Below, in pieces: positions 1 to 64,000 of a stretch of DNA of 64,000 bases. The position numbers and the translations under genes are program-made. The stretch is from Catenovulum sediminis (GTDB lineage: Bacteria; Pseudomonadota; Gammaproteobacteria; Enterobacterales; Alteromonadaceae): the NCBI RefSeq assembly GCF_007289895.1, contig NZ_CP041660.1, positions 868,001 through 932,000 on the forward strand. The letters run 5' to 3'. The stretch's first letter is position 1. Each line of letters begins with the position of its first letter. The notes beneath the pieces are model-generated. The model worked only from the letters and a program-made list of their open reading frames with translations. It was not told where the DNA came from and searched no databases.

Positions 1-461
1 AACTCAACCCGGTCTTGGTGTTGTTGTAGTGTTTGTAACTCGTCCGGGCAGAAGTATTCCAGTTTGTCTTGATATTTTGATTGCTGCAAAAAGGAAGTTA
101 AAACTTGCCCCAACTGAGCAGCTTCAACAACATAACCTAAAGCCTGATGAAATTGGTCGAGATCGATAAAACTGTATCCAGCACTGCCCGCCTCACTGAC
201 TTCAATTTTATCAATCGCATAAGCCACTTTTTTTAGTTCGGACCAAATGCCCCATTTAGCCAGAGCTTTTACCGAACCATATGCCAGCGCGATTGCCTTG
301 CTGTCAAAACTATTGTGTTCAATGTTTTTAGCAGGTTGTGCTTCTACAATTGCAATTTTGCAGTTAATTGTATCTAATGCAGTTAACAAGGCAGCGGCCA
401 TACAACTGCCCGCTAAACCACCGCCGATAATGGCTATGTCAAACTGAGCTTTATCTGTCAT
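1..461 (-). CDS. ubiH: 2-octaprenyl-6-methoxyphenol hydroxylase UbiH, N-terminal part (cut by window edge)
   Basis: Reading the minus strand from an ATG at 461 gives an open frame to the left edge. It begins MTDKAQFDIAIIGGGLAGS, the FAD-binding Rossmann motif GxGxxG of class A flavoprotein monooxygenases, followed by FDSKAIALAYGS, which matches the DSRAIALA segment typical of UbiH/VisC. The family hydroxylates the ubiquinone ring during coenzyme Q synthesis. Its ATG overlaps the stop of pepP in the form ATGA (458-461), so the two are translationally coupled, and the order ygfB-pepP-ubiH is the usual gammaproteobacterial one. About 153 codons are present; the rest lies outside the window. UbiF or VisC are alternatives by fold, but the position next to pepP favours UbiH. 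Confidence 0.88.
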   Translation of the reverse strand, partial: MTDKAQFDIAIIGGGLAGSCMAAALLTALDTINCKIAIVEAQPAKNIEHNSFDSKAIALAYGSVKALAKWGIWSELKKVAYAIDKIEVSEAGSAGYSFIDLDQFHQALGYVVEAAQLGQVLTSFLQQSKYQDKLEYFCPDELQTLQQHQDRVE

Positions 462-1785
462 GCGTTATTGGCACTCATCCAACTTTCGATTTCCGCAATT
501 GTTTTTGGCACATTGGCCGTCAATATCTGATGTCCATCGTCTGTAATAACGATATTATCTTCGATGCGCACACCGATACCTTTCCATTTGTCCTCGACAT
601 CTGCATCCTCAGAAATATAAATCCCCGGCTCTACGGTTAAAGCCATGCCTGGCTCTAATACACGCTCTGTACCATTACACTTATATTGACCAACATCGTG
701 CACGTCTAATCCCAACCAATGACCTAAACCATGCATAAAATACTTACGATAAGCAGGCGGTTGCTCATTCTGACTGTTTTTATTGTCAGCCAAAGTTCCC
801 GTTAAAATCCCCAAATCAATGAGCCCTAACGTAATAACATCAACCGCCACATCTGTTGCTTGCTGTAGGGTGTTGCCCGGTTTTAAGACTTTTAATGCTT
901 CAGTTTGTGCATCTAAGACTAATTGATAAATCTGTTTTTGCGCTTCACTAAAACGACCGTTTACCGGAAAAGTACGTGTGATATCGGCAGCATACCCCTG
1001 ATATTCACAGCCAGCATCAATCAATAATAAATCGCCATCTTGCAATAGCTCTGAGTTTTCGGTGTAGTGTAATATACATGCATTATCGCCCCCGCGACTA
1101 TGCTGTTATATGCTTCAAAACGTGCGCCTTGCATCGCAAATTCATGTTTTATCTCAGCCTCAACTTGATATTCATACATACCAGGCTGGCACACTTTCAT
1201 CGCGCGCTTGTGGGCATCCGTGCTGATGTCTGCTGCTTTTTGCATAATGGCGATCTCAGAGTCAGTTTTGAACAAGCGTTTTTCATGCACAATTTTAGAA
1301 AAGTCGAATAGTTGATGAGGTGTCGACGCTAATTTACCCATATTGCGAACCGCTTTTAGCAAAGCAATAACTTTTTGATCAAGCTCCGAGTCTCCATGTC
1401 GCCAATATAGAGTTGTCGCACCGTTTAACACTTTGCGGGCGTATTCTTCAAATTCTTCAATTGGCAATGCATGATCAAATGCCAATTGTTCTGCTGCTTT
1501 TTCTGGCCCGAGTCGCCGGCCATTCCAAATTTCAGCCAATTTATTCTTAGCTCGGCAAAATAAAATGCTTTCTTCAACTCCATCTTTTTTTACCAATAAC
1601 AAATACGCATCGGGTTCGTTAAAACCGCTTAAATACCAAAAATCACTATTTTGCCGAAATGGATATTCAGTATCATTACTGCGGGTTTGCTCTGATGCGG
1701 CAGCAACAATAGCGACGCTATCCGGTAGCATCTCGGCCAATATCGCTTGACGTCTGTTAGCAAATTCCAATTGAACTGGCTTCAT
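458..1785 (-). pseudogene. pepP: Xaa-Pro aminopeptidase PepP, frameshifted by one missing G
   Basis: Aminopeptidase P removes N-terminal residues in front of proline using two metal ions. The gene is in two frames. The N-terminal part (from 1785, MKPVQLEF) ends out of frame near 1050; the C-terminal part resumes around 1090 and ends at 458. Adding one G to the G5 run (C5 at 1089-1093 on the plus strand) restores YNSIVAGGDNACILHYTEN, which matches E. coli PepP, and gives 442 residues against the family's roughly 440. All metal-ligand segments are visible in the C-terminal part: DAGCEYQGYAAD, HGLGHWLGLDVHD, LTVEPGIYI and GVRIEDNIVI. The start at 1785 has AGGGA nine bases upstream; the ATG at 1794 directly abuts AGGGA and is less likely. 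Probably an assembly indel in an intact gene, though a real mutation cannot be excluded. Confidence 0.87.
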
Positions 1786-1829
1786 TATATGCATTCCCTA
1801 TTTCAAGGCTTTGGTTTAATTGTCGTTTA

Positions 1830-2420
1830 TTAATGTAAAGTTGGTTTTTGAAAAACGTCTTTACCGCCTTCTTGCCCACTTCGATCGCCTAATTCTCCAA
1901 AACACATGATGGTTGTCATGCGTATGTACTCGGCAACTTCCTCATAGGCAATCAGGTTTTCTTCAGTTTCTTCCATCTCAGTATCCATTTGACTAATGGC
2001 AATTAGATCTTGATAAGCTTCACGTACTTCATCATCAACCTCAGAAAATTGCTCACCAACAACCGCACCAAAAGATGAGATAAACGCAGATAACCACTCT
2101 AACAATATCTGCGCACGTTCATTCAATGGGATATCGTCGTTCTCTGGTATATACACCTGAAAACTAAAGTTTGGATCAAGCAATTGATGATATGTGGTTT
2201 GATACATCTGACGGAATTTTTCCGCGACTGTGTCGTCAACCTCTGCATCCTGTAATGCAAACTCACTGATGAATTTACGCCACTGTGCATGTTGATAAGG
2301 CATGCCTGCGCATAAACAGCCGCAGATGATACCGTGAATTTCAGCAGCAGAGCACGGCAGCTCATTTTGATGAAGGAAAAAATCAAATGAATCGTAATCG
2401 GGTAATTGAGAATCGGCCAT
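1830..2420 (-). CDS. ygfB: YgfB/UPF0149 family protein
   Basis: This 196-residue protein matches the YgfB (UPF0149, YecA-like) family: DYDSFDFFLHQNEL, then AEIHGIICGCLCAG, then an acidic second half containing LLEWLSAFISSFG and the C-terminal AEYIRMTTIMCF. The length fits the family. In E. coli ygfB sits directly upstream of pepP and ubiH, exactly as here, with about 45 bases between ygfB and pepP. The biochemical role was long undefined; family members have been linked to regulation, but nothing in this sequence shows the activity. Family assignment is firm, function is not. Confidence 0.92.
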   Translation of the reverse strand: MADSQLPDYDSFDFFLHQNELPCSAAEIHGIICGCLCAGMPYQHAQWRKFISEFALQDAEVDDTVAEKFRQMYQTTYHQLLDPNFSFQVYIPENDDIPLNERAQILLEWLSAFISSFGAVVGEQFSEVDDEVREAYQDLIAISQMDTEMEETEENLIAYEEVAEYIRMTTIMCFGELGDRSGQEGGKDVFQKPTLH

Positions 2421-2575
2421 ATTGGATTGCCTAAGTACCTAAATAATAATCTCTATATGTTATCACCGAGCTTCGAGTGCAACAAACAGACTTGCATAAT
2501 TTGAACTATATCTAAGCTGTTTGCTGGAAAAACACGCATTCAAAAACTAAAATACAAAGTAACTGAGTTATGTAC

Positions 2576-2603
2576 TTGAAATACAATCAGCGCGTGGTAC
2601 AGT
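2576..2603 (+). promoter_or_regulatory. Candidate sigma-70 promoter for 6S RNA
   Basis: TTGAAA at 2576-2581 and TACAGT at 2598-2603 are separated by 16 bases. Transcription would start near 2610, leaving a leader of about 33 bases before the mature 6S 5' end; a processed leader is known for E. coli 6S RNA. Other starts are possible. Confidence 0.4.
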
Positions 2604-2642
2604 GCGCGCTTCAAGACATCAGTCTTAAAAAGTTAAAAGTTT

Positions 2643-2825
2643 TGTTCCCTGAGATGCGCGCAAATGGGTTATGTCCCTGAGCCGATACTTTTTTATCAGG
2701 AAGATAGTTTCTTTACTATTGTGCAAGCTCGGCATGAACCGAGAAGCCTACGGTAACGTAGTATTTTCCGCCTTGAACTTCACGGTTCAAGGGCTATACC
2801 CGGTGCGGTATCTTGGGGAGCTTCC
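2643..2825 (+). ncRNA. ssrS: 6S RNA
   Basis: 6S RNA binds the sigma-70 RNA polymerase holoenzyme by mimicking an open promoter and represses transcription in stationary phase. The sequence carries the E. coli landmarks in order: CCCTGAGATG near the 5' end, GTCCCTGAGCCGATA, GCTCGG followed by CCGAGAAGCC, CCTTGAAC with its partner GGTTCAAGGG, and GCGGTATCTTGGGGAG at the 3' end. The terminal stem pairs TCCCTGAGAT (2646-2655) with ATCTTGGGGA. Length is about 183 bases, as in E. coli. The locus downstream of ygfB is the standard one. An open frame at 2671-2865 runs through the RNA and is not a gene. Confidence 0.95.
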
Positions 2826-2847
2826 TTATCTGAAAGCTCCTTTCTTT
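2817..2847 (+). terminator. Intrinsic terminator after 6S RNA
   Basis: GGAGCTT (2817-2823) pairs with AAGCTCC (2834-2840) and is followed by a T-rich stretch. The 5' arm overlaps the 6S 3' end, so the hairpin competes with the 6S terminal stem. Confidence 0.6.
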
Positions 2848-2851
2848 GTGT

Positions 2852-3181
2852 TTAAGAAATATTAGTTGCAAACACCGCAAATAACACAGCAATCATTGAC
2901 GACATCCAAATAATTCGTTTATCAAAACACAGTTTAGAGTGATTGTATTTTTCAACAAATGCCAGCATTTGCTCTGCATTGCCTTGATACGGACCAAATC
3001 GATTCAAAGTATATTTATCTGTTGAACCTACTTTACTGAAAAGTTCGTTGTACTCATTCATGTACTCTTTCAGTTTTAACAGGTCCATATCAGTCGCTTT
3101 TGCAATGTCAGATAAACAAGCGCCGTGGATCCCTTTCTCTTTTAAAAATGAAATAATTCGGCGTGCTTCATGGGTAGTCAT
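2852..3181 (-). CDS. Small C-terminally anchored hypothetical protein
   Basis: I do not recognise the 109-residue product. Residues 1-60 (EARRIISFLKEKGIHGACLSDIAKATDMDL) look like a short winged-helix or helix-turn-helix fold, and the last 20 or so residues (IIWMSSMIAVLFAVFATN) form one hydrophobic segment, suggesting a tail-anchored membrane protein. It lies on the minus strand downstream of recA but is separated from it by a terminator, so it is probably transcribed independently. It converges on the 6S RNA gene. It could be lineage-specific; no enzyme motif is visible. Confidence 0.65.
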   Translation of the reverse strand: MTTHEARRIISFLKEKGIHGACLSDIAKATDMDLLKLKEYMNEYNELFSKVGSTDKYTLNRFGPYQGNAEQMLAFVEKYNHSKLCFDKRIIWMSSMIAVLFAVFATNIS

Positions 3182-3310
3182 ATTCTCTGTACTCCGTCAC
3201 TATCAAACAAACTACGATTGATGATTAATGGGTCATTTTTTACAGCTTGGTCGATGAGTATAGTGCACAGAAAATGATCTTAAAACCTATAAAATGAATT
3301 TTTAAATACA

Positions 3311-3332
3311 AAAAGCACCCGAAGGTGCTTTT
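3311..3332 (-). terminator. recA terminator
   Basis: AAAAGCACC (3311-3319), loop CGAA, GGTGCTTTT (3324-3332), followed on both strands by T-rich sequence. It sits 40 bases past the recA stop. It can act in both directions. Confidence 0.85.
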
Positions 3333-3371
3333 TTAACAAGTCTATTACGCGGTTATTAACCTTTTATTACA

Positions 3372-4415
3372 CTATTCACCTGTAGCTTCGGTTAATTTTT
3401 CTTCAGCGATAGCTGCATCCTTTTTAGTGGGTAGCAATAAACGTTCACGTAAAATAGCTTCAACTTCGTTAGCCATTTCAACATTTTCAAGCATGAATTT
3501 AATACAGTTTGCTTTACCCTGACCAATTTTATTGCCTTGATAGCTATACCAAGCACCTGATTTATCGATTAATCCTTCTTTAACGCCTAAATCAAGCAAT
3601 TCGCCTTCTTTTGATATACCACGTCCGTACATAATCTGGAAATCTGCTTGTCTAAATGGTGGTGCTACTTTATTTTTAACCACTTTTACACGAGTCTCAC
3701 TACCCGTTACTTCGTCACCTTCTTTCACGGCGCCTGTACGACGAATATCTAATCGCACCGACGCATAAAATTTAAGTGCGTTACCACCAGTTGTGGTTTC
3801 AGGGTTACCAAACATTACACCAATTTTCATTCGAATCTGGTTGATAAAAATACATAGCGTGTTTGATTTTTTAATATTGGCTGTTAACTTACGTAACGCT
3901 TGCGACATAAGTCGAGCCTGCAAACCAACATGGGTATCGCCCATTTCGCCTTCGATTTCAGCTTTTGGTGTTAACGCGGCGACCGAGTCAACAATAATCA
4001 CATCCACCGCACCTGAGCGAACCAACATATCTGCAATTTCTAACGCCTGTTCACCGGTATCTGGTTGAGAAACCAATAATTCGTCAATATTAACGCCTAG
4101 CTTCTCTGCATACAAAGGATCAAGTGCATGCTCAGCATCCACAAACGCACAGGTTTTGCCTTTTTTCTGAGCTTCTGCAATTGTCTGCAAAGTTAAAGTT
4201 GTTTTACCAGAAGATTCTGGGCCAAAGATTTCCACAACACGACCACAAGGTAAACCACCTATACCTAGCGCTATGTCTAAGCTTAGTGAGCCTGTTGAAA
4301 TACTTTCAATGTCCAATGCTGAGTTATCACCCAACTTCATAATCGAACCTTTACCAAATTGACGCTCGATTTGTCCTAATGCTGCACTAAGGGCTTTTTG
4401 TTTGTTGTCGCTCAT
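3372..4415 (-). CDS. recA: Recombinase RecA
   Basis: RecA forms the ATP-dependent filament on single-stranded DNA that drives strand exchange and LexA self-cleavage. With the start at 4415 the product is 347 residues (E. coli 353), beginning [20 protein letters not shown]. Walker A GPESSGKT has its lysine at about residue 71; VDSVAAL and the tip loop [14 protein letters not shown] are present, and the C-terminus is acidic ([10 protein letters not shown]). The ATG at 4415 has GGAG eight bases upstream. An upstream in-frame ATG at 4472 lies inside the LexA box, upstream of the -10 element, so it would not be transcribed. No recX follows; the gene ends in a terminator. Confidence 0.98.
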
Positions 4416-4454
4416 TAAAAAATCTCCGACTGGGTATTCGTTAAGTTGGGTTAA

Positions 4455-4482
4455 AGTATACTGGTTACTCATACAGTATCAA
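4455..4482 (-). promoter_or_regulatory. recA promoter with embedded LexA (SOS) box
   Basis: On the minus strand: -35 TTGATA (4482-4477), 16-base spacer, -10 TATACT (4460-4455). The whole spacer is CTGTATGAGTAACCAG, a CTG-N10-CAG LexA site. The E. coli recA promoter has the same arrangement with CTGTATGAGCATACAG. LexA binding would block the polymerase until SOS induction. Confidence 0.93.
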
Positions 4483-4572
4483 GTTTTTTGTTGGAAATTT
4501 TTTGTGGGGTGTTTGTTGATGGGTGCCATGGTCAGATGGCAACATTCGCTTTGCCGGCATCTCAACTAGACA

Positions 4573-5415
4573 CTAATAATACTCAGAGTAAAAACTATAA
4601 ATTTCTTGTCGATAATGCCTGGGTAATAATGCATGTCTAAGTTGCGTCTCGTAACCTATGGATCTTAAGTAGTTTGGAATATAACAAGGTGACCACCACC
4701 CCTTACCAGTCAAGTCCAACCCTTTAATTGGGGATAAATCTATTTCACATGCAGTCATATTACATTTTACATGCAAAATATCTAAATGAGGACATGCACT
4801 TGCAACCCACTTTGATAATTTTTTTGTTAACAATAGTGCACGACTATCCTTAAAGTTACCTTGAAGGAACCCAAATCGGTCGTACCAAATTCTAGGCACA
4901 GTTGGAAATTGCATATATACAGGACTGATAGGAAAATTAGTCGCAGAATAATCTTTGTTTGTAGGTGGGTGGTCTTTCAAACCTGGTACTTCTTGTAGCA
5001 TAAATTCAGGCACGTCTTTAAGACTGGCTATTACCTCTTCAAGTGGAACATCAACAAACTCTTTTGTCACCATAGCTTTATAGCGCTGTTGTTGCAAAAA
5101 CGTGTCGATATTCATAGCATTATGGTCAATTGGTGTTTCTTCGCCAGTTTCTGGGGCTTGTTGCCTATTTGAAGGCTGACTATAGTTAGCTGGATGCTCA
5201 GTAGGATCAGTTGCCTGCTGCTCTGTTTTTTCTTTTACCAACGAGTTAAAAGCCGCTGTTGCAGCATAATTTTCATTAAATTCATGAACCAGAGCTTCGT
5301 CCGAAGTAGGCACATGATTAACTTTATTTATGGATGCTGTATTTGGATAGAGGGCTACCAACAAACCTATGGTACACACTAGAACCACACATAATAATGA
5401 TTGAATCCCGAGCAT
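4573..5415 (-). CDS. Unrecognised single-span membrane-anchored protein
   Basis: The product is about 280 residues and belongs to no family I recognise. It starts with a hydrophobic segment (MLGIQSLLCVVLVCTIGLLVAL), giving a signal anchor with the bulk in the periplasm. A low-complexity Q/T/E/P linker follows (residues about 60-110). The C-terminal 150 residues hold a tryptophan- and cysteine-containing region (SACPHLDILHVKCNMTACEI, then GKGWWSPCYIPNYL). The ATG at 5415 has GAGGG six bases upstream; the ATG at 5421 abuts that motif. It lies just downstream of a small bacteriocin-like peptide gene, so an immunity, maturation or export role is possible, but that is inference from position only. 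It separates pncC from recA, which are often adjacent. Confidence 0.6.
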   Translation of the reverse strand: MLGIQSLLCVVLVCTIGLLVALYPNTASINKVNHVPTSDEALVHEFNENYAATAAFNSLVKEKTEQQATDPTEHPANYSQPSNRQQAPETGEETPIDHNAMNIDTFLQQQRYKAMVTKEFVDVPLEEVIASLKDVPEFMLQEVPGLKDHPPTNKDYSATNFPISPVYMQFPTVPRIWYDRFGFLQGNFKDSRALLLTKKLSKWVASACPHLDILHVKCNMTACEIDLSPIKGLDLTGKGWWSPCYIPNYLRSIGYETQLRHALLPRHYRQEIYSFYSEYY

Positions 5416-5670
5416 TGGCATTCCCTCTTGTCACTTGTGAAATTAAGACGCGACTGAGTATTCCCATCCAGCGTAAGTACCTCCCCCCCCCCAAATGGGT
5501 CTAGACAATATGCTGCATAAGTGTCAACCCCGCCCGTAGTGCCAACATAATCATATCGAAAGCCACTATCTCCACAAAAATCATTTATATGATCTGCATT
5601 TGAACTTTCAATTTCTGCATCTCGCGTCGCACCACAAACTAAAGCGATTTCATTTTCTGATAACGTTCTA

Positions 5671-5934
5671 GGGCGTGTTTATCTTTGTATTATTTTTGAG
5701 CAATAGGCTATTTTAATCGTTAACAAAGCAGAATGAGTGGGGTTTAGTCATTCTAAATAAACGAATTCTAATGCCGTTAAGGGTTAAAATAGCCATTGCC
5801 CTTCGGGCTGAGGCCAAAATGGTCTGATGCAGCGTTAGAAATAACTTATTTAGATGACTAAACTTCATTATTTCTGCCTTGCCTAAGACCATTTTTTCTC
5901 TCAGCTCAAATTATAAACAAAGATAAACACGCCC
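5671..5934. mobile_element. MITE copy 1 (264 bp, TA target site)
   Basis: The element starts GGGCGTGTTTATCTTTGT and ends with the inverse, ACAAAGATAAACACGCCC, and is flanked by TA at 5669-5670 and 5935-5936. TA duplication and short terminal inverted repeats are typical of non-autonomous derivatives of IS630/Tc1-mariner transposons. Inside are nested inverted repeats: GTTTAGTCATTCTAAATAA with TTATTTAGATGACTAAAC, and GGCTATTTTAA with TTAAAATAGCC, so the transcript would fold into a branched structure. It has no coding capacity. It disrupts the small peptide gene. Confidence 0.85.
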
Positions 5935-5936
5935 TA

Positions 5937-6200
5937 GGGCGTGTTTATTTTTGTATTATTTTTGAGCAATAGGCTATTTTAATCATTAACAAAGCAGAAT
6001 GAGTGGGGTTTAGTCATTCTAAATAAACGAATTCTAATGCCGTTAAGGGTTAAAATAGCCATTGCCCTTCGGGCTGAGGCCAAAATGGTCTGATGCAGCG
6101 TTAGAAATAACTTATTTAGATGACTAAACTTCATTATTTCTGCCTTGCCTAAGACCATTTTTTCTCTCAGCTCAAATTATAAACAAAGATAAACACGCCC
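5937..6200. mobile_element. MITE copy 2, head-to-tail with copy 1
   Basis: Same orientation and same 264-base length as the neighbouring copy, sharing the single TA at 5935-5936 and followed by TA at 6201-6202. I see only two clear differences between the copies (TTTATC/TTTATT near the left end and AATCG/AATCA inside). The near identity points to a recent event: insertion into the TA beside the first element, or a duplication. Confidence 0.85.
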
Positions 6201-6275
6201 TAATCAACATTATTTTATTTCCCTTAATATCATTAATGAATCTACGACGTTACCAAACTCTAACTGCTATGATAA

Positions 6276-6779
6276 CTATCCTAAAGGGTAGTTTTTGAGC
6301 AAAACTTCAATTTTACTCAACGCATATAAAATAGCCTGTTGCCGAACAGCGGCACGGTCACCTTCAAATACTTTGTGTTCACACACGACGTCTTGCCCTT
6401 TAATTTGCCAAGCAAAATGTACTAAGCCAACGGGTTTAGTATCGGTTGCCCCACCTGGCCCTGCGATACCACTTGTAGTCACCGCAATATCAGCACCGGA
6501 GTTTTGCAGCACGCCAGCAGCCATTTCAGCAACCACTTGTTCGCTAACAGCACCATGCTTTTCTAACGTATCTGCTGCCACGCCTAAACAATTTTGTTTC
6601 GCTAAATTGCTGTAAGTTACCCAACTTTGGGTAAAATAGGCAGAACTACCGGCGATTTCGGTTAAAGCGTAAGCAATGCCACCACCGGTACATGATTCAG
6701 CGGTTGCAATAGTCAGCCCTTTACGCGTTAAAATAGCGCCACAGTTTTCAGCGGCTTGAGTAATTTCAGTCCAATACAT
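6276..6779 (-). CDS. pncC: Nicotinamide-nucleotide amidohydrolase PncC (CinA C-terminal family)
   Basis: PncC deamidates nicotinamide mononucleotide to nicotinate mononucleotide in pyridine nucleotide recycling. The 167-residue protein is the stand-alone CinA C-terminal domain. The family motifs are clear: TAESCTGGGIAYALTEIAGS, then GAVSEQVVAEMA, then VTTSGIAGPGGAT, then KPVGLVHFAW. I take the ATG at 6779; the frame can be extended to a TTG at 6788 but its spacing to a GAGA motif is too short. The gene is divergent from mutS with only 35 bases between. Elsewhere in gammaproteobacteria pncC lies directly upstream of recA; here an accessory insert separates them. Confidence 0.93.
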   Translation of the reverse strand: MYWTEITQAAENCGAILTRKGLTIATAESCTGGGIAYALTEIAGSSAYFTQSWVTYSNLAKQNCLGVAADTLEKHGAVSEQVVAEMAAGVLQNSGADIAVTTSGIAGPGGATDTKPVGLVHFAWQIKGQDVVCEHKVFEGDRAAVRQQAILYALSKIEVLLKNYPLG

Positions 6780-6814
6780 GCTCGGCAAATCTCAAATCAG
6801 GTAAAAAATAACAA

Positions 6815-9403
6815 ATGAGTACAGATATTTATTCAGAACAAAGTTTGAGTCAACACACCCCAATGATGCAACAATACCTGAAAATAAAAGCAGAGTATAA
6901 AGACATCTTAGTATTTTACCGAATGGGGGATTTTTACGAGCTATTTTTTGACGATGCAAAAAAAGCTGCTGAACTCATCGATATATCTTTAACCCATAGA
7001 GGAAAAACCGCGGGTCAGCCCATTCCAATGGCCGGCGTACCCTATCATGCAGTTGACACCTACTTAGCTAAATTGGTCGCATTGGGCGAATCAGTCGCGA
7101 TATGCGAACAAATAGGCGATCCGGCAACCAGTAAAGGGCCGGTTGAGCGGCAGGTTGTGCGTGTATTAACCCCCGCGACCATTACTGAAGAATCTTTGTT
7201 AGATGATAGGCGCGACAATATATTAATGGCAATCGCAGAACATGGACAAAACCAATTTGGTGTCGCCATTTTGGATATTACATCTGGCCGTTTTGAAGTC
7301 GCCGCAATTCAATCCAATGAATCTTTACAATCTTTTTTGCAACAAACACATCCGGCTGAATTATTATATCCGGATAACTTTAGCAACCTGCAATTAATTG
7401 AAGATATCAAAGCGATTAAACGCAGGCCCGAATGGGATTTTGAAGGCGAAGCTGCTTTCAGACAATTATGCAAACAATTTAATACGCAAGATTTAAACGG
7501 TTTTGGTTTAAGTGCGCAGCACCCTGCTATTGGCGCGGCTGGTGCGATTTTGCAATATGTTAAAGATACGCAAAAAGCAGCCGTACCGCATTTACGCGGA
7601 TTAAAACTAATTCGCCTGGAAGAAAACTTATACCTAGACGCTGTTTCTATCCGCAATTTAGAGCTGAATGAAAGTTTATCCGGCGCTAAAGGCCAGTCAT
7701 TGCTTAGTGTGTTAGATAATACGGCAACCCCCATGGCCAGTCGTTTATTACAACGTTGGATTGTCCATCCAATCCGCGATTATCAGCAGCTCAAGCAAAG
7801 ACAAGATACGATAGAAAGCTTACTTAACGCCGGCATATACACAGATTTACGAAGTTTATTAAAACAAGTGGGTGATATAGAAAGGATTATTTCTCGTATT
7901 GCACTGCGCTCAGCCAGACCACGCGATTTTTCTCGTTTAAGAAATGCATTCGCAATTTTACCCGAAATCAAAGAACGCTTGATAAACAGCGCAGATAATA
8001 CGCTGCAAACTTATGCAAATGCGATAAATGCATTCGAGAACCTATTCCAACATCTAACCATTGCGATTGTTGAAAACCCTCCAGTCATTATTAGAGACGG
8101 TGGCGTGTTAGCTGAAGGCTACAACGCAGAGCTGGATGAGCTACGAAGACTCAGTGCGGGTGCACAAAATATACTGAGTGAAATTGAAACTCGCGAACGA
8201 GAAAAAACTGGATTGAGCACCTTAAAAGTTGGTTACAACAAAGTACATGGCTTTTTTATCGAAATATCCCGCGCACAAGCAACTGATGCACCTGTTGAAT
8301 ATACCCGCAGACAAACATTAAAAAATGCAGAACGCTTTATCACACCAGAGCTTAAATCACTGGAAGACAAAGTATTAACCGCACAAAGCAAAGCGCTGGC
8401 GTTGGAAAAACAATTATATGAAGCGCTGTTTGATATATTTGAACCACATGTCAGCGAATTACAAGATTTAGCCGACAGAGTTGCCCGTTTAGATGTACTG
8501 AATAATTTGGCAGAGCGAGCTGAAACTTATAACTACTGTCGGCCGCACTTTAGCGAAAACAACGGGCTTCATATTTCAGCAGGTCGTCATCCGGTGGTTG
8601 AAATACTCAGTTCAGAGCCTTTTATCGCTAATCCGCTAGAATTAAATCCACAACGAAAAATGCTGATTATTACAGGCCCTAACATGGGCGGTAAATCAAC
8701 CTATATGCGCCAAACGGCTTTAATTACCATAATGGCGTACATTGGTAGTTTTGTCCCCGCTCAAGCGGCTGAAATTGGCCCGATTGATCGTATTTTCACC
8801 CGCATTGGGGCCTCTGATGATCTAGCCAGCGGGCGCTCAACCTTTATGGTAGAAATGACAGAAACCGCGAATATTCTAAACAACGCAACTGAACATAGTT
8901 TAATTTTAATGGATGAAATTGGCCGCGGTACCAGCACCTATGATGGTTTGTCTTTAGCATGGGCATGTGCAGAAAACTTAGCACATAAAATAAAAGCTTA
9001 TACTTTATTTGCCACGCACTATTTTGAAATGACCCAATTGAGCGAACAAATTGAAAGTGTTGCAAATGTCCATTTAGATGCAGTAGAGCACGGTGACAGC
9101 ATTACCTTTATGCACGCTGTGCAAGAAGGGGCAGCAAACCGCTCATTTGGTTTACAAGTTGCAGCATTAGCGGGCGTACCCAAACCCGTGATTCATCAAG
9201 CACGGCGCAAACTCGCCGAGCTTGAAAATATGCAGGATTTACCAGTAGATGAAAATACACAAGCACCTGCGGTTACCCAACAGGTAGACTGGTTAACGGC
9301 ACAACACCCGTTAGCAGAAGCTTTATCCAACTGCGATCCAGATAGTATGACACCACGTCAAGCACTGGACTTTTTATATTTGTTAAAACAACAAGCTGAA
9401 TAA
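6815..9403 (+). CDS. mutS: DNA mismatch repair protein MutS
   Basis: MutS recognises base mismatches and small loops and recruits MutL. The 862-residue product has the full family layout. The N-terminal mismatch-binding motif is in [11 protein letters not shown] (Phe40-x-Glu42). Connector, lever and clamp regions follow. The ATPase has Walker [10 protein letters not shown] at about residue 620, the [12 protein letters not shown]-type region as [13 protein letters not shown], Walker [17 protein letters not shown], and FATHYFE. The C-terminus ([13 protein letters not shown]) matches the dimer/tetramer segment. Length agrees with E. coli (853). It is followed 57 bases later by folD in the same direction. 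Confidence 0.98.
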
Positions 9404-9460
9404 TATTAGATTTCATGCCACAATATAGCCAGCTAGCGATTTAAGAGAAAGATTGAACAG

Positions 9461-10318
9461 ATGACAGCGCAAATAATAGACGGTAAAAATATTGCTCAAT
9501 CAGTTAGAGCAAATGTGAAAGAAGCAGTTGATAGCCGCAAAGCTGCCGGCAAACGAGCACCCGGCCTGGCGGTGATTTTGGTTGGGGCAGATCCTGCATC
9601 ACAGGTATATGTTGAAAACAAGCGACGCGCCTGCGAGCAAGTTGGCTTTATTTCAAAATCTTATGATATGCCTGCGAACACCACACAAGAAGCTTTATTG
9701 GCAAAAGTTGAGCAGCTCAACAATGATGACGAAATTGACGGTATTTTAGTGCAGTTACCTTTACCTGAAGGTTTGGACAGCACACTCGTAATAGAAAGCA
9801 TTGCACCTGAAAAAGATGTAGATGGATTTCACCCGTACAATATCGGCCGATTGGTTCAGCGTATTCCAACACTACGTCCTTGCACCCCGTACGGCATCAT
9901 GACCTTAATTGAAAGTACAGGTAAAGATCCACACGGTTGCGAAGCTGTTATCGTGGGCGCTTCAAATATTGTTGGTCGTCCTATGTCGCTTGAATTGTTA
10001 TTGGCTGGATGTACAACAACCGTAACCCACAGATTTACACAAGATTTAGAAAGCCACGTACGCCGTGCGGATATACTGGTCGTTGCTGTTGGTAAACCAG
10101 AATTTATTCCGGGTGACTGGATTAAACCCGGCGCAATTGTGATTGATGTAGGCATTAACCGCATGGACAGTGGTAAATTAGTGGGCGATGTTGAATTTGC
10201 AGCAGCCAGCGAGAAAGCGGCATTTATAACGCCCGTACCCGGTGGGGTTGGTCCAATGACGGTGGCAACTTTAATCGCCAACACGTTACAGGCTTGCGAA
10301 GCCCGAGAAGCAATATAG
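9461..10318 (+). CDS. folD: Bifunctional methylenetetrahydrofolate dehydrogenase/cyclohydrolase FolD
   Basis: FolD interconverts 5,10-methylene-THF and 10-formyl-THF, supplying one-carbon units for purine and formyl-Met synthesis. The 285-residue product has the signature [14 protein letters not shown] with the catalytic lysine, VQLPLPEGL, the [13 protein letters not shown] loop, the NADP-binding stretch [16 protein letters not shown], and the C-terminal [18 protein letters not shown]. Length equals the family norm. It is read from ATG after AAGAGAAAG and ends at a strong terminator. Confidence 0.98.
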
Positions 10319-10345
10319 CTTGTAATAATTTGCTTGCTAATAGAA

Positions 10346-10373
10346 AAAGAGAGGTTGTTAACCTCTCTTTTTT
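10346..10373 (+). terminator. folD terminator
   Basis: An 11-base stem, AAAGAGAGGTT (10346-10356) with AACCTCTCTTT (10360-10370), loop GTT, followed by T. It lies 28 bases past the folD stop and can also serve the converging peroxiredoxin gene. Confidence 0.9.
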
Positions 10374-10422
10374 ATAAAATGCGAATTGATTAGTGACACT
10401 TTAAATCAACAATTTATACGTC

Positions 10423-11157
10423 TTAAGCCTGCGCAAAAAAGGCCTCTAAATCATCGCTGCCACCAATGTGCTGGCCATCAATAAACACTTGCGGAACCGT
10501 ATCCCGACCAGAAACAGCTTTTAAGCTGGTTAAGCCAATCCCTTCACCCAATAATATTTCTTCGTACTGAAAACCCTTTTCAGTTAATAATTTTTTCGCC
10601 TTAGCACAAAATGGGCATCCGGGTTTGGTAAATAAACTAACTGATTTAGGCACTTCTAAATCCGGACAAATGTAGTTGAGCATGGTATCTGCGTCCGATA
10701 CTTCAAACGGGTCGCCTTCTACTTGCGGCTCAATAAACATTTTTTCGATAACGCCATTTTTAACCAACATAGCATAACGCCAGCTACGCTTGCCAAAACC
10801 TAAATCGGCTTTATCAACCAACATCCCCATTTTGTCAGTAAACTCACCGTTACCATCTGGGATTAACGTAATATTTTCCGCTTCTTGGTCTGCCGCCCAA
10901 GCATTCATAACAAAAGTATCATTAACTGAAAGGCAAACAATTTCATCAACCCCTTGTTTTTTAAATACATCAGCCAATTGATTGTAACGAGGCAAGTGAG
11001 TCGACGAACAAGTTGGGGTAAACGCACCGGGCAAAGAAAACACGATAACCGTTCTGTTATCGAAAATTGATTCTGAGCTTATGGTTTTAAAACCATCGTC
11101 TGTTTTTACAACAAAACTAGCACTGGGGACTTTTTGACCTTCTTTATTATTTAACAT
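10423..11157 (-). CDS. Hybrid peroxiredoxin-glutaredoxin (Prx5-Grx fusion)
   Basis: The protein reduces hydroperoxides using its own glutaredoxin domain and glutathione. Residues 1-165 are a Prx5-type peroxiredoxin with the peroxidatic cysteine at about residue 50 in PGAFTPTCSSTHLP. Residues 172-244 are a glutaredoxin with CPFC (Cys181, Cys184), DTVPQVFIDG and HIGGSDDL. This is the layout of the Haemophilus influenzae and Vibrio hybrid Prx5 proteins. The ATG at 11157 has GGAG six bases upstream; the ATG at 11169 has no ribosome site. It is divergent from the glutathionyl-hydroquinone reductase gene, so both flanking products use glutathione. Such genes are often OxyR-controlled, but I cannot identify a clear OxyR site here. 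Confidence 0.94.
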   Translation of the reverse strand: MLNNKEGQKVPSASFVVKTDDGFKTISSESIFDNRTVIVFSLPGAFTPTCSSTHLPRYNQLADVFKKQGVDEIVCLSVNDTFVMNAWAADQEAENITLIPDGNGEFTDKMGMLVDKADLGFGKRSWRYAMLVKNGVIEKMFIEPQVEGDPFEVSDADTMLNYICPDLEVPKSVSLFTKPGCPFCAKAKKLLTEKGFQYEEILLGEGIGLTSLKAVSGRDTVPQVFIDGQHIGGSDDLEAFFAQA

Positions 11158-11329
11158 GTGGTTCTCCATTTAACACTAAGATATTTGTATTACGGCTGTC
11201 TGCCTGTTTGAATTGAGTCTATTATGATTGTTACGAACGAAATTGAAAAACAGATTAAAGTAATCATAGTCATCGATTATTCCGATTGCTACGTAGAAGA
11301 TAGCAAATATTTAGTTTAGGAGGTTCAAC

Positions 11330-12289
11330 ATGGGTTTATTAGTCGAAGGTCAATGGCAAGACAAGTGGTATGATACCAAAAACAACAAAGGTCAATTTGT
11401 TCGCCAATCATCAAAATTCAGAGACTCGATCTCAAATGAAGAAGATGCCAAGTTTCAACCCGAATCTGGACGTTATCATTTATACGTATCCTTAGCTTGC
11501 CCTTGGGCCCACCGCACCTTAATTTTTCGTAAACTAAAAGGATTAGAATCGCATATAGGTGTTTCTGTTGTGCACCCGGACATGCTTGAAAACGGCTGGC
11601 AATTTGCTGAATTTGAAGGCTCGACAGCAGATAAATTGTATGGCTTTGATTTTTTATATCAACTCTATCAAAAGACGAATCCAGAAATTACCAGCCGAGT
11701 TACAGTACCAGTATTATGGGACAGTAAAAACCAGACTATCGTTAACAATGAATCGGCCGAGATCATCCGTATTTTCAATCAACAATTTGATTGTCTAACT
11801 GACAATACATTAGATTTTTATCCTGCTGCATTGCAAGCCGAGATTGACGAAATCAATGACTTTGTTTATCACAAAATAAATAATGGGGTATATAAAGCGG
11901 GTTTTGCGACAAGTCAGATCGCCTACGAAGATGCGGTAACAGAATTGTTTAAAGCTTTAGATGTGTTAGAAGTAAGGTTAGCTGAGAACAGATATTTATT
12001 AGGCCCACAAATTACCGAAGCAGACTGGCGCTTGTTTACAACTTTAATCCGTTTTGACGCTGTCTATGTTGGCCACTTTAAATGCAATCTTCGCCGAATA
12101 GCAGATTACCCTAATTTATTGGGATATCTACGCGAGTTATATCAATATCCAGGCATTGCCAGCACGGTTAACTTCGAGCATATTAAACGCCACTATTATT
12201 ATAGCCACGATATGATCAATCCGACTCGAGTTATCCCAATTGGACCCGAATTGGATCTGGCTGCACCACATGGCAGGGAGAATCTATAA
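11330..12289 (+). CDS. yqjG: Glutathionyl-hydroquinone reductase (YqjG/Xi-class GST)
   Basis: This enzyme family removes glutathione from glutathionyl-hydroquinones. The 319-residue product begins GLLVEGQWQDKWYDT and has the thioredoxin-fold active site SLACPWAHRTLIFRKLKGLE with the catalytic cysteine at about residue 57. It also has VPVLWDSKNQTIVNNESAEI (the glutathione-binding VPV...ES pair) and the C-terminal helical domain with ITEADWRLFTTLIRFD. A very good ribosome site, AGGAGG, precedes the ATG. Length fits the family (about 320-330). Confidence 0.95.
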   Translation: MGLLVEGQWQDKWYDTKNNKGQFVRQSSKFRDSISNEEDAKFQPESGRYHLYVSLACPWAHRTLIFRKLKGLESHIGVSVVHPDMLENGWQFAEFEGSTADKLYGFDFLYQLYQKTNPEITSRVTVPVLWDSKNQTIVNNESAEIIRIFNQQFDCLTDNTLDFYPAALQAEIDEINDFVYHKINNGVYKAGFATSQIAYEDAVTELFKALDVLEVRLAENRYLLGPQITEADWRLFTTLIRFDAVYVGHFKCNLRRIADYPNLLGYLRELYQYPGIASTVNFEHIKRHYYYSHDMINPTRVIPIGPELDLAAPHGRENL

Positions 12290-12319
12290 ATATGTACCTA
12301 GTTTTCCCATAAAACTTGA

Positions 12320-12349
12320 AAAGCCGATGCGTTTGACTTCATCGGCTTT
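12320..12349 (+). terminator. Hairpin terminator between yqjG and the chitinase operon
   Basis: AAAGCCGATG (12320-12329) pairs with CATCGGCTTT (12340-12349), a 10-base stem. The T-run is short. It can terminate both converging transcripts. Confidence 0.65.
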
Positions 12350-12375
12350 GCCATCTCTTTAAATTAAAATACGCT

Positions 12376-15003
12376 TTATTGTTTAACCCACACAGACGCA
12401 ACTCCGGGCTCTTCACCCTGCGTCCACCACTGTGCTTGATAGGTCTCGCCTTGATAAGTTACTTGGTCGCCACCGTTGTAAACAGCACTGGCATTCCAAG
12501 TCGTGCCGCCCGGTGTTGTGTCTGGATTAACCGCTTCCCATGGTCCACCTAAATCAGGTTGATTACCTTGAGTCCACCATTTTGCGCGGTATTCAACGCC
12601 TTGATATATAACCACATCACCCGCATGATAAATTGCGCCTGCATCCCATGTATCACCGGGAGTTGAATCTGTATCAGTTACAGTGACCACAAAGTTGGCT
12701 GTCGTTTCAGCTTGCCCGTCGCTGACCGTAACAGACACCGTATATGCAGCGTCGGCTGATACTTCTCCCGCTGTCAAAGTAACGTTTTGATCACTACCGA
12801 CTAAGGTTAAACCGTGTGGCACATTCCAGCTATATGTTAACGTATCCCCGTCTGCATCACTTGCATTGACTGCAATGTTTACACTACTTCCTTCCTCAAC
12901 ACTCACATCTGCAATACTGTCAATGACGGGTACATTATTTCCACTAGATACTGCTAACACTCTTACTGTCACAGATTTAGAGACAGTGGCCTGCCCATCA
13001 GCCACAGAAAGCACGGCTGTAAAGTCAGTATCTTGTGTGACCTCTGGCGCGGTTACCATTAAGGTTGCCGTATTGATATCTGCCACAGTTAATGCACTAT
13101 CAGCATCCCACAAGAAAGTCAGTGGATCATTGTCTGCATCGCTCGCGGTTGCTGAGATTTCAGTGCTCGCCCCCGAATCAACAGTGACTAAACTTGGCAC
13201 AGAAACAACTGGTTTTTTGTTAGCGGGTGGGGTTCCATCCGCTAAACCCTCGTGCATTGCGTTTAGGATATCGCCATTGTCTGCATCAATTTCCCATGCA
13301 AATAGTCCACCCAATCCATGCGCACGTACATATTGACCTTTCGCAATAACTGAGCGTGGGCTGTCATAGGTAATTAATTTGCCATTTGAACGATTCCACA
13401 CATAAGCTGCTTCCGCAACTTCATCATAGCCCATTTCGAAACCATTAATGCCAGTTTCAGAGTCACCAATCATGTTTGCTTTGATACCCTTATAATCAAT
13501 TACACCAGCTTCCCAAACACCTTGCGCTGAAGTACCGGTTAATTTGCCGTTGCCCGGAGCTGTCATTGGGTTATTTGGATCTTCTGCATTTGCTTCCAAT
13601 ACGCCTTCCCAACCACGTCCATACATAGCTGCACCCACAACGATTTGTTTTGCAGCAACGCCCTGCCCTAACAGCAAGTTAATCGCATTATCTATCGTAT
13701 ACGCTGGACCTTTACGCGGGTTTCCTTCTTCATCCAATCCGGTACCATCGCATTCACCAGCAGTTAAATGCTCGCCACAATAAATTCCCGTTTGGTGACC
13801 TGTTACATTGTTCCAACCACCATAAAAATCGTAGGTCATTGCAAAAATATAATCCATATGTTGCGCAGCAGCTGCGTAATCTACATCTTCAATCTTGTCG
13901 TAACCCACACCTATAGCCGAAGTTAACTCGTATTCACGACCGGTTTCAGCTTCTAATTCATCCAGCATGGCGCGTAGTTCAGCCATCAATGCAACATAAG
14001 CTGCGCCATCTTTTTCTGGATCTCCTAAAGAAGCGTTCGCGCCGCCCCCGCCTGGGAACTCCCAATCTATATCGACACCATCATAAAACTTCCAAGTTTT
14101 CAGAAACTCTTTGGTTGATGCAACAAATGTGTCGCGATTGGCTTTTTCGGTAAAATAGAAAAATGGGTCCGACAGTGTCCAACCACCCACTGAAGGAAGA
14201 ATTTTTAGATCCGGAAATCGTTGTTTTAGCGCCATCAATTGTGAATACGTACCACGAATCGGATCATTAGCGTCAACACCTGGCAATGCTTTTTGTACAG
14301 CGGCCCAAGGATCATGTATTACAACTTCAAAATCTTGTGAATCTGCACAAGCTTTCGTCAATGCATTATAGCTCCCGCCATTTTCAATTTCTTTTAACGA
14401 ATCATTAGGCCCACAAATGGGGATGAATCCATATAATAAATGCGATAAGTTATGCGCTGGTATTTTTGTAACATCAAAATCACGACCATAAATACCCCAC
14501 TCAACAAAGTAAGCACCGGTTACTGTATCTTGTTGTGTTCCATAATTTGCATTATTGGCATCATAATTCATTGGTAATGGCGCTAAATGTGCACCATCTG
14601 TGTCCGCGATTACAATCGGTTTTCCAGCACTACGGGCGCAAACATCCCCCTCACAGAGTTCAACATATAATGTATGCCGACCCGCACTTTCATACGGGAA
14701 ATTAATGACTCCACTTTTAGTTCCCACTGGTAAATCGCCTTGATTAACAAGCAGGTCATCAAAATAAACTTTGTAATTATCACCGCCATCGCCACTCCAT
14801 GCATTCCACTCTATATTGATATCGACTTGCTCTTTAGCCCTTACGATATCCCGATACGAACCATTACCCTCCAGATCGACCTCTACAAAAGAATACTCTT
14901 GAGGTTCCCAGTTTAAGCTGGGCGTAGAAGGTGCTGCTTGTAATTGCCATGACATCATTGCAGAGCTTACCGCCACTGCGGTCAATAGTCTTTTTTTCAT
15001 CAT
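12376..15003 (-). CDS. chiA: Secreted GH18 chitinase A with two Ig-like and two chitin-binding modules
   Basis: An endo- or processive chitinase that hydrolyses beta-1,4-GlcNAc polymers outside the cell. Signal peptide MMKKRLLTAVAVSSAMMSWQLQA. Residues 24-135 are the ChitinaseA_N fibronectin-like domain (PSLNWEPQEYSF). The GH18 barrel (about 160-595) carries DGVDIDWEFPGG with the acid/base Glu near residue 315, the same place as Serratia ChiA. Two Ig/cadherin-like modules follow (about 600-785; PVVSVPSLVTVDSG and VPVIDSIADVSVEEG). Two CBM5/12 modules end the protein, each with AxWWTQG (YRAKWWTQG, YQAQWWTQG). It is the last gene of the operon, 29 bases after the LPMO gene. All catalytic residues I can check are present. 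Confidence 0.95.
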   Translation of the reverse strand: MMKKRLLTAVAVSSAMMSWQLQAAPSTPSLNWEPQEYSFVEVDLEGNGSYRDIVRAKEQVDINIEWNAWSGDGGDNYKVYFDDLLVNQGDLPVGTKSGVINFPYESAGRHTLYVELCEGDVCARSAGKPIVIADTDGAHLAPLPMNYDANNANYGTQQDTVTGAYFVEWGIYGRDFDVTKIPAHNLSHLLYGFIPICGPNDSLKEIENGGSYNALTKACADSQDFEVVIHDPWAAVQKALPGVDANDPIRGTYSQLMALKQRFPDLKILPSVGGWTLSDPFFYFTEKANRDTFVASTKEFLKTWKFYDGVDIDWEFPGGGGANASLGDPEKDGAAYVALMAELRAMLDELEAETGREYELTSAIGVGYDKIEDVDYAAAAQHMDYIFAMTYDFYGGWNNVTGHQTGIYCGEHLTAGECDGTGLDEEGNPRKGPAYTIDNAINLLLGQGVAAKQIVVGAAMYGRGWEGVLEANAEDPNNPMTAPGNGKLTGTSAQGVWEAGVIDYKGIKANMIGDSETGINGFEMGYDEVAEAAYVWNRSNGKLITYDSPRSVIAKGQYVRAHGLGGLFAWEIDADNGDILNAMHEGLADGTPPANKKPVVSVPSLVTVDSGASTEISATASDADNDPLTFLWDADSALTVADINTATLMVTAPEVTQDTDFTAVLSVADGQATVSKSVTVRVLAVSSGNNVPVIDSIADVSVEEGSSVNIAVNASDADGDTLTYSWNVPHGLTLVGSDQNVTLTAGEVSADAAYTVSVTVSDGQAETTANFVVTVTDTDSTPGDTWDAGAIYHAGDVVIYQGVEYRAKWWTQGNQPDLGGPWEAVNPDTTPGGTTWNASAVYNGGDQVTYQGETYQAQWWTQGEEPGVASVWVKQ

Positions 15004-15032
15004 TATTACCCTTTATTAGTACAATTGTTGTG

Positions 15033-16595
15033 TTAAATTAATTCCCAAACATCAGCCGATCCTGGCTGTTCTCCTTTATTCCACCATTTCGCTCGATAAC
15101 GTTGTCCTTCGTACACCACCTCAGAACCACTTTGATAAGCTTGAGTTGGATTCCAAGATTTATTACTGGCGTTTTGCTTCATTTGCCAAGCTGCACTCGT
15201 ATCGGGTTGTTCTCCCTGATTCCACCACTTGGCAACATAGGCTGTTTCGGCATATTGAACCTCATCCCCTGCAGTATAAGTACGATTCGCATCCCAGGGT
15301 TGCAAACAACAGACAGCGCTGTCATTAACAATCACAATAAATCCAGCTTCACTTGTTAACTCCCCATCCGAAACAGTCACATATATCTGATATTCAGTGT
15401 CACTTGATACTGTGCCAGAAGCCAGAGTGATGTTTTGCCCACCGCCCGTCATAGTGAATGCACTCGGTATTGTCCAGTTGTAAATTAACTCGCTTTGTTG
15501 ATCATCAAACGCATGGAGGTGAATATCAATTCGTGAATTTTCAGCCATTTCAATAGTGTTCGGTGGGTGTATTATTGGCGGTGTATTCTCTTCTTGTGCT
15601 TGTATTGACAACACGTGTGTATAATCCGCGTTTGTTGCATATACCTTATTTATCGCAACATCATTTTGCGCATACTCAACAGTACCATCGGCACCTTTTA
15701 AACCAACTTCTACTATATGAGCGTATTGCAGTTGTAATTGTTTAGCTAAAACTTGATGCCAGCTTATTTGATTTTCTTCCGTCACGAGTAGATGTTCATT
15801 GATAATTTCCTGCCCGCTGCTATCAAACAGCCTAAACCAAATCGTTTCATTTACCTGTGGTTGCTGGCCAGTTTTTACATAATAGCCTAGCTCAAACCAT
15901 TCATTAACTTGAAAGTCTGCTTGAATCTGAATATCGCTGCAATTATAAAACCCTTCTCCGGCCACATCATCTCTCTGCCACCTTGTATACAAAATAGCAT
16001 CGCCACTGCGATCAGGCGGTAGCTGAACACTCATTTCGTAATAACGATTTCCATTGGGGGCTTTGAAAAATTCGATATTCCCATGTTGATCTATTAATTC
16101 CAAATCATCCCAGCTTAATGCCTGATTTGTAACATCAAAGTCTGCTTTGGATAAGTAGAATTGCCAAAAACTCGGATTATGTGGTGTCGTTGCTAAAAAA
16201 CGAACTTGAATTTGCCCCTCAGCATTAGGCGTTACCTGCGTTTTTTGCCAATGTTTAGACGGCAGATCCATACCTCGCTTTTCATGGTCGCCAGCGGCAC
16301 ATAAACGCCCATCTACAATATTGTTTTTCACCGCATCAATATTATGATAATCCGCAGTATTAACTGAAAATTCGTGCTCTTGAATAAACTGAACGTGGCC
16401 CGCTTGTAAAAAAGCCGCGCGACACGCCAAATTGGGAATATTAGAACCATCTTCCGGCCACCAATATCCACCTTGAGCTTGGCAAATGGCTTGCCGTGCT
16501 TTTGGGCTTTCCATAAAACCATGCGCGTTTACAATTGTTGGTAATAACCAAGCCGCTAACATTAAGGTGCTTGGCTTAAGTGAAACATTAAGCAT
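15033..16595 (-). CDS. AA10 lytic polysaccharide monooxygenase, GbpA-like, with chitin-binding modules
   Basis: LPMOs cleave crystalline chitin oxidatively with a copper held by two histidines. After the signal peptide (MLNVSLKPSTLMLAAWLLPTIVNA) the mature N-terminus is His25 in HGFMESP. The second copper ligand is His139 in TTPHNPSFWQFY. A GbpA-type middle domain (about 215-370) and an Ig-like module (about 375-465) come next. Two CBM5/12 modules (AKWWNQGEQP and AKWWNKGEQP) end the 520-residue protein. The start at 16595 has AAGGAG upstream and puts histidine first after cleavage; the frame is open further to 16730, but that would overlap the neighbouring gene. It lies between two chitinases, fitting joint attack on crystalline chitin. 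Confidence 0.95.
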   Translation of the reverse strand: MLNVSLKPSTLMLAAWLLPTIVNAHGFMESPKARQAICQAQGGYWWPEDGSNIPNLACRAAFLQAGHVQFIQEHEFSVNTADYHNIDAVKNNIVDGRLCAAGDHEKRGMDLPSKHWQKTQVTPNAEGQIQVRFLATTPHNPSFWQFYLSKADFDVTNQALSWDDLELIDQHGNIEFFKAPNGNRYYEMSVQLPPDRSGDAILYTRWQRDDVAGEGFYNCSDIQIQADFQVNEWFELGYYVKTGQQPQVNETIWFRLFDSSGQEIINEHLLVTEENQISWHQVLAKQLQLQYAHIVEVGLKGADGTVEYAQNDVAINKVYATNADYTHVLSIQAQEENTPPIIHPPNTIEMAENSRIDIHLHAFDDQQSELIYNWTIPSAFTMTGGGQNITLASGTVSSDTEYQIYVTVSDGELTSEAGFIVIVNDSAVCCLQPWDANRTYTAGDEVQYAETAYVAKWWNQGEQPDTSAAWQMKQNASNKSWNPTQAYQSGSEVVYEGQRYRAKWWNKGEQPGSADVWELI

Positions 16596-16650
16596 TATTT
16601 TCTCCTTAAAATAGCTAGGCGTGGCAAGCACGCCTAGGATGAGTGTTATT

Positions 16651-19600
16651 TTATAGACGACAAACTTGCTCCCAATCAGCCGTTGTCCCGGGCTCAGATT
16701 GAGTCCACCACTTGGCTTTAAAGACAGCATTGTTGTGCGTCATTAAATCACCACCGGCGGCATGACTCGGATTACCCTGCCAATCAGTTTGTGGCCAATT
16801 GGGATAAACGGGTATTTCACTCACAGGTTTTCCTTCACATGAGTCAGTCGGCTCAGTGGGTTCTGTGGGATCGTTCGGATCCGTTGGCTCAGTCGGTTGA
16901 GCGTTCGATAAATTCGGATACTCAGCCTTAAACGCATATACCTTACCATCTTTTTCAATGGTAAAGTTTACCGGGCCAGTAATGGGCATGTAGTACATCA
17001 CCTGTGCGTCAATGGTATCCCCAGGTGCAAATGCTTTGGCTTCTCCGCCCCATTCATTCACAAAGCTAATCGAAAAGCGATGAAATTCATTTTCAAAACC
17101 GCCAATATTGTTACCCGCCGCGTTCGAGCGATTCACCTCTACAGCCATACCCAGCTTTTCTTGTGCATTCCAATTCGATTTAAATATTGCCGATGTCGCA
17201 ACCGGCACGTCAAACGAGACCTTAGCGCCACTTAAATCAAGTTCTGAGTTATTGGTAAAACTAAATGTTGGGCTAATCGGATAGTTATCATCACCTATCG
17301 GAAAGTCCTTAACGACAAATTCTATGTCTACTGCCTCAGCTGGAATTTCAAAGTCTGCACTGCCCATATGTACATCATAAGCGACACCACTTTGATTAAA
17401 TTTATCATACGCTAAACTGGTTAAGGTTGAGCCCATAAAATATTCATCTTTGGCTTGATCATAAGCAAAATCACCAGCCAATTCCCAAAACATAATACCG
17501 CCTAAACCATTGTCGATTACATAATCAACTTTAGTCGCCATAGATTCTTCATCTTCGATTGAAATAAAAACTTTTTTCTCGTCGTTCCATAACCAAGGCG
17601 CGACAGCAACCTCATCGTAGAATCTTTGGTAAGTGCCGACCAGCCGATCATCTGGATCTGAAACTGGATCAAGTCCATATACACTTAAGTAGCTCGGGAC
17701 GACTCCGCTTTGTAAATTCTTAGCATGCCATAGTGGGTTACTACCGGCTGGAACTTCTCGATCGTTCTCTTTATCGTGCCATAAATTGTCGATGCCAATC
17801 GCACCGTTACCACATTTGTTTTTCTCGCCACTTCCAGTCCCTTTCGGGCATTCACTTTGATTTGGCAACGGAGCTTGACCCCATAGTCCATTTTCGCCAC
17901 CCGATACATCACGGAAACCACGCGTATAATATGGGATACCAATATTGATTCTACCGGCACTCAGTGCCCCGCGAAAATAGCGGACCGCCCAATCTGTGTT
18001 TAAATAACCAATACCTTCAAATTCTTTTGTTCCGTAAACATTCCAAGCGGCTAACTCTGAATCTTTACCAGTGTCAAACAGTGACGCATTGTGGCCCACA
18101 TGAGCGTTCCATGCACCATGTAAGTCATAAGACATGATATTGACATAATCTAAATATTGCGCCGCTTGGAAAGTCTCCATACCTCTTAGTAAATAACCAG
18201 AGGAAGGAGATGCTATTGTTAACATATAGTGTTTACCGGCTGCTTCTCCCGCCTCATCTAAGGTTTCCCGCAAGGATTTCATCAATACTCGATATGACGC
18301 ATTTAATCCTGCTCGGCGCGCATTAGAAATTTCAAAATCATCAGGGTGGCCTGAATCATTCATTGAAGAAGGATATTCATAATCGATATCAACCCCATCA
18401 AAACCATATTTTTCAATAAATTCGACCACACTTTGGCAAAATGCTTGAATCCCTGCATAGTTAGTACTGCCGTCGGCATTTGTTGTCATAGTATAAAAAC
18501 CGCCACTTGCAACACGCCCTTCTGATGCGAAGTACCCCCCTGTTTCAGCCCAACCACCGACTGAGATTAAAGTTTTAACATCTGGATATTGCTTTTTGTA
18601 CTTGTTCAATAAATTGAAATGGCCTTTATATGGTAATGAGGGGTCCATCTCTGCGCCTTGCTCACTTGGCCATTCCATATTAGTTGCCGGATTGCCAGGC
18701 GCATTTGGATCACCAATCGATACTCTGTTATTTGCATCTACATGCGCAAATGCATAGTTGATATGGGTGATTTTATCCCAAGGGATGTCATTAACTAAAT
18801 AACTCGGTTGGTCATTTGCACCATTTCGCCAACTGGTAAAGTATCCAATGATTCTACGTGGATGGTCAGCGCCCATCATTTCGCGGCCATTTACATCATA
18901 TACCGTACAATAAGGCGTGTTAACGCCCGGTGTTTGGTATAAACCGGCCGGGCGACAATCATCTGCATTCTTGTTATCAGCAGATTCACGAACAGAAATG
19001 GTCACACTTTTAGTATCAATGTCGCCTTCATTATCTGTTGCCACCAAGGTAAATTCATAATCGCCCGCTGCATTTGCTGTCCACTGATATTCAGCTTGTG
19101 TCGCTTGCACTGTTGCTAAATTTTGCCCTGCTAATGAAAATGACAATCTCTCAATTGAACCGTCAGCATCTGTCGCAGATAGGATAAAGTCAGCACTTTC
19201 ACCGACGGTAATTTGATTCGTTGATGTCAACTGAATGTTGGCGACAGGGGCTTCATTAATCGGACCTGCTTGCTCAGTCACAAGGATGCTGACGCTAACA
19301 GGTTCAGACACGAGCCCTTCATCATCCTTGGCAATAACACTGATTGAATATTCACCTTTTTCTGCTGTCCATTGCATTTCATAAGGCGCTTGTAAATCAA
19401 CACCAATAACAACGCTATCAACACTAAATTCGACTTGGCTAACGGTTTTATCATCAGAAGCATCAACCGATATGACAACGCTGTCACCAGAAGGCATAGA
19501 AAAACCACTTTGCGGAGACAAATTAAATACCACAGGCGCCTCATTTGAGACAGCGCTGTCACAAACAGCAATAAAAGACCAGTCTTGCCACTCGCCAGAG

Positions 19601-19803
19601 TTCTCCACAGGATCAGTTTGTGTCCACCAGTTTGCAGAATAAGCACTGCCTTGTGCTTGTACTTTACTGCCTCCGCTGTATGCTTGTCCTTGTTGCCAAG
19701 CTTCAATGCCCGAGCAATCTAACGCATTGGCCGCTGGCGCTGCCAGTATTCCAAACAAAGCACTTGCTATACTTGTATGCCTGAGTAATTTAGTTGATTT
19801 CAT
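16651..19803 (-). CDS. Large secreted multi-domain GH18 chitinase
   Basis: This 1050-residue exported chitinase opens the chitin operon. Signal peptide MKSTKLLRHTSIASALFGIL ending AANA. A CBM5/12-type module follows (about 30-80, SANWWTQTDP). Two Ig/PKD-like modules (about 90-275) come before the catalytic domain. The GH18 barrel (about 315-790) contains GYFTSWRNGANDQPSY, SVGGWAETGG and DGVDIDYEYPSS with the catalytic Glu near residue 472, plus NIMSYDLHGAWN. A beta-rich module (about 800-950), a TEPTDPNDPTEP linker and a C-terminal chitin-binding module (FKAKWWTQSEPG) complete it. The DYEYP form separates it from the DWEFP chitinase downstream, so the two probably attack the chain differently. 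Confidence 0.94.
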   Translation of the reverse strand: MKSTKLLRHTSIASALFGILAAPAANALDCSGIEAWQQGQAYSGGSKVQAQGSAYSANWWTQTDPVENSGEWQDWSFIAVCDSAVSNEAPVVFNLSPQSGFSMPSGDSVVISVDASDDKTVSQVEFSVDSVVIGVDLQAPYEMQWTAEKGEYSISVIAKDDEGLVSEPVSVSILVTEQAGPINEAPVANIQLTSTNQITVGESADFILSATDADGSIERLSFSLAGQNLATVQATQAEYQWTANAAGDYEFTLVATDNEGDIDTKSVTISVRESADNKNADDCRPAGLYQTPGVNTPYCTVYDVNGREMMGADHPRRIIGYFTSWRNGANDQPSYLVNDIPWDKITHINYAFAHVDANNRVSIGDPNAPGNPATNMEWPSEQGAEMDPSLPYKGHFNLLNKYKKQYPDVKTLISVGGWAETGGYFASEGRVASGGFYTMTTNADGSTNYAGIQAFCQSVVEFIEKYGFDGVDIDYEYPSSMNDSGHPDDFEISNARRAGLNASYRVLMKSLRETLDEAGEAAGKHYMLTIASPSSGYLLRGMETFQAAQYLDYVNIMSYDLHGAWNAHVGHNASLFDTGKDSELAAWNVYGTKEFEGIGYLNTDWAVRYFRGALSAGRINIGIPYYTRGFRDVSGGENGLWGQAPLPNQSECPKGTGSGEKNKCGNGAIGIDNLWHDKENDREVPAGSNPLWHAKNLQSGVVPSYLSVYGLDPVSDPDDRLVGTYQRFYDEVAVAPWLWNDEKKVFISIEDEESMATKVDYVIDNGLGGIMFWELAGDFAYDQAKDEYFMGSTLTSLAYDKFNQSGVAYDVHMGSADFEIPAEAVDIEFVVKDFPIGDDNYPISPTFSFTNNSELDLSGAKVSFDVPVATSAIFKSNWNAQEKLGMAVEVNRSNAAGNNIGGFENEFHRFSISFVNEWGGEAKAFAPGDTIDAQVMYYMPITGPVNFTIEKDGKVYAFKAEYPNLSNAQPTEPTDPNDPTEPTEPTDSCEGKPVSEIPVYPNWPQTDWQGNPSHAAGGDLMTHNNAVFKAKWWTQSEPGTTADWEQVCRL

Positions 19804-20416
19804 CTCGCTTTCCCCATGTGTATGCTTGATGTTAGTGTTAAATGATTTACATTTTTATTACATTCCATTTTAAGCTACCACAAGTTTTTTATGTTGTTCA
19901 ATATACTTTTTGACCGGCAATTAAAAGAACTTAGGTCAATAGCTTTATGCGTTCATTTTCAGAAATGGGATTAAAATTCAAATATAACAAGACATTTTTT
20001 TCTTAAGATCTTTTTAATATCGGCAGCTAAAAGGATTTAGATAAGACATGCCAAAAGACCTTAAAAAGACAAATTGCACAGTTCTTTTTTGCAACAAATA
20101 CACAACATATACCATTTAGAAATAGCATATAACAAAAAAACTATTAGTACTCTATATTTCTATCTAAATGCAGTTCAGTAAACAAAATCATTCCGCTCGC
20201 GCTTTCTTTTGCTAAGACATTAGCAAAGATATTAGCAACGACTAGGCTGCATGTCCCAAAACGCTCTGTTGTTAAACTTTTTATGCAACCAACTTGTGTT
20301 GTATTGAGACACTTTTGTGATGTTTTTAGCACTCAGTTGGGATAATCAACTGACACACTTACCCTGAAACTTATCGGCTTAAAGCACTCATTTAAAAATA
20401 GAAAACGAGGTCTATT
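19804..20416. other. Intergenic region between divergent chitinase and spondin operons
   Basis: This 613-base AT-rich stretch must hold the promoters for both divergent operons. I see an inverted repeat TCAGTTG-N7-CAACTGA (20333-20353) about 65 bases before the plus-strand start, a possible operator. The open frame at 20144-20332 has no recognisable product or ribosome site. No RNA gene was identified. Confidence 0.5.
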
Positions 20417-21121
20417 ATGAAAACCAAACTAACTTTATTATCGGTTGCACTCATCTCTTCAGTGACATATAACCAAAGCGTCATCTCAGCTGAACTAGAT
20501 GTTCAAGTTTACAACCTGACACACGGAATCACATTTACACCCGTACTAGTTGCGGCGCACGATCAGCAAACGGCGTTATTCCATAGTGGTGAATCGGCCT
20601 CTGCTGCACTGCAAAAAATGGCAGAAGGCGGCGCAATCGATGACTTAGTCGCCAATGTTGAAGCGGCCGGAGGTGTCACTTTACAAAATCCAGCACAAGG
20701 CATGTTGATGGCCGGCGAAATGGCAAGTGGCATGCTAGATACAGGTGACAATATGTATCTTTCATTAACCGCCATGCTGCTGCCTACCAATGATGGCTTT
20801 GTGGGTTTAGATAGCTGGAAAATTCCGACACAAGCTGGAACCTACCAGATTATGCTCAATGCCTATGATGCTGGTACAGAAGCCAATGACGAGATAATTA
20901 ACGGCGGTGGTGCGGCGGGTACACCTGGCATTCCAGCGGCACCGGCAGGTGATGGGGGTACAGGCGGCAGTGGCGTAACCAGCACCGAAAATAATACCAA
21001 CGTACATATCCACCCAGGCAACTTAGGTGACACAAATGCATCTGGCGGTATTTCTGACATAGATAGTCGTGTGCATCGTTGGTTAAACCCAGTTGCAAAA
21101 CTCGTCATAACCGTAAAATAA
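20417..21121 (+). CDS. Exported spondin-N-domain protein
   Basis: The 234-residue product has a signal peptide (MKTKLTLLSVALISSVTYNQ...ISA) and then a Spondin_N-like domain. The domain is marked by VQVYNLTHGITFTPVLVAAH, the ALFHSGESASAALQKMAEGG segment, MLLPTNDGFVGLDSW, AYDAGTEANDE, and the C-terminal VHIHPGNL and LNPVAKLVITVK. Bacterial members are secreted or surface proteins of unknown role; the fold resembles a C2-like metal-binding sandwich in eukaryotic F-spondin. A glycine-rich loop (GGGAAGTPGIPAAPAGDGG) replaces the usual short insert. RBS GAGG precedes the ATG. The paralogue follows nine bases later. Confidence 0.85.
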   Translation: MKTKLTLLSVALISSVTYNQSVISAELDVQVYNLTHGITFTPVLVAAHDQQTALFHSGESASAALQKMAEGGAIDDLVANVEAAGGVTLQNPAQGMLMAGEMASGMLDTGDNMYLSLTAMLLPTNDGFVGLDSWKIPTQAGTYQIMLNAYDAGTEANDEIINGGGAAGTPGIPAAPAGDGGTGGSGVTSTENNTNVHIHPGNLGDTNASGGISDIDSRVHRWLNPVAKLVITVK

Positions 21122-21130
21122 GGGGGTTTT

Positions 21131-21841
21131 ATGAAACATTTAATTACAGGCGTTCGTAAACTCACATTGCTCAGTTTGATAACCGCTTTGTCGGCCTGTT
21201 CAATTGATTTTAATGACGACGATGACGATCATCAGGATCCGATGCAGGAAACAACCGCCATGTATCAGATTACACTGACCAACAATACACAAGGTCAACC
21301 ATTCTCGCCACCCAGTATCGTGATACATGAAGCTGATACCCATTTATGGCAATTGGGACAAGCAGCCAATAGCGCATTAGAAAAACTTGCCGAAGGGGGT
21401 GATGCCAGTGATTTTTCCAATCAAAGTGGTATTAAACAAGCTTACCATGCAGAGGGCCCACTAGCACCTGGCGCGACAGACAGTTGGCTGGTAGAAACAC
21501 ATCCAAGCAAAGGTTACCAAATGAGCTTAGCGACTATGCTGGTTAATACCAATGATGCCTTTACCGGCTTAAAAAATCTTAATTTAAGCAACTTGGCTAT
21601 TGGTGAATCGATGATGAAAACACTTCATGTATACGATGCTGGTACAGAAGCGAACGACGAAAGTGCATTGCCCGGCCCTGCGGCAGGCGGTGAAGGTTAT
21701 AATAGTGCGCGCAACGATGTGAATAGAGTACATATACACGCTGGCGTGATAACTGAATATGAGCTTTCTGGTTCTGTTTTGCAACCGACACATAAGTTTG
21801 ATAACCCAGTCGCAAAAATAGTGATTAAACGCATGCAATAA
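21131..21841 (+). CDS. Spondin-N-domain lipoprotein
   Basis: The 236-residue product is a paralogue of the gene just upstream and looks lipid-anchored: the leader ends in LSLITALSACSIDF, a lipobox with Cys at about residue 23, followed by a strongly acidic DDDDDD tether. The spondin-type core reads YQITLTNNTQGQPFSPPSIV, LWQLGQAANSALEKLAEGGD, TMLVNTNDAFTGL, YDAGTEANDES, VHIHAGV and NPVAKIVIKR. A soluble form plus a membrane-tethered form suggests two working locations. The two-component system begins 56 bases downstream on the same strand, so it may sense or control this pair. Confidence 0.85.
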   Translation: MKHLITGVRKLTLLSLITALSACSIDFNDDDDDHQDPMQETTAMYQITLTNNTQGQPFSPPSIVIHEADTHLWQLGQAANSALEKLAEGGDASDFSNQSGIKQAYHAEGPLAPGATDSWLVETHPSKGYQMSLATMLVNTNDAFTGLKNLNLSNLAIGESMMKTLHVYDAGTEANDESALPGPAAGGEGYNSARNDVNRVHIHAGVITEYELSGSVLQPTHKFDNPVAKIVIKRMQ

Positions 21842-21897
21842 AATTGCTATTAATCCGCTCCTATCTTTAATGGACCTAAAAAGGGGCGGAACATTTT

Positions 21898-22587
21898 ATG
21901 GGTAAACACATTTTGCTGGTTGAAGATAATCCGGACATTGCCAATATTGTCTCCATCAATTTATCTATGCTGGACCATAAAGTCAGTCTTTTTAATGATG
22001 GCAGTCAAGCATACAAACAGTTAAACCAAGAATATGATTTAGCCATTTTTGACATTATGTTGCCCGGTACGGATGGTTTAAAACTGTGTAAACGCATGCG
22101 TCAATTGCACCCGGATATACCCATTATTATGTTAACCGCCAAATCGTCCGAGCTGGATGTTGTCGTTGGATTGGAAAGTGGCGCGGATGATTATTTAAGT
22201 AAACCTTTTTCGGTGCTTGAATTACAGGCCAGGGTTAAAGCGCATCTGCGAAGATGCAAAAGTAACACTCAAAATGAAGTCAAAAGCTGTCTAACCTTTA
22301 ACGAGCTCAGCATTGATGCAAATTGTTACCAGGTGAAACTTAAACAAGAAGTGCTGGAAACAACAGCAAAAGAGTTTGAACTCTTACATTTTTTAGCTCA
22401 ACACCCGCAACGTGTATTTTCACGCGAGCAGTTGTTGGATGAGATATGGGGCTACCAACATGCAGGCTCTGGACATACCGTAAATTCAACCGTCAACCGA
22501 CTGCGGGCAAAACTGGAAACAGATCCTGCAAAGCCGAAATGGTTAATTACGGTATGGGGTGTAGGTTATAAATTTGATGGGAGTTAA
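21898..22587 (+). CDS. OmpR/PhoB-family response regulator
   Basis: The 229-residue protein has an N-terminal receiver (VEDNPDIANIV, phospho-acceptor Asp52 in FDIMLPGTDG, Thr80 in MLTAK, Lys102 in LSKPFS). The C-terminal winged-helix DNA-binding domain has TAKEFELLHFLAQHPQRVFS, REQLLDEIWGY and HTVNSTVNRLRAKLE, ending VWGVGYKF. It precedes its kinase by 3 bases. A ribosome site (GGGGCGGAAC) lies just before the ATG. Its target is unknown; the upstream spondin pair and the divergent chitinases are the natural first candidates. Confidence 0.95.
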   Translation: MGKHILLVEDNPDIANIVSINLSMLDHKVSLFNDGSQAYKQLNQEYDLAIFDIMLPGTDGLKLCKRMRQLHPDIPIIMLTAKSSELDVVVGLESGADDYLSKPFSVLELQARVKAHLRRCKSNTQNEVKSCLTFNELSIDANCYQVKLKQEVLETTAKEFELLHFLAQHPQRVFSREQLLDEIWGYQHAGSGHTVNSTVNRLRAKLETDPAKPKWLITVWGVGYKFDGS

Positions 22588-22590
22588 ACT

Positions 22591-24048
22591 ATGTTTCGTT
22601 CACTTGCCAACCAATTGGCGTTGATTATTGGGCTTTTATTTTTAGCCGCAACCGCTGTTTTATTTCAATGGTATCTACATAGCAGTGAACAATTTACGCA
22701 TGAGGTTGAACAAAAATTACATCAAGAACTCGCCCATCATTTAATTCACGACAGCCCCAGTTTACAGCAGGGAATTATTGAAATTGCGGCGCTTAAACCT
22801 GTTTTTCATACCCAAATGTTACTGGGTCCGGAATGGGAGTTTTATGCAACCGATGCCGATGGCAATATTTTGGCTTACTCAGCACCTGAAGGCGTTGTAA
22901 AACTCAATAAAATTAATTTGCAACCCATTAAAAACTTTATAAATGGGGCGAATTTTCCTTTATACGGAGATGATCCAAGAACACCCGGTGGCCATAAAAT
23001 ATTTTCTGCCGCTCCGATTTTGACGCCAAATGGCGCATTAAGTGGTTATTTATATGTCATTATTGGCGGGCAAAAATTAGACAATACAATAGCATTGCTA
23101 GCCGATAGTAAAGTATTAAAAGACAGTTTAGTGATATTAGCATTAACCATCCTATTTGGTTTATTGGCAATGTTTTTAGCCATACATACCGTCACCAAAC
23201 CCTTAAAAAAACTCAGCCAACGCACATCCAGTTATGTACAAAATGATTTTGCTCACTTGCAATCAGACGACAAACCTTTATGTGCCGCCAAAGAAATTCA
23301 GGAGCTTGAGCGAAGCTTTAGTCAGTCAGCCAAGCATATTAAACACCAATTAAGTCAGATTAAATCAACCGAGCAACTTAGGCGTGAATTGTTATCACAT
23401 GTTTCTCACGACTTTAGAACCCCACTCACCGCACTCAATGGTTACCTCGAAACCTGGTTGATCAGTCCGACCGACAAACGCAGTGACGAACTTATAAAAA
23501 TTGCGCTAAAAAACGGTCAACAAATTAGCCAGCTAGTGGAAGCTTTATTTGAACTAGCGCGGTTAGAAAGTGGTGATATCAAACTCTACCCTGAGCCGGT
23601 CAACTTAGTTGAACTGGCACATGACGTAATGCAACGCCTTAGTTTTCAGGCTGAGCAAGCGAAGATCAGTTTAAAACTAGAGCACCCGCAAAATAATTAC
23701 CCAATTGCGCGCGCGGACATTGCAAAATTAGAGCGCATCTTAGTTAATTTAATTGATAATGCGATTCGTCATAGCCAAGCAAATGATGTAGTGACACTTG
23801 CCATTGTTCCACAAAAGGAAAACATTTGTATTTCCGTGCAGGACACGGGTACTGGGATACCGAAAAATGAATTACAGGCAATTTTTGAAGCTAAATATCG
23901 CGCAACCAATAGCCGAGGGAAAAACCATCATGCGGGATTAGGACTTGCCATCGTCCGCCATTTATTAAACATGCATAATTCGGATATTCAGGTAAGCAGC
24001 GAAGCGCAAAAAGGCACCTGCTTTAGTTTTGCGCTCGCGTACGCTTAG
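22591..24048 (+). CDS. Membrane sensor histidine kinase
   Basis: The 485-residue kinase has a first transmembrane helix (residues about 8-27, [17 protein letters not shown]), a periplasmic sensor of about 150 residues, a second helix ([20 protein letters not shown]) and a HAMP-like linker. The dimerisation helix carries the phospho-acceptor in [20 protein letters not shown]. The ATPase has N-box [19 protein letters not shown] and [11 protein letters not shown]. The sensor domain binds an unknown signal. It pairs with the response regulator 3 bases upstream, and its 3' end overlaps the converging macrodomain gene by 26 bases. Confidence 0.95.
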
Positions 24049-24538
24049 CATCGCACAAAGCTTCATAAGTCCGTGCACCAAAACAGGCAAAAATCACTTT
24101 TTGCAGATGGGTCGCACTGGCATTAAACTGACTTACTGTGTGCATCGCAATCTGGCAAGCCTGCTCAATTGGGTAACCATACACGCCACAGCTAATAGCC
24201 GGAAAAGCGATACTTTGCAGCTGGTGTTTTTCGGCTAATAACAAAGAATTGGTATAACAGCGGGCTAAATCTTCGGGTTCACCTTCATGTCCACCATACC
24301 AAATGGGTCCAACGGTGTGAATGACATACTTGGCCGCTAACTGAAAACCCGCCGTTATTTTAGCCTGCCCCGTTTTACAGCCACCTAAGGCACGACAGGC
24401 TTCTTTCAACTCAGGCCCAGCGGCTCGATGAATCGCACCATCGACGCCTCCACCCCCTAATAGTGAGGGATTGGCTGCATTGACAATTGCGTCAACAGCT
24501 AACTTTGTAATATCAACATCTAGAATTTCAATTTGCAT
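24023..24538 (-). CDS. Macrodomain protein, O-acetyl-ADP-ribose deacetylase (YmdB-like)
   Basis: Macrodomains bind ADP-ribose; the YmdB class deacetylates O-acetyl-ADP-ribose and can remove mono-ADP-ribose. Visible motifs are [20 protein letters not shown] followed by AIHRAAG, then [26 protein letters not shown] and [13 protein letters not shown]. Length (171) fits. I use the ATG at 24538 with AGG nine bases upstream; the frame can be extended to a GTG at 24544. It stands alone and overlaps the 3' end of the histidine kinase gene. Confidence 0.94.
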
Positions 24539-24704
24539 GCTCACTCGCCTTTAGATTACGCAGCGAATAATGGGAATGTTTTCATTTTTGCAGCTGATTA
24601 ATATTTATACAAGCCAAAATTAAAACATGTGAACAAGTACACTTAATTCAATACGCTTGACTCGATGGCATTAACATAGTCTAGCGAGAAGAGCTAACTG
24701 CCAA

Positions 24705-25556
24705 TTAATCCATCAATAGTTTATCCAGCCAGCTTAAAAATATGCGTGCATTTTTACCCTCGAAGTGAGCTTTTTTGGCCACATAATAACACAGTTCAGA
24801 TTCAACCGAGTGGGTCCCAAAATGCTGTAATTGCTTTGTTTTTAGCAACCTTTTCGCCAGTGTTGTCGAACAAAAAACCAACTCATTTTCAGCCATTGCC
24901 TGCTGAATACCAAAAAACTCTTGGTCAAATTTCTTAACGGTAATATTAGCTTGCTCTACGCCATTTTTAGCCAGCCAAGCTTTCAGCGGTGGCGCTGGCA
25001 ACTCTGAATTTTTCCATTCGGTGGAAAATATCGTTATCGGCTTGGCAGACCATGAGGGGGTCTGCATTCCGTAAGCACCATAGACATCAAATGATTCACA
25101 CTTCACAATGTCACCAGCTTGCACAGTGCTAGCATCACCAAAACGGACAGGTATAACATAAGGTAAGCTGTCTAATGATTCACCTGTAGATACTTCAACG
25201 GAGATATTGGGATTAGACAGCGAAAAATCTTTGAGGCTAGGCAGCAACACCAAGGCGGCCAAAGAAGAGGTTGTGGTTACCCTTACAACATAACCTGACA
25301 ATTTAATTTCTTCCAATGCACGTTCAATCTGAGCAAACCCATCCGACGTAGCAATCGCAAGCCTTCGCCCCACCTCAGTTAAGGTCACGCTTCTGGCTTC
25401 TCGCTTAAATAGACTTACATTTAAGCGCCCTTCCAAGTTATTAATATGGTGTGAAATAGCGGTTGGCGTGAGTGATAGCTCTTCCGCTGCCAATTTAAAA
25501 CTACCTCGCCGGGCAGCTGATTCAAATGCTTTAAGCGCTTGTAAAGATACTTGCAT
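24705..25556 (-). CDS. LysR-family transcriptional regulator, GcvA-like
   Basis: The 283-residue protein opens with SLQALKAFESAARRGSFKLAAEEL and the helix-turn-helix LSLTPTAISHHINNLEGRLNVSLFKR, typical of LysR regulators of the GcvA/AmpR branch. The rest is a periplasmic-binding-like effector domain. It is divergent from the azoreductase gene with 134 bases between and an inverted repeat in that gap, the usual arrangement in which a LysR protein controls its neighbour. The effector is unknown; a quinone or azo-type electrophile would suit the target. Confidence 0.93.
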   Translation of the reverse strand: MQVSLQALKAFESAARRGSFKLAAEELSLTPTAISHHINNLEGRLNVSLFKREARSVTLTEVGRRLAIATSDGFAQIERALEEIKLSGYVVRVTTTSSLAALVLLPSLKDFSLSNPNISVEVSTGESLDSLPYVIPVRFGDASTVQAGDIVKCESFDVYGAYGMQTPSWSAKPITIFSTEWKNSELPAPPLKAWLAKNGVEQANITVKKFDQEFFGIQQAMAENELVFCSTTLAKRLLKTKQLQHFGTHSVESELCYYVAKKAHFEGKNARIFLSWLDKLLMD

Positions 25557-25600
25557 GATGATTCCACCTACTTTTCCAAAAAAACAGTATAGATGAATTT

Positions 25601-25620
25601 AACTCATCTTTAAGTGAGTT
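25601..25620. promoter_or_regulatory. Candidate LysR operator
   Basis: A perfect inverted repeat, AACTCA-N8-TGAGTT, lies in the gap between the LysR gene and azoR, about 45 bases from the LysR start and 70 from the azoR start. Confidence 0.5.
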
Positions 25621-25690
25621 TTTTACGTTTGTGAATGACCACAATGGGTTGCAAAATCCCATTTACCATCAAACCTAGAAGGAAATACAA

Positions 25691-26374
25691 ATGCCCACTA
25701 TATTACATATAGATGCAAGCGTCAGAGATGTTTTAAACGCAAGCTCAAAACATGGCTCAATCTCAAAAAAGATAGCTTTAAACTTTACCAACAGATGGCG
25801 CACACATCGACCGACAGATGAGTATATCTATCGAGATATAGGTCAAAACCCTCCGGCTTTTATTACACAAGAATGGATAGCAGCCGTATTTACAGCGGAT
25901 GAAAAGAAAACGGATAAACAAAAACAAATATTAGCCCTATCAGACTCTTTGATAGCCGAGCTAACAATAGCTGACATCATTGTAATTTCTTCGCCGATGT
26001 ACAATTACGGTATGCCAGCACAACTTAAAGCCTGGTTTGACCAAATAGTCCGTATCAACAAAACATTTGATTTTGATCTTGCACGAGGAGACTTTCCGCT
26101 GCAACCTTTACTGTCAGGTAAAACACTGATCGCAATCACTTCATGCGGAGAGTTTGGATTTGAAAAAGGCGGAATTAGAGAAAGCGCAAACCATCTGCTA
26201 CCTCATTTGCGTACCCTCAGCAAATATTTGGGCGCTGATACCATGTATGAAATTATTTCTGAATTTCAGGAGTTTGCGGATGAACGGCATAAAAAGTCTG
26301 TTGCAAACGCGTTACGCCAAGCTGAAAATTTAGCGGCTGAACTCGCGCTTAGGGTGACGGAAACTGGTACCTAA
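25691..26374 (+). CDS. azoR: FMN-dependent NADH-azoreductase
   Basis: AzoR-type flavodoxin-fold enzymes reduce quinones and azo compounds with NADH. The 227-residue product starts MPTILHIDASVR and continues with SKHGSISKKIALNF, the FMN phosphate-binding region. SPMYNYGMPAQLKAWFDQIVR is the flavin-contacting signature. ITSCGEFGFEKGG and YLGADTMYEII complete the fold. RBS AGAAGGAA is close to the ATG. Expression is probably under the divergent LysR regulator. It is somewhat longer than E. coli AzoR (201). Confidence 0.93.
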   Translation: MPTILHIDASVRDVLNASSKHGSISKKIALNFTNRWRTHRPTDEYIYRDIGQNPPAFITQEWIAAVFTADEKKTDKQKQILALSDSLIAELTIADIIVISSPMYNYGMPAQLKAWFDQIVRINKTFDFDLARGDFPLQPLLSGKTLIAITSCGEFGFEKGGIRESANHLLPHLRTLSKYLGADTMYEIISEFQEFADERHKKSVANALRQAENLAAELALRVTETGT

Positions 26375-26408
26375 TTCTATTACCATGCTTCTATAAAAAC
26401 TGTATACC

Positions 26409-26436
26409 TCAAGTCGGGCTATTAAACTCGACTTGA
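26409..26436. terminator. Possible bidirectional terminator hairpin
   Basis: TCAAGTCG (26409-26416) and CGACTTGA (26429-26436) form an 8-base stem between two converging genes. There is no clear T-run, so the assignment is weak. Confidence 0.4.
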
Positions 26437-26475
26437 AGGCCAAAACGAACATGCTAACAAGGCTTTGTTATTAAT

Positions 26476-29400
26476 CTATTCCTCAGGTGTAAATTCAAAA
26501 TCATTGTTCACTCTGAAAAACTGAATATCTAATAACCCAGGGTGCGCTGCCAGACCAAACAACATCACCGCCAAATTTTCCGCTTTAATCTGCTGTGCTG
26601 AACTGTTTGGATCATCCGCCTGATAAGCCCAAGGGATCTCGATTCCATTTACCTGTGTTGCTAAAATAGCCAAATTATTGTCTTGCCACAACAATAAATC
26701 ATCTAATAAATTATTGTTTGCTGGAATAAAGCCTGCAATAACAGCTGGATGTGCCCGGTTGCTACTGTGTACATCTAACGAATCCGGCAGCGCAAAGCCC
26801 CAAACATAAGCTGGCGCTATTTTTGCGTCTAACCAGAAAGACTTTTCAGCGTTTGCATGGCTAGCGAATAACTGCCGGTAGTTCGCTGAATTCAATATTG
26901 AATTTAATAAATAATAATTCAACTGATGCAAAGTAGCCGAAATGCTATTTTCATCTTCGTTCGCCGGCATCGCATAACCGTCATAAAAACGGATTGGAAA
27001 TTGCTGCCCCGTCGCATAATACCTTTGCCATAGCTCAGCGGCCAAACTATTGTCATAATTCATCGCAAGCCATACAGTTAACATTTGTTGGTTGTAGACA
27101 CCTTGTGTTTGAAGCGTCTCAGCTTGCGCATTTTGCGTAGTGACAACTAACCCGCTATCTGTATTTTCAATCAGGTTGTCGTAAGTCACAGAGGTTAAGA
27201 AAATATCCGCAGCTTCGCGAATCAGTCCATTATTACTAAACGCATTGCGTACAAAGTGAACGCCAGCAACTAATGTCATAGTGTCTGTCACACTAAATTC
27301 CATTTCACCTTGACTGTTTAAAATAGCAGCACCGCTCGCATCAAGCTGACTGGCAAACATACCGTCAGCATTGCGCGATAAGACAATATTTTCATTGCCT
27401 CCATTGAGCACTTCTAAGGTATTTAAAACTTTAGTTGCAGCACTGCTGTCCCATTCCATTTGCTGCGCTATCGATAAAGCGACCAATGCTAACCCTGTGG
27501 TTGCAACACTGCGTGGTCTTTCATCTGTACTGTTCAATTCAATTTGATCAATATACAAACCGTTAGTGTCCCGCATGGCGTCAAATACACTTGCCAGATC
27601 TCGTGCTAATGCATTCGCTTGCGCGATTTTTTGTAAATCGACGACAGGTGAGTTATCTGAATCCCAGACAAATGTCACCACATCATATGCATTTAATTGA
27701 TAATGGGTCGATTGCCCTTGCCAGTTGATATCAACCTCTTGTGTATCTGCCGTTAAATTCAAAACCACAGTAACAATGGTATTGTCTGGGTTTTTAAAGG
27801 CGATACTTTGTACTTGCGCATTACCAGAAACCGCCTCAATTAAAACAGCGCCGGATTGCAAAAATTTACTAATATGACCAAAGGCGTAATATTCAGCATT
27901 AGCTTGCATATTACCGGCGTTATCTATTGTGACCAATGCGCGACAATCGGTACAGCCACCTTGCTGTGGACCATTATTAACATCCAAAGCTAAACTATCG
28001 TAAAAAATGCCTTTTGCGCCCGCCTGAAAAACAGGCAGCAGAAAATCATTTAACGTTGCGGTTAAATACTGGCCAAAACTGCGCCCATCTTCACGGTTGC
28101 GACAACTCGTTAGATAGACATCTCGTGTACGCGGTAAATCTGAAATGTTTTCAATTGCTTGCGTATAGTCAGAGGCCCCATTATCGGCTTGATAACACTG
28201 CATGGCGATAGCTCGTGCTCTGGCATAGATAAAATCATTATCCATCAGATTTTCCGCAAATAATGCAATATCAAAGTCAGCCTGACTGTCAAAATCAGTC
28301 CAATTGCCATCCCAAACCCAGATATCCGGTAATTTTGGCAAGGCACTCATTGCGGGAAAGAAAAAGTCTTGAAAGAACAGCTCATAATCTGCCAATGCCC
28401 ACAACATAGATGGATAGGTATCCTGTAAATGCGGTTGATTTTGTAAACTGATGCTGTCAAATGTAAGCCCTGCATCTTCATAGGCTGTTAAAAACTTAGC
28501 AAAATAATTGGCATAACTTTGATAAAACTCAACGCGTAAACTGCCGCCGTTTAAACTGCTGTTGTCTTTCATCCACGCTGGCGCGCTCCAAGATACGGCA
28601 TGCAATTCAATTTCTGGATTTTCATTCTTTATAGTAGACAAGAGTGGCAATAAATAATCTTCATCATCCCCTATCGAAAACTGCTCGAGCTCAGGGTCGG
28701 TTAACCCCACGGCAACATCATCATAACTGCGTGCAGCGCGCGATATAAACTCGCCCATGCCCGACATAGGGACTCGTAAATGCTGTAAATTAATTCCTTG
28801 CTCTGCTGAAAATATACGCTCGACGATGCTATTGGCTTGTGCTGACTGGTAAATTAAACTGGCGGCACTATCCGTTAAATTTGCGCCTAAACCAGTAATA
28901 ATTTGTTTCGGTTGGGCATCACTGACATCAATTTGATGTGTTGCTGTACCGGTTCCGGCTCTTAAAATCTGTTGATTTTGTTCGCTCAATAATTGTGAGC
29001 CATCGCCCCGCGTTAGCCATACATTAACTTGATTGGTTAAATTTGGATTCACGGTATGAATATAAACTTCTGAATCTTGCGTTAAATCCCGACTAACGGT
29101 TTGCACGATAAACTCGGTTTGCCCTACCGCGTCACATGGCAGGCTAAAAGATAAAGTGTCACCCTCTAAAAATTGTGCAATTTCGGTTTGATTAGCCTGC
29201 TCTACCACTCGAATTTGCCTTTGGTCCCCTTGCGCATCAGTCTCTAAAACAATACTGTATTCAATCGCTTGCTCGCCTAAACTACAGTCGCTCGAAACCG
29301 TTTCGGCAATTGCCAGCGTGTCTGTGTGGATTTCGCCAACTTCTTCTAACTGAGTGGTTTGTGCAATGCCATCATTGACAAAACCTTGTATTAATAAGGT

Positions 29401-32400
29401 TTGCCCACCTTTTTGCCGCGTACTGATAGTGCCACACTGATTTGTATCCAAAATTAAAGACTGAAAGCTTCCACTGGAAAACTGATACGAAGCACTGTAG
29501 GTTAATGCATCGCCATCGGCATCTGAGCCGCTTAAACAGACTTCAATTTCTTGTCCGTCGCGCACTTGCCCACTAAATTGCTCAGCTTGGTTAATACTAA
29601 TTTCTAATTGAGGTTTCGCATTCAGTGTATTGCCGACTACATGGCTATAAATCAATGAGTTTTGTACTTTATTACGGCTGGTATTACGCAGCACAAAATC
29701 AATTGCATTTTCTTCATCGCACGGCAGGCTAAAAGTACCTTGTGTGATTTGCCCAAGCGAGCGCAACACTTGGTTACTGATAGCATCAACCACATCTATG
29801 CTGTAAGGATCACTCTCTACATCCGCGGTGACACGCACACTAAAAATATTTTCTGCATCACCTGCCCGGCAACTGCCACTGCCTGAGACCGGTGTTTGGA
29901 TCGTATCTAAATAAATGCGCCCTGCATTTAAAGTATCGTTGCCGGTCGCTGTACCATCACTGCTAAAGCCTTCAATAATCAGACTTTGCCCACCACGACC
30001 GATTAACGAAATATCACCGCACAAGTTGTTCAGTGTCAATGTTTGTTGGGTTTGATTGTCAAAACGATAAAATACTTGGGTATTTAGATTATCATTTTCC
30101 GCATCTGAAACTTGCGCACATAACCGGATACTTTGTTCATCACGCAGTGCACCGTTAAATCGCTGTGGTGAACCATCGATTGACAAGACAATCTGTGGCG
30201 CTGTGTTATTTTCAGCCGCCACCACATGTTGATAGGTCGTCGAAAAACTGGATAAACCACGGCTGGTATTGCGGATCACAAACGGTGTCACACCATTGCT
30301 ATTGCAAGCGAGTGAAAATGTTGCAGGTACACTTGAGCCTAAACTGGTGATCAGTTGATTATTGGTTGCGTGATATACGGCCAGCGAAAACTCATCACCT
30401 TCAACATCCGCATTCATATTAACTGTATAGATGCGCGCTGCATCACCTTGTCGGCAAGTTTGGCTTTGGCTGTAGGCAAAAGGCAAGGTGTCCTGATGAA
30501 TCGTCCAACTTCTCACATCTAAGTCGCTATCCGATCCATCACTTGTACTGGCGGTTATTTGTATTGTGCGATTACCCGCGGCATCCAGTGAGATTTCACC
30601 ACAGCCTGAATTGAGACTTACTTGCTGGGCTTCGTCATCGTCTAAACGATAGTGCAACGTGGTGGTTAAATTATCCCCGTCTTCATCTGATGCAATTGCA
30701 CAGGCAGAAATATTTTGATTATCTCTGAGTTCATCGCCAATCATTTCTGCATTTAAAACCACTAAGGTAACTCTCGGTGGCTGATTAGGCGCCGAGTCAA
30801 CAGTATGATTGTAGATACGCGAAAAGGTCGTTAAACCTCTACTTTGATTGCGGATATAAAATTCAGTTGTGCCTAGCGTGTTGCACGGTAAACTAAAACT
30901 GGCCGTGCTATCAACGACCCCCAAGCTAGAAATCACCGCGTTGTCGTTTGCATTTAAAACCAATAATTGATTGTTATCGCCTTCTGTATCATCCGGTACA
31001 GCTACTGTGTAAGTTAAGGATGAATCGCCAATTTCACAGGTTTGCGACTGACTACTGGCAACCTGAATGGTATCGCGCGCAACATTGATAATGATGGGAT
31101 CAAGGTTATTTTGTACTTCACCATCACTGCCCTGAATATCAATTTGCAGCGTTTGCCCGCCACGATCAAATAAACTAATTGCCTGACAATTGTTTTGCAG
31201 GTTGATTACATTATCTAAATTGCCATTAAAACCAAAACGTCCACTCACTGAAACCGGCTGCCCTTCAGGATCGTCCCCCGTGACACAAAGAGAGATATTC
31301 TGATTGTCGCGAAAATTAAGTTCTGCTGGCTGACCTATCTGCTCACCTTCAAGTGTATAACTCACTTCTGGCTCTAAGTTTTCGGCTTCGGTTACTGTAT
31401 GCAAATAATTGGTGGACACAACACTTAAACCGCGGCTACGTGTCAGTAGTACAAAAGCTTGCTGGCCGACCGTTTGGCAGCTTAATTCAAACGAACCATT
31501 GTTAACAGCCCCCAATGAGTGCAGCACGGTTTGGCTGTCTAAATCTAATACGTCCAGCGTATGGCTATCCCCTTCCGAATCTGCGGGCAATGAAATTGAG
31601 TAGAGTAGATTATCATTTCCTTCGATACAGCTGTTACTTTGGGTTACCGCAAATTGAATGGTATCTGAGTGAATGGTATTCAGGTTTAAGCTTTTTTCGA
31701 CCTGAGTTTGCCCATCGTTAGCACTGGCAAACAAAATAAGCTTTTGACCACCTCGACCTTGGGTCGATAATTCAGCACAGTTATCAGTAAGTGATATATT
31801 GGCTTTATTACCATTACCCCACTGATAGGCTAATTCGCTCGTCAATACATCATTATCTGCATCTTGCGCATCAATACATATTTGCAAATCCTGATTATCA
31901 CGATATAAAAGCCCAACACGTTCGCCTTCAACATCTATCGCTAACTCTGGCGCTTGATTTCCCGTGTTAGTCACACTGTGACTATAGGTGATACTAGAAA
32001 CACTGGCATCACGACTGCTGGTCGTCAGTTGATAACGCGTTAACCCTGCCTGTTGACAAGAAAATGTAATACTTGCACTTTCAGTTTGCTCCAGCGTTTT
32101 TAGCAGCTCACCACTTTGCGCATCCACTACAGCGACAGAAAAAACGTCAAACTCTGTATCCCTTGGTATGTCAATTGGCACCGTTTTCTGTGCCTCGCCG
32201 ACTAAACAAGATGAGTTTTGTGCGCTTGCCAACGGCAAAGTATCCTGATGAATCACGCCCAAAGATAAACTCGCTGGCGTTTCATCTAAACCGTCGGTCA
32301 CCGCGGCATTAATGGTGACCTTGTTGTTACCTAGGCTATGCGTTTCTAATTGGGTACATAAACCATTGGCCGTTAAATCAATTGTTTCTGTTTGATTGGT

Positions 32401-33315
32401 TTGGCTCGTCGATTCAATATCTGCGTTAAAAGTCGCTGTCAGGTTTTGACCTTCAGCATCTGAGGCAAAAACACAAATATCTAATAACTGTTGGTCTCGG
32501 ATTTTTCCGGAAAAGTATTTTGTCGTATCATCTAAATTTAAAAAGCTGACGACAGGCGGCTGGTTATTGTTTGGATTATTCGCAAACGAAATTTGCAAAC
32601 TGCCTGGCGCAGTTTGAATTGCCCCTAAATCGTCTTGGCAACTGGCTGAAATAACATCATTTTGTTTAAACAACTTGGCATTTAACGGTATCGTAACGCC
32701 TGAGCTTTGCTCCAATAAAAAACGGCCGTTTAAACTTAAAATAACTTTGTGCTTATCGTCTTGAGGATCGCGACAGCTCGGCAAAGTGATTCTTTGCGAT
32801 TCCTCTATCTTTAAATACAAAGTTTTTGCGACTGCAAAGTCGTTAGCGCTCAGAATTTCGATAGAATTGTCTAATATTTGCAGCTCAACAACATCGGTAA
32901 CGGTTTGTTCGCCATCAAACTGCATCAAAGCGCGGACCGACAAATTACCGGTGCGGTTAACAAGATCGACAACAAATACTCGGTTATTATCTGTGGTTAC
33001 ATTTTGCCAACTGATACCACCATCTTCTGACACCTGACCAACAAAACTGGCACCTTGTGCGCTGCCTGAAAGCAATGAAATACTAAATTCTGGGTTACAT
33101 TGCGAAAAACTTCTAAGCTGGTTGTTATCAAATTCACATTCTGCAGGCAATTGATTGCCATCAAACGTTAACTGGCTTGCCAATACAGGCGTGTTATTGC
33201 CATCATTTTGCTCGCCGGATCCACCTTGATTATTATTCCCGTCAGTACTTTCACCACCGCCCCCACAAGCTGATAAAGTTAACAGGCAAAAAATTAAGAT
33301 TAAAATACGTCGCAA
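26476..33315 (-). CDS. Giant repeat lipoprotein with a degenerate GH30-like domain and a C-terminal alpha/alpha-toroid-like domain
   Basis: The 2279-residue product has a lipoprotein signal (LILIFCLLTLSACGGGG) and a Gly/Asn/Gln tether. From about residue 250 to 1430 runs an array of roughly 195-residue units, six complete, each marked by DT-(I/L), a conserved Cys, SRxLS-x-Y-xH and RDxQ-x(4)-C. A GH30-like domain follows (about 1432-1885): GLGANLTDSAASLI, LRVPMSGMGEF, WSAPAWMKDNS and the sandwich end. The acid/base position reads LQNQP (Gln1627 instead of Glu), and the nucleophile position reads VYLTSC (Ser1737 instead of Glu), so catalysis by the GH30 mechanism is not expected. The last 380 residues (RPRSVATTGLALVALSIAQQ) resemble glucoamylase-like/GH144 alpha-barrels. 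It probably binds glycans at the cell surface. Confidence 0.75.
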   Translation of the reverse strand: MRRILILIFCLLTLSACGGGGESTDGNNNQGGSGEQNDGNNTPVLASQLTFDGNQLPAECEFDNNQLRSFSQCNPEFSISLLSGSAQGASFVGQVSEDGGISWQNVTTDNNRVFVVDLVNRTGNLSVRALMQFDGEQTVTDVVELQILDNSIEILSANDFAVAKTLYLKIEESQRITLPSCRDPQDDKHKVILSLNGRFLLEQSSGVTIPLNAKLFKQNDVISASCQDDLGAIQTAPGSLQISFANNPNNNQPPVVSFLNLDDTTKYFSGKIRDQQLLDICVFASDAEGQNLTATFNADIESTSQTNQTETIDLTANGLCTQLETHSLGNNKVTINAAVTDGLDETPASLSLGVIHQDTLPLASAQNSSCLVGEAQKTVPIDIPRDTEFDVFSVAVVDAQSGELLKTLEQTESASITFSCQQAGLTRYQLTTSSRDASVSSITYSHSVTNTGNQAPELAIDVEGERVGLLYRDNQDLQICIDAQDADNDVLTSELAYQWGNGNKANISLTDNCAELSTQGRGGQKLILFASANDGQTQVEKSLNLNTIHSDTIQFAVTQSNSCIEGNDNLLYSISLPADSEGDSHTLDVLDLDSQTVLHSLGAVNNGSFELSCQTVGQQAFVLLTRSRGLSVVSTNYLHTVTEAENLEPEVSYTLEGEQIGQPAELNFRDNQNISLCVTGDDPEGQPVSVSGRFGFNGNLDNVINLQNNCQAISLFDRGGQTLQIDIQGSDGEVQNNLDPIIINVARDTIQVASSQSQTCEIGDSSLTYTVAVPDDTEGDNNQLLVLNANDNAVISSLGVVDSTASFSLPCNTLGTTEFYIRNQSRGLTTFSRIYNHTVDSAPNQPPRVTLVVLNAEMIGDELRDNQNISACAIASDEDGDNLTTTLHYRLDDDEAQQVSLNSGCGEISLDAAGNRTIQITASTSDGSDSDLDVRSWTIHQDTLPFAYSQSQTCRQGDAARIYTVNMNADVEGDEFSLAVYHATNNQLITSLGSSVPATFSLACNSNGVTPFVIRNTSRGLSSFSTTYQHVVAAENNTAPQIVLSIDGSPQRFNGALRDEQSIRLCAQVSDAENDNLNTQVFYRFDNQTQQTLTLNNLCGDISLIGRGGQSLIIEGFSSDGTATGNDTLNAGRIYLDTIQTPVSGSGSCRAGDAENIFSVRVTADVESDPYSIDVVDAISNQVLRSLGQITQGTFSLPCDEENAIDFVLRNTSRNKVQNSLIYSHVVGNTLNAKPQLEISINQAEQFSGQVRDGQEIEVCLSGSDADGDALTYSASYQFSSGSFQSLILDTNQCGTISTRQKGGQTLLIQGFVNDGIAQTTQLEEVGEIHTDTLAIAETVSSDCSLGEQAIEYSIVLETDAQGDQRQIRVVEQANQTEIAQFLEGDTLSFSLPCDAVGQTEFIVQTVSRDLTQDSEVYIHTVNPNLTNQVNVWLTRGDGSQLLSEQNQQILRAGTGTATHQIDVSDAQPKQIITGLGANLTDSAASLIYQSAQANSIVERIFSAEQGINLQHLRVPMSGMGEFISRAARSYDDVAVGLTDPELEQFSIGDDEDYLLPLLSTIKNENPEIELHAVSWSAPAWMKDNSSLNGGSLRVEFYQSYANYFAKFLTAYEDAGLTFDSISLQNQPHLQDTYPSMLWALADYELFFQDFFFPAMSALPKLPDIWVWDGNWTDFDSQADFDIALFAENLMDNDFIYARARAIAMQCYQADNGASDYTQAIENISDLPRTRDVYLTSCRNREDGRSFGQYLTATLNDFLLPVFQAGAKGIFYDSLALDVNNGPQQGGCTDCRALVTIDNAGNMQANAEYYAFGHISKFLQSGAVLIEAVSGNAQVQSIAFKNPDNTIVTVVLNLTADTQEVDINWQGQSTHYQLNAYDVVTFVWDSDNSPVVDLQKIAQANALARDLASVFDAMRDTNGLYIDQIELNSTDERPRSVATTGLALVALSIAQQMEWDSSAATKVLNTLEVLNGGNENIVLSRNADGMFASQLDASGAAILNSQGEMEFSVTDTMTLVAGVHFVRNAFSNNGLIREAADIFLTSVTYDNLIENTDSGLVVTTQNAQAETLQTQGVYNQQMLTVWLAMNYDNSLAAELWQRYYATGQQFPIRFYDGYAMPANEDENSISATLHQLNYYLLNSILNSANYRQLFASHANAEKSFWLDAKIAPAYVWGFALPDSLDVHSSNRAHPAVIAGFIPANNNLLDDLLLWQDNNLAILATQVNGIEIPWAYQADDPNSSAQQIKAENLAVMLFGLAAHPGLLDIQFFRVNNDFEFTPEE
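29040..32570 (-). repeat. About 195-residue intragenic repeat array
   Basis: The DT landmark of successive units falls near residues 357, 550, 748, 941, 1137 and 1333 of the lipoprotein, a spacing of 193-198 residues. A preceding half unit begins near residue 250. Each unit looks like a pair of Ig-like sandwiches with conserved cysteines. The copies have diverged in DNA sequence, so they are old duplications and not a recent expansion. Confidence 0.7.
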
Positions 33316-33413
33316 GCTGAACTCCGCAAAACATCAGACACCAATAGTTTAGTATTGATTCACTGCTAAATTAGTGCCAGTTTTGCGTCAAACTTTTGTC
33401 AAAGTAGAAATTA

Positions 33414-33926
33414 TTACCGGTAAGCGCCCACGGGTACTTGCCGTTGATGAATTGCAGCAGAAAATAATAACGCGGCATCGATTAGCTGGGCATAATTATC
33501 CTGCTCTAGATTCAGTTGTTGTGGCGCCAAATGAATAGATTGAATAAAGTCGCCCTGATAAACAGCGGCACCATTGATAATCTCTTCGTTACTGATGCTG
33601 GCAAATAGCTCAGCCTGCAATGATAAAGTAACAACACAGTTTGCATTTTCGGCAGGTGTACCAATGATAGTCGCGACGCCTGAAACATATTTAGCCTGCA
33701 AGTTTTTATAAGCGAAAGATTGTTCAGAAAGAGACTGGCCAAATCTAAACTGATACGTATTATTACAAGCAACTTCTCGGTCTAGTAAGTCAGCTTCACC
33801 TGAGTTGATATTAATATGAATAAAAGGCAAAGTTTCTGTCAATTCGGCTTCATTGTCAGTACTGGCACATGAGGACAATAAGCACACCATTGCAGCTGCA
33901 CCTGTTATTGCGAATAAGTTTTTCAT
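33414..33926 (-). CDS. Small hypothetical lipoprotein
   Basis: A 170-residue exported protein of unknown function. The leader MKNLFAITGAAAMVCLLSSC contains a lipobox (LSSC), giving a lipidated Cys at residue 20. The mature part is beta-rich with two further cysteines (EVACNNTY, NANCVVTL) that may form a disulfide. It lies 16 bases after the PrsT-like gene and 98 bases before the giant lipoprotein gene, all on the minus strand, so the three may be co-transcribed. No catalytic motif is visible. Confidence 0.75.
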   Translation of the reverse strand: MKNLFAITGAAAMVCLLSSCASTDNEAELTETLPFIHININSGEADLLDREVACNNTYQFRFGQSLSEQSFAYKNLQAKYVSGVATIIGTPAENANCVVTLSLQAELFASISNEEIINGAAVYQGDFIQSIHLAPQQLNLEQDNYAQLIDAALLFSAAIHQRQVPVGAYR

Positions 33927-33942
33927 AATATTCCTTTAATTT

Positions 33943-36741
33943 TTAAATTTCGTTTTGTGACAATTGTTCAAGTAAAGTTCTAGCTTGCTGCACTTGCACA
34001 AAGTCTTCACTTAAACTCAGTGCACTATTGAGCTCTTGAATGGCTTCTTGCCGGCGTCCTAATTTATCTAAAGTTGCAGCTAAATGATAACGAATGGTCG
34101 GATCGGAAGAATTAATCACATATGCTTGTCGAAACAACTCCAACGCTTTACGGTAGTTATTTTGCAAATAAAAAATCCAACCTTGCGTATCCAGTACCGC
34201 AGCAGAGTTTGTTTTTAAACGCATTGCTTGTTCAATATAACCTTGCGCAGCCGCTGGATTCTCCGGCAGATATAAATTTGCCAGATTGTTAAGCACTATA
34301 TGATTGGCTTTAAAATTATCATTTTGCAATAGCGCCAAATACTGCTCTTTAGCCTGTTGGTTATTGCCAATATTCAGATAATGATCGGCCAACAAATTTT
34401 GATGAAAAACATTATCCGGATTGCGTTGTGAAATTCGTTGCAAAACTTGTGTTGTTTTTTGTGTTTCTATCCCTTGTTTAGACAACTGATACAATTTTGC
34501 CGCAGCCGCTACAAAATTACTGTCGAGCTCTAGCGCTTGATAGTAATACTGATAGGCTACGTCTGGTTGATTAAGTTTATCTGCTAAATCCCCTTTCAGT
34601 AACGCTAGATTGGCATTGTTTTCATATTTCTCAGTTAACACATTTAGTTTTGCATCGGCTAAAGCCAATTTATTTTGCTGAATTAAAAGCTTCACCATTT
34701 CAAAATGCAAAATGGCGGCTTCTGGTTGCAGACTAATCGCTTTTTGTAAACTGCGCTGCGCTTTAGGCAGCGCATTAACTCGCACCTGCAACTGGCTCAA
34801 ATTATATAATTTTTGCGCATCTTCAGCCCATATACCAAATAACACATCCATATCATTCATTGCATCTGGGATTTGGGCAAGCTCAATATAAATTAATGCG
34901 CGTTGCCACAAGTATTCTGGGTTCAAGGTATCGAGTTTATTAAGACGATTAATTTGTACTAAAGCATCTTCAGCTTTCCCTTGGGCTAATAAAACTTGAC
35001 TGTAAATTTCTGCAACCGCTTTATTTTGCCTGTCTAAAACAGCCAGTTTAGCCAGCATATCTTCTGCCAGTTGCAAATTGCCTAATCTAAATTCAACTTC
35101 AGCTAACATAAAACTGACTTGTTTATGATCCGGTCTTTCAACGGTTAAATTAGCCAACAGTTGTTGCGCTTTAGTGTAATCACCGCGAATTTTATGTAAT
35201 TGCGCTAAGTTAAAGCGAGCGCTAAAGTGTTTATCTTGCTGACTAATCACTTCATTGAGGACAGCTTCTGCTTCTGCTAATTGGTTTAGCTTTAATAAAC
35301 TGGCGCCTTTTAACAATAAATAATCAATTTGATTTTCATTTTCGGCTAACAGTTGATTAGCAATCTCTAAAGACTTGTCATAAGCACCCGACTGTAAAAA
35401 CAATAAAGCTTGAGACAATTGCAAACCCTTACTGGTTTGCTGACCATTACCTAACCCACTTTGCTCTATCATTTTAACTGCACTATCTTGCTTACCCCGC
35501 GCAATCAGGGTTTGTGCAGATAACAAAATGACTTGCTCGTTATCTGGATATCGCTCTCTTAATTCACTTAAAAACAAATCAGCACGATAATATTGACCTT
35601 GCTGTAAATACATTTGCGACAATTTTAGTGATAACGGGAGACTCTCAAATAAATAGGTTTCATTACGTTGAAACAAGCTCATAGCTGCATCTTGTTGGCC
35701 TAGCTTTAAGTAGATATCAGCCAGCAAATCAATTGCCTTTAAATCTCCTGGGGTTTGTTCTACGTATGATTCTAAGTCGTTGCGCGCTTGCTCTACATTA
35801 CCTTGAGCAAAAGCCGTTAGCCCCCTGATAAACAATAAAGAAACGCGCTGTTTGAGCTCTTCTTCGGGGATCAATGACATTTTTTCGAGTAGTTCTTTTT
35901 GCACTTTAGCCGCTTCGTCATTATTGTTTTGCTCCGCTAATATCCAACTACGCAGCAACAAAGCCTCAGCGTCAGTATAATCTTGCTCTAATATTTTATC
36001 GACTAATTCTTGTGCTTTTGTCAATTCATCTAACTTTACATATACGCCGGCCAATGAACGCATAATAACGGTATCCTGCGGTAACAGGTTATGTGCAGTT
36101 TGGTAAGTTTTTAATGCGTCTTCTGTCTTTCCCTGAATTTCATATAACTTGCCTTTTAAATGCCAGCTTTTAACATCGGCTGAATTGGCCAATAGCGCTT
36201 GTTCAACTAAAGCAGCAGCGCTTTCATAATTACCTTGTTTTATTTCGTTCCAGGCGATGCTATTTAATACGCGAGAATTATTCGGCTGTAACTGCAAGGC
36301 TTTTTGGTAACTTTGTTTAGCTGTTTCAAACTGCCCTATATGTTCAAATGCAAGTGCCTGTAACATTAGCCAATCAAACTGGCTTTCTCGGTTGAGCGGT
36401 TTACCTAAACCCAAAGCAATCACTTCTTGGTATTGTTTATCCAACAACAAGGCGGTTGCCCAATCCTCAATAATCAGGTTGATATCTGCGCCCGCCTGAA
36501 ATGCTTTTTGATATTCTTCAATCGCTTCGCTGTAATAGCGATTTCGCAGTAGCAACTTTGCATACAATATTTTTGCGGGTAGGTGATTGTTGTTTTCTTT
36601 TAACGCATTTTTTAAGTGAATATAAGCCGTATCGAAGTCTTGTTCATTAAATGATTTTAATGCATCTTCATAATGGCTCTCATCAGCGAAAACCTGTACC
36701 GTTAATAAGCTTGATAATAAAAAAATTGCTTTAAGCTTCAT
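33943..36741 (-). CDS. prsT: PEP-CTERM system TPR-repeat protein PrsT
   Basis: The 932-residue product begins with a signal peptide (MKLKAIFLLSSLLTVQVFA) and is otherwise an almost continuous array of tetratricopeptide repeats, for example ESQFDWLMLQALAFEHIGQF, then the unit ending LQPNNSRVLNSIAWNEIKQG. This layout and length match the PrsT family that accompanies exosortase/PEP-CTERM sorting, thought to act in exopolysaccharide-linked surface assembly. A PEP-CTERM substrate gene lies immediately upstream, which supports the call. The characteristic lipobox of some PrsT proteins is not obvious; the leader looks like a type I signal. A generic TPR protein is the alternative. Confidence 0.85.
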   Translation of the reverse strand: MKLKAIFLLSSLLTVQVFADESHYEDALKSFNEQDFDTAYIHLKNALKENNNHLPAKILYAKLLLRNRYYSEAIEEYQKAFQAGADINLIIEDWATALLLDKQYQEVIALGLGKPLNRESQFDWLMLQALAFEHIGQFETAKQSYQKALQLQPNNSRVLNSIAWNEIKQGNYESAAALVEQALLANSADVKSWHLKGKLYEIQGKTEDALKTYQTAHNLLPQDTVIMRSLAGVYVKLDELTKAQELVDKILEQDYTDAEALLLRSWILAEQNNNDEAAKVQKELLEKMSLIPEEELKQRVSLLFIRGLTAFAQGNVEQARNDLESYVEQTPGDLKAIDLLADIYLKLGQQDAAMSLFQRNETYLFESLPLSLKLSQMYLQQGQYYRADLFLSELRERYPDNEQVILLSAQTLIARGKQDSAVKMIEQSGLGNGQQTSKGLQLSQALLFLQSGAYDKSLEIANQLLAENENQIDYLLLKGASLLKLNQLAEAEAVLNEVISQQDKHFSARFNLAQLHKIRGDYTKAQQLLANLTVERPDHKQVSFMLAEVEFRLGNLQLAEDMLAKLAVLDRQNKAVAEIYSQVLLAQGKAEDALVQINRLNKLDTLNPEYLWQRALIYIELAQIPDAMNDMDVLFGIWAEDAQKLYNLSQLQVRVNALPKAQRSLQKAISLQPEAAILHFEMVKLLIQQNKLALADAKLNVLTEKYENNANLALLKGDLADKLNQPDVAYQYYYQALELDSNFVAAAAKLYQLSKQGIETQKTTQVLQRISQRNPDNVFHQNLLADHYLNIGNNQQAKEQYLALLQNDNFKANHIVLNNLANLYLPENPAAAQGYIEQAMRLKTNSAAVLDTQGWIFYLQNNYRKALELFRQAYVINSSDPTIRYHLAATLDKLGRRQEAIQELNSALSLSEDFVQVQQARTLLEQLSQNEI

Positions 36742-36804
36742 GCGAATTCCAATTCAACTGTTTGAGCAAACGATTAGTCCGGTTCTTTGGTTGCAAACTA
36801 TAAC

Positions 36805-36836
36805 AAAAAAAAAGATGGCCTAAGCCATCTTTTTTT
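36805..36836 (-). terminator. Terminator after the PEP-CTERM gene
   Basis: AGATGGC (36813-36819), loop CTAA, GCCATCT (36824-36830), flanked by A-run and T-run, so active on the minus strand. It separates the PEP-CTERM gene from prsT. Confidence 0.85.
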
Positions 36837-36863
36837 CGGAATCTGGTTATATAAGGTCGTAAA

Positions 36864-37643
36864 TTAGGCGTTGCGTTTACGCTGCCACATCAACCCTAAC
36901 ATGCCTAAACCAAAAACAGCTAAACTAGCAGGCTCTGGGGCAGGAATCGGACGGCCAGAAGGATCTGAGCTTGCTTTAACTTGTAAGCCAGCTAATTTAA
37001 AGCCATCATTATTTGTCGTCAAACAATCACCAAAGATATGATTATAAGCGCCAACAAGCCAGTAGGTGGACTCTAAACCTGAATCAAGCTGATAGTAACC
37101 GTCGTTGCCACTGTAGCTGTCATTGATTGTTTCATTAAAAGAGTCGTATCCTGTAAAGTCACTCCACTTCTTACCATCCATAATAGGCGCCGAATCTCCA
37201 AGTGCTACAAAACTCAGGTCAGCGGTAGAGCCATAATCCCAACCCAGGTCGATACCAGATAGTTCTACTGACTCACTGAATTCGACAAGAATAAAATCGT
37301 AGTCAGCCCACCAACCAGTGTTATCTATAGAGTGTCCAGGATCATCTGAGGAACTTTCGTCATCATTAACTATACCCCAACCATCAGAATACCACTTATA
37401 AAAATTACCATCTTTAATGATGTCATCATTGTCACCATATGTATCAGACCAAGCGGTCATATCCGCAGTGATAGTATTACTACCTTGTCTGTCAGAAAAA
37501 CTGAGTGAAGAATAAGCAGATGCATTATTATACGTCACACCACCAGTACCATTGCCTAACATGTTAAACGTATAGGTTTCAACAGCGGCTTGCGCTGTTG
37601 CAGAGATGGCCAACAAAGCCGCCGACATTAATATTTTTTTCAT
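36864..37643 (-). CDS. PEP-CTERM sorted surface protein
   Basis: The 259-residue protein has a signal peptide (MKKILMSAALLAISATAQAA) and ends with a canonical sorting tail: PAPEPASLAVFGLGMLGLMW, then QRKRNA. The PEP motif, hydrophobic helix and basic end are recognised by exosortase, which cleaves at the PEP site in the inner membrane. The mature part is rich in Asp, Ser, Trp and Tyr (GDNDDIIKDGNFYKWYSDGW) and resembles carbohydrate-associated beta-sandwich substrates. No exosortase gene is in the window. The neighbouring prsT belongs to the same sorting system. Confidence 0.9.
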   Translation of the reverse strand: MKKILMSAALLAISATAQAAVETYTFNMLGNGTGGVTYNNASAYSSLSFSDRQGSNTITADMTAWSDTYGDNDDIIKDGNFYKWYSDGWGIVNDDESSSDDPGHSIDNTGWWADYDFILVEFSESVELSGIDLGWDYGSTADLSFVALGDSAPIMDGKKWSDFTGYDSFNETINDSYSGNDGYYQLDSGLESTYWLVGAYNHIFGDCLTTNNDGFKLAGLQVKASSDPSGRPIPAPEPASLAVFGLGMLGLMWQRKRNA

Positions 37644-37842
37644 TATACAGATCCCTACAATCTAAATACTGGGTTAAAATGAATTTTATACCTTACCGAA
37701 TAGCACCAAGCAAAAACCAAACCAAGATAATAAAAACTAACCGAATTATAAGCTTACACTATCGACACGAAAGTTTAGACGCTTCTTTGTAAAATAAACC
37801 GACAACTTACTTTGTAAGTTACCAACAAAAACCAAACATACG

Positions 37843-38660
37843 CTAAAGCGCGTCAATCGCAGAATCATAAAGGAAATGATAACCCATTGCCTTTAACTTG
37901 TTCACATTTATTGTTTTTGTTTGCGTACCGTCAATTATTTCTGGCAAATTGATAGATTCATCACAGTGGGTCAGTGCGGCTGTATAAAAATCTAATTTGC
38001 TGACAACATGCTTGCTTGAAATATTAACAATTTGGTGACTGACTTGTTTTTCTATTAAAAACAATAAAGCGCTGCAAACTTCGTTTAAATGCACCATATT
38101 CGCGATCGCATTTTTATTGATAGCCCGCATATGCTTTACGAATCGAGCTGGGTTGCGCTGCGGGCCAAACAAACCAGCCAAGCGGCAAATCAACCAGTTG
38201 GAATCCGACTGCTGAATAGCATTTTCTGCTGCTAACAAAAGTTCGGCTTTTTCATTCCAGTTTGTCGCGTCGTCTTCTGTTAGTTGCGCGTCAACATCTG
38301 GATAAACAGCGGTAGATGAGGTAAAAATAATATTGCGGGTGCCATCTATTTTTGCCTGTTTCACAATGGCACGGATTAATTCAGGGTATTGCTGCCCTCG
38401 CCCTTGTCTAAAGCCGGGGGGATGGTAATCAGCAATAAATCACAGTTAAAAAAATCGCTTAATTGTGCATTATCTAAATTGATATGTTCATCCTTTAATA
38501 AATTATCTGCGTCAAACTGGATTGCATTGAGCCCTTGCGCCTGCAATTGTTTAACACCTTCCTCGCTGCGTTTTGATACTTGTACCTGATGCCCTTTTTC
38601 AATCAATAATTGAGCAAATGGTAAACCTAACCAGCCAGCTCCCAAAACAGAAATGCGCAC
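37843..38660 (-). pseudogene. NAD(P)-binding SDR/epimerase-like protein (YeeZ-like), frameshifted
   Basis: The N-terminal part (VRISVLGAGWLGLPFAQLLI) has the GxGxxG nucleotide-binding motif. The C-terminal part (IIFTSSTAVYPD, LICRLAGLFGP, MVHLNEVCSALLFLI) completes an atypical short-chain dehydrogenase of the YeeZ type. The frames break at a run of six C (minus strand; G6 at 38416-38421 on plus). Seven C would give IPPGFRQGRGQQYPELI and one frame of 272 residues, close to the family's 274. The GTG start at 38660 has GAGG six bases upstream. The substrate is unknown. I read this as a probable homopolymer sequencing error, not a decayed gene. Confidence 0.8.
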
Positions 38661-38709
38661 ACAAAACCTCAAATTAAAAATTATTAAGCGGATACAAAGA
38701 TACCCGATT

Positions 38710-38994
38710 TTAACAACTATACCAGGTTCGAACTTCTTTACTGATAACCCAATGACTCACATTACGTGAAAACGTTAAATAATGTTCACTTTCTAAATGC
38801 TGTTGAAAATCAACATCGCTGTTAAATTGCTCATATAAAAAAAACTGTGTTGGGTTTTCGTGACTTTGATTAACATCAAACTGATGACAGCCAGGCTCTT
38901 GGTGCAGCGATGTTTCCGCGTTTTCTAATACGGCATCTAAAAAAGTTAAAATATGCCCCGAATCAATGACGTACTCAACGGTTACTATATACAT
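38710..38994 (-). CDS. ABM-domain putative quinol monooxygenase (YgiN-like)
   Basis: The 94-residue protein is a dimeric alpha/beta-barrel half: MYIVTVEYVIDSGHILTFLD, then HQEPGCHQFDVNQSHENPTQ, FFLYEQFNSDVDFQQHLESE and HYLTF. This order (EPGC, DVxxSxENP, LYEQ, F..H..S.H) is that of the antibiotic-biosynthesis-monooxygenase superfamily, many of which are small stress or quinone-metabolism proteins. The start at 38994 has AAAGGGA upstream; the open frame reaches 39015 but that start has no ribosome site. Substrate unknown. Confidence 0.88.
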   Translation of the reverse strand: MYIVTVEYVIDSGHILTFLDAVLENAETSLHQEPGCHQFDVNQSHENPTQFFLYEQFNSDVDFQQHLESEHYLTFSRNVSHWVISKEVRTWYSC

Positions 38995-39090
38995 AGAGAT
39001 TCCCTTTACTGCCAAAAAATAGTTTATGCTGATAAGATCAGCTCTATTTAAGTTATAGCACTTTTCACTAAAGAAAGCAGGAAGATACCC

Positions 39091-40044
39091 ATGAATGTTA
39101 TTTTTGCAGACGCCGATACCCTGGGTGAAGTTGATTACACCTTACTTAAAAACCAATGTGATAATTTAACTTTGCTTTCTAAAAATGCGTTTTTAGCAGA
39201 TAAAAACGTTTATTTACAACAAGCAGATGTGATCATTAGTAACAAGGTGAATTTAAATGCCGAAGATTTTATAATCGCAAAAAAGCTAAAATTAATCTGT
39301 GTCGCCGCAACCGGCTACAACAATATTGAGATAGCCGCTTGTAAATCCGCTAATATTGCAGTTTACAATGTACAAGGTTATTCAACGGTCAGTGTGGCAC
39401 AACATGTATTCGCCATGCTGTTAAATTGGGCCAATCAAATTAGCCGTTACCATGCAGCCAGTATAGACGGACGCTGGGAAAATAGTCCCAATTTTAGTTT
39501 ATTAGACTATCCGATATTTGATTTACAAGATAAGAAACTTGGCATTATCGGTTTTGGTGCAACAGGTCAGGCGACCGCTCAATTAGCACAGGCGTTTGGC
39601 ATGCAGGTACTGATAGCAGAACGACCAAACCGTCAAACCATCCGAGCCGGCCGGATTGCATTTGACACTGTACTCCAGCAAGCCGATATTATTTCATTAC
39701 ATTGTCCACTGACAAACGACAATCAAAAAATGGTGAACAAAGATTTCTTAGCACAAATGCAACCCAGCGCGATTTTAATCAACGCCGCGCGAGGGGGATT
39801 AATTGATGAAGAAGCTTTGGCGCTGGCACTAAAAGAAAACCGTATACAAGCTGCGTTATTGGATGGATTATCAATCGAACCACCACCGAAAGGGCATGTT
39901 TTATTAGATAAAAGTTTGCACAATTTAATTTTGACACCACACACGGCTTGGTCCAGCCAGCAGGCCAGACAAAGGTTGGTGAACATCATCGCGCACAATA
40001 TCGAAAACTTTAAATTAGATAAATCAACAAACCGGATTGTTTAA
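39091..40044 (+). CDS. D-2-hydroxyacid dehydrogenase, NAD-dependent
   Basis: The 317-residue enzyme reduces 2-keto acids or oxidises D-2-hydroxyacids; glycerate/hydroxypyruvate is a likely substrate but is not proven. The nucleotide-binding motif is LGIIGFGATGQATAQLA. The catalytic Arg lies in INAARGGLIDE, the Glu in LSIEPPPKGH and the His in LTPHTAWSSQQARQRL. The N-terminal ATGYNNIEIAACKSANI is the substrate-facing loop. RBS AAGCAGGAAGA precedes the ATG. Phosphoglycerate dehydrogenase is less likely because no ACT domain is present. Confidence 0.92.
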   Translation: MNVIFADADTLGEVDYTLLKNQCDNLTLLSKNAFLADKNVYLQQADVIISNKVNLNAEDFIIAKKLKLICVAATGYNNIEIAACKSANIAVYNVQGYSTVSVAQHVFAMLLNWANQISRYHAASIDGRWENSPNFSLLDYPIFDLQDKKLGIIGFGATGQATAQLAQAFGMQVLIAERPNRQTIRAGRIAFDTVLQQADIISLHCPLTNDNQKMVNKDFLAQMQPSAILINAARGGLIDEEALALALKENRIQAALLDGLSIEPPPKGHVLLDKSLHNLILTPHTAWSSQQARQRLVNIIAHNIENFKLDKSTNRIV

Positions 40045-40071
40045 GCTAACAAAGCGTTATGACTAACTAAT

Positions 40072-40110
40072 AGCGAGATAAAAGCGAGATAAAAGCGAGA
40101 TAAAAGCGAA
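40072..40110. repeat. 11-bp tandem repeat (AGCGAGATAAA, 3.3 copies)
   Basis: Three exact copies plus a partial fourth lie between two converging genes. It is non-coding; a replication-slippage repeat. Confidence 0.7.
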
Positions 40111-40123
40111 GTACTAATAAGGG

Positions 40124-40154
40124 AAAAAACGGGGTAAATATCAACTTACCCCGT
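40124..40154 (-). terminator. tpx terminator
   Basis: On the minus strand ACGGGGTAA (40154-40146) pairs with TTACCCCGT (40137-40129) and a run of T follows. It lies 10 bases past the tpx stop. Confidence 0.88.
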
Positions 40155-40163
40155 ACTATTGAT

Positions 40164-40658
40164 TTATAGCGCAGCCAATGCTGCTTTGTAGTCTGGCTCA
40201 TCTGCCGTTTCGGCGACTTGTTCAGTGTATAAAACCTTGCCGTTTTCATCTGCCACGACAACACAGCGTGAATATAAACCGGCCAAAGGACCTGTTTTAA
40301 AGGTTAAGCCATAGTCTTCACCAAATGAAGAACGAAAACCTGAAGCACTTTCTACATTTTCAATACCTTCTGCGCCACAAAAACGTGCCAAAGCAAAAGG
40401 TAAATCTGCGGAAACACATAATACAGTTGTATTTTCAATCTCTGCTGCTTGTTGATTAAAAGTGCGAACAGACGTTGCACAAGTGCCCGTATCAACAGAC
40501 GGAAAAATATTTAATACGAGTTTTTTACCTTGGAAGTCACTTGCCGAAACTTCACTTAAATCAGTTTTAACCAGCTTAAAATCCGGTAGTTGAGAACCAA
40601 CCTCTGGTAATTGGCCAACAGTTTCTATTGCATTGCCTTTTAGTGTTACAGTTGCCAT
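40164..40658 (-). CDS. tpx: Thiol peroxidase Tpx
   Basis: Tpx reduces organic hydroperoxides in the periplasm or cytosol with thioredoxin. The 164-residue protein has the peroxidatic Cys60 in [16 protein letters not shown] and the resolving Cys94 in [14 protein letters not shown], matching Cys61 and Cys95 of E. coli. It also has GSQLPDF and the C-terminal [18 protein letters not shown] precedes the start. It is monocistronic with its own terminator. Confidence 0.97.
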
Positions 40659-40858
40659 TTTGAGCTCCTTTTATTGAGTTTCACGGTTTTGTATAACTCG
40701 CTTAACAGTATGTTTAGCTTTATTGGTAAATTACAAGGCTGTGTTAGAAAATATTTGTGAGATTAAAAGTCGTTTGCGGTTTAGATTGGATATTTTATTC
40801 GGCAAACGGTCGATATAATGATACAACAAATAAAAAGATAACAAGCAATAAAGCACAG

Positions 40859-41614
40859 ATGCCTTTACAACCCAGAACAGCCAAACACGCTCGGTTTATT
40901 AAAAATACACTACAAAAAATCAATACCGATGGTTCGGTGATATACGCGTGTGAATTTGACAAACAAGCTTATCGTGACGAATTGTTTACCCTGTTAAATG
41001 TCAACTTTCCCGACAGACAAAAAAAAGCAGTGGTTAAACGGCGCAGTGAGTTTTTAGCCGGCCGTTATATGGCTCAGTTGGCAATGCGAACTTTACAGCA
41101 AAAAGCACAATCCAGTTTCACTAATGGAATCGCTACTTTTGCGCAGCAACAAGTCCAAGTAGGCGACAATAGAGAACCTATTTGGCCTGAAGGGTTACAA
41201 GGTTCAATAAGCCACTCTGAAAATAAAGCGATATGTGTGGTAAAACCGGCCAGCCCATCCACATTTACCGGCTTAGATTTAGAACATTATGCTGCCAGCA
41301 GCACAGCTAACGAACTGGCTAAATTTGTGATGTCAGATACCGAAATCGCTTTAATCGAAAAATTACCACTGCCTAAACACATTGCATTTACCTTGGTATT
41401 TTCAGCGAAAGAGAGTTTGTACAAAGCACTGTACCCATATATTCAGCAATTTTTCGGTTTTGATTGCGCAAATCTATTGTCCGTTGATATGCACAATCAA
41501 ACCTTATGCCTTGAGCTTAATCACCCAAAGTTAGCCACCCTAAAATTCGACAATTGCTTTACATGCCAATTTAGCTTTTGGCAAGATTGTTTGCTAACTC
41601 AACTAACGGGTTAA
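40859..41614 (+). CDS. 4'-phosphopantetheinyl transferase, EntD type
   Basis: This enzyme moves the phosphopantetheine arm of CoA onto carrier proteins. The motifs are KRRSEFLAGRYMAQLA, WPEGLQGSISHSENKA, the magnesium-binding GLDLEHY and FSAKESLYKALYP. It is about 250 residues with the ATG at 40859; the frame is open to a GTG at 40757, but the extra 34 residues look unconserved and neither start has a strong ribosome site. It converges on, and overlaps by 44 bases, the oxygenase gene of the NRPS operon. Its natural clients are the two carrier domains of the synthetase next door, although it could serve others. Confidence 0.9.
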   Translation: MPLQPRTAKHARFIKNTLQKINTDGSVIYACEFDKQAYRDELFTLLNVNFPDRQKKAVVKRRSEFLAGRYMAQLAMRTLQQKAQSSFTNGIATFAQQQVQVGDNREPIWPEGLQGSISHSENKAICVVKPASPSTFTGLDLEHYAASSTANELAKFVMSDTEIALIEKLPLPKHIAFTLVFSAKESLYKALYPYIQQFFGFDCANLLSVDMHNQTLCLELNHPKLATLKFDNCFTCQFSFWQDCLLTQLTG

Positions 41615-42362
41615 AATCTCGCCCACACAAAAACTCTGGCCGCCCCTCTTCTGCTGCGATCTGCGGCTGATTGGTGCATGGGTTGTAAGTAATAATCATC
41701 AACTCTCGGTTAAAAGGTGACAGATTACTGGACGAGCAATGTGCTAATTGCGGATCAAACAAAAATATATCACCTGCTTTACCGGTAATGTACTGAGTTC
41801 CGTGTGTATCGATTAGTTCAGCAACCGTATATTCATCCAGTTGGTATGACAAATCACTTGAAACATCGCTCATCCAATTATCTTTTCGGTTAATTTTCTG
41901 GCACAAATTGCCGTTTTTATGGCTATTTGGGATCACACAAAGTGGCCCATGCAGAATTTCGACATCACTTAATAACAGCGCAATATTAACCATGTTTGAC
42001 TGCGCAATACCATCTTCGTTTTGCCAGAAAACAAAATCCTGATGCCATGGCCAGGACGCCCCTTTCATTTTAGATTTAACGTTGATTTTAAATTGATGGA
42101 TATAAAATGGTTCAGCAATCAATTCCTGCGCCAATACAATAAAACGCGGATCTTTAACTAATTCAGCAAAAAACGTATCGTACAAATGTGCACCATGTAA
42201 ACCGCGTAACGTCTGGCCATCGTTTTCTTTGACAATCCCTGGGTTATCATACGCTTGTCCATAAAGCATAATTTTTTGTTTAATTTCTTTCACTTCCTGC
42301 TGATTAAAAGCCTGTCGGTGAAAAGCGTAACCCTGGCTACGATATTGCGATATTTGTTCCAC
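41571..42362 (-). CDS. Phytanoyl-CoA dioxygenase family Fe(II)/2-oxoglutarate oxygenase
   Basis: The 263-residue protein has the PhyH iron-binding set: WPWHQDFVFW supplies His and Asp, and LAHCSSSNLSPFNRELMIIT supplies the distal His and the 2-oxoglutarate-binding Arg. The relatives include ectoine hydroxylase, and in biosynthetic clusters such enzymes hydroxylate amino acids or peptides. It is the last gene of the minus-strand NRPS operon, 31 bases after the synthetase, so a tailoring hydroxylase is the best guess. Substrate unknown. Confidence 0.9.
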   Translation of the reverse strand: MEQISQYRSQGYAFHRQAFNQQEVKEIKQKIMLYGQAYDNPGIVKENDGQTLRGLHGAHLYDTFFAELVKDPRFIVLAQELIAEPFYIHQFKINVKSKMKGASWPWHQDFVFWQNEDGIAQSNMVNIALLLSDVEILHGPLCVIPNSHKNGNLCQKINRKDNWMSDVSSDLSYQLDEYTVAELIDTHGTQYITGKAGDIFLFDPQLAHCSSSNLSPFNRELMIITYNPCTNQPQIAAEEGRPEFLCGRDFNPLVELANNLAKS

Positions 42363-42393
42363 GAGTGTGTCCTTTATTGTGCATAGCGATTTA

Positions 42394-45300
42394 TTATTCT
42401 TGATTTAAAAGGGCCAAATCATCTTCCGAAAGAAAGTCAAAGGCTGTATTTTCTGCCGCGTCTGTTGTGGCGGCCTGTTGCGTTACCAACAACACCAACT
42501 CTGAAAATGTAGGTGCATCAAAAATATCTTTTACGGCCAGCTGTACGCCTTGATTTTGCAATTGCGCAACCAGTTGAACTGATAATATTGAGTCCCCGCC
42601 TAACTCAAAAAAGTTATCGCTCATACTGACCTTTTGCTTTTTTAATACGTCTTCAATACAGGAGATTAGAATCGTTTCAACCGGTGTTTTTGGCGCAACA
42701 AAATCCACATTGGGTTTTGCCTCCGTAACTCTGATCTGAGCCAGTTTATTGCGGTCGATTTTGCCGTTTGGTAAGGTGGCAAAAACATCAACAAAAATAA
42801 CTTGATGCGGCACCATAACAGATGGCAATTTGGCTTTAACGATATTACGACATTGCTCTGGTGTAGGTGGATTAAGTGCAGCTGACTGCACATAAGCAAC
42901 TAATCTATCTTGCTTAAACAATACACACACTTTATCTAACGCAGGATGTTCGCTCAGGACTGATTCAATTTCAGCTAGCTCAATTCTGACACCATTAATC
43001 TTCACCTGCTCATCCGCACGGCCGCAATATATAAGCTCAGCTTGTTGATTCCACTTAGCATAATCACCGGTGCGATAAAATAACGTGCTTGCTTGGGGTA
43101 ACTGTACAAACTTCCCTTGATTTGTCAGTGATTGCATATAACCTTCGGCCAAACATCGCCCGGTAATAAAAATCTCACCAACGGCTCCTGGCATAGTGCG
43201 ACTAAACTGATTTTCAGCTTGTTCAGTTAACAAAACTAACTGACAATTTTGGATAGGTCGCCCAATTGGAAATGCTTGGGCTAACTGATTTTCATCTTGC
43301 GCCCGGCTCACTGCTTGCTGCGCGCTGAGTAAATGCGCGGCTGAGATATCAGTACATTCTGTCGGACCGTATATATTCGCTATCGACGCATTAAACGCAG
43401 AACTCAGTATCCAGTCTTTAAAGTGTGCAAATTCTAACCTTTCACCGCCAAATGCAACAAACTGGAAACTCGCTAGCGCGCTGTAATCTTGCGACTTTGC
43501 TAAACTAACCAATGCAGAAAAAACGCTGGGGATACAATTTGTGGTTGTCACTTTGTAGCGCTTAATTAACGCTAAAACGCACTCGGCATCAAAACTCGGT
43601 TGATTGACAAGCACTAACTGCGCACCTGCCATTAAGGGTACAAAATAGTTTTTAATACTGGCATCAAAACCAAACGGTATCAGTTGCAGCGCTACGCTGT
43701 CTGCGGTGGTTTTAGAAAAATCAAGATACCAGTTACACAGGTTGTTAAGCGCAGCATAACTGACCTTAACACCTTTAGCCTGACCGGTAGAACCCGATGT
43801 ATATAAGATATAAGCCAATGATTCGGCTGCAATCTTAACAGCTGGGTTTTCTCCCGACTGGACAGACAAAAGTTCAGAAAATTCTTGCAGGTTTAGCATA
43901 GTCCCTAAGAAATCATCAGCCAAAACAGGCAATGTTTCACTGTCACCCAGTAGAAAGCTGGCTTCGCTATCTGCGAGCATAAAACTAAGTCGTTCAGGCG
44001 GATATCCGGGGTCTAGCGGTACAAATGTCGCGCCAATTTTGCCGATTGCACATAAGGCGACCAATAGCTCATCCGACTGAGCAAGTGAAATCCCCACAAC
44101 TGAATTTTGCACACCAACCGCCAGCAGTAAATGCGCTAACTGATTGGCCCGTTGATTAATCTCAGCATAGCTAAATTGATGATGCTCGGTAATACAAGCA
44201 ATTTTATCGGGTGTTTCATCTGCAAAGTGCGCTAATCCATCGGTAAAATGCTGAGTCACTTCAACTTTTTGCCCCGTACTATATTGCTCTAAAATCTGCT
44301 GCTGATTTGGCGTCAGGTATTCGACCTGACTTAAGCACTTGTCGCTATGAACAAGTAGTTGATTCAGAATATGCAGGTAACTATCTGCAAGTTGTCCAAC
44401 CGTAGAAGGCGCAAATAAAGCACCATCGAAGTGACAATTTAACTGCGCTGAACCATCTAACTCAAAATCAACTGCAAAAGTTAGATCATACTGGGCATGC
44501 TGCACAGGCAAGGCCTGTTGTTCAATTTTAACGTCTGCCAATTGAAGCGCTTTTAAGGGTGACGGATTTAATAAAAATTTCACTTGGAAAACCGGTGATC
44601 GACTTAAATCCCCCGCTTTATCAACCAACTCGACCACCTGCTCAAACGGCAAAAATTGATGCACCTGAGCGGCGGATACCGTGTTTTGGCACTTGGCGAC
44701 AACCTCTTGCATTGTGTCATCCAAAGTTAACTCAGTACGCAGGGCGATTTGATTGACAAAAAAACCAAAAACCTGCTGTAAGCTCGCGTTTTCGCGGTTG
44801 ATTACATCTGTACCAATCACCACATCCAGTTGCCCGCTGATACGGCTTAACAAAATTTGATAAACCGCACAATAGGCAGCAAAAACAGTCACATTTTGCG
44901 ATTTTGCAAATGCTTCAAGCTGGGGATGTAAGCCGGTTATCGTACGACTAACTTTGCCACCTCGGTATGATTTTTCTTTTGTCGGCGAATAATCAAACGG
45001 CAGCGCCAGAGTTGCCGGCATTGGCGATAATGTTTGCTGCCAAAAATTGCTTAGATTTTGCTGCTTTTCAGCGCTTAATTGTTTTTCCTGCCAAACCGCA
45101 TAATCCAAGTAGTTAATATCAATCTGTGCTAATTCAGCCACTTCTGCATTTCTAATACGGTGGTAATAATCACTCAAATCCTCTAAAAATATCTTAAATG
45201 ACCAAGCATCTGCCACGATATGGTGAACACAAAAGAAAAAATGACTTTGCTGTTCAGTCTCGTTTACAAGGTGCGCCTGATAGACGGGTTGAGACAACAA

Positions 45301-47748
45301 ATCAAAATGGCAATTTTCATATTGCTGCTTTAACTCCGCCAGTTGCCTTGCTATTTGATTTTCATCTTGTCCCGTCAAGTCAATTTTTTGTAAATCTTGT
45401 TCAGGATACATAGCAAAACGCATTACAATTTCATCGCCTTGCTGACAGAAACCTGCTGTTAATACTGGGTGGCGTTTTAAACAAGCATGCCAGGCAGTCG
45501 TAAAAGCCGATTGCTCAAAGTCACCACTGAATTTCAGCTGGACAGAAATATTCAGCATCCGACTATCTGGCACAACCTGTTGTAAAAACCAAAGCCTGTT
45601 TTGCGCAGCAGATAGTTTGCCTTGCTGTAATCCCAACGCGGTAATCTGTGAGTGTGTGTTTTCTGAACTGGTTTGGATCAACAATAATTGCTGGGCTAGG
45701 GTTAAATTGGCATACAAAGCTGACTCGTCGAGATGCACGGAAAATTCACGTTCAATCTCAGCCGCCAGCGTCATTAACTTAATTGAATCGCCACCCAATG
45801 CGGTAAATGGAATATCAAGATTGTCAAGCTCATCCAGAGTGCAAGATAATAATCGCATCCAAATCTTTTTTAACTGCAAGCTGATTGTACTACCTGAGCC
45901 CGCTAGATTTTGTTGAGTCTCTGACAGCTCAATGTTCGTACTGATGCCTGTCATATCAGCTGATTGCGCCATTAGCTTGGGTAAATCACTGCGCGCATAA
46001 ATATTAAGTTCAGATTGCTGAAGTAAATGAGCTGTTGCGGCTCGTTGTACCTTGCCACTGGAAGTTTTGGGCAATTGTCCAGGCGCTAAAAACAACACAT
46101 GCTCAATGGTAATTTCAAGCTCTTGCGCAATACGTGCCCGTATTGCTTTGGCAACCGTTTCCACTTTTGCTATATCTTTAAAACTTCTTAAGCGACTTCT
46201 TTTAACTTCAACGGCCACCGCCAGATGGCTGTGGTTTTGATGTAAATCGTTTTGATGTAAATTGTCCTGTTGCAAGTTGTGTTGTGGCAAACTAAAAGCC
46301 GCGCACGACAAACGTTCTAACTCGTCACTACAATCAATTACCAGCCACTCAATATCTTGCGGATAGATATTTTGTCCGTTAACGATAATCAGATCTTTAC
46401 AACGTCCTACGATAAACAGCTCCTGATTCAAAACAAAACCCAGATCGCCTGTTTTTAAAAATACTGATTGGCTATCGCTGTTGTTTAAGCGATTATTAAA
46501 AGTCTGCTGGCTTTGCTGCACATTTTGCCAATAACCCGATGCAACACTCGGCCCATTAAACCAAATTTCGCCAATATGCCCTTCTGCGCACTCAGTCTGT
46601 GATTCTCTATCCACTATTTTTATTGCATGCTCTGAAGGGGTCCGACCACAAGAAAGCAATGCAGAAGTGTTGTGCGCTAGGTGTTCGGATGATTGAATAT
46701 GGATGCTGATCGCTCGCCCTTGATTAAGCGCCTGACGATCAAAATATCTAACCGAGCTCTGCTGATAAAAACGACCGCAAATAAATACCGTCGCTTCGGC
46801 CATCCCATAACTCGGGAAAAATGCAGCTTTGTCAAAATCAGCGGGTTTACACAAATTGCTAAATGCAGTTAACGTATCGGCATTGATAGGTTCAGCAGCG
46901 TTAAATGCAACGCGCCAACTGGAGAGATTTAATTGTGCCAATTGTGATTGATTCAACTTTTGTACACAGTGATCAAACGCAAAGTTAGGACCACCACAAA
47001 TACTGCCGTTAAATTTATCAATGGCTGACAACCAAAATAGCGGCTCTCGGATAAATTGCGCAGGTGCCATTAGCACCGAATGACTGCCCAGATAAACGGG
47101 TAATAATACCGTGTTAATTAAGCCTAAATCATGAAATACCGGTAACCAATTAACAAATACATCTTTCGTATTAGCTCCTGTCGCTTCAACTAAAGCGTCC
47201 AAATTAGCAACAATGTTATTGTGTGTTACGACAACCCCTTTGGGAGCGCCGGTAGAACCTGAGGTATACTGCAAAAATGCAATATCTGAAAACGCCCCCT
47301 TTTCGACTACCTGCTCATCACTGGCTGGTGGCTGTAGATTTAAAATAGTGGCCTGCGGCGCACCATCAGCAAGCGATTTTGCAACTGCATTGTGCGCGGC
47401 CGTATCGGTCAAAATAACCTGCGCTCCAGATGACTGCAGCACTGCTGATATGCGCGCTTGTTTTTGATTGGCGCGCGGTGGGTATAAAGGGATCGCGACA
47501 ACCCCTGCGATTAAACAAGCATAAAATGTTTCAACAAACTGTAAGCCGGGTGCAAAACACAAAAGGACAGCTTGATTTGGCTGGATATGTTGTTTTAATT
47601 GTCGAGCAATTTTTTGGCTACGATCATAAAGATTTGCATAGCTTAATGTTTGCGAAGTGCCGTTTGCCAGTAAAAATGTAAATGCATTGGCATTGGGTGT
47701 TTTCTTCGCCCAGTTCGCTAAACTGTCGATAATATTATTAGCTTGCAT
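42394..47748 (-). CDS. FAAL-PCP-C-A-PCP hybrid synthetase (lipo-NRPS)
   Basis: The 1784-residue enzyme starts with a fatty acyl-AMP ligase (about 1-575; LYPPRANQKQARI, LQYTSGSTGAPKG, WLPVFHDLGLI, GGPNFAFDHC). A carrier domain follows with its pantetheine serine in ALGGDSIKL near residue 650. The condensation domain (about 705-1130) carries HHIVADAWS near 842: the catalytic His-His and Asp are kept, but the usual Gly after Asp is Ala. The adenylation domain (about 1160-1690) has ILYTSGSTGQAKG, IYGPTECTD, TGDYAKW and NGKIDRNKL. The last carrier has ELGGDSILS near 1715. There is no thioesterase or reductase domain. A fatty acid is joined to one amino acid and the product must be released or passed on by a separate enzyme. 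It overlaps the MBL gene by 11 bases. Confidence 0.94.
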   Translation of the reverse strand: MQANNIIDSLANWAKKTPNANAFTFLLANGTSQTLSYANLYDRSQKIARQLKQHIQPNQAVLLCFAPGLQFVETFYACLIAGVVAIPLYPPRANQKQARISAVLQSSGAQVILTDTAAHNAVAKSLADGAPQATILNLQPPASDEQVVEKGAFSDIAFLQYTSGSTGAPKGVVVTHNNIVANLDALVEATGANTKDVFVNWLPVFHDLGLINTVLLPVYLGSHSVLMAPAQFIREPLFWLSAIDKFNGSICGGPNFAFDHCVQKLNQSQLAQLNLSSWRVAFNAAEPINADTLTAFSNLCKPADFDKAAFFPSYGMAEATVFICGRFYQQSSVRYFDRQALNQGRAISIHIQSSEHLAHNTSALLSCGRTPSEHAIKIVDRESQTECAEGHIGEIWFNGPSVASGYWQNVQQSQQTFNNRLNNSDSQSVFLKTGDLGFVLNQELFIVGRCKDLIIVNGQNIYPQDIEWLVIDCSDELERLSCAAFSLPQHNLQQDNLHQNDLHQNHSHLAVAVEVKRSRLRSFKDIAKVETVAKAIRARIAQELEITIEHVLFLAPGQLPKTSSGKVQRAATAHLLQQSELNIYARSDLPKLMAQSADMTGISTNIELSETQQNLAGSGSTISLQLKKIWMRLLSCTLDELDNLDIPFTALGGDSIKLMTLAAEIEREFSVHLDESALYANLTLAQQLLLIQTSSENTHSQITALGLQQGKLSAAQNRLWFLQQVVPDSRMLNISVQLKFSGDFEQSAFTTAWHACLKRHPVLTAGFCQQGDEIVMRFAMYPEQDLQKIDLTGQDENQIARQLAELKQQYENCHFDLLSQPVYQAHLVNETEQQSHFFFCVHHIVADAWSFKIFLEDLSDYYHRIRNAEVAELAQIDINYLDYAVWQEKQLSAEKQQNLSNFWQQTLSPMPATLALPFDYSPTKEKSYRGGKVSRTITGLHPQLEAFAKSQNVTVFAAYCAVYQILLSRISGQLDVVIGTDVINRENASLQQVFGFFVNQIALRTELTLDDTMQEVVAKCQNTVSAAQVHQFLPFEQVVELVDKAGDLSRSPVFQVKFLLNPSPLKALQLADVKIEQQALPVQHAQYDLTFAVDFELDGSAQLNCHFDGALFAPSTVGQLADSYLHILNQLLVHSDKCLSQVEYLTPNQQQILEQYSTGQKVEVTQHFTDGLAHFADETPDKIACITEHHQFSYAEINQRANQLAHLLLAVGVQNSVVGISLAQSDELLVALCAIGKIGATFVPLDPGYPPERLSFMLADSEASFLLGDSETLPVLADDFLGTMLNLQEFSELLSVQSGENPAVKIAAESLAYILYTSGSTGQAKGVKVSYAALNNLCNWYLDFSKTTADSVALQLIPFGFDASIKNYFVPLMAGAQLVLVNQPSFDAECVLALIKRYKVTTTNCIPSVFSALVSLAKSQDYSALASFQFVAFGGERLEFAHFKDWILSSAFNASIANIYGPTECTDISAAHLLSAQQAVSRAQDENQLAQAFPIGRPIQNCQLVLLTEQAENQFSRTMPGAVGEIFITGRCLAEGYMQSLTNQGKFVQLPQASTLFYRTGDYAKWNQQAELIYCGRADEQVKINGVRIELAEIESVLSEHPALDKVCVLFKQDRLVAYVQSAALNPPTPEQCRNIVKAKLPSVMVPHQVIFVDVFATLPNGKIDRNKLAQIRVTEAKPNVDFVAPKTPVETILISCIEDVLKKQKVSMSDNFFELGGDSILSVQLVAQLQNQGVQLAVKDIFDAPTFSELVLLVTQQAATTDAAENTAFDFLSEDDLALLNQE

Positions 47749-49371
47749 CGCCGCTACCTGCTTGTGATTTTAATGCATTTAGGCGCATCTTTTTGCGGCC
47801 AAATAAGCGTTCCGCAACCTTGCCTTCACTTAAACATTTGTCGACCAATTGCTGAGACTCCAGCATTTGCGCATCATCATCGTTGTAAGAAATGCCCATA
47901 AAGTAGGCAAACCAAGGTTCCATCCCCAGTGCATAAACAAAGACTTGCTCGGGGTTTAATATATCGACAATTTTGGCTGCTGAGGCAAAACCTGAGCCAT
48001 TAAAGCGCCTCGATTCATTTGCTTGTTTGCTAATGGGTTGGGTTAATAAAGGGCCATACAACCAACGCATTGGACCTCCGGTGCACTCCATGCCAATAAA
48101 TAAAATATCAATCCTGCCAATATGTGATTTAATCTTGTCGTACAGTTCAGCTTCTAAATTAGAAGAATCAGCAGCTGAGACAATTGTGCGCCCCTGAATA
48201 TTGATCAGCCAAGCCGCTTTACTTCGAATATTAACGTCGGCATGTTCGCCTAAAAATGGGAGTGCACAGATGTAACCATCTGAAATTGGCACTTTCTCCA
48301 TATCTTCCAACTCAACTACCTGAGCAAAACCCAAGTTTTGCAACATCAATTTTATTGAAGGATCGGCCAGACTCCCCCATTATTTTTAGGGACTAAAATA
48401 GCTTTAACCTTGTGTTTAATTTGCAGCAAGGTTTCGATGCATAAGTGATCCATATGGGTATGAGTGATCATGACATAGTCGACCACGGCTGGCAGATCTG
48501 CAAAGGTAAATTTTTGCCGGTTATCTTCGTCATTTTGGTACGCGAGAACAGGATCGATAACACAACAGATATCTTTACTTTCAATTAACACACCCGCATG
48601 TCCGATATATTCAACCCGTACCCCCTCATCACTATACGGCGCTCGAATTGGCGGGGCTTGCTGCGTAAACAGCTCGCTGAACTTTTTGCCGCCACGAAAA
48701 TCGCAATCATCAGGTAATAGCTTATTTAGCGCAGCAAGCGACATCGGCACTTCACGCATTTTAAATAAAGCCTGACAAAACGCATGGCTAAAGGGCACAG
48801 TAATTTGACAATGGTTCGCATCGGCGAGCCTAGGCGTGCTGAGCACAAATGGACGTTTATCACTGGCTAAATCGCCAAAACATAAAGTTTGTTTACTCTT
48901 TTTAAATAAGGGGCTTAAATATAACAAGCCTTCAATTAAACGATACGACACTTGATTATTTAAGTCATAAACCAACTCAACGTAACCTTTTAGGTTGTCT
49001 GGTATTTTTTCATATAAACCTTCTAGACTTTCTCCATTTGCTTCAGCCAGCAATAGTTGGTCAAGCTGCTTTAAGCTCTTTGCAAATTCATATAAATCAC
49101 TTAATTGATTCTGACTCTGCTCAAGTAATGACAACATAGCCTCCACCTGCTGCTCATCACAATTTACAATTGAACTGCCAACCATACTCTTGAGCTTTGC
49201 AGCCTGCGCGTGCAATTTGGCATTAGCGATAAACGACTGCATTAAGCGCGTGTGATGATTGGCTAAATTCATGGCAGCCGGTGCTGGCGCTAATAAATAG
49301 GGCCACATGTACCACTGGTTAAAGAGGGGTTCAAAATAAACATCAGGTCGTAAATATACAGGGGTACTCAT
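47738..49371 (-). pseudogene. MBL-fold metallohydrolase (UlaG-like) of the NRPS operon, frameshifted
   Basis: Two adjoining frames encode one 544-residue protein. The first has an unusual N-terminal helical region (about 1-230), then a metallo-beta-lactamase fold: VEYIGHAGVLIES and the zinc motif THTHMDHL. The second continues PISDGYICALPFLGEHAD, ILFIGMECTGGP and the C-terminal part. The break lies at G5 (C5 at 48374-48378); six G give KNNGGSLADPSIKLMLQN in one frame. The gene starts three bases after the MetA-like stop and ends inside the start of the synthetase (ATGCAAGCTAA overlap), so it is a fixed part of this operon. Hydrolytic release or editing of the carrier-bound acyl product is conceivable but unproven. 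Confidence 0.8.
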
Positions 49372-49374
49372 GGT

Positions 49375-50241
49375 TTAACTCTCAAATTGTAGCGCTTTGG
49401 GCGGTAATGCTTGATGGTTTAGTTCGCGTACGCGCGCAAACCAGTCGGTAAAAATATTGATTGAATCGGCTAGCCAATAACTGCTGTCTGCTGTTTTATT
49501 TGTAATAGATGCAGTCAAACCAACCGGCGGATCCACATCATTACGCGCCTGATCGCGCACCCATTCTTGCTGCAGTCTTTGCGATGTGTATTCGGGGTGA
49601 CTCAGACACATGGTTAGTAAGCCATTTCGTGTAGCGAAATGGGTTGTGCCTAATTGCGGCGATTGATAAATGGGTAATACGTCCCCCTTGTTAATCAACA
49701 ATTCTAAATCTTGCTGTGAAAAAGAGGCATAGGTACTAAAAGGGTTGTAACCGAACGTACTAGATGTGTTTGCTGAAATATTTGTTGCGATATTTGTTGT
49801 GATACTTGTTGCGTTGTTTATTGCGTTATTTGTTGCGATAAGAGGATAAACGCCAAAGATTTTAGAGCTGTGCTGTTTTTTGTCGACACCAATCAATTTT
49901 GCCAGCGCCATCGCCCCCCAACAAAGCCCCAACACAGGTATTTGTCTTTGCATGAGTTGCTGTACTATCGTTATAAGCTCTTGCCAGTAGACAACTTCTT
50001 CAAACGGCAACAACTCGACTGGTGCCCCTGTGACAATCACTGCATCTAACTCTGCCAGTTTGATAGATGAAAAAAAACTATAGTCACTCAGGCTTGAATT
50101 GGCACTTTGATAACTTTTATCCGTTAACCGGATCCAACGACAATTCACCTTGATATCTAGCTGTCCAAATAATGCCAATAGCTCTTGCTGATAACATTCT
50201 GGGTTTGGCATCAGATTGATAACACCCAAACGTAAACACAT
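49375..50241 (-). CDS. MetA-family homoserine O-acyltransferase-like protein
   Basis: The 288-residue protein is of the MetA fold (class I glutamine-amidotransferase-like): GVINLMPNPECYQQELL, LDAVIVTGAPVELLPFEEV with YWQEL, the nucleophile elbow GLCWGAMALA and LSHPEYTSQRLQQEWVRD with the catalytic His. It is the first gene of the NRPS operon and carries an Asn/Thr/Ala/Ile-rich insert coded by a 12-base repeat. Standard MetA makes O-succinyl- or O-acetylhomoserine for methionine. As an operon partner it could instead supply an acylated amino acid to the adenylation domain or transfer an acyl group. The ATG has GAGGGG six bases upstream. Role inferred from context. Confidence 0.82.
   Translation of the reverse strand: MCLRLGVINLMPNPECYQQELLALFGQLDIKVNCRWIRLTDKSYQSANSSLSDYSFFSSIKLAELDAVIVTGAPVELLPFEEVVYWQELITIVQQLMQRQIPVLGLCWGAMALAKLIGVDKKQHSSKIFGVYPLIATNNAINNATSITTNIATNISANTSSTFGYNPFSTYASFSQQDLELLINKGDVLPIYQSPQLGTTHFATRNGLLTMCLSHPEYTSQRLQQEWVRDQARNDVDPPVGLTASITNKTADSSYWLADSINIFTDWFARVRELNHQALPPKALQFES
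49768..49839 (-). repeat. 12-bp coding tandem repeat in the MetA-like gene (6 copies)
   Basis: Six imperfect 12-base units, consensus ATCGCAACAAAT on the minus strand, encode tetrapeptides of the type I-A-T-N. They are in frame, so the repeat adds 24 residues of Asn/Thr-rich linker between the elbow half and the His half of the fold. Copy number could vary between strains. Confidence 0.85.
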
Positions 50242-50620
50242 CGCCAGCCCCTCTTTTTATTATTTTTTTACTTACTTGCAATTTCATAAAGTGAATAAAA
50301 ATGCATCACGCTTTTTTCGAGGTTACTGTGTTTTTAGCCAAATTACTGCAATTTTATTGCTGCATACGTATGCAATTCTTTATACAAATGTTAACGGTAC
50401 ACGCATCTACCTTTTTGCTTTATGATGCTTAAAAGACGCGCAAACCTGTTTCAAACAAAAAAGACAAACAGCTGATATAAAAGACATTTAAACGATAAAA
50501 ATTAAATATAGCTTTTACCATTGCAGAGAAAGCCGAAAAATATTTATTTTCAGTTTATTTACACTTTAAATTGTATGTTTAACAGGATGTAGCTAAGCAA
50601 CTTAAATAAGGAGTACGCTT
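50242..50620. other. Divergent intergenic region of the NRPS and RND operons
   Basis: About 380 AT-rich bases hold the promoters of both operons. It includes a perfect 14-base palindrome at 50361-50374. I see no convincing gene; the open frame at 50216-50425 overlaps the MetA-like start and has no recognisable product. Confidence 0.5.
50361..50374. promoter_or_regulatory. Palindromic candidate operator
   Basis: TGCATACGTATGCA is a perfect palindrome lying between the divergent NRPS and RND operons, 120 bases before the MetA-like start and about 250 before the RND adaptor start. It has the size of a TetR- or MarR-type half-site pair. No regulator gene is adjacent. Confidence 0.4.
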
Positions 50621-51829
50621 GTGAACATATGGCATAGAATTCCACTTGCTTTGAAAATACTGATACCTGGGATCGCGGTGGTGCTTGTGGTTGCAAACGC
50701 CAAACCCAAACCAGAACCTGCGCCATTTGAACCACCCGAGGTGGTCAAAACGCGAGTAAAAACTGTGGCGGTCGATGCAAAAAGCCATGTGGTCACAGTT
50801 ACAACCCAAGGCACAGTAGAAGCGATTCGACGATCGCAGTTAATGCCTCAAGTGAGTGGTAAAATTACTTATGTTGCGGATGCTTTTGCTGACGGTGGTC
50901 ATTTTACTGCGCAGCAAACTTTACTGAAAATAGATGATTCTGATTACAAGCTTGCCGTGGTTTCAGCCAAAGCTGAACTGGCAGAAGCTAAAATGCAACT
51001 GGCAACCGAACAAGCGCTGTCTAAAGAAGCCGCGAAGCAATGGCAAGATCTAGGCGACCCAGATGCAAATCAACTTTTTAAACGCAAACCACAGCTCATT
51101 GCCGCTCAGGCAAAAGTAGCGGCTGCGCAAGCAAGGTTAGAAAAAGCCAATTTGGATCTAACACGAACCACTATCAGTCTGCCTTTTGCTGGCAGAATCG
51201 AATCAACATCGGTGGGTGTCGGGCAGTTTGTGACAAGTGGCAGTCCACTGGCACAAATACTGGATACCAGCCAACTACAAGTAAAGTTGCCGTTGACAGA
51301 GCAGCAAGCATCTTTGATTGCATTACCCAATACAACTGAGTTTGAACAAAAAAATAAGCAAAATCCTGTTTTATTAACAGCGCACTTTGGCGGCAAAAAA
51401 CACCAGTGGAGTGCGCATATTAGTCGCACTTCCGCCAAAATAGACAATAAAACGCGCATGCTTGATTTGATTGTTGATATTCCAGCGCACGCGCAAATAT
51501 CAAACTACCAACTGCCATTATTGATTGGCTTATTTGTCGAAGCCAATATTTCCAGTAAACCAATCGAAAAACTCATCGAACTGCCAAAAGATGCGCTGTT
51601 TAAACGTAATCAAATTTATTTGATTGGTCAAAACGAACAGGTTAAACAAGCAGAAGTACAGGTAATTGCTCGCACAGATAAACATGTGTGGATTAGCAGC
51701 GAACAACTGCAAAATGGCGACCAAGTTATTATTAACAAGCTTGGATTTTTATCACCCGGCACAGCCGTTGAAGCTGAGACGACTCGATTAAAAGTAGCAC
51801 AGAAAAACCAGGCAGCGGGTGAGTTATGA
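50621..51829 (+). CDS. RND efflux periplasmic adaptor (HlyD/AcrA family)
   Basis: The 402-residue protein begins with a membrane helix (IPLALKILIPGIAVVLVVAN), a Pro-rich stalk, a lipoyl-like half (QGTVEAIRRSQLMPQVSGKI), a coiled-coil hairpin (AAKQWQDLGD...AQAKVAAAQARLEKANLDL) and the second lipoyl half (TISLPFAGRIESTSVGVGQF). A barrel and membrane-proximal domain end it. It starts at a GTG with AAGGAG eight bases upstream. Its stop overlaps the permease ATG (ATGA). It bridges the inner-membrane pump to an outer-membrane channel; no TolC gene is present here, so a common TolC is assumed. Confidence 0.95.
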   Translation: MNIWHRIPLALKILIPGIAVVLVVANAKPKPEPAPFEPPEVVKTRVKTVAVDAKSHVVTVTTQGTVEAIRRSQLMPQVSGKITYVADAFADGGHFTAQQTLLKIDDSDYKLAVVSAKAELAEAKMQLATEQALSKEAAKQWQDLGDPDANQLFKRKPQLIAAQAKVAAAQARLEKANLDLTRTTISLPFAGRIESTSVGVGQFVTSGSPLAQILDTSQLQVKLPLTEQQASLIALPNTTEFEQKNKQNPVLLTAHFGGKKHQWSAHISRTSAKIDNKTRMLDLIVDIPAHAQISNYQLPLLIGLFVEANISSKPIEKLIELPKDALFKRNQIYLIGQNEQVKQAEVQVIARTDKHVWISSEQLQNGDQVIINKLGFLSPGTAVEAETTRLKVAQKNQAAGEL

Positions 51830-54800
51830 GTAAATTAATAGACTGGTTTGCGCGCAATTCAGTGGCAGCCAACTTACTCATGTTGGCTATTTTTATCGGT
51901 GGCTATGTCGGGATTCAAGAAGTAGAAAAAGAAGTATTTCCGGCAACCGAGGTAAACATGGTGAATATCAACATGAGTTATCTGGGCGCGGGTCCAAGAG
52001 AAGTTGAACAACAAATCGTGACACGTATTGAAGAAGCAATTGCCGACTTACCGGGCATTTTCCAGATCCGATCTACCGCACGAAATGGCAGCGCCAATGT
52101 CGCGGTTGAAATCATTGAAGGTTATCCGATTAAAGACATACTGGCCGATATCAAAATGCGAGTGGATGCAATCAATACTTTTCCGTCTAATACTGAAAGG
52201 CCTATTATTAATCAACAAATTTATCGCGTGCCGCTGATGTTTTTTACCCTTTCAGGCAATGCGAATGATGCTCTGATGAAAGCCAGAGCGCAGCAAATTG
52301 CAGATGAAATGGCATTATTAGAGGGGGTTTCGTATGTGCGTTACACAGGCACAAAAGCAGATGAAGTGAGCATTGAAGTTTCCGAGTATCAACTTAGAAA
52401 ATATCAGCTCACCTTTGATCAAGTGGCGCAAGCAATTCGCAGCTCATCCCTAAATTTACCCGCCGGCAATATCAAAACGCAAGTCGGTAACATTCAAATC
52501 CAAACCCGCAACCAAGCTTATAGTGCCGAGCAGTTTGCCGATATCGTGATTTTATCCAGTCTGGATGGCCAAGAAATCAAACTAGGCGATATCGCAAAAA
52601 TCACAGATGGCTTTACCGAAGATGATTTAGAAGTCTATTTTAATGGCGAAAAAGCGATTGATTTTCAGGTTATGATCAGCGACCAACCCGATCTGTTTGC
52701 CGGCACTGAGAATGCGCGTAACTATCTATTAGATTTACAAAATAATTTACCGCCCGGTATGCACATCGATATCAACTATGAAATGAAAGAATTATTCGAT
52801 AGCCGTTTAACCTTGTTGAGTGATAACGCTTTAGGGGGTTTAGCGCTGGTATTTTTGATTTTAGTCTTGTTCTTGCGGCCCGCTTTAGCGCTCTGGGTCT
52901 GTATTGGTATTGCAACGGCATTTGCTGGCACACTTTGGTTGTTAACCTACTTTGATATCACGATAAACATGTTTTCGATGTTCGCATTTTTAATTGTATT
53001 AGGTATTGTGGTAGATGATGCGATTGTCGTTGCCGAGAGCATTTACAGTGAACAAAGCAAAACAAATACAAACAGGTTAGATGCTTCTGTCATTGGCACT
53101 CAAGCCGTGTTGAAACCCGTTATTTTAGCCGTTTTAAGTACCATTATCTTATTCGCGCCAATGTTATTTGTGCCCATGGATGTTGAGCCTTTTACCCATT
53201 CAATCTTTTTTGTCGTCGCCTTGAGCCTGATTTTTTCACTGGTTGAATGTTTATTAATACTGCCTGCGCATTTAGCGCACTTAAAAGCTGAAAAACCAAG
53301 TAACAACTTACTGTTAAAAACATTACAGCAAGTAAGACATCACTTCGCCAACAAGCTGGATTATCTTGCACAACAGATTTACGGTGCAAAAATGCAAAGC
53401 ATGATAAACAAAAGTGGTGCTACACTAACTGTATTCGCATTAGCGTTTGCACTCAGTGTGGCGACCTATACAGGTGGTTGGCTGAACACCAGCTTTTTCC
53501 CGAACATTCCACAAAGCTTTATTGCAGTCAACGTGGATTTACCGGAAGCCGCGCCGTATAGCGAAGCAAAGCGCATTGCACAGCATATAGATAAAATGGC
53601 GCACCAACTGCAACAGGATGAAACCCTGTTAGCCGCCAACGACAACATGCCTTTTGTAACTGAAATTAAAACCACTTCACGCATGGGCAATGCCAATATA
53701 TTTGTCGGTTTGGAAATACCCGAACATCGCATAGTCCCGATGCAACAGGTATCGCAAAGACTGGAAGAGCTCATTGGCCCACTACCAGAAGCCAAAAACT
53801 ATTCTTTGGCATTTAGTTTTGGCGGCAATCAGTCTGACATATTTTTGAATATGAATATTGCGGCAAACGATATGCAAAGCCAGCAACAAGCGGTAAATGA
53901 TATCAAACAAACACTGGCCAGCTATCCGGGTGTGCACAATGTCCGTACCAGTTTGGAATCTGAAAAAATCGAAGTTGAATTATCTATCAAAGAACATGCC
54001 GAAACGCTGGGGATTAACTTGGCTTTAATCGCCAGACAAGTCAGACAAGCGATTTATGGTGAAGAAGTGCAACGCATCCCAAGAGGGAAAGAAGATGTGC
54101 GTGTCATGCTTAAATACCCTAAAGAAAACCGCCTCAGTTTACAACAAATTTATAATATGCGGATCCGCACAGCAGACGGCACAGAAGTACCTATTGGCAG
54201 TGTCGCGGATATTAAGCTGGTGCCGGGTTTTAGCCAAATAGAACGTGTTGACCGCAGACGTAACATTGAAATAACCGCAGATGTCAAAGAAGGTCATGAT
54301 GCCAATGCCATTACCCAGCAAATGCTCAAAGACAATTTAGCCGACTGGCAAATTAAATATGTGGGTCTGAACCTCAGCACAGACGGAAATTTACGAGCAC
54401 AACAGGAGTTTACCCAAGGTTTATACAGTAATTTATTATTTGCATTAGCCATAGCCTATGCCTTGATGGCGATTGCTTTTCGCTCTTATTGGGAACCACT
54501 TTTAATTCTGACCGCAGTCCCCTTTGGTTTTATGGGGGCAATATGGGGACATTTATTATTAGATTTGGATATCAGTATGATGTCATTTTTCGGCTTTTTA
54601 GCCTGCGCCGGGGTGGTCGTGAATGACAATCTGGTATTATTGACACGACTTAAAGAATTAGTAAAACAGGGCATTGAAATAAAACAAGCCGTTTTGCAAG
54701 CCGGCAGGGATAGATTTAGAGCAATTGTTTTAACCTCATTAACCACCTTTATCGGTTTGATGCCGATATTATTTGAAAAGAGCAACCAAGCTCAGTTTTT

Positions 54801-54969
54801 AATCCCAATGGTGGTCGCTCTATCATTTGGTGTGTTATTTGCCTCGGTCGTGACACTTATTTTTGTCCCAACTTTGTACTGGCAAGGTTATAAAATATCT
54901 TGTGCATGTAAAGCATTTTGGCAAAAAATAAAAGGCACTGCGGTAAGCCGAAAAAGCTATTCTCAGTAA
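51826..54969 (+). CDS. RND efflux permease (AcrB/MdtF-like superfamily)
   Basis: The 1047-residue inner-membrane proton antiporter has the expected length and layout: an N-terminal helix (NSVAANLLMLAIFIGGYVGI), two large periplasmic halves and twelve helices. The conserved TM4 aspartates are in VLGIVVDDAIVVAES. The second repeat carries GFLACAGVVVNDNLVLL and GFMGAIWGHLL, and the end has SLTTFIGLMPILFEKSNQAQ. It forms a pump with the overlapping adaptor gene. It sits between two biosynthetic operons and could export their product or protect the producer; general drug or lipid efflux is the alternative. Confidence 0.95.
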   Translation: MSKLIDWFARNSVAANLLMLAIFIGGYVGIQEVEKEVFPATEVNMVNINMSYLGAGPREVEQQIVTRIEEAIADLPGIFQIRSTARNGSANVAVEIIEGYPIKDILADIKMRVDAINTFPSNTERPIINQQIYRVPLMFFTLSGNANDALMKARAQQIADEMALLEGVSYVRYTGTKADEVSIEVSEYQLRKYQLTFDQVAQAIRSSSLNLPAGNIKTQVGNIQIQTRNQAYSAEQFADIVILSSLDGQEIKLGDIAKITDGFTEDDLEVYFNGEKAIDFQVMISDQPDLFAGTENARNYLLDLQNNLPPGMHIDINYEMKELFDSRLTLLSDNALGGLALVFLILVLFLRPALALWVCIGIATAFAGTLWLLTYFDITINMFSMFAFLIVLGIVVDDAIVVAESIYSEQSKTNTNRLDASVIGTQAVLKPVILAVLSTIILFAPMLFVPMDVEPFTHSIFFVVALSLIFSLVECLLILPAHLAHLKAEKPSNNLLLKTLQQVRHHFANKLDYLAQQIYGAKMQSMINKSGATLTVFALAFALSVATYTGGWLNTSFFPNIPQSFIAVNVDLPEAAPYSEAKRIAQHIDKMAHQLQQDETLLAANDNMPFVTEIKTTSRMGNANIFVGLEIPEHRIVPMQQVSQRLEELIGPLPEAKNYSLAFSFGGNQSDIFLNMNIAANDMQSQQQAVNDIKQTLASYPGVHNVRTSLESEKIEVELSIKEHAETLGINLALIARQVRQAIYGEEVQRIPRGKEDVRVMLKYPKENRLSLQQIYNMRIRTADGTEVPIGSVADIKLVPGFSQIERVDRRRNIEITADVKEGHDANAITQQMLKDNLADWQIKYVGLNLSTDGNLRAQQEFTQGLYSNLLFALAIAYALMAIAFRSYWEPLLILTAVPFGFMGAIWGHLLLDLDISMMSFFGFLACAGVVVNDNLVLLTRLKELVKQGIEIKQAVLQAGRDRFRAIVLTSLTTFIGLMPILFEKSNQAQFLIPMVVALSFGVLFASVVTLIFVPTLYWQGYKISCACKAFWQKIKGTAVSRKSYSQ

Positions 54970-54977
54970 ATGTTCAA

Positions 54978-54997
54978 CTGGCCGCCCATACGGCCAG
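54978..54997. terminator. Hairpin between the RND pump and the heme oxygenase gene
   Basis: CTGGCCG (54978-54984) pairs with CGGCCAG (54991-54997), loop CCCATA. It lies between two converging genes. No T-run follows, so termination is uncertain. Confidence 0.5.
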
Positions 54998-55009
54998 CTT
55001 AGCGTTATA

Positions 55010-55069
55010 TTACTCTGCCTTTTGCTCTGTATTTTGCTCTGAATTTGACTCTGTATTTTATTCTGTATT
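55010..55069 (-). repeat. 12-bp tandem repeat at the 3' end of the heme oxygenase gene (5 copies)
   Basis: Five contiguous 12-base units, typically AATACAGAGCAA, code for N-T-E-Q type tetrapeptides in the heme oxygenase frame. The first unit has TAA where others have CAA or TCA, so the protein stops there; the last unit also ends in TAA. The array looks like a former acidic tail cut short by a point mutation. Confidence 0.85.
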
Positions 55070-55690
55070 ATAAATGCTGACTTTGCAGACTTTGTGCCGG
55101 CATTCAAACCAGTTAATTAACTGGTTAAAGCACGCTAATGCAGCATTTATGACCGCTTGTTGATTGATTGCACTGTTTTTTGAAAACTGATCTAAGCTGC
55201 TTTTCCAAGTCAACCAACACTCCGCGGCCTGTGCGCTTTGAGTCTGATAATAATTAAACCTATAGCGTGACTTTAAAGGCGACTTTTGTAGCTTTCTAAT
55301 AATAAAACGTGCGCCCATTTGCGAGCCGGTTAAGACATAACTGTACCCCAAATAGTGTTCAATGGATTTGATTTCAGGCAGAGGTATCAGTATTGCAGGT
55401 TTTAGTTGATAGTTAAATTGACTGACTTCTGTTTCTAAGGCCGCCAGATGGCATTCAATCCGTGCAAATGCAGGAATGTTTAACTGACGTTCCGCTTGTT
55501 TAAACACAGCGACCCATGCTTTTAAGCAGTGATAAAAATACAGGATAGTCGTTTCGTACTGTAACGGCGTGAGATCCGCAGACAGTAAATTCTGCAGTAC
55601 AGTCACTTGATCCAACCTTGCATGATAACAACTGGTATCACACTTCAACTGTTGACTAAGTGGCACTAGGTTTTTTAATATGTTGTTCAA
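55058..55690 (-). CDS. bphO: Biliverdin-producing heme oxygenase (BphO-like)
   Basis: Heme oxygenase opens heme to biliverdin, the chromophore of bacteriophytochromes. The product has the proximal-histidine segment CYHARLDQ and the distal-helix segment YLGYSYVLTGSQMGARF, corresponding to Y-L-Y-V-L-E-G-S-x-x-G in the family. It overlaps the 3' end of the phytochrome gene, so the chromophore enzyme and its receptor are coupled. The frame is open to an ATG at 55750; I prefer the TTG at 55690 (GCGAG upstream) or the GTG at 55666, which give about 200-210 residues, the family's usual length. The tail ends in an interrupted 12-base repeat. Confidence 0.8.
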   Translation of the reverse strand: MNNILKNLVPLSQQLKCDTSCYHARLDQVTVLQNLLSADLTPLQYETTILYFYHCLKAWVAVFKQAERQLNIPAFARIECHLAALETEVSQFNYQLKPAILIPLPEIKSIEHYLGYSYVLTGSQMGARFIIRKLQKSPLKSRYRFNYYQTQSAQAAECWLTWKSSLDQFSKNSAINQQAVINAALACFNQLINWFECRHKVCKVSIYNTE

Positions 55691-58568
55691 TAAATAACTC
55701 GCTGGGCAAGGGCTTACTATAGTAATATCCTTGGCATGTATCACAACCAAGGCCTTTTAAAATATTAAATTCAACCCGACTTTCAACACCTTCGGCGACC
55801 ACTTCAAGCTTAAGCTTTTTACACAGTTCAATAATACTTTCTACCATAGTAAACAAACTATCATCTTGGCTCATGTTGGCGATAAAAGACTTGTCAATTT
55901 TCACTTCATCAATGGGGAGCTTCCACAGATAATTTAAAGATGAAAAACCCGTCCCAAAATCATCCAATGCAATTGTGAAACCCAGTTTGCGCAGAGATTT
56001 TAAATTAGCAATGGCCAATTCATAGTTCTGCATAAAAATAGATTCAGTGATTTCTAATCGGATATCGCTCGGGGTCAAACCATATGCAAGCAAGATATCC
56101 ATCATATTGTTTTCAAACGACCTATCCAACAGTAAGCTCGGACTAATATTGACAGACAAGGTATCAAAGTTAGGGGGTAAATTGTGCCCACGCCAATCCA
56201 CGAGCGTTGCACATGCTTTTTTGAAAATATGCAAGCTCAAAGGTTTAATCAAATTATTCATTTCAGCCATCTGAATAAAAATCTCAGGACTGATATAACC
56301 AAATTTCGGGTGTTTCCACCTAGCGAGCGCTTCAGCACCTGAGAGGTTTAAATTAAAATCGCATTGCGGCTGAAAATGTAATTCTATACATTCAGAGTTA
56401 ACATAGTCTCGCAAATCTAGGGTTAATATCGCTTTTTTATTAAATGCCTCCTGATCTTTACTGTCAAAAATGTGAAACCCGTTTTTGCCTTTATTTTTAG
56501 CGGAATACATCGCAATATCTGCTCGTTTCAGCATTTCATTAAAGTCAATATCTTGTACATTACCACTGATAACCCCAACGCTGGGGGTTATCACAATAGT
56601 ATGTTCATGATCAAGAATAGGCTCTCCAACCGTCGTCACCACTTTTTCAGCTATTGCGGCCAAATCCAATTGATTTTCATGGATAAACACAATGATAAAC
56701 TCATCACCACCAAGCCTGACCACCAAATCGTTTGGCCGCGAGCATTCTTTTAAACGAATAGCAATTGTTTGCAATAAACGGTCACCCGTTTCATGCCCCA
56801 TAAAATCATTTACGTCTTTAAAATTATCTAGGTCGATAAAAAGGACAGACATTTTTTCATCTGGTTTATTAGAATTCTGACGCATGCCGTCAATGAACTT
56901 TTTTAAATATGCACGATTAGCTAAATTGGTTAGCAAATCATAATGTGCATTTTGTTCAAGCTTTTTCATTAACAGTTCATTGCTTTTAACGCTGGTAAAA
57001 TCACGACAACTGGTAAAAAAATATTCTAGAATTTTATCGTCTTGGGGTAGCCAATAATCACATTGACCTTTTACTTGTTCACGCCACAAGGCAAATGAAC
57101 TTCTTGGTTCTAAATGACGTTCTTGCCCTTTAACAACAATATTAACGGTATTGGGTACGCCCCCCCACTGAATGGATTTAACCACCTCTTTTTTACCAAA
57201 AAACACATAGAAATCTGACGGTATTTTAGAGCGCATGGCATTGATACCTGCCATGCTTTCAAGTCCAGGAATGGTTTTATTTTCAGCATGCAGCTTATAC
57301 GATTGATATTGTAAACGCTCTGGGTCAGCAAATAACTTATCGATCGCTTTGATTGTTTTTTTAGATAGCAATTTAAATTGCTCGTCCGCCAAGCAGTAAC
57401 ATTTATCACCATAGATAATCCCGATAAAATCATAGCCTACAATTTTATGAATCTCTGTGAGTGCATTGGCAAAAATCTGCTGCGATATCGCCTGCATTTT
57501 GGCCTTGTTAAAGGTTGCTTCAATCACACTTTTCGCCGCCATTAAATGAGTAATTTCCATCATCTGTATGGCCGGCATTAAGTAGGAAGACAGGGTTTCA
57601 CTGAAAAGCTCACAGGTGAGTTTAACTTGAGAAACAACATGATTGGGAGGTGATTTGGGCAGATTATGATGAAATACCACAAGCCCCCACAACTTACCCT
57701 CCACTATAATTGACAAGGTCAGCGTTGCTTTTACGCCCATGTTGTTTAAGTATATACGGTGCATATTCGATATGCTCCGCAGCAACGCGTAACTTTGATC
57801 TAACAATTGCCCATCTGGTAAAACGTTGGGGATCAGCTTGCTAGGCTCTGCATCTGCATTGGCAAAAACACGTACTTTATTTAATGTGTACAACTCTCTG
57901 GCTTGTTTGGGTATGTCATCGGCAGGAAAACGCATATGTAAAAATTTGACTTTTTCTTGCTCTGATACCGCTTCTGAGACAACCTCCCCCGACCAATCGG
58001 GCAAAAAACGATACATCATGACGCGATCAAACTGCGTATATTGCTGAAACTGATTGGTAATTGTATCAAACAACTCTTGAGTACCTTGCGCACTTCTTAA
58101 AATCTGCACCATCCGGTTCATTTGTGAAATTAATTCAAACGAGTCATATGTGTCCTGTGAAGTTGGAACAAATTCAAGTAATATCCATTGCTTGGCAAGA
58201 TGACCAACACACTCCCATTGCACATTGGAAATCAGCGCATTTGAATTCAATTCTACTTTATCTGTTTGCTCATAACAGAGGCGATCGAACGCATTTTTAA
58301 CTGTCAGCTCTATCCAATCAAAGATTGAGGTATTTAATATTTGTGTATCTTCGGTAAGAAATTGTTTTTTTGCATATTGATTGAAAAGCATCACAAAATT
58401 GTCTGAGTACTGAACGATTTTCAAGGTTGTAGGATCAAGTACAAACACAAAACCATGAGGCTGGATGCTACCTATTAAGTGGATAGGCTCAGACGCGCAT
58501 TTTTCTGCTTCCGCAGCTGTGATCTTTCTGGTGATAACACTTTGTGTTTCGTTTTCCTTCGCCATCAT
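55656..58568 (-). CDS. Bacteriophytochrome with diguanylate cyclase and phosphodiesterase domains
   Basis: The 970-residue photoreceptor starts with PAS (about 20-130), biliverdin attached to Cys24 in AEKCASEPIHLIGSIQPHG. The GAF domain (about 150-325) has RFPADDIPKQAREL, LRSISNMHRIYLNNMGVKAT and LWGLVVFHHN. PHY (about 335-520) has the tongue PRSSFALWREQVKG. GGDEF (about 545-710) has VVRLGGDEFIIVF with the inhibitory site RPND five residues ahead. EAL (about 720-960) has EALARWKHP, ITESIF, DDFGTGFSSLNYL and VAEGVES. Both output domains keep their catalytic motifs, so red/far-red light would set c-di-GMP. The PASDIP motif reads PADDIP. It follows the ABC exporter gene by 41 bases with no clear terminator. 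Confidence 0.95.
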   Translation of the reverse strand: MMAKENETQSVITRKITAAEAEKCASEPIHLIGSIQPHGFVFVLDPTTLKIVQYSDNFVMLFNQYAKKQFLTEDTQILNTSIFDWIELTVKNAFDRLCYEQTDKVELNSNALISNVQWECVGHLAKQWILLEFVPTSQDTYDSFELISQMNRMVQILRSAQGTQELFDTITNQFQQYTQFDRVMMYRFLPDWSGEVVSEAVSEQEKVKFLHMRFPADDIPKQARELYTLNKVRVFANADAEPSKLIPNVLPDGQLLDQSYALLRSISNMHRIYLNNMGVKATLTLSIIVEGKLWGLVVFHHNLPKSPPNHVVSQVKLTCELFSETLSSYLMPAIQMMEITHLMAAKSVIEATFNKAKMQAISQQIFANALTEIHKIVGYDFIGIIYGDKCYCLADEQFKLLSKKTIKAIDKLFADPERLQYQSYKLHAENKTIPGLESMAGINAMRSKIPSDFYVFFGKKEVVKSIQWGGVPNTVNIVVKGQERHLEPRSSFALWREQVKGQCDYWLPQDDKILEYFFTSCRDFTSVKSNELLMKKLEQNAHYDLLTNLANRAYLKKFIDGMRQNSNKPDEKMSVLFIDLDNFKDVNDFMGHETGDRLLQTIAIRLKECSRPNDLVVRLGGDEFIIVFIHENQLDLAAIAEKVVTTVGEPILDHEHTIVITPSVGVISGNVQDIDFNEMLKRADIAMYSAKNKGKNGFHIFDSKDQEAFNKKAILTLDLRDYVNSECIELHFQPQCDFNLNLSGAEALARWKHPKFGYISPEIFIQMAEMNNLIKPLSLHIFKKACATLVDWRGHNLPPNFDTLSVNISPSLLLDRSFENNMMDILLAYGLTPSDIRLEITESIFMQNYELAIANLKSLRKLGFTIALDDFGTGFSSLNYLWKLPIDEVKIDKSFIANMSQDDSLFTMVESIIELCKKLKLEVVAEGVESRVEFNILKGLGCDTCQGYYYSKPLPSELFIEQHIKKPSAT

Positions 58569-58609
58569 CCTGCCGCATACAATTTAATTTAATAAAAGTA
58601 TAGTCGCTT

Positions 58610-60307
58610 TTAATTTGGGCGTGTTGATTCAGCTGCACAAGATTTAATTTTGCGGTATTTAACCTCTCTGACTCGCCCGTTTTCCATCAACACAAGCTGG
58701 TCGGCATAATCAAAATAGCGATCATCATGGGTAATGGCGATAATAATTTTCCCCTGCGCTTTGAGCGATGGCAAAATAGTACGATAAAAAATATCTTTAA
58801 ATCTGGGATCTTGATCGGCCGCCCATTCATCAAATAAGCAAATTTGACGGTTTTCGTATAATGCAGCAAATAGCGCAAGACGCTTACGTTGGCCATCAGA
58901 TAAATTCAATGTGCTAAATTGATTGTCTTTAATGACTACTTTTTCTTGTAGTTCAAGATAGGACAATAAACGTGCTGATTTTTCTTCGTCTATCTCACCA
59001 TATAACTTTTCAAACAGATAAAAATCGGTATAGATAGCTGAAATATGTTCTCGATAACTTTGCAAATTGCTGCTGTTAAGCTCAACGCCGTCATATAAGA
59101 TCTGTCCTGCGGTTGCATGGTAATGCAGCGTTAATAATTTTGATAAGGTTGATTTTCCGCTGCCATTGCCCCCCACAATAAAGGTGACTTCGCCTTGCTT
59201 AAATTTTAGGTTAATGTCTTTTAATGCAAAGCTGTTATCTGCAGTCGCATCAGCATATTGGTAACTGAGATTTTTGAGTAGCATGATTTGTGGCGGCATC
59301 ACGGTTTGCTGCACATCAGCATTTTTCTCTTCATGCATTTCAGCATAAAATGCCTGAATACGTTTTAGTGAAACTTTGCCTTTTTGGATCTCACCTAAAC
59401 TGCCTAAAATAATGCTAACCGGCCCGGTTAGATATAACAAAGCCACTACAATGCCAAATAGTTCTGTTTGGTCAATCGCATACATGTATGTTAAATGAAA
59501 AATAACAATACCAATCACTAAAAACGCAATAAGCTCTCCATAAACTTCAGCAAAAGTGACAATCGCCATTCCTTTAAAGTTATCTTGCAGCGCGTCAAAT
59601 TCAGGTTTAATCAAATTTTCGTTGAGATAATTTTGCGACTTATGACGACTTAGCTTTAATTCTTTAGCGCCATATATCAGCCCTTTTGCACCATCCTGTA
59701 CTTTGTCAAAACTCGCTCTGGAACGCGAAAAATAACGCACGCCTAAAATACTGGGAATTTGATAAATGACTATCGCAATTAAGATCGCGAACAAAACAAA
59801 GACAAATACCCGTTCATTTAAATACAACAGATAACTTAAAGTGCCCATCACGGTTATTAAACTAATCCAGATAAACGGCAAACTGGTAGCCGCTGAGTAG
59901 ATATTGTGGATATCAACATTAATAATGTTAATCAAACGTGCTTGACCAATACGCTCTAGCGCTGAATACGAAAGTGCGTTGATACGTTTATACAATTCAA
60001 TGCGGTGTAAAACTGTACTCTTGTGCACAATATAAACCGACAAAATATGCGAGATAGATTTCAACAAAATAATCGCTAGGCAAGTATATAAAAATGCCTT
60101 CGCCATCGATGCTGTGGGTGAGTCGAAAAAACTAAAATTGCTTATTTCAAGCGACACGGGATCAATTTGCTGGGCACTGGTCGCGTACATGATAAACGGC
60201 ACTAAAGTGGCGTAACACAAGCCGGTAAACATCCCCAAGGTTAAAGAAGAAAAGAACAGGTTTGGGGTGTTGGCCCAATACAAATCAGATATTTTTTTTA
60301 ATTCCAT
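58610..60307 (-). CDS. Cyclic-peptide/lipopeptide exporter, ABC transporter of the SyrD/PvdE type
   Basis: The 565-residue half-transporter fuses six helices (about 15-310) to a nucleotide-binding domain. The ATPase has Walker A GGNGSGKST, the Q-loop region near YTDFYLFEKLYG, signature LSDGQRKRLALFAALYE, Walker B ICLFDEWAADQDP and the H-loop in IAITHDD. The DEWAADQDP form and YTDFYLFEK are characteristic of peptide exporters in siderophore and lipopeptide clusters (PvdE, SyrD), which carry precursors to the periplasm. It overlaps the acylase gene by 10 bases, so exporter and acylase belong to one unit. The exported substrate is not known. Confidence 0.95.
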   Translation of the reverse strand: MELKKISDLYWANTPNLFFSSLTLGMFTGLCYATLVPFIMYATSAQQIDPVSLEISNFSFFDSPTASMAKAFLYTCLAIILLKSISHILSVYIVHKSTVLHRIELYKRINALSYSALERIGQARLINIINVDIHNIYSAATSLPFIWISLITVMGTLSYLLYLNERVFVFVLFAILIAIVIYQIPSILGVRYFSRSRASFDKVQDGAKGLIYGAKELKLSRHKSQNYLNENLIKPEFDALQDNFKGMAIVTFAEVYGELIAFLVIGIVIFHLTYMYAIDQTELFGIVVALLYLTGPVSIILGSLGEIQKGKVSLKRIQAFYAEMHEEKNADVQQTVMPPQIMLLKNLSYQYADATADNSFALKDINLKFKQGEVTFIVGGNGSGKSTLSKLLTLHYHATAGQILYDGVELNSSNLQSYREHISAIYTDFYLFEKLYGEIDEEKSARLLSYLELQEKVVIKDNQFSTLNLSDGQRKRLALFAALYENRQICLFDEWAADQDPRFKDIFYRTILPSLKAQGKIIIAITHDDRYFDYADQLVLMENGRVREVKYRKIKSCAAESTRPN

Positions 60308-62847
60308 TGGGACGCTCGCTGGCTAACAGTCAATTCAGGTAGTAACATCAGAGGAAGTTTATCTCTATCCGTCTCACCGCTTGAAAAAGTAAAATAGCGC
60401 CCGGCCTGATGCGCATCGGTAAAATCATCATAATGTTGACTCAACGGATTACCGGACTGCCCCGCTATGGCCGTAAACCAAAACTGGCCATTGTCGGTTA
60501 GTTCTATCACTTGGCGATAAACCGGCCCGACAAACTGGGCAAAACGCCTTGTTTCATCCAGCGCAACAGGCGCAACATTTATCGTATAACCCGCGCCCTT
60601 AGATTGCGCTTGACGATGAAACAGCCCGGCCAAAAGATTGTCGCTTTTAGCACGGCTGCGAATCAGGTATTTAGCATCACTCATTGGAAAATGCGGAAAA
60701 TGAGCAAAATGCACTTGCCGCCATTGCAGCATTTCGATATTCGATGAATAAGACTTTTCCAGTTCATCCACCGCGTGCTGTAGCGCAATCCACAGTAACT
60801 GCTGGCAACTTTCAGTTGTGGCTGTCAGCTGATAATCGCACCACAATGTATTGCCTTGTAATAAAACCTGCTGCAACAACCATAGATTTTCCTGCTCTTT
60901 AAATTGCGCCAAGTAATTACGTGCGTTGATAAAATCAGCTGTCGCTTGTATGTCATCTTCTACTAGCAAGCGGGTAAAATGCGCCATCCAAGCGCTAAAA
61001 ATAGTTGCTTGAGCACTATCGGCTGACATCTCACCTTGCCAGATAGCCAAAAATTGCAGCGTTTGAGTATATTTTTCAGTTTGCTGATTTTTAGCGTTTT
61101 GCGTTTGCGCCTGATGGTTTGCTAACCAAGCTTGCAAATCTCGAATGACCGTTAAAAATGCCTGCGCTTTAGGTAAGGTAATATCCTGTTGGATATTTTT
61201 AAAACTTTGTGGCTCTGCCAGTGATCCTGATTGTACTAATGATTGTAATAGTGATTGTATACGCTGCGCGCGATAACCGGGCGCCCAGTCATGACCCAGA
61301 TAATAAGGATAATCCTTTGCTAACAAGTTATGATTTGCTGCAACAATCATCCCGCTCGCTGGGTTATATTGTTGTGGCAACTGAGCGTGTTCAATCCAAC
61401 CCCGCCAGTTAGTGTCGCTTAACCATCCCGGCTTGGGCAACATCCCTGAATTATCACTTCGTAGTGGAATTAAACCCGGAGCATAACGGCCTATGTTGCC
61501 CTGTTTATCAGCATATACAAAATTATGTACCGGTGCGACAAAGGTACTCAAAGCCTGTTTAAATTGCGTCCAGTTTTGTGCGTAGTTTAATGCCAGAAAG
61601 CTACTAAAAGTGCCTCCGTTTTGTTCATCCCCCGTCCATTTAAGACTATATGCAAAGCTATTTTCGCTGCGATTGAGGTCACTGATAACGGGCCCGTGGA
61701 TGGTGCGTCTGATATTAATTGTTACTGCAGGTTCAGCCGGTTTTAAAAAATCAGATTTAACCTCAATCAGCTCAGTTTTAAGCTGCATCGCTAAATATTT
61801 TCCGTCATACAAATATTGATTTATATTGTTTGGATTGACCCGCTCGACATAAATGTCTTGCGTGTCGGCCATCATATTGGTTAATCCCCAAGCAATTTGC
61901 GCATTACGCCCAATTACGATAAAAGGTAAACCTGGGAAACTGGCCCCTTCTGCAGCCAATTTGCCACCATTTAATTTTGCCAAATAAAATATCGCAGGTG
62001 TGCTGTAAGCTAGGTGTGGATCATTTGCCAATAAGGGTTGACCACTTTTAGTATGTTTACCCGATACCACCCAACTGTTGCTGCCAACAAATTGTTTTTG
62101 CTGTGCCTGAAAGTTTTGCGCCAATGCCATCAAAGGCTCAAGATCGGCCATGTTTTGTACTGTGGCTAGTTGTGTTATCGCAGATGCATCAATATCAAGC
62201 GGCATCAACGCTTGCGTTTTTTCTAGCCCGTATGCCTGAATAAGCGCGGCACGCTGGATATCAGTTAGCATACTATTTGATAACTGAAAAGACAGCAGCT
62301 GCATCCAAGATAATGAATCCACCTCTGTCCATTTTTCGGGTTGATGCTGATATAACAAAAATTCGGGTGGCAGAACGTTCAGTTGAGCCATACCGGCATT
62401 AACCCCTTTGACATAAGCCTTCAGCACTTTTTTGTCAGCGGCCGGTAATTGCTGCCACATTTTTTTCGCGTTTTCGTATAGCCCCAAAACACGCATCAAT
62501 TTGTCTGATTCAAGTGTCGAGCGCCCTAAAATTTCGCTCAAGCGACCCGCAGCTGTGCGCCGGTTCATCTCCATTTGCCATAAGCGGTTTTGCGCATGGA
62601 CAAATCCCATACCATAAAACACCGCTAAGTCTTCACTCGCGCTGATTGTGGGTATCGCGTTGTGGTCATAATCAATCGTCACCGGCGCATTCAGATCTGG
62701 CACTTTAATTTGTTGATGATTTTGCGCCAGACTTAAATCTAATACATATAAGGTGGCAAAACATAACAAGACAATCGGTAACAAAACAAACAGGCAAACG
62801 CGCGCCAATAAGGGGTGACGTTGAATGACAAGAGTAACAAAATGCAT
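60298..62847 (-). CDS. Periplasmic Ntn-hydrolase acylase (penicillin acylase/PvdQ-like)
   Basis: This 849-residue precursor has an N-terminal membrane helix (LARVCLFVLLPIVLLCFATLY), the alpha-subunit start (PVTIDYDHNAIPTISASEDL; GMGFVHAQNRLWQMEMNRR) and the autocleavage site FVG-SNSW with the nucleophile Ser256. The beta subunit has NDPHLAYSTPAIFYLAKL and IGRNAQIAWGLTNMMADTQD. Such enzymes cleave fatty-acyl amides; in pyoverdine synthesis PvdQ removes the acyl chain from an exported precursor. The gene lies one base after the sulfotransferase gene and overlaps the exporter, so deacylating the exported product fits. Acyl-homoserine-lactone quenching or beta-lactam hydrolysis is the alternative. 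Confidence 0.93.
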   Translation of the reverse strand: MHFVTLVIQRHPLLARVCLFVLLPIVLLCFATLYVLDLSLAQNHQQIKVPDLNAPVTIDYDHNAIPTISASEDLAVFYGMGFVHAQNRLWQMEMNRRTAAGRLSEILGRSTLESDKLMRVLGLYENAKKMWQQLPAADKKVLKAYVKGVNAGMAQLNVLPPEFLLYQHQPEKWTEVDSLSWMQLLSFQLSNSMLTDIQRAALIQAYGLEKTQALMPLDIDASAITQLATVQNMADLEPLMALAQNFQAQQKQFVGSNSWVVSGKHTKSGQPLLANDPHLAYSTPAIFYLAKLNGGKLAAEGASFPGLPFIVIGRNAQIAWGLTNMMADTQDIYVERVNPNNINQYLYDGKYLAMQLKTELIEVKSDFLKPAEPAVTINIRRTIHGPVISDLNRSENSFAYSLKWTGDEQNGGTFSSFLALNYAQNWTQFKQALSTFVAPVHNFVYADKQGNIGRYAPGLIPLRSDNSGMLPKPGWLSDTNWRGWIEHAQLPQQYNPASGMIVAANHNLLAKDYPYYLGHDWAPGYRAQRIQSLLQSLVQSGSLAEPQSFKNIQQDITLPKAQAFLTVIRDLQAWLANHQAQTQNAKNQQTEKYTQTLQFLAIWQGEMSADSAQATIFSAWMAHFTRLLVEDDIQATADFINARNYLAQFKEQENLWLLQQVLLQGNTLWCDYQLTATTESCQQLLWIALQHAVDELEKSYSSNIEMLQWRQVHFAHFPHFPMSDAKYLIRSRAKSDNLLAGLFHRQAQSKGAGYTINVAPVALDETRRFAQFVGPVYRQVIELTDNGQFWFTAIAGQSGNPLSQHYDDFTDAHQAGRYFTFSSGETDRDKLPLMLLPELTVSQRASQWN

Positions 62848-62848
62848 C

Positions 62849-63613
62849 TCAATAAACCTCAGCAGAGCTTTTATCCGCTATCAAAGTCGCGCTGCGTTGC
62901 ATTTTCAAATATATCTCGCGCGCTTGCTGATATATTTTTTGATACTGAGGGGCTACTTGAACAACCGTATCATTTGCCTTTTCAAAGCCGCATGAAGCTT
63001 CTACATTGGCATACCAATAGGGCGCCCAAACGCCGTCACTTTGTCTTTTCCCTTTTGGCCAACAGAGCATTTTTTCTGAAAAAGGAATATGTAAATGGCT
63101 ACATAACGCACTCAGTGCTTTTTTAGGTTCAGATAAAACCCACTGACTATCCATTACGATGGGGGGCACCGTGTTATTGGCCAGACAATATTGATAAATA
63201 TGCCATTGCTGCACAAACCCCAACTCATCAATGCTAAATTGCGGCCTAATTTTGGCGTACGAGTTGATTATTTTGGCTGGCTCACGCAATAAAAATACAT
63301 TTTTAAGATGTTTGGTAAAAGCCAAATCGACTTCAGGCAAAACATGATGTGTCATATGTTTTTGATAAAAAACCGTGCAGTTTGTATCAAGCGCTCCCTG
63401 CGTTAACTGTTCGGCAACTAGCTGCCAACGAGTAGACATGCTGGCCAATATTTCTGCTCTCGCTGGGTGCTGTAAACCGGTTTGTTGTAAATAATAAGCA
63501 TATAAAGGCTCATCCACTACACAGGTATCCGCCCGGTTTTCAAATGCCCGCATCATCGCCGTTGAAATATTACGTGGCCCAGACCACATCGCAATTCGAC
63601 ATTCATTTCTCAT
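62849..63613 (-). CDS. Sulfotransferase-family protein
   Basis: The 254-residue protein has a P-loop-like start (IAMWSGPRNISTAMMRAFEN), typical of the SGPRNIST sulfotransferase-like family, and a second nucleotide-contact segment VFLLREPAKIINSYAK where PAPS enzymes have the RDP..S motif. DEPLYAYYL and HMTHHVLPEVD are other conserved stretches. Its ATG overlaps the thioesterase stop (TGATG), and it precedes the acylase gene, so it belongs to the biosynthetic operon. A sulfate transfer or another phosphonucleotide-using tailoring step is possible; some relatives are of unknown activity. Confidence 0.85.
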   Translation of the reverse strand: MRNECRIAMWSGPRNISTAMMRAFENRADTCVVDEPLYAYYLQQTGLQHPARAEILASMSTRWQLVAEQLTQGALDTNCTVFYQKHMTHHVLPEVDLAFTKHLKNVFLLREPAKIINSYAKIRPQFSIDELGFVQQWHIYQYCLANNTVPPIVMDSQWVLSEPKKALSALCSHLHIPFSEKMLCWPKGKRQSDGVWAPYWYANVEASCGFEKANDTVVQVAPQYQKIYQQAREIYLKMQRSATLIADKSSAEVY

Positions 63614-64000
63614 CAGGCAGATACCTTTTCAAGCTGCGCTTGCAGCTCTGTATTGATTACACGCAATAATGCCTCTGTTGCAGTTTCTAAAAACAAATGT
63701 CCGCCTGGTATCTCACTAAACTGGCAATTTGCCGCAATCACTTCAGACCATTTAGACAACATCTTTTTCGGCACCCGTGTATCTTGCGTGCCGCACAAAA
63801 CATGGGTCGGACAATGGATTTTTGTCGGGTTTGGCTGATAAAAGTTTTCTGCTAGTTCAAAGTCAGCTTTTAACATAGGTAACAACAAAGCCATGAGCTC
63901 CTTGTTTTGCAAAATCTCGTCGGGCGTGCCATTTAGCGTTTTCAGTTTTTCAACAAATTCAGCTTGTGGTAAGTGATAGGTTTTATCCTGATAAGCAACT
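63613..64000 (-). CDS. Type II thioesterase (GrsT-like), C-terminal part, cut by window edge
   Basis: The frame is open from the right edge to a TGA at 63613-63615. It reads FVEKLKTLNGTPDEILQNKE followed by LMALLLPMLKADFELAENFY, which is the lid-and-helix region of type II thioesterases of NRPS and PKS clusters. CPTHVLCGTQDTRVP carries the catalytic Asp and IPGGHLFLE the catalytic His. The nucleophile Ser lies outside the window. These enzymes clear misprimed carrier domains. Its presence as the first visible gene suggests that further synthetase genes lie to the right. Confidence 0.88.
   Translation of the reverse strand, partial: VAYQDKTYHLPQAEFVEKLKTLNGTPDEILQNKELMALLLPMLKADFELAENFYQPNPTKIHCPTHVLCGTQDTRVPKKMLSKWSEVIAANCQFSEIPGGHLFLETATEALLRVINTELQAQLEKVSA

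What the first reader, a model, noticed from the sequence alone, without database searches (positions are those of the whole stretch)
58610..64000. Export-and-deacylation operon (type II TE, sulfotransferase-like, PvdQ-like acylase, PvdE/SyrD-like exporter) suggests a prodrug-type pathway
Seen: TGATG overlap, 1-base gap, then 10-base overlap join the four genes. Known: pyoverdine and several prodrug-type peptide antibiotics are built with a fatty-acyl or acyl-Asn head, exported, then trimmed in the periplasm. Here a FAAL-loaded synthetase lies 11-16 kb away, giving a plausible acyl head to be removed. The type II TE at the edge implies more synthetase genes to the right.
Basis: partly seen in the sequence, partly recalled or inferred. 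Interest (0 to 1): 0.78.

Follow-up and report, generated by a model that had tools for sequence, protein, structure and literature searches.

The report
Peptide export-and-trim gene module
A marine bacterium appears to build a small peptide with a fatty tail, pump it out and clip the tail off outside the inner membrane, using an exporter and a clipping enzyme that are inherited together in many marine bacteria; the scheme resembles the one that matures the iron carrier pyoverdine, but the clipping enzyme is only a distant relative of the pyoverdine one.

Summary
In detail: exporter, acylase, sulfotransferase-like protein and type II thioesterase overlap or abut as described. "PvdQ-like" does not hold by family score (88.5 bits, cut-off 950) or identity (about 18%). 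The acylase belongs to a clade of 35 (SH-aLRT 97), each directly upstream of an exporter of this kind (35 of 35). NRPS or FAAL sequence flanks 34 of 35 linked stretches; 12 of 12 lower-scoring acylases have neither. Exporters show a nearly matching clade. A second cluster in the same genome has acylase, exporter and FAAL-NRPS consecutively, which ties the window's FAAL-NRPS to this operon. Best explanation: an acyl-primed peptide is exported, then deacylated in the periplasm, as in pyoverdine. That the product is a toxic prodrug is not shown; FAAL is not obligatory; one clade member lacks the catalytic motif. New variant of a known kind.

The parts
58610..60307 (-). cyclic peptide export ABC transporter (TIGR01194), 565 aa
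   Evidence: 344.5 bits, cut-off 286.2; an exporter of this kind directly follows the acylase in 35 of 35 clade members
60298..62847 (-). PF01804 Ntn-type acylase, 849 aa, N-terminal hydrophobic anchor, nucleophile S256, H278, N505, R526
   Evidence: clade
62849..63613 (-). Sulfotransfer_5 protein, 254 aa; role in the pathway unknown
   Evidence: PF19798 174.3 bits; context of two relatives elsewhere
63613..64000 (-). type II thioesterase, 3' part of the gene (whole gene 63613 to about 64371)
   Evidence: PF00975 160.1 bits
42394..47748 (-). FAAL-T-C-A-T NRPS, 1784 aa, no thioesterase domain found: likely loading protein of the pathway
   Evidence: the same gene type directly follows acylase and exporter in cluster 2
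48352..49371 (-). CmlA-type diiron beta-hydroxylase, N-terminal piece (gene split by a frame break at a G run)
   Evidence: PF18456 256.2 bits; CmlA beside acylase and exporter in 4 other loci
47738..48349 (-). CmlA-type hydroxylase, C-terminal piece
   Evidence: 43-45% identity to the same four loci
49375..50241 (-). MetA/HTS-like protein, 288 aa; possible precursor enzyme
   Evidence: PF04204 145.6 bits; far below the MetA cut-offs of NCBIfam
41571..42362 (-). PhyH dioxygenase, 263 aa; possible tailoring enzyme
   Evidence: 41% identical to a PhyH in the Alteromonas mediterranea cluster L157
40757..41614 (+). Sfp/EntD-type phosphopantetheinyl transferase
   Evidence: PPTase also in linked loci L050, L057, L062, L093
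50621..54969 (+). RND efflux adaptor and pump; membership in the pathway uncertain
   Evidence: an adaptor/RND pair also lies upstream of the acylase-like gene in L062

Best explanation
This is the export-and-maturation end of an NRPS pathway. A FAAL-NRPS (window 42394-47748) activates a fatty acid as acyl-AMP and acylates the first residue. The chain passes to the 3,813-aa and 2,034-aa NRPSs encoded upstream in the operon, which have four adenylation domains, one of them for a Cys that is cyclised and oxidised to a thiazole; one residue is probably epimerised. The type II thioesterase clears stalled carriers. The acylated peptide is moved across the inner membrane by the TIGR01194 exporter. 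The membrane-anchored Ntn acylase, facing the periplasm, then removes the acyl chain. Shown here: gene order, domains, intact acylase catalytic residues, and co-inheritance of acylase and exporter in NRPS loci. Inferred: that FAAL protein and operon are one pathway, acyl identity, order of steps, periplasmic site, product activity.
For: Six coupled genes from the larger NRPS to the exporter. 35 exporter-linked acylases form one clade (SH-aLRT 97, quick tree) beside unlinked relatives. Exporter directly downstream on the same strand in 35 of 35, gaps -28 to 200 bases; acylase and exporter distances correlate, Mantel r 0.857, largest of 5,000 permutations 0.354. Controls: 12 of 12 lower-scoring acylases had no exporter, NRPS or FAAL nearby. 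Exporter tree: 36 linked plus 3 unlinked exporters form one clade (100), the other 25 unlinked ones lie outside. Second cluster in the genome: acylase, exporter, FAAL-NRPS consecutively. L036, L038, L040: acylase, exporter, CmlA, FAAL in one direction, the order of the window's two blocks. Pseudoalteromonas sp. MMG007 L076: acylase, exporter, FAAL-NRPS. Nucleophile Ser or Thr and His23-beta in 34 of 35; hydrophobic N-terminal segment 35 of 35. Precedent: PvdE/PvdQ (passages of PMC6206403).
Against: No chemistry. FAAL in the fetched stretch of only 11 of 35 other loci (a twelfth, beside L044, is cut by the stretch's edge but shown), and in 16 of 21 genomes. In the window FAAL-NRPS and operon are 11 kb apart, with RND, phytochrome and other genes between. 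The CmlA gene is frame-broken. L062 sits by exporter and FAAL but lacks the acylase nucleophile motif and His. Two exporters of the exporter clade, L205 and L207, have no acylase beside them. Nearest solved relatives cut small acyl groups. L077, sister of the acylase clade, had no NRPS or exporter match in the 22 kb held.
Confidence: 0.72

Rival explanations
1. The acylase is a self-protection or degradative enzyme: it destroys the cell's own or foreign acylated peptides or AHL signals, and the active product is the acylated lipopeptide (as proposed for Tem25 and GdnD).
For: GdnD deacylates glidonins and is discussed as possible detoxification, like Tem25 of telomycin (PMC10587159 passages). 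The wider family includes AHL acylases.
Against: The acylase stands next to one exporter clade in 35 of 35 cases and is co-inherited with it; GdnD by contrast lies about 1 Mb from its cluster. PvdQ/AHL-type proteins are only about 18% identical.
Confidence: 0.15
2. The acylase works on another bond or in the other direction: it transfers or removes a small acyl group such as succinyl, or helps release the peptide, since the assembly line ends in a C domain without thioesterase.
For: Nearest solved relatives are D-succinylase and penicillin G acylase. The 2,034-aa NRPS ends in a C domain and Pfam found no TE. Five genomes with clade acylases show no FAAL at 1e-30.
Against: A predicted membrane-anchored periplasmic enzyme should not reach carrier-bound intermediates in the cytoplasm. 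FAAL-NRPS is adjacent in several clusters.
Confidence: 0.08
3. It is a siderophore pathway of pyoverdine type rather than an antibiotic.
For: PvdL/PvdE/PvdQ is the best-described system of this layout. Cluster 2 has a TonB receptor gene about 70 bases upstream of its acylase.
Against: That receptor matches only TIGR01782 in NCBIfam, no siderophore-receptor model. No Fur-box match with up to 3 mismatches in the window or L002. None of the proteins that I scanned is a hydroxamate or catechol enzyme, but not all genes of the region were scanned.
Confidence: 0.12

Closest known systems
Pyoverdine maturation: PvdL (acyl start), PvdE exporter, PvdQ acylase
   Same: Acyl-primed NRPS, cyclic-peptide-type ABC exporter, periplasmic Ntn acylase (PMC6206403 passages)
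   Different: Acylase is not PvdQ by score or identity; acylase and exporter genes adjoin in every clade member; thiazole-forming module present; no pyoverdine chromophore gene among the proteins scanned
Bleomycin-like NRPS-PKS cluster of Alteromonas macleodii/mediterranea plasmids (PMC3777966; ORF 112 acylase, ORF 113 transporter; I take L157 for the same cluster)
   Same: L157's acylase is in the clade and overlaps an exporter of the same clade; shares PhyH, TEII and Cy-type domains
   Different: Hybrid with PKS, different NRPSs; the passages seen do not propose deacylation after export
Renieramycin cluster RenK/RenL; saframycin fatty-acid chain removal by SfmE
   Same: RenL is a related acylase (32%) beside RenK, which matches the FAAL queries; saframycin is described as exported with its fatty acid chain, then trimmed (PMC9570651 passage)
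   Different: RenL falls outside the clade in the tree, though inclusion is not rejected (p 0.555); no exporter match in the 22 kb of that 33 kb record held
Glidonin acylase GdnD
   Same: Removes the fatty chain of a finished lipopeptide (PMC10587159 passages)
   Different: PvdQ-like by the paper's comparison, encoded far from its cluster, several substrates
D-succinylase and penicillin G acylases
   Same: Same PF01804 family; nearest solved sequences
   Different: No NRPS or exporter linkage known to me (recalled)

Membership tests
PvdQ (NF051460 equivalog) | score above the curated cut-off of 950 bits | tested here: not met
   88.5 bits
PvdQ-like/AHL acylase branch | groups with PvdQ-like proteins in a tree | tested here: inconclusive
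   9 PvdQ-like proteins, themselves below the PvdQ cut-off, form their own branch (100); holding them with the clade is not rejected, p-AU 0.868; mean identity 18.2% to the clade, 18.5% to other acylases
PF01804 Ntn acylases | family score, nucleophile Ser, His23-beta and Asn | tested here: met
   685 bits; S256, H278, N505, R526 present
TIGR01194 cyclic peptide exporters (SyrD/PvdE type) | score above 286.2 bits | tested here: met
   344.5 bits
FAAL (not CoA ligase) | best matches are fatty-acyl-AMP ligases | tested here: met
   PDB up to 380 bits for FAAL domains, about 90 for CoA ligases; NCBIfam fatty-acid--AMP ligase 449.5 bits, below that model's cut-off of 775
Pyoverdine-type acyl-on, export, acyl-off pathway | acyl-loading domain, exporter and acylase in one cluster | tested here: met
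   for cluster 2 and relatives; in the window the FAAL gene is 11 kb away
Pyoverdine-type acyl-on, export, acyl-off pathway | acylated precursor accumulates without the acylase | not testable with these tools
   needs a mutant and LC-MS
Prodrug antibiotic | product toxic only after deacylation | not testable with these tools
   no product known

The most novel reading that the evidence does not exclude
A lineage of Ntn acylase far from PvdQ has joined with its own clade of exporter into a portable export-and-trim module, perhaps a physical complex in which the membrane-anchored acylase sits at the exporter's mouth. Where it occurs, it marks NRPS products that carry a temporary fatty tail, a class of hidden prodrugs in marine bacteria.
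Probability: 0.4. Interest if true: 0.78.

Novelty: new variant of a known kind. Interest (0 to 1): 0.6.

Why it matters
Why the pyoverdine precursor is acylated and then deacylated after transport is put as an open question in PMC6206403 (passage). A distant acylase lineage that is coupled to one exporter clade gives a natural replicate in which to test whether the tail is for membrane anchoring, for exporter recognition or for self-protection. It also gives a usable marker: the acylase/exporter pair predicts that an NRPS product is trimmed, so the mature compound would not be the lipopeptide that module-based prediction gives.

Tried and rejected
A PvdQ reading was tested and dropped on score and identity; its exact place in the tree stays open. 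I first took the Cupriavidus relatives for D-succinylase orthologues; the one tested, L086, scores only 270 bits against that enzyme. A Fur-box search gave nothing, and a ribosome-binding-like pattern search was of no use. I expected FAAL beside every clade acylase; that failed. I expected the terminal C domain of the 2,034-aa NRPS to match the free C-domain proteins beside the acylase in Vibrio and Alteromonas; it did not (31.6 bits to the Vibrio protein, no listed hit to the Alteromonas one). A class-wide search gave, besides G000, one genome of 369 with a match at 1e-105 (G310); no NRPS or exporter matched in 18 kb round it. A-domain codes other than the Cys one were too unlike codes I recall to name residues.

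What was left out of counts: of 29 places above 270 bits outside G000, I fetched 27; G080:C133 came later as L210 and G029 (3.3 kb contig) stayed out of the tables. The 12 control acylases were picked by me from the lower-scoring hits. Of 130 acylases collected, 90 went into the tree: 37 with NRPS linkage, 12 lower-scoring same-family, 9 PvdQ-like and the first 32 other unlinked ones. In some searches, five rows were dropped by name (L049; L055 and L056, a near-identical pair, both; L062 and L063, long branches) and the unlinked set was cut to 14. Of 106 plasmid records with a match, three were opened.

Full report
What is there. On the minus strand, read from right to left, the genes at 58610-64000 are the end of a six-gene operon. 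The window is G000:C1:868001-932000 of a 4.87 Mb genome in two contigs. Stretches taken beyond 64000 show an NRPS of 3,813 aa, an NRPS of 2,034 aa, then the type II thioesterase, the sulfotransferase-like protein, the acylase and the exporter. Junctions are a 10-base overlap, a 4-base overlap, a shared base (TGATG), a 1-base gap and a 10-base overlap. The operon spans window 58610 to about 81904. That it is one transcript is inferred from the packing.

Assembly line. Pfam gives the 3,813-aa protein three condensation, three adenylation and three carrier domains, and the 2,034-aa protein three condensation-type, one adenylation and one carrier domain. The third adenylation domain of the larger protein has code DLYNMSLIWK, close to the Cys code that I recall. 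It carries an insert that matches PF00881 (29.6 bits), SagB (41.2 bits, cut-off 78.4) and weakly the NRPS oxidase BmdC, and is preceded by a domain whose two best matches among the loci searched are in the Alteromonas bleomycin-like cluster. I read this as a thiazole-forming module. The second condensation-type domain of the 2,034-aa protein looks like an epimerase by its motif (recalled); the protein ends in a condensation domain and Pfam listed no thioesterase in it. The FAAL-NRPS at 42394-47748 is FAAL-T-C-A-T, also without one.

The acylase clade. In 295 genomes of the same family, 166 have a match to the acylase at 1e-30; by my count 21 have a place above 270 bits. I fetched 27 of the 29 such places outside G000 and 12 lower-scoring ones with flanks. 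All 27 had the exporter; 26 of 27 had NRPS or FAAL sequence, some of it weak (L054, 60-64 bits); the exception L046 had exporter and CmlA. None of the 12 controls had any of these. In a recount over 35 linked stretches other than the window, exporter was in 35, a C or A domain above 60 bits in 34, a C domain in 31, FAAL above 250 bits in 11. That list was the best 80 of 589 confirmed matches and was pattern-limited. On plasmids, clade members occur in Vibrio europaeus and Alteromonas mediterranea.

Trees. In a quick tree of 90 acylases without bootstrap, 35 exporter-linked ones form one clade (SH-aLRT 97) with the unlinked L077 as sister; the linkage label over all 37 rows needs 3 changes against a shuffled mean of 28.9. 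RenL and the Thiomargarita protein fall outside, though RenL inside is not rejected (p-AU 0.555). L062 is a long branch whose place is unsure. PvdQ-like proteins form their own long branch. An AU test did not reject holding them with the clade (p 0.868; the held tree was even better), so I claim distance (18% identity, the same as to other acylases), not a firm place.

The exporter partner. In all 35 the exporter follows the acylase on the same strand, gap -28 to 200 bases; distances correlate (Mantel r 0.857; 5,000 permutations reached at most 0.354); 21 of 35 share the same nearest neighbour. In the 21 genomes there are 59 TIGR01194 matches, 57 of them over the cut-off; by position I count 31 next to a clade acylase and 28 not. 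A tree of 64 exporters puts the 36 linked and 3 unlinked ones in one clade (100) and the other 25 outside. Of the 3, L192 begins at a contig edge, so its upstream gene cannot be seen; L205 has about 3 kb upstream and L207 has both flanks, without acylase, so both are true exceptions (L207 has a FAAL nearby). The module is thus a matched pair, with few exceptions, and not an acylase that happens to be near any exporter.

Link to FAAL. The second cluster of this genome (about 1.09-1.12 Mb) has acylase (52% identical), exporter (55%) and a FAAL-NRPS consecutively. In L036, L038 and L040 the order is acylase, exporter, CmlA, FAAL, the order and direction of the window's two blocks, which here are separated by 8.4 kb with phytochrome, a small gene that looks like a heme oxygenase (recalled; no NCBIfam match) and RND genes. 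The window FAAL's three best matches outside its genome all lie within 5 kb of clade acylases. Against this, FAAL is present in only 11 of 35 other linked stretches, or 12 with G124 at 8 kb, and five of 21 genomes show none at 1e-30. Those pathways may load the acyl group with a starter condensation domain; I did not test this.

Mechanism. In the 26-row alignment the nucleophile is Ser or Thr in 26 and His at beta-23 in 26. Over all 35 clade rows it is 34 and 34: L062 has neither, so that protein is altered or dead. All 35 have a hydrophobic N-terminal segment, and two cysteines are conserved in 35 of 35 against 0 of 12 controls, though also in 43 or 44 of 72 other relatives. This fits a membrane-anchored periplasmic enzyme; no localisation was measured. 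The precedents are PvdE/PvdQ (PMC6206403, passages only) and saframycin, described as exported with its fatty chain and then trimmed (PMC9570651, passages only). Whether the product is an antibiotic is open. The Alteromonas relative is bleomycin-like and strains with it were wholly or partly phleomycin-resistant (PMC3777966, passages only), and renieramycin has a related acylase beside a FAAL-matching NRPS; both are hints, not proof.

Distribution. Of 8 genomes of the genus held, this one alone has the exporter at 1e-40, and the seven others showed no acylase match at 1e-30, so both clusters are probably acquired. In 369 genomes drawn from the class, one besides G000 had an acylase at 1e-105 and nothing of the module was found round it.

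Literature. The text library (open PMC papers) was searched with nine queries. In the listings I saw no paper describing the acylase/exporter pair as a conserved module; I read passages of four papers only, so this is a statement about those searches. The Alteromonas paper names both genes separately.

Noticed in passing
window 47738-49371: CmlA-type hydroxylase gene is split into two ORFs at a run of G bases. Cluster 2 NRPS genes also look frame-broken, near G/C runs (L003 about 11350 and 13065), so sequencing slips are possible.
   Followed up: partly
window 55058-58568: A bacteriophytochrome-like protein with GGDEF and EAL parts follows the exporter after 41 bases on the same strand, with a small heme-oxygenase-looking gene behind it; it may be cotranscribed with the NRPS operon. 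No minus-strand terminator-like site was found at 58400-58760.
   Followed up: partly
window 62849-63613; L171, L177: Relatives of the sulfotransferase-like protein (28 of 196 family genomes, this one included) were, in the two loci read, directly behind a gene that looks like a class IV aminotransferase (recalled); here it lies in an NRPS operon, and no homologue was found beside 35 other linked acylases.
   Followed up: partly
L003 6269-11338: Cluster 2 NRPS protein carries stretches that look like FkbH and VOC domains (recalled look, not scanned).
   Followed up: no
L156 24219-28949: The Vibrio europaeus plasmid cluster has cysD, cysN, an SLC13 permease and cysC right behind the exporter, as if supplying activated sulfate for a sulfated product.
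   Followed up: no
L062: PPTase, RND adaptor and pump, an acylase-like gene without the catalytic motif, exporter and a FAAL gene lie in one direction; a possible parallel to the RND pair at window 50621-54969, and a possible acylase turned to another use.
   Followed up: partly
L105 (Candidatus Thiomargarita nelsonii): A related acylase stands beside NRPS domains with no exporter match in the stretch held.
   Followed up: no
L002 6323-16010 and L004 15398-19901: Both NRPS clusters have genes that look like polysaccharide-use genes (recalled look) and a TIGR01782 TonB receptor nearby.
   Followed up: partly
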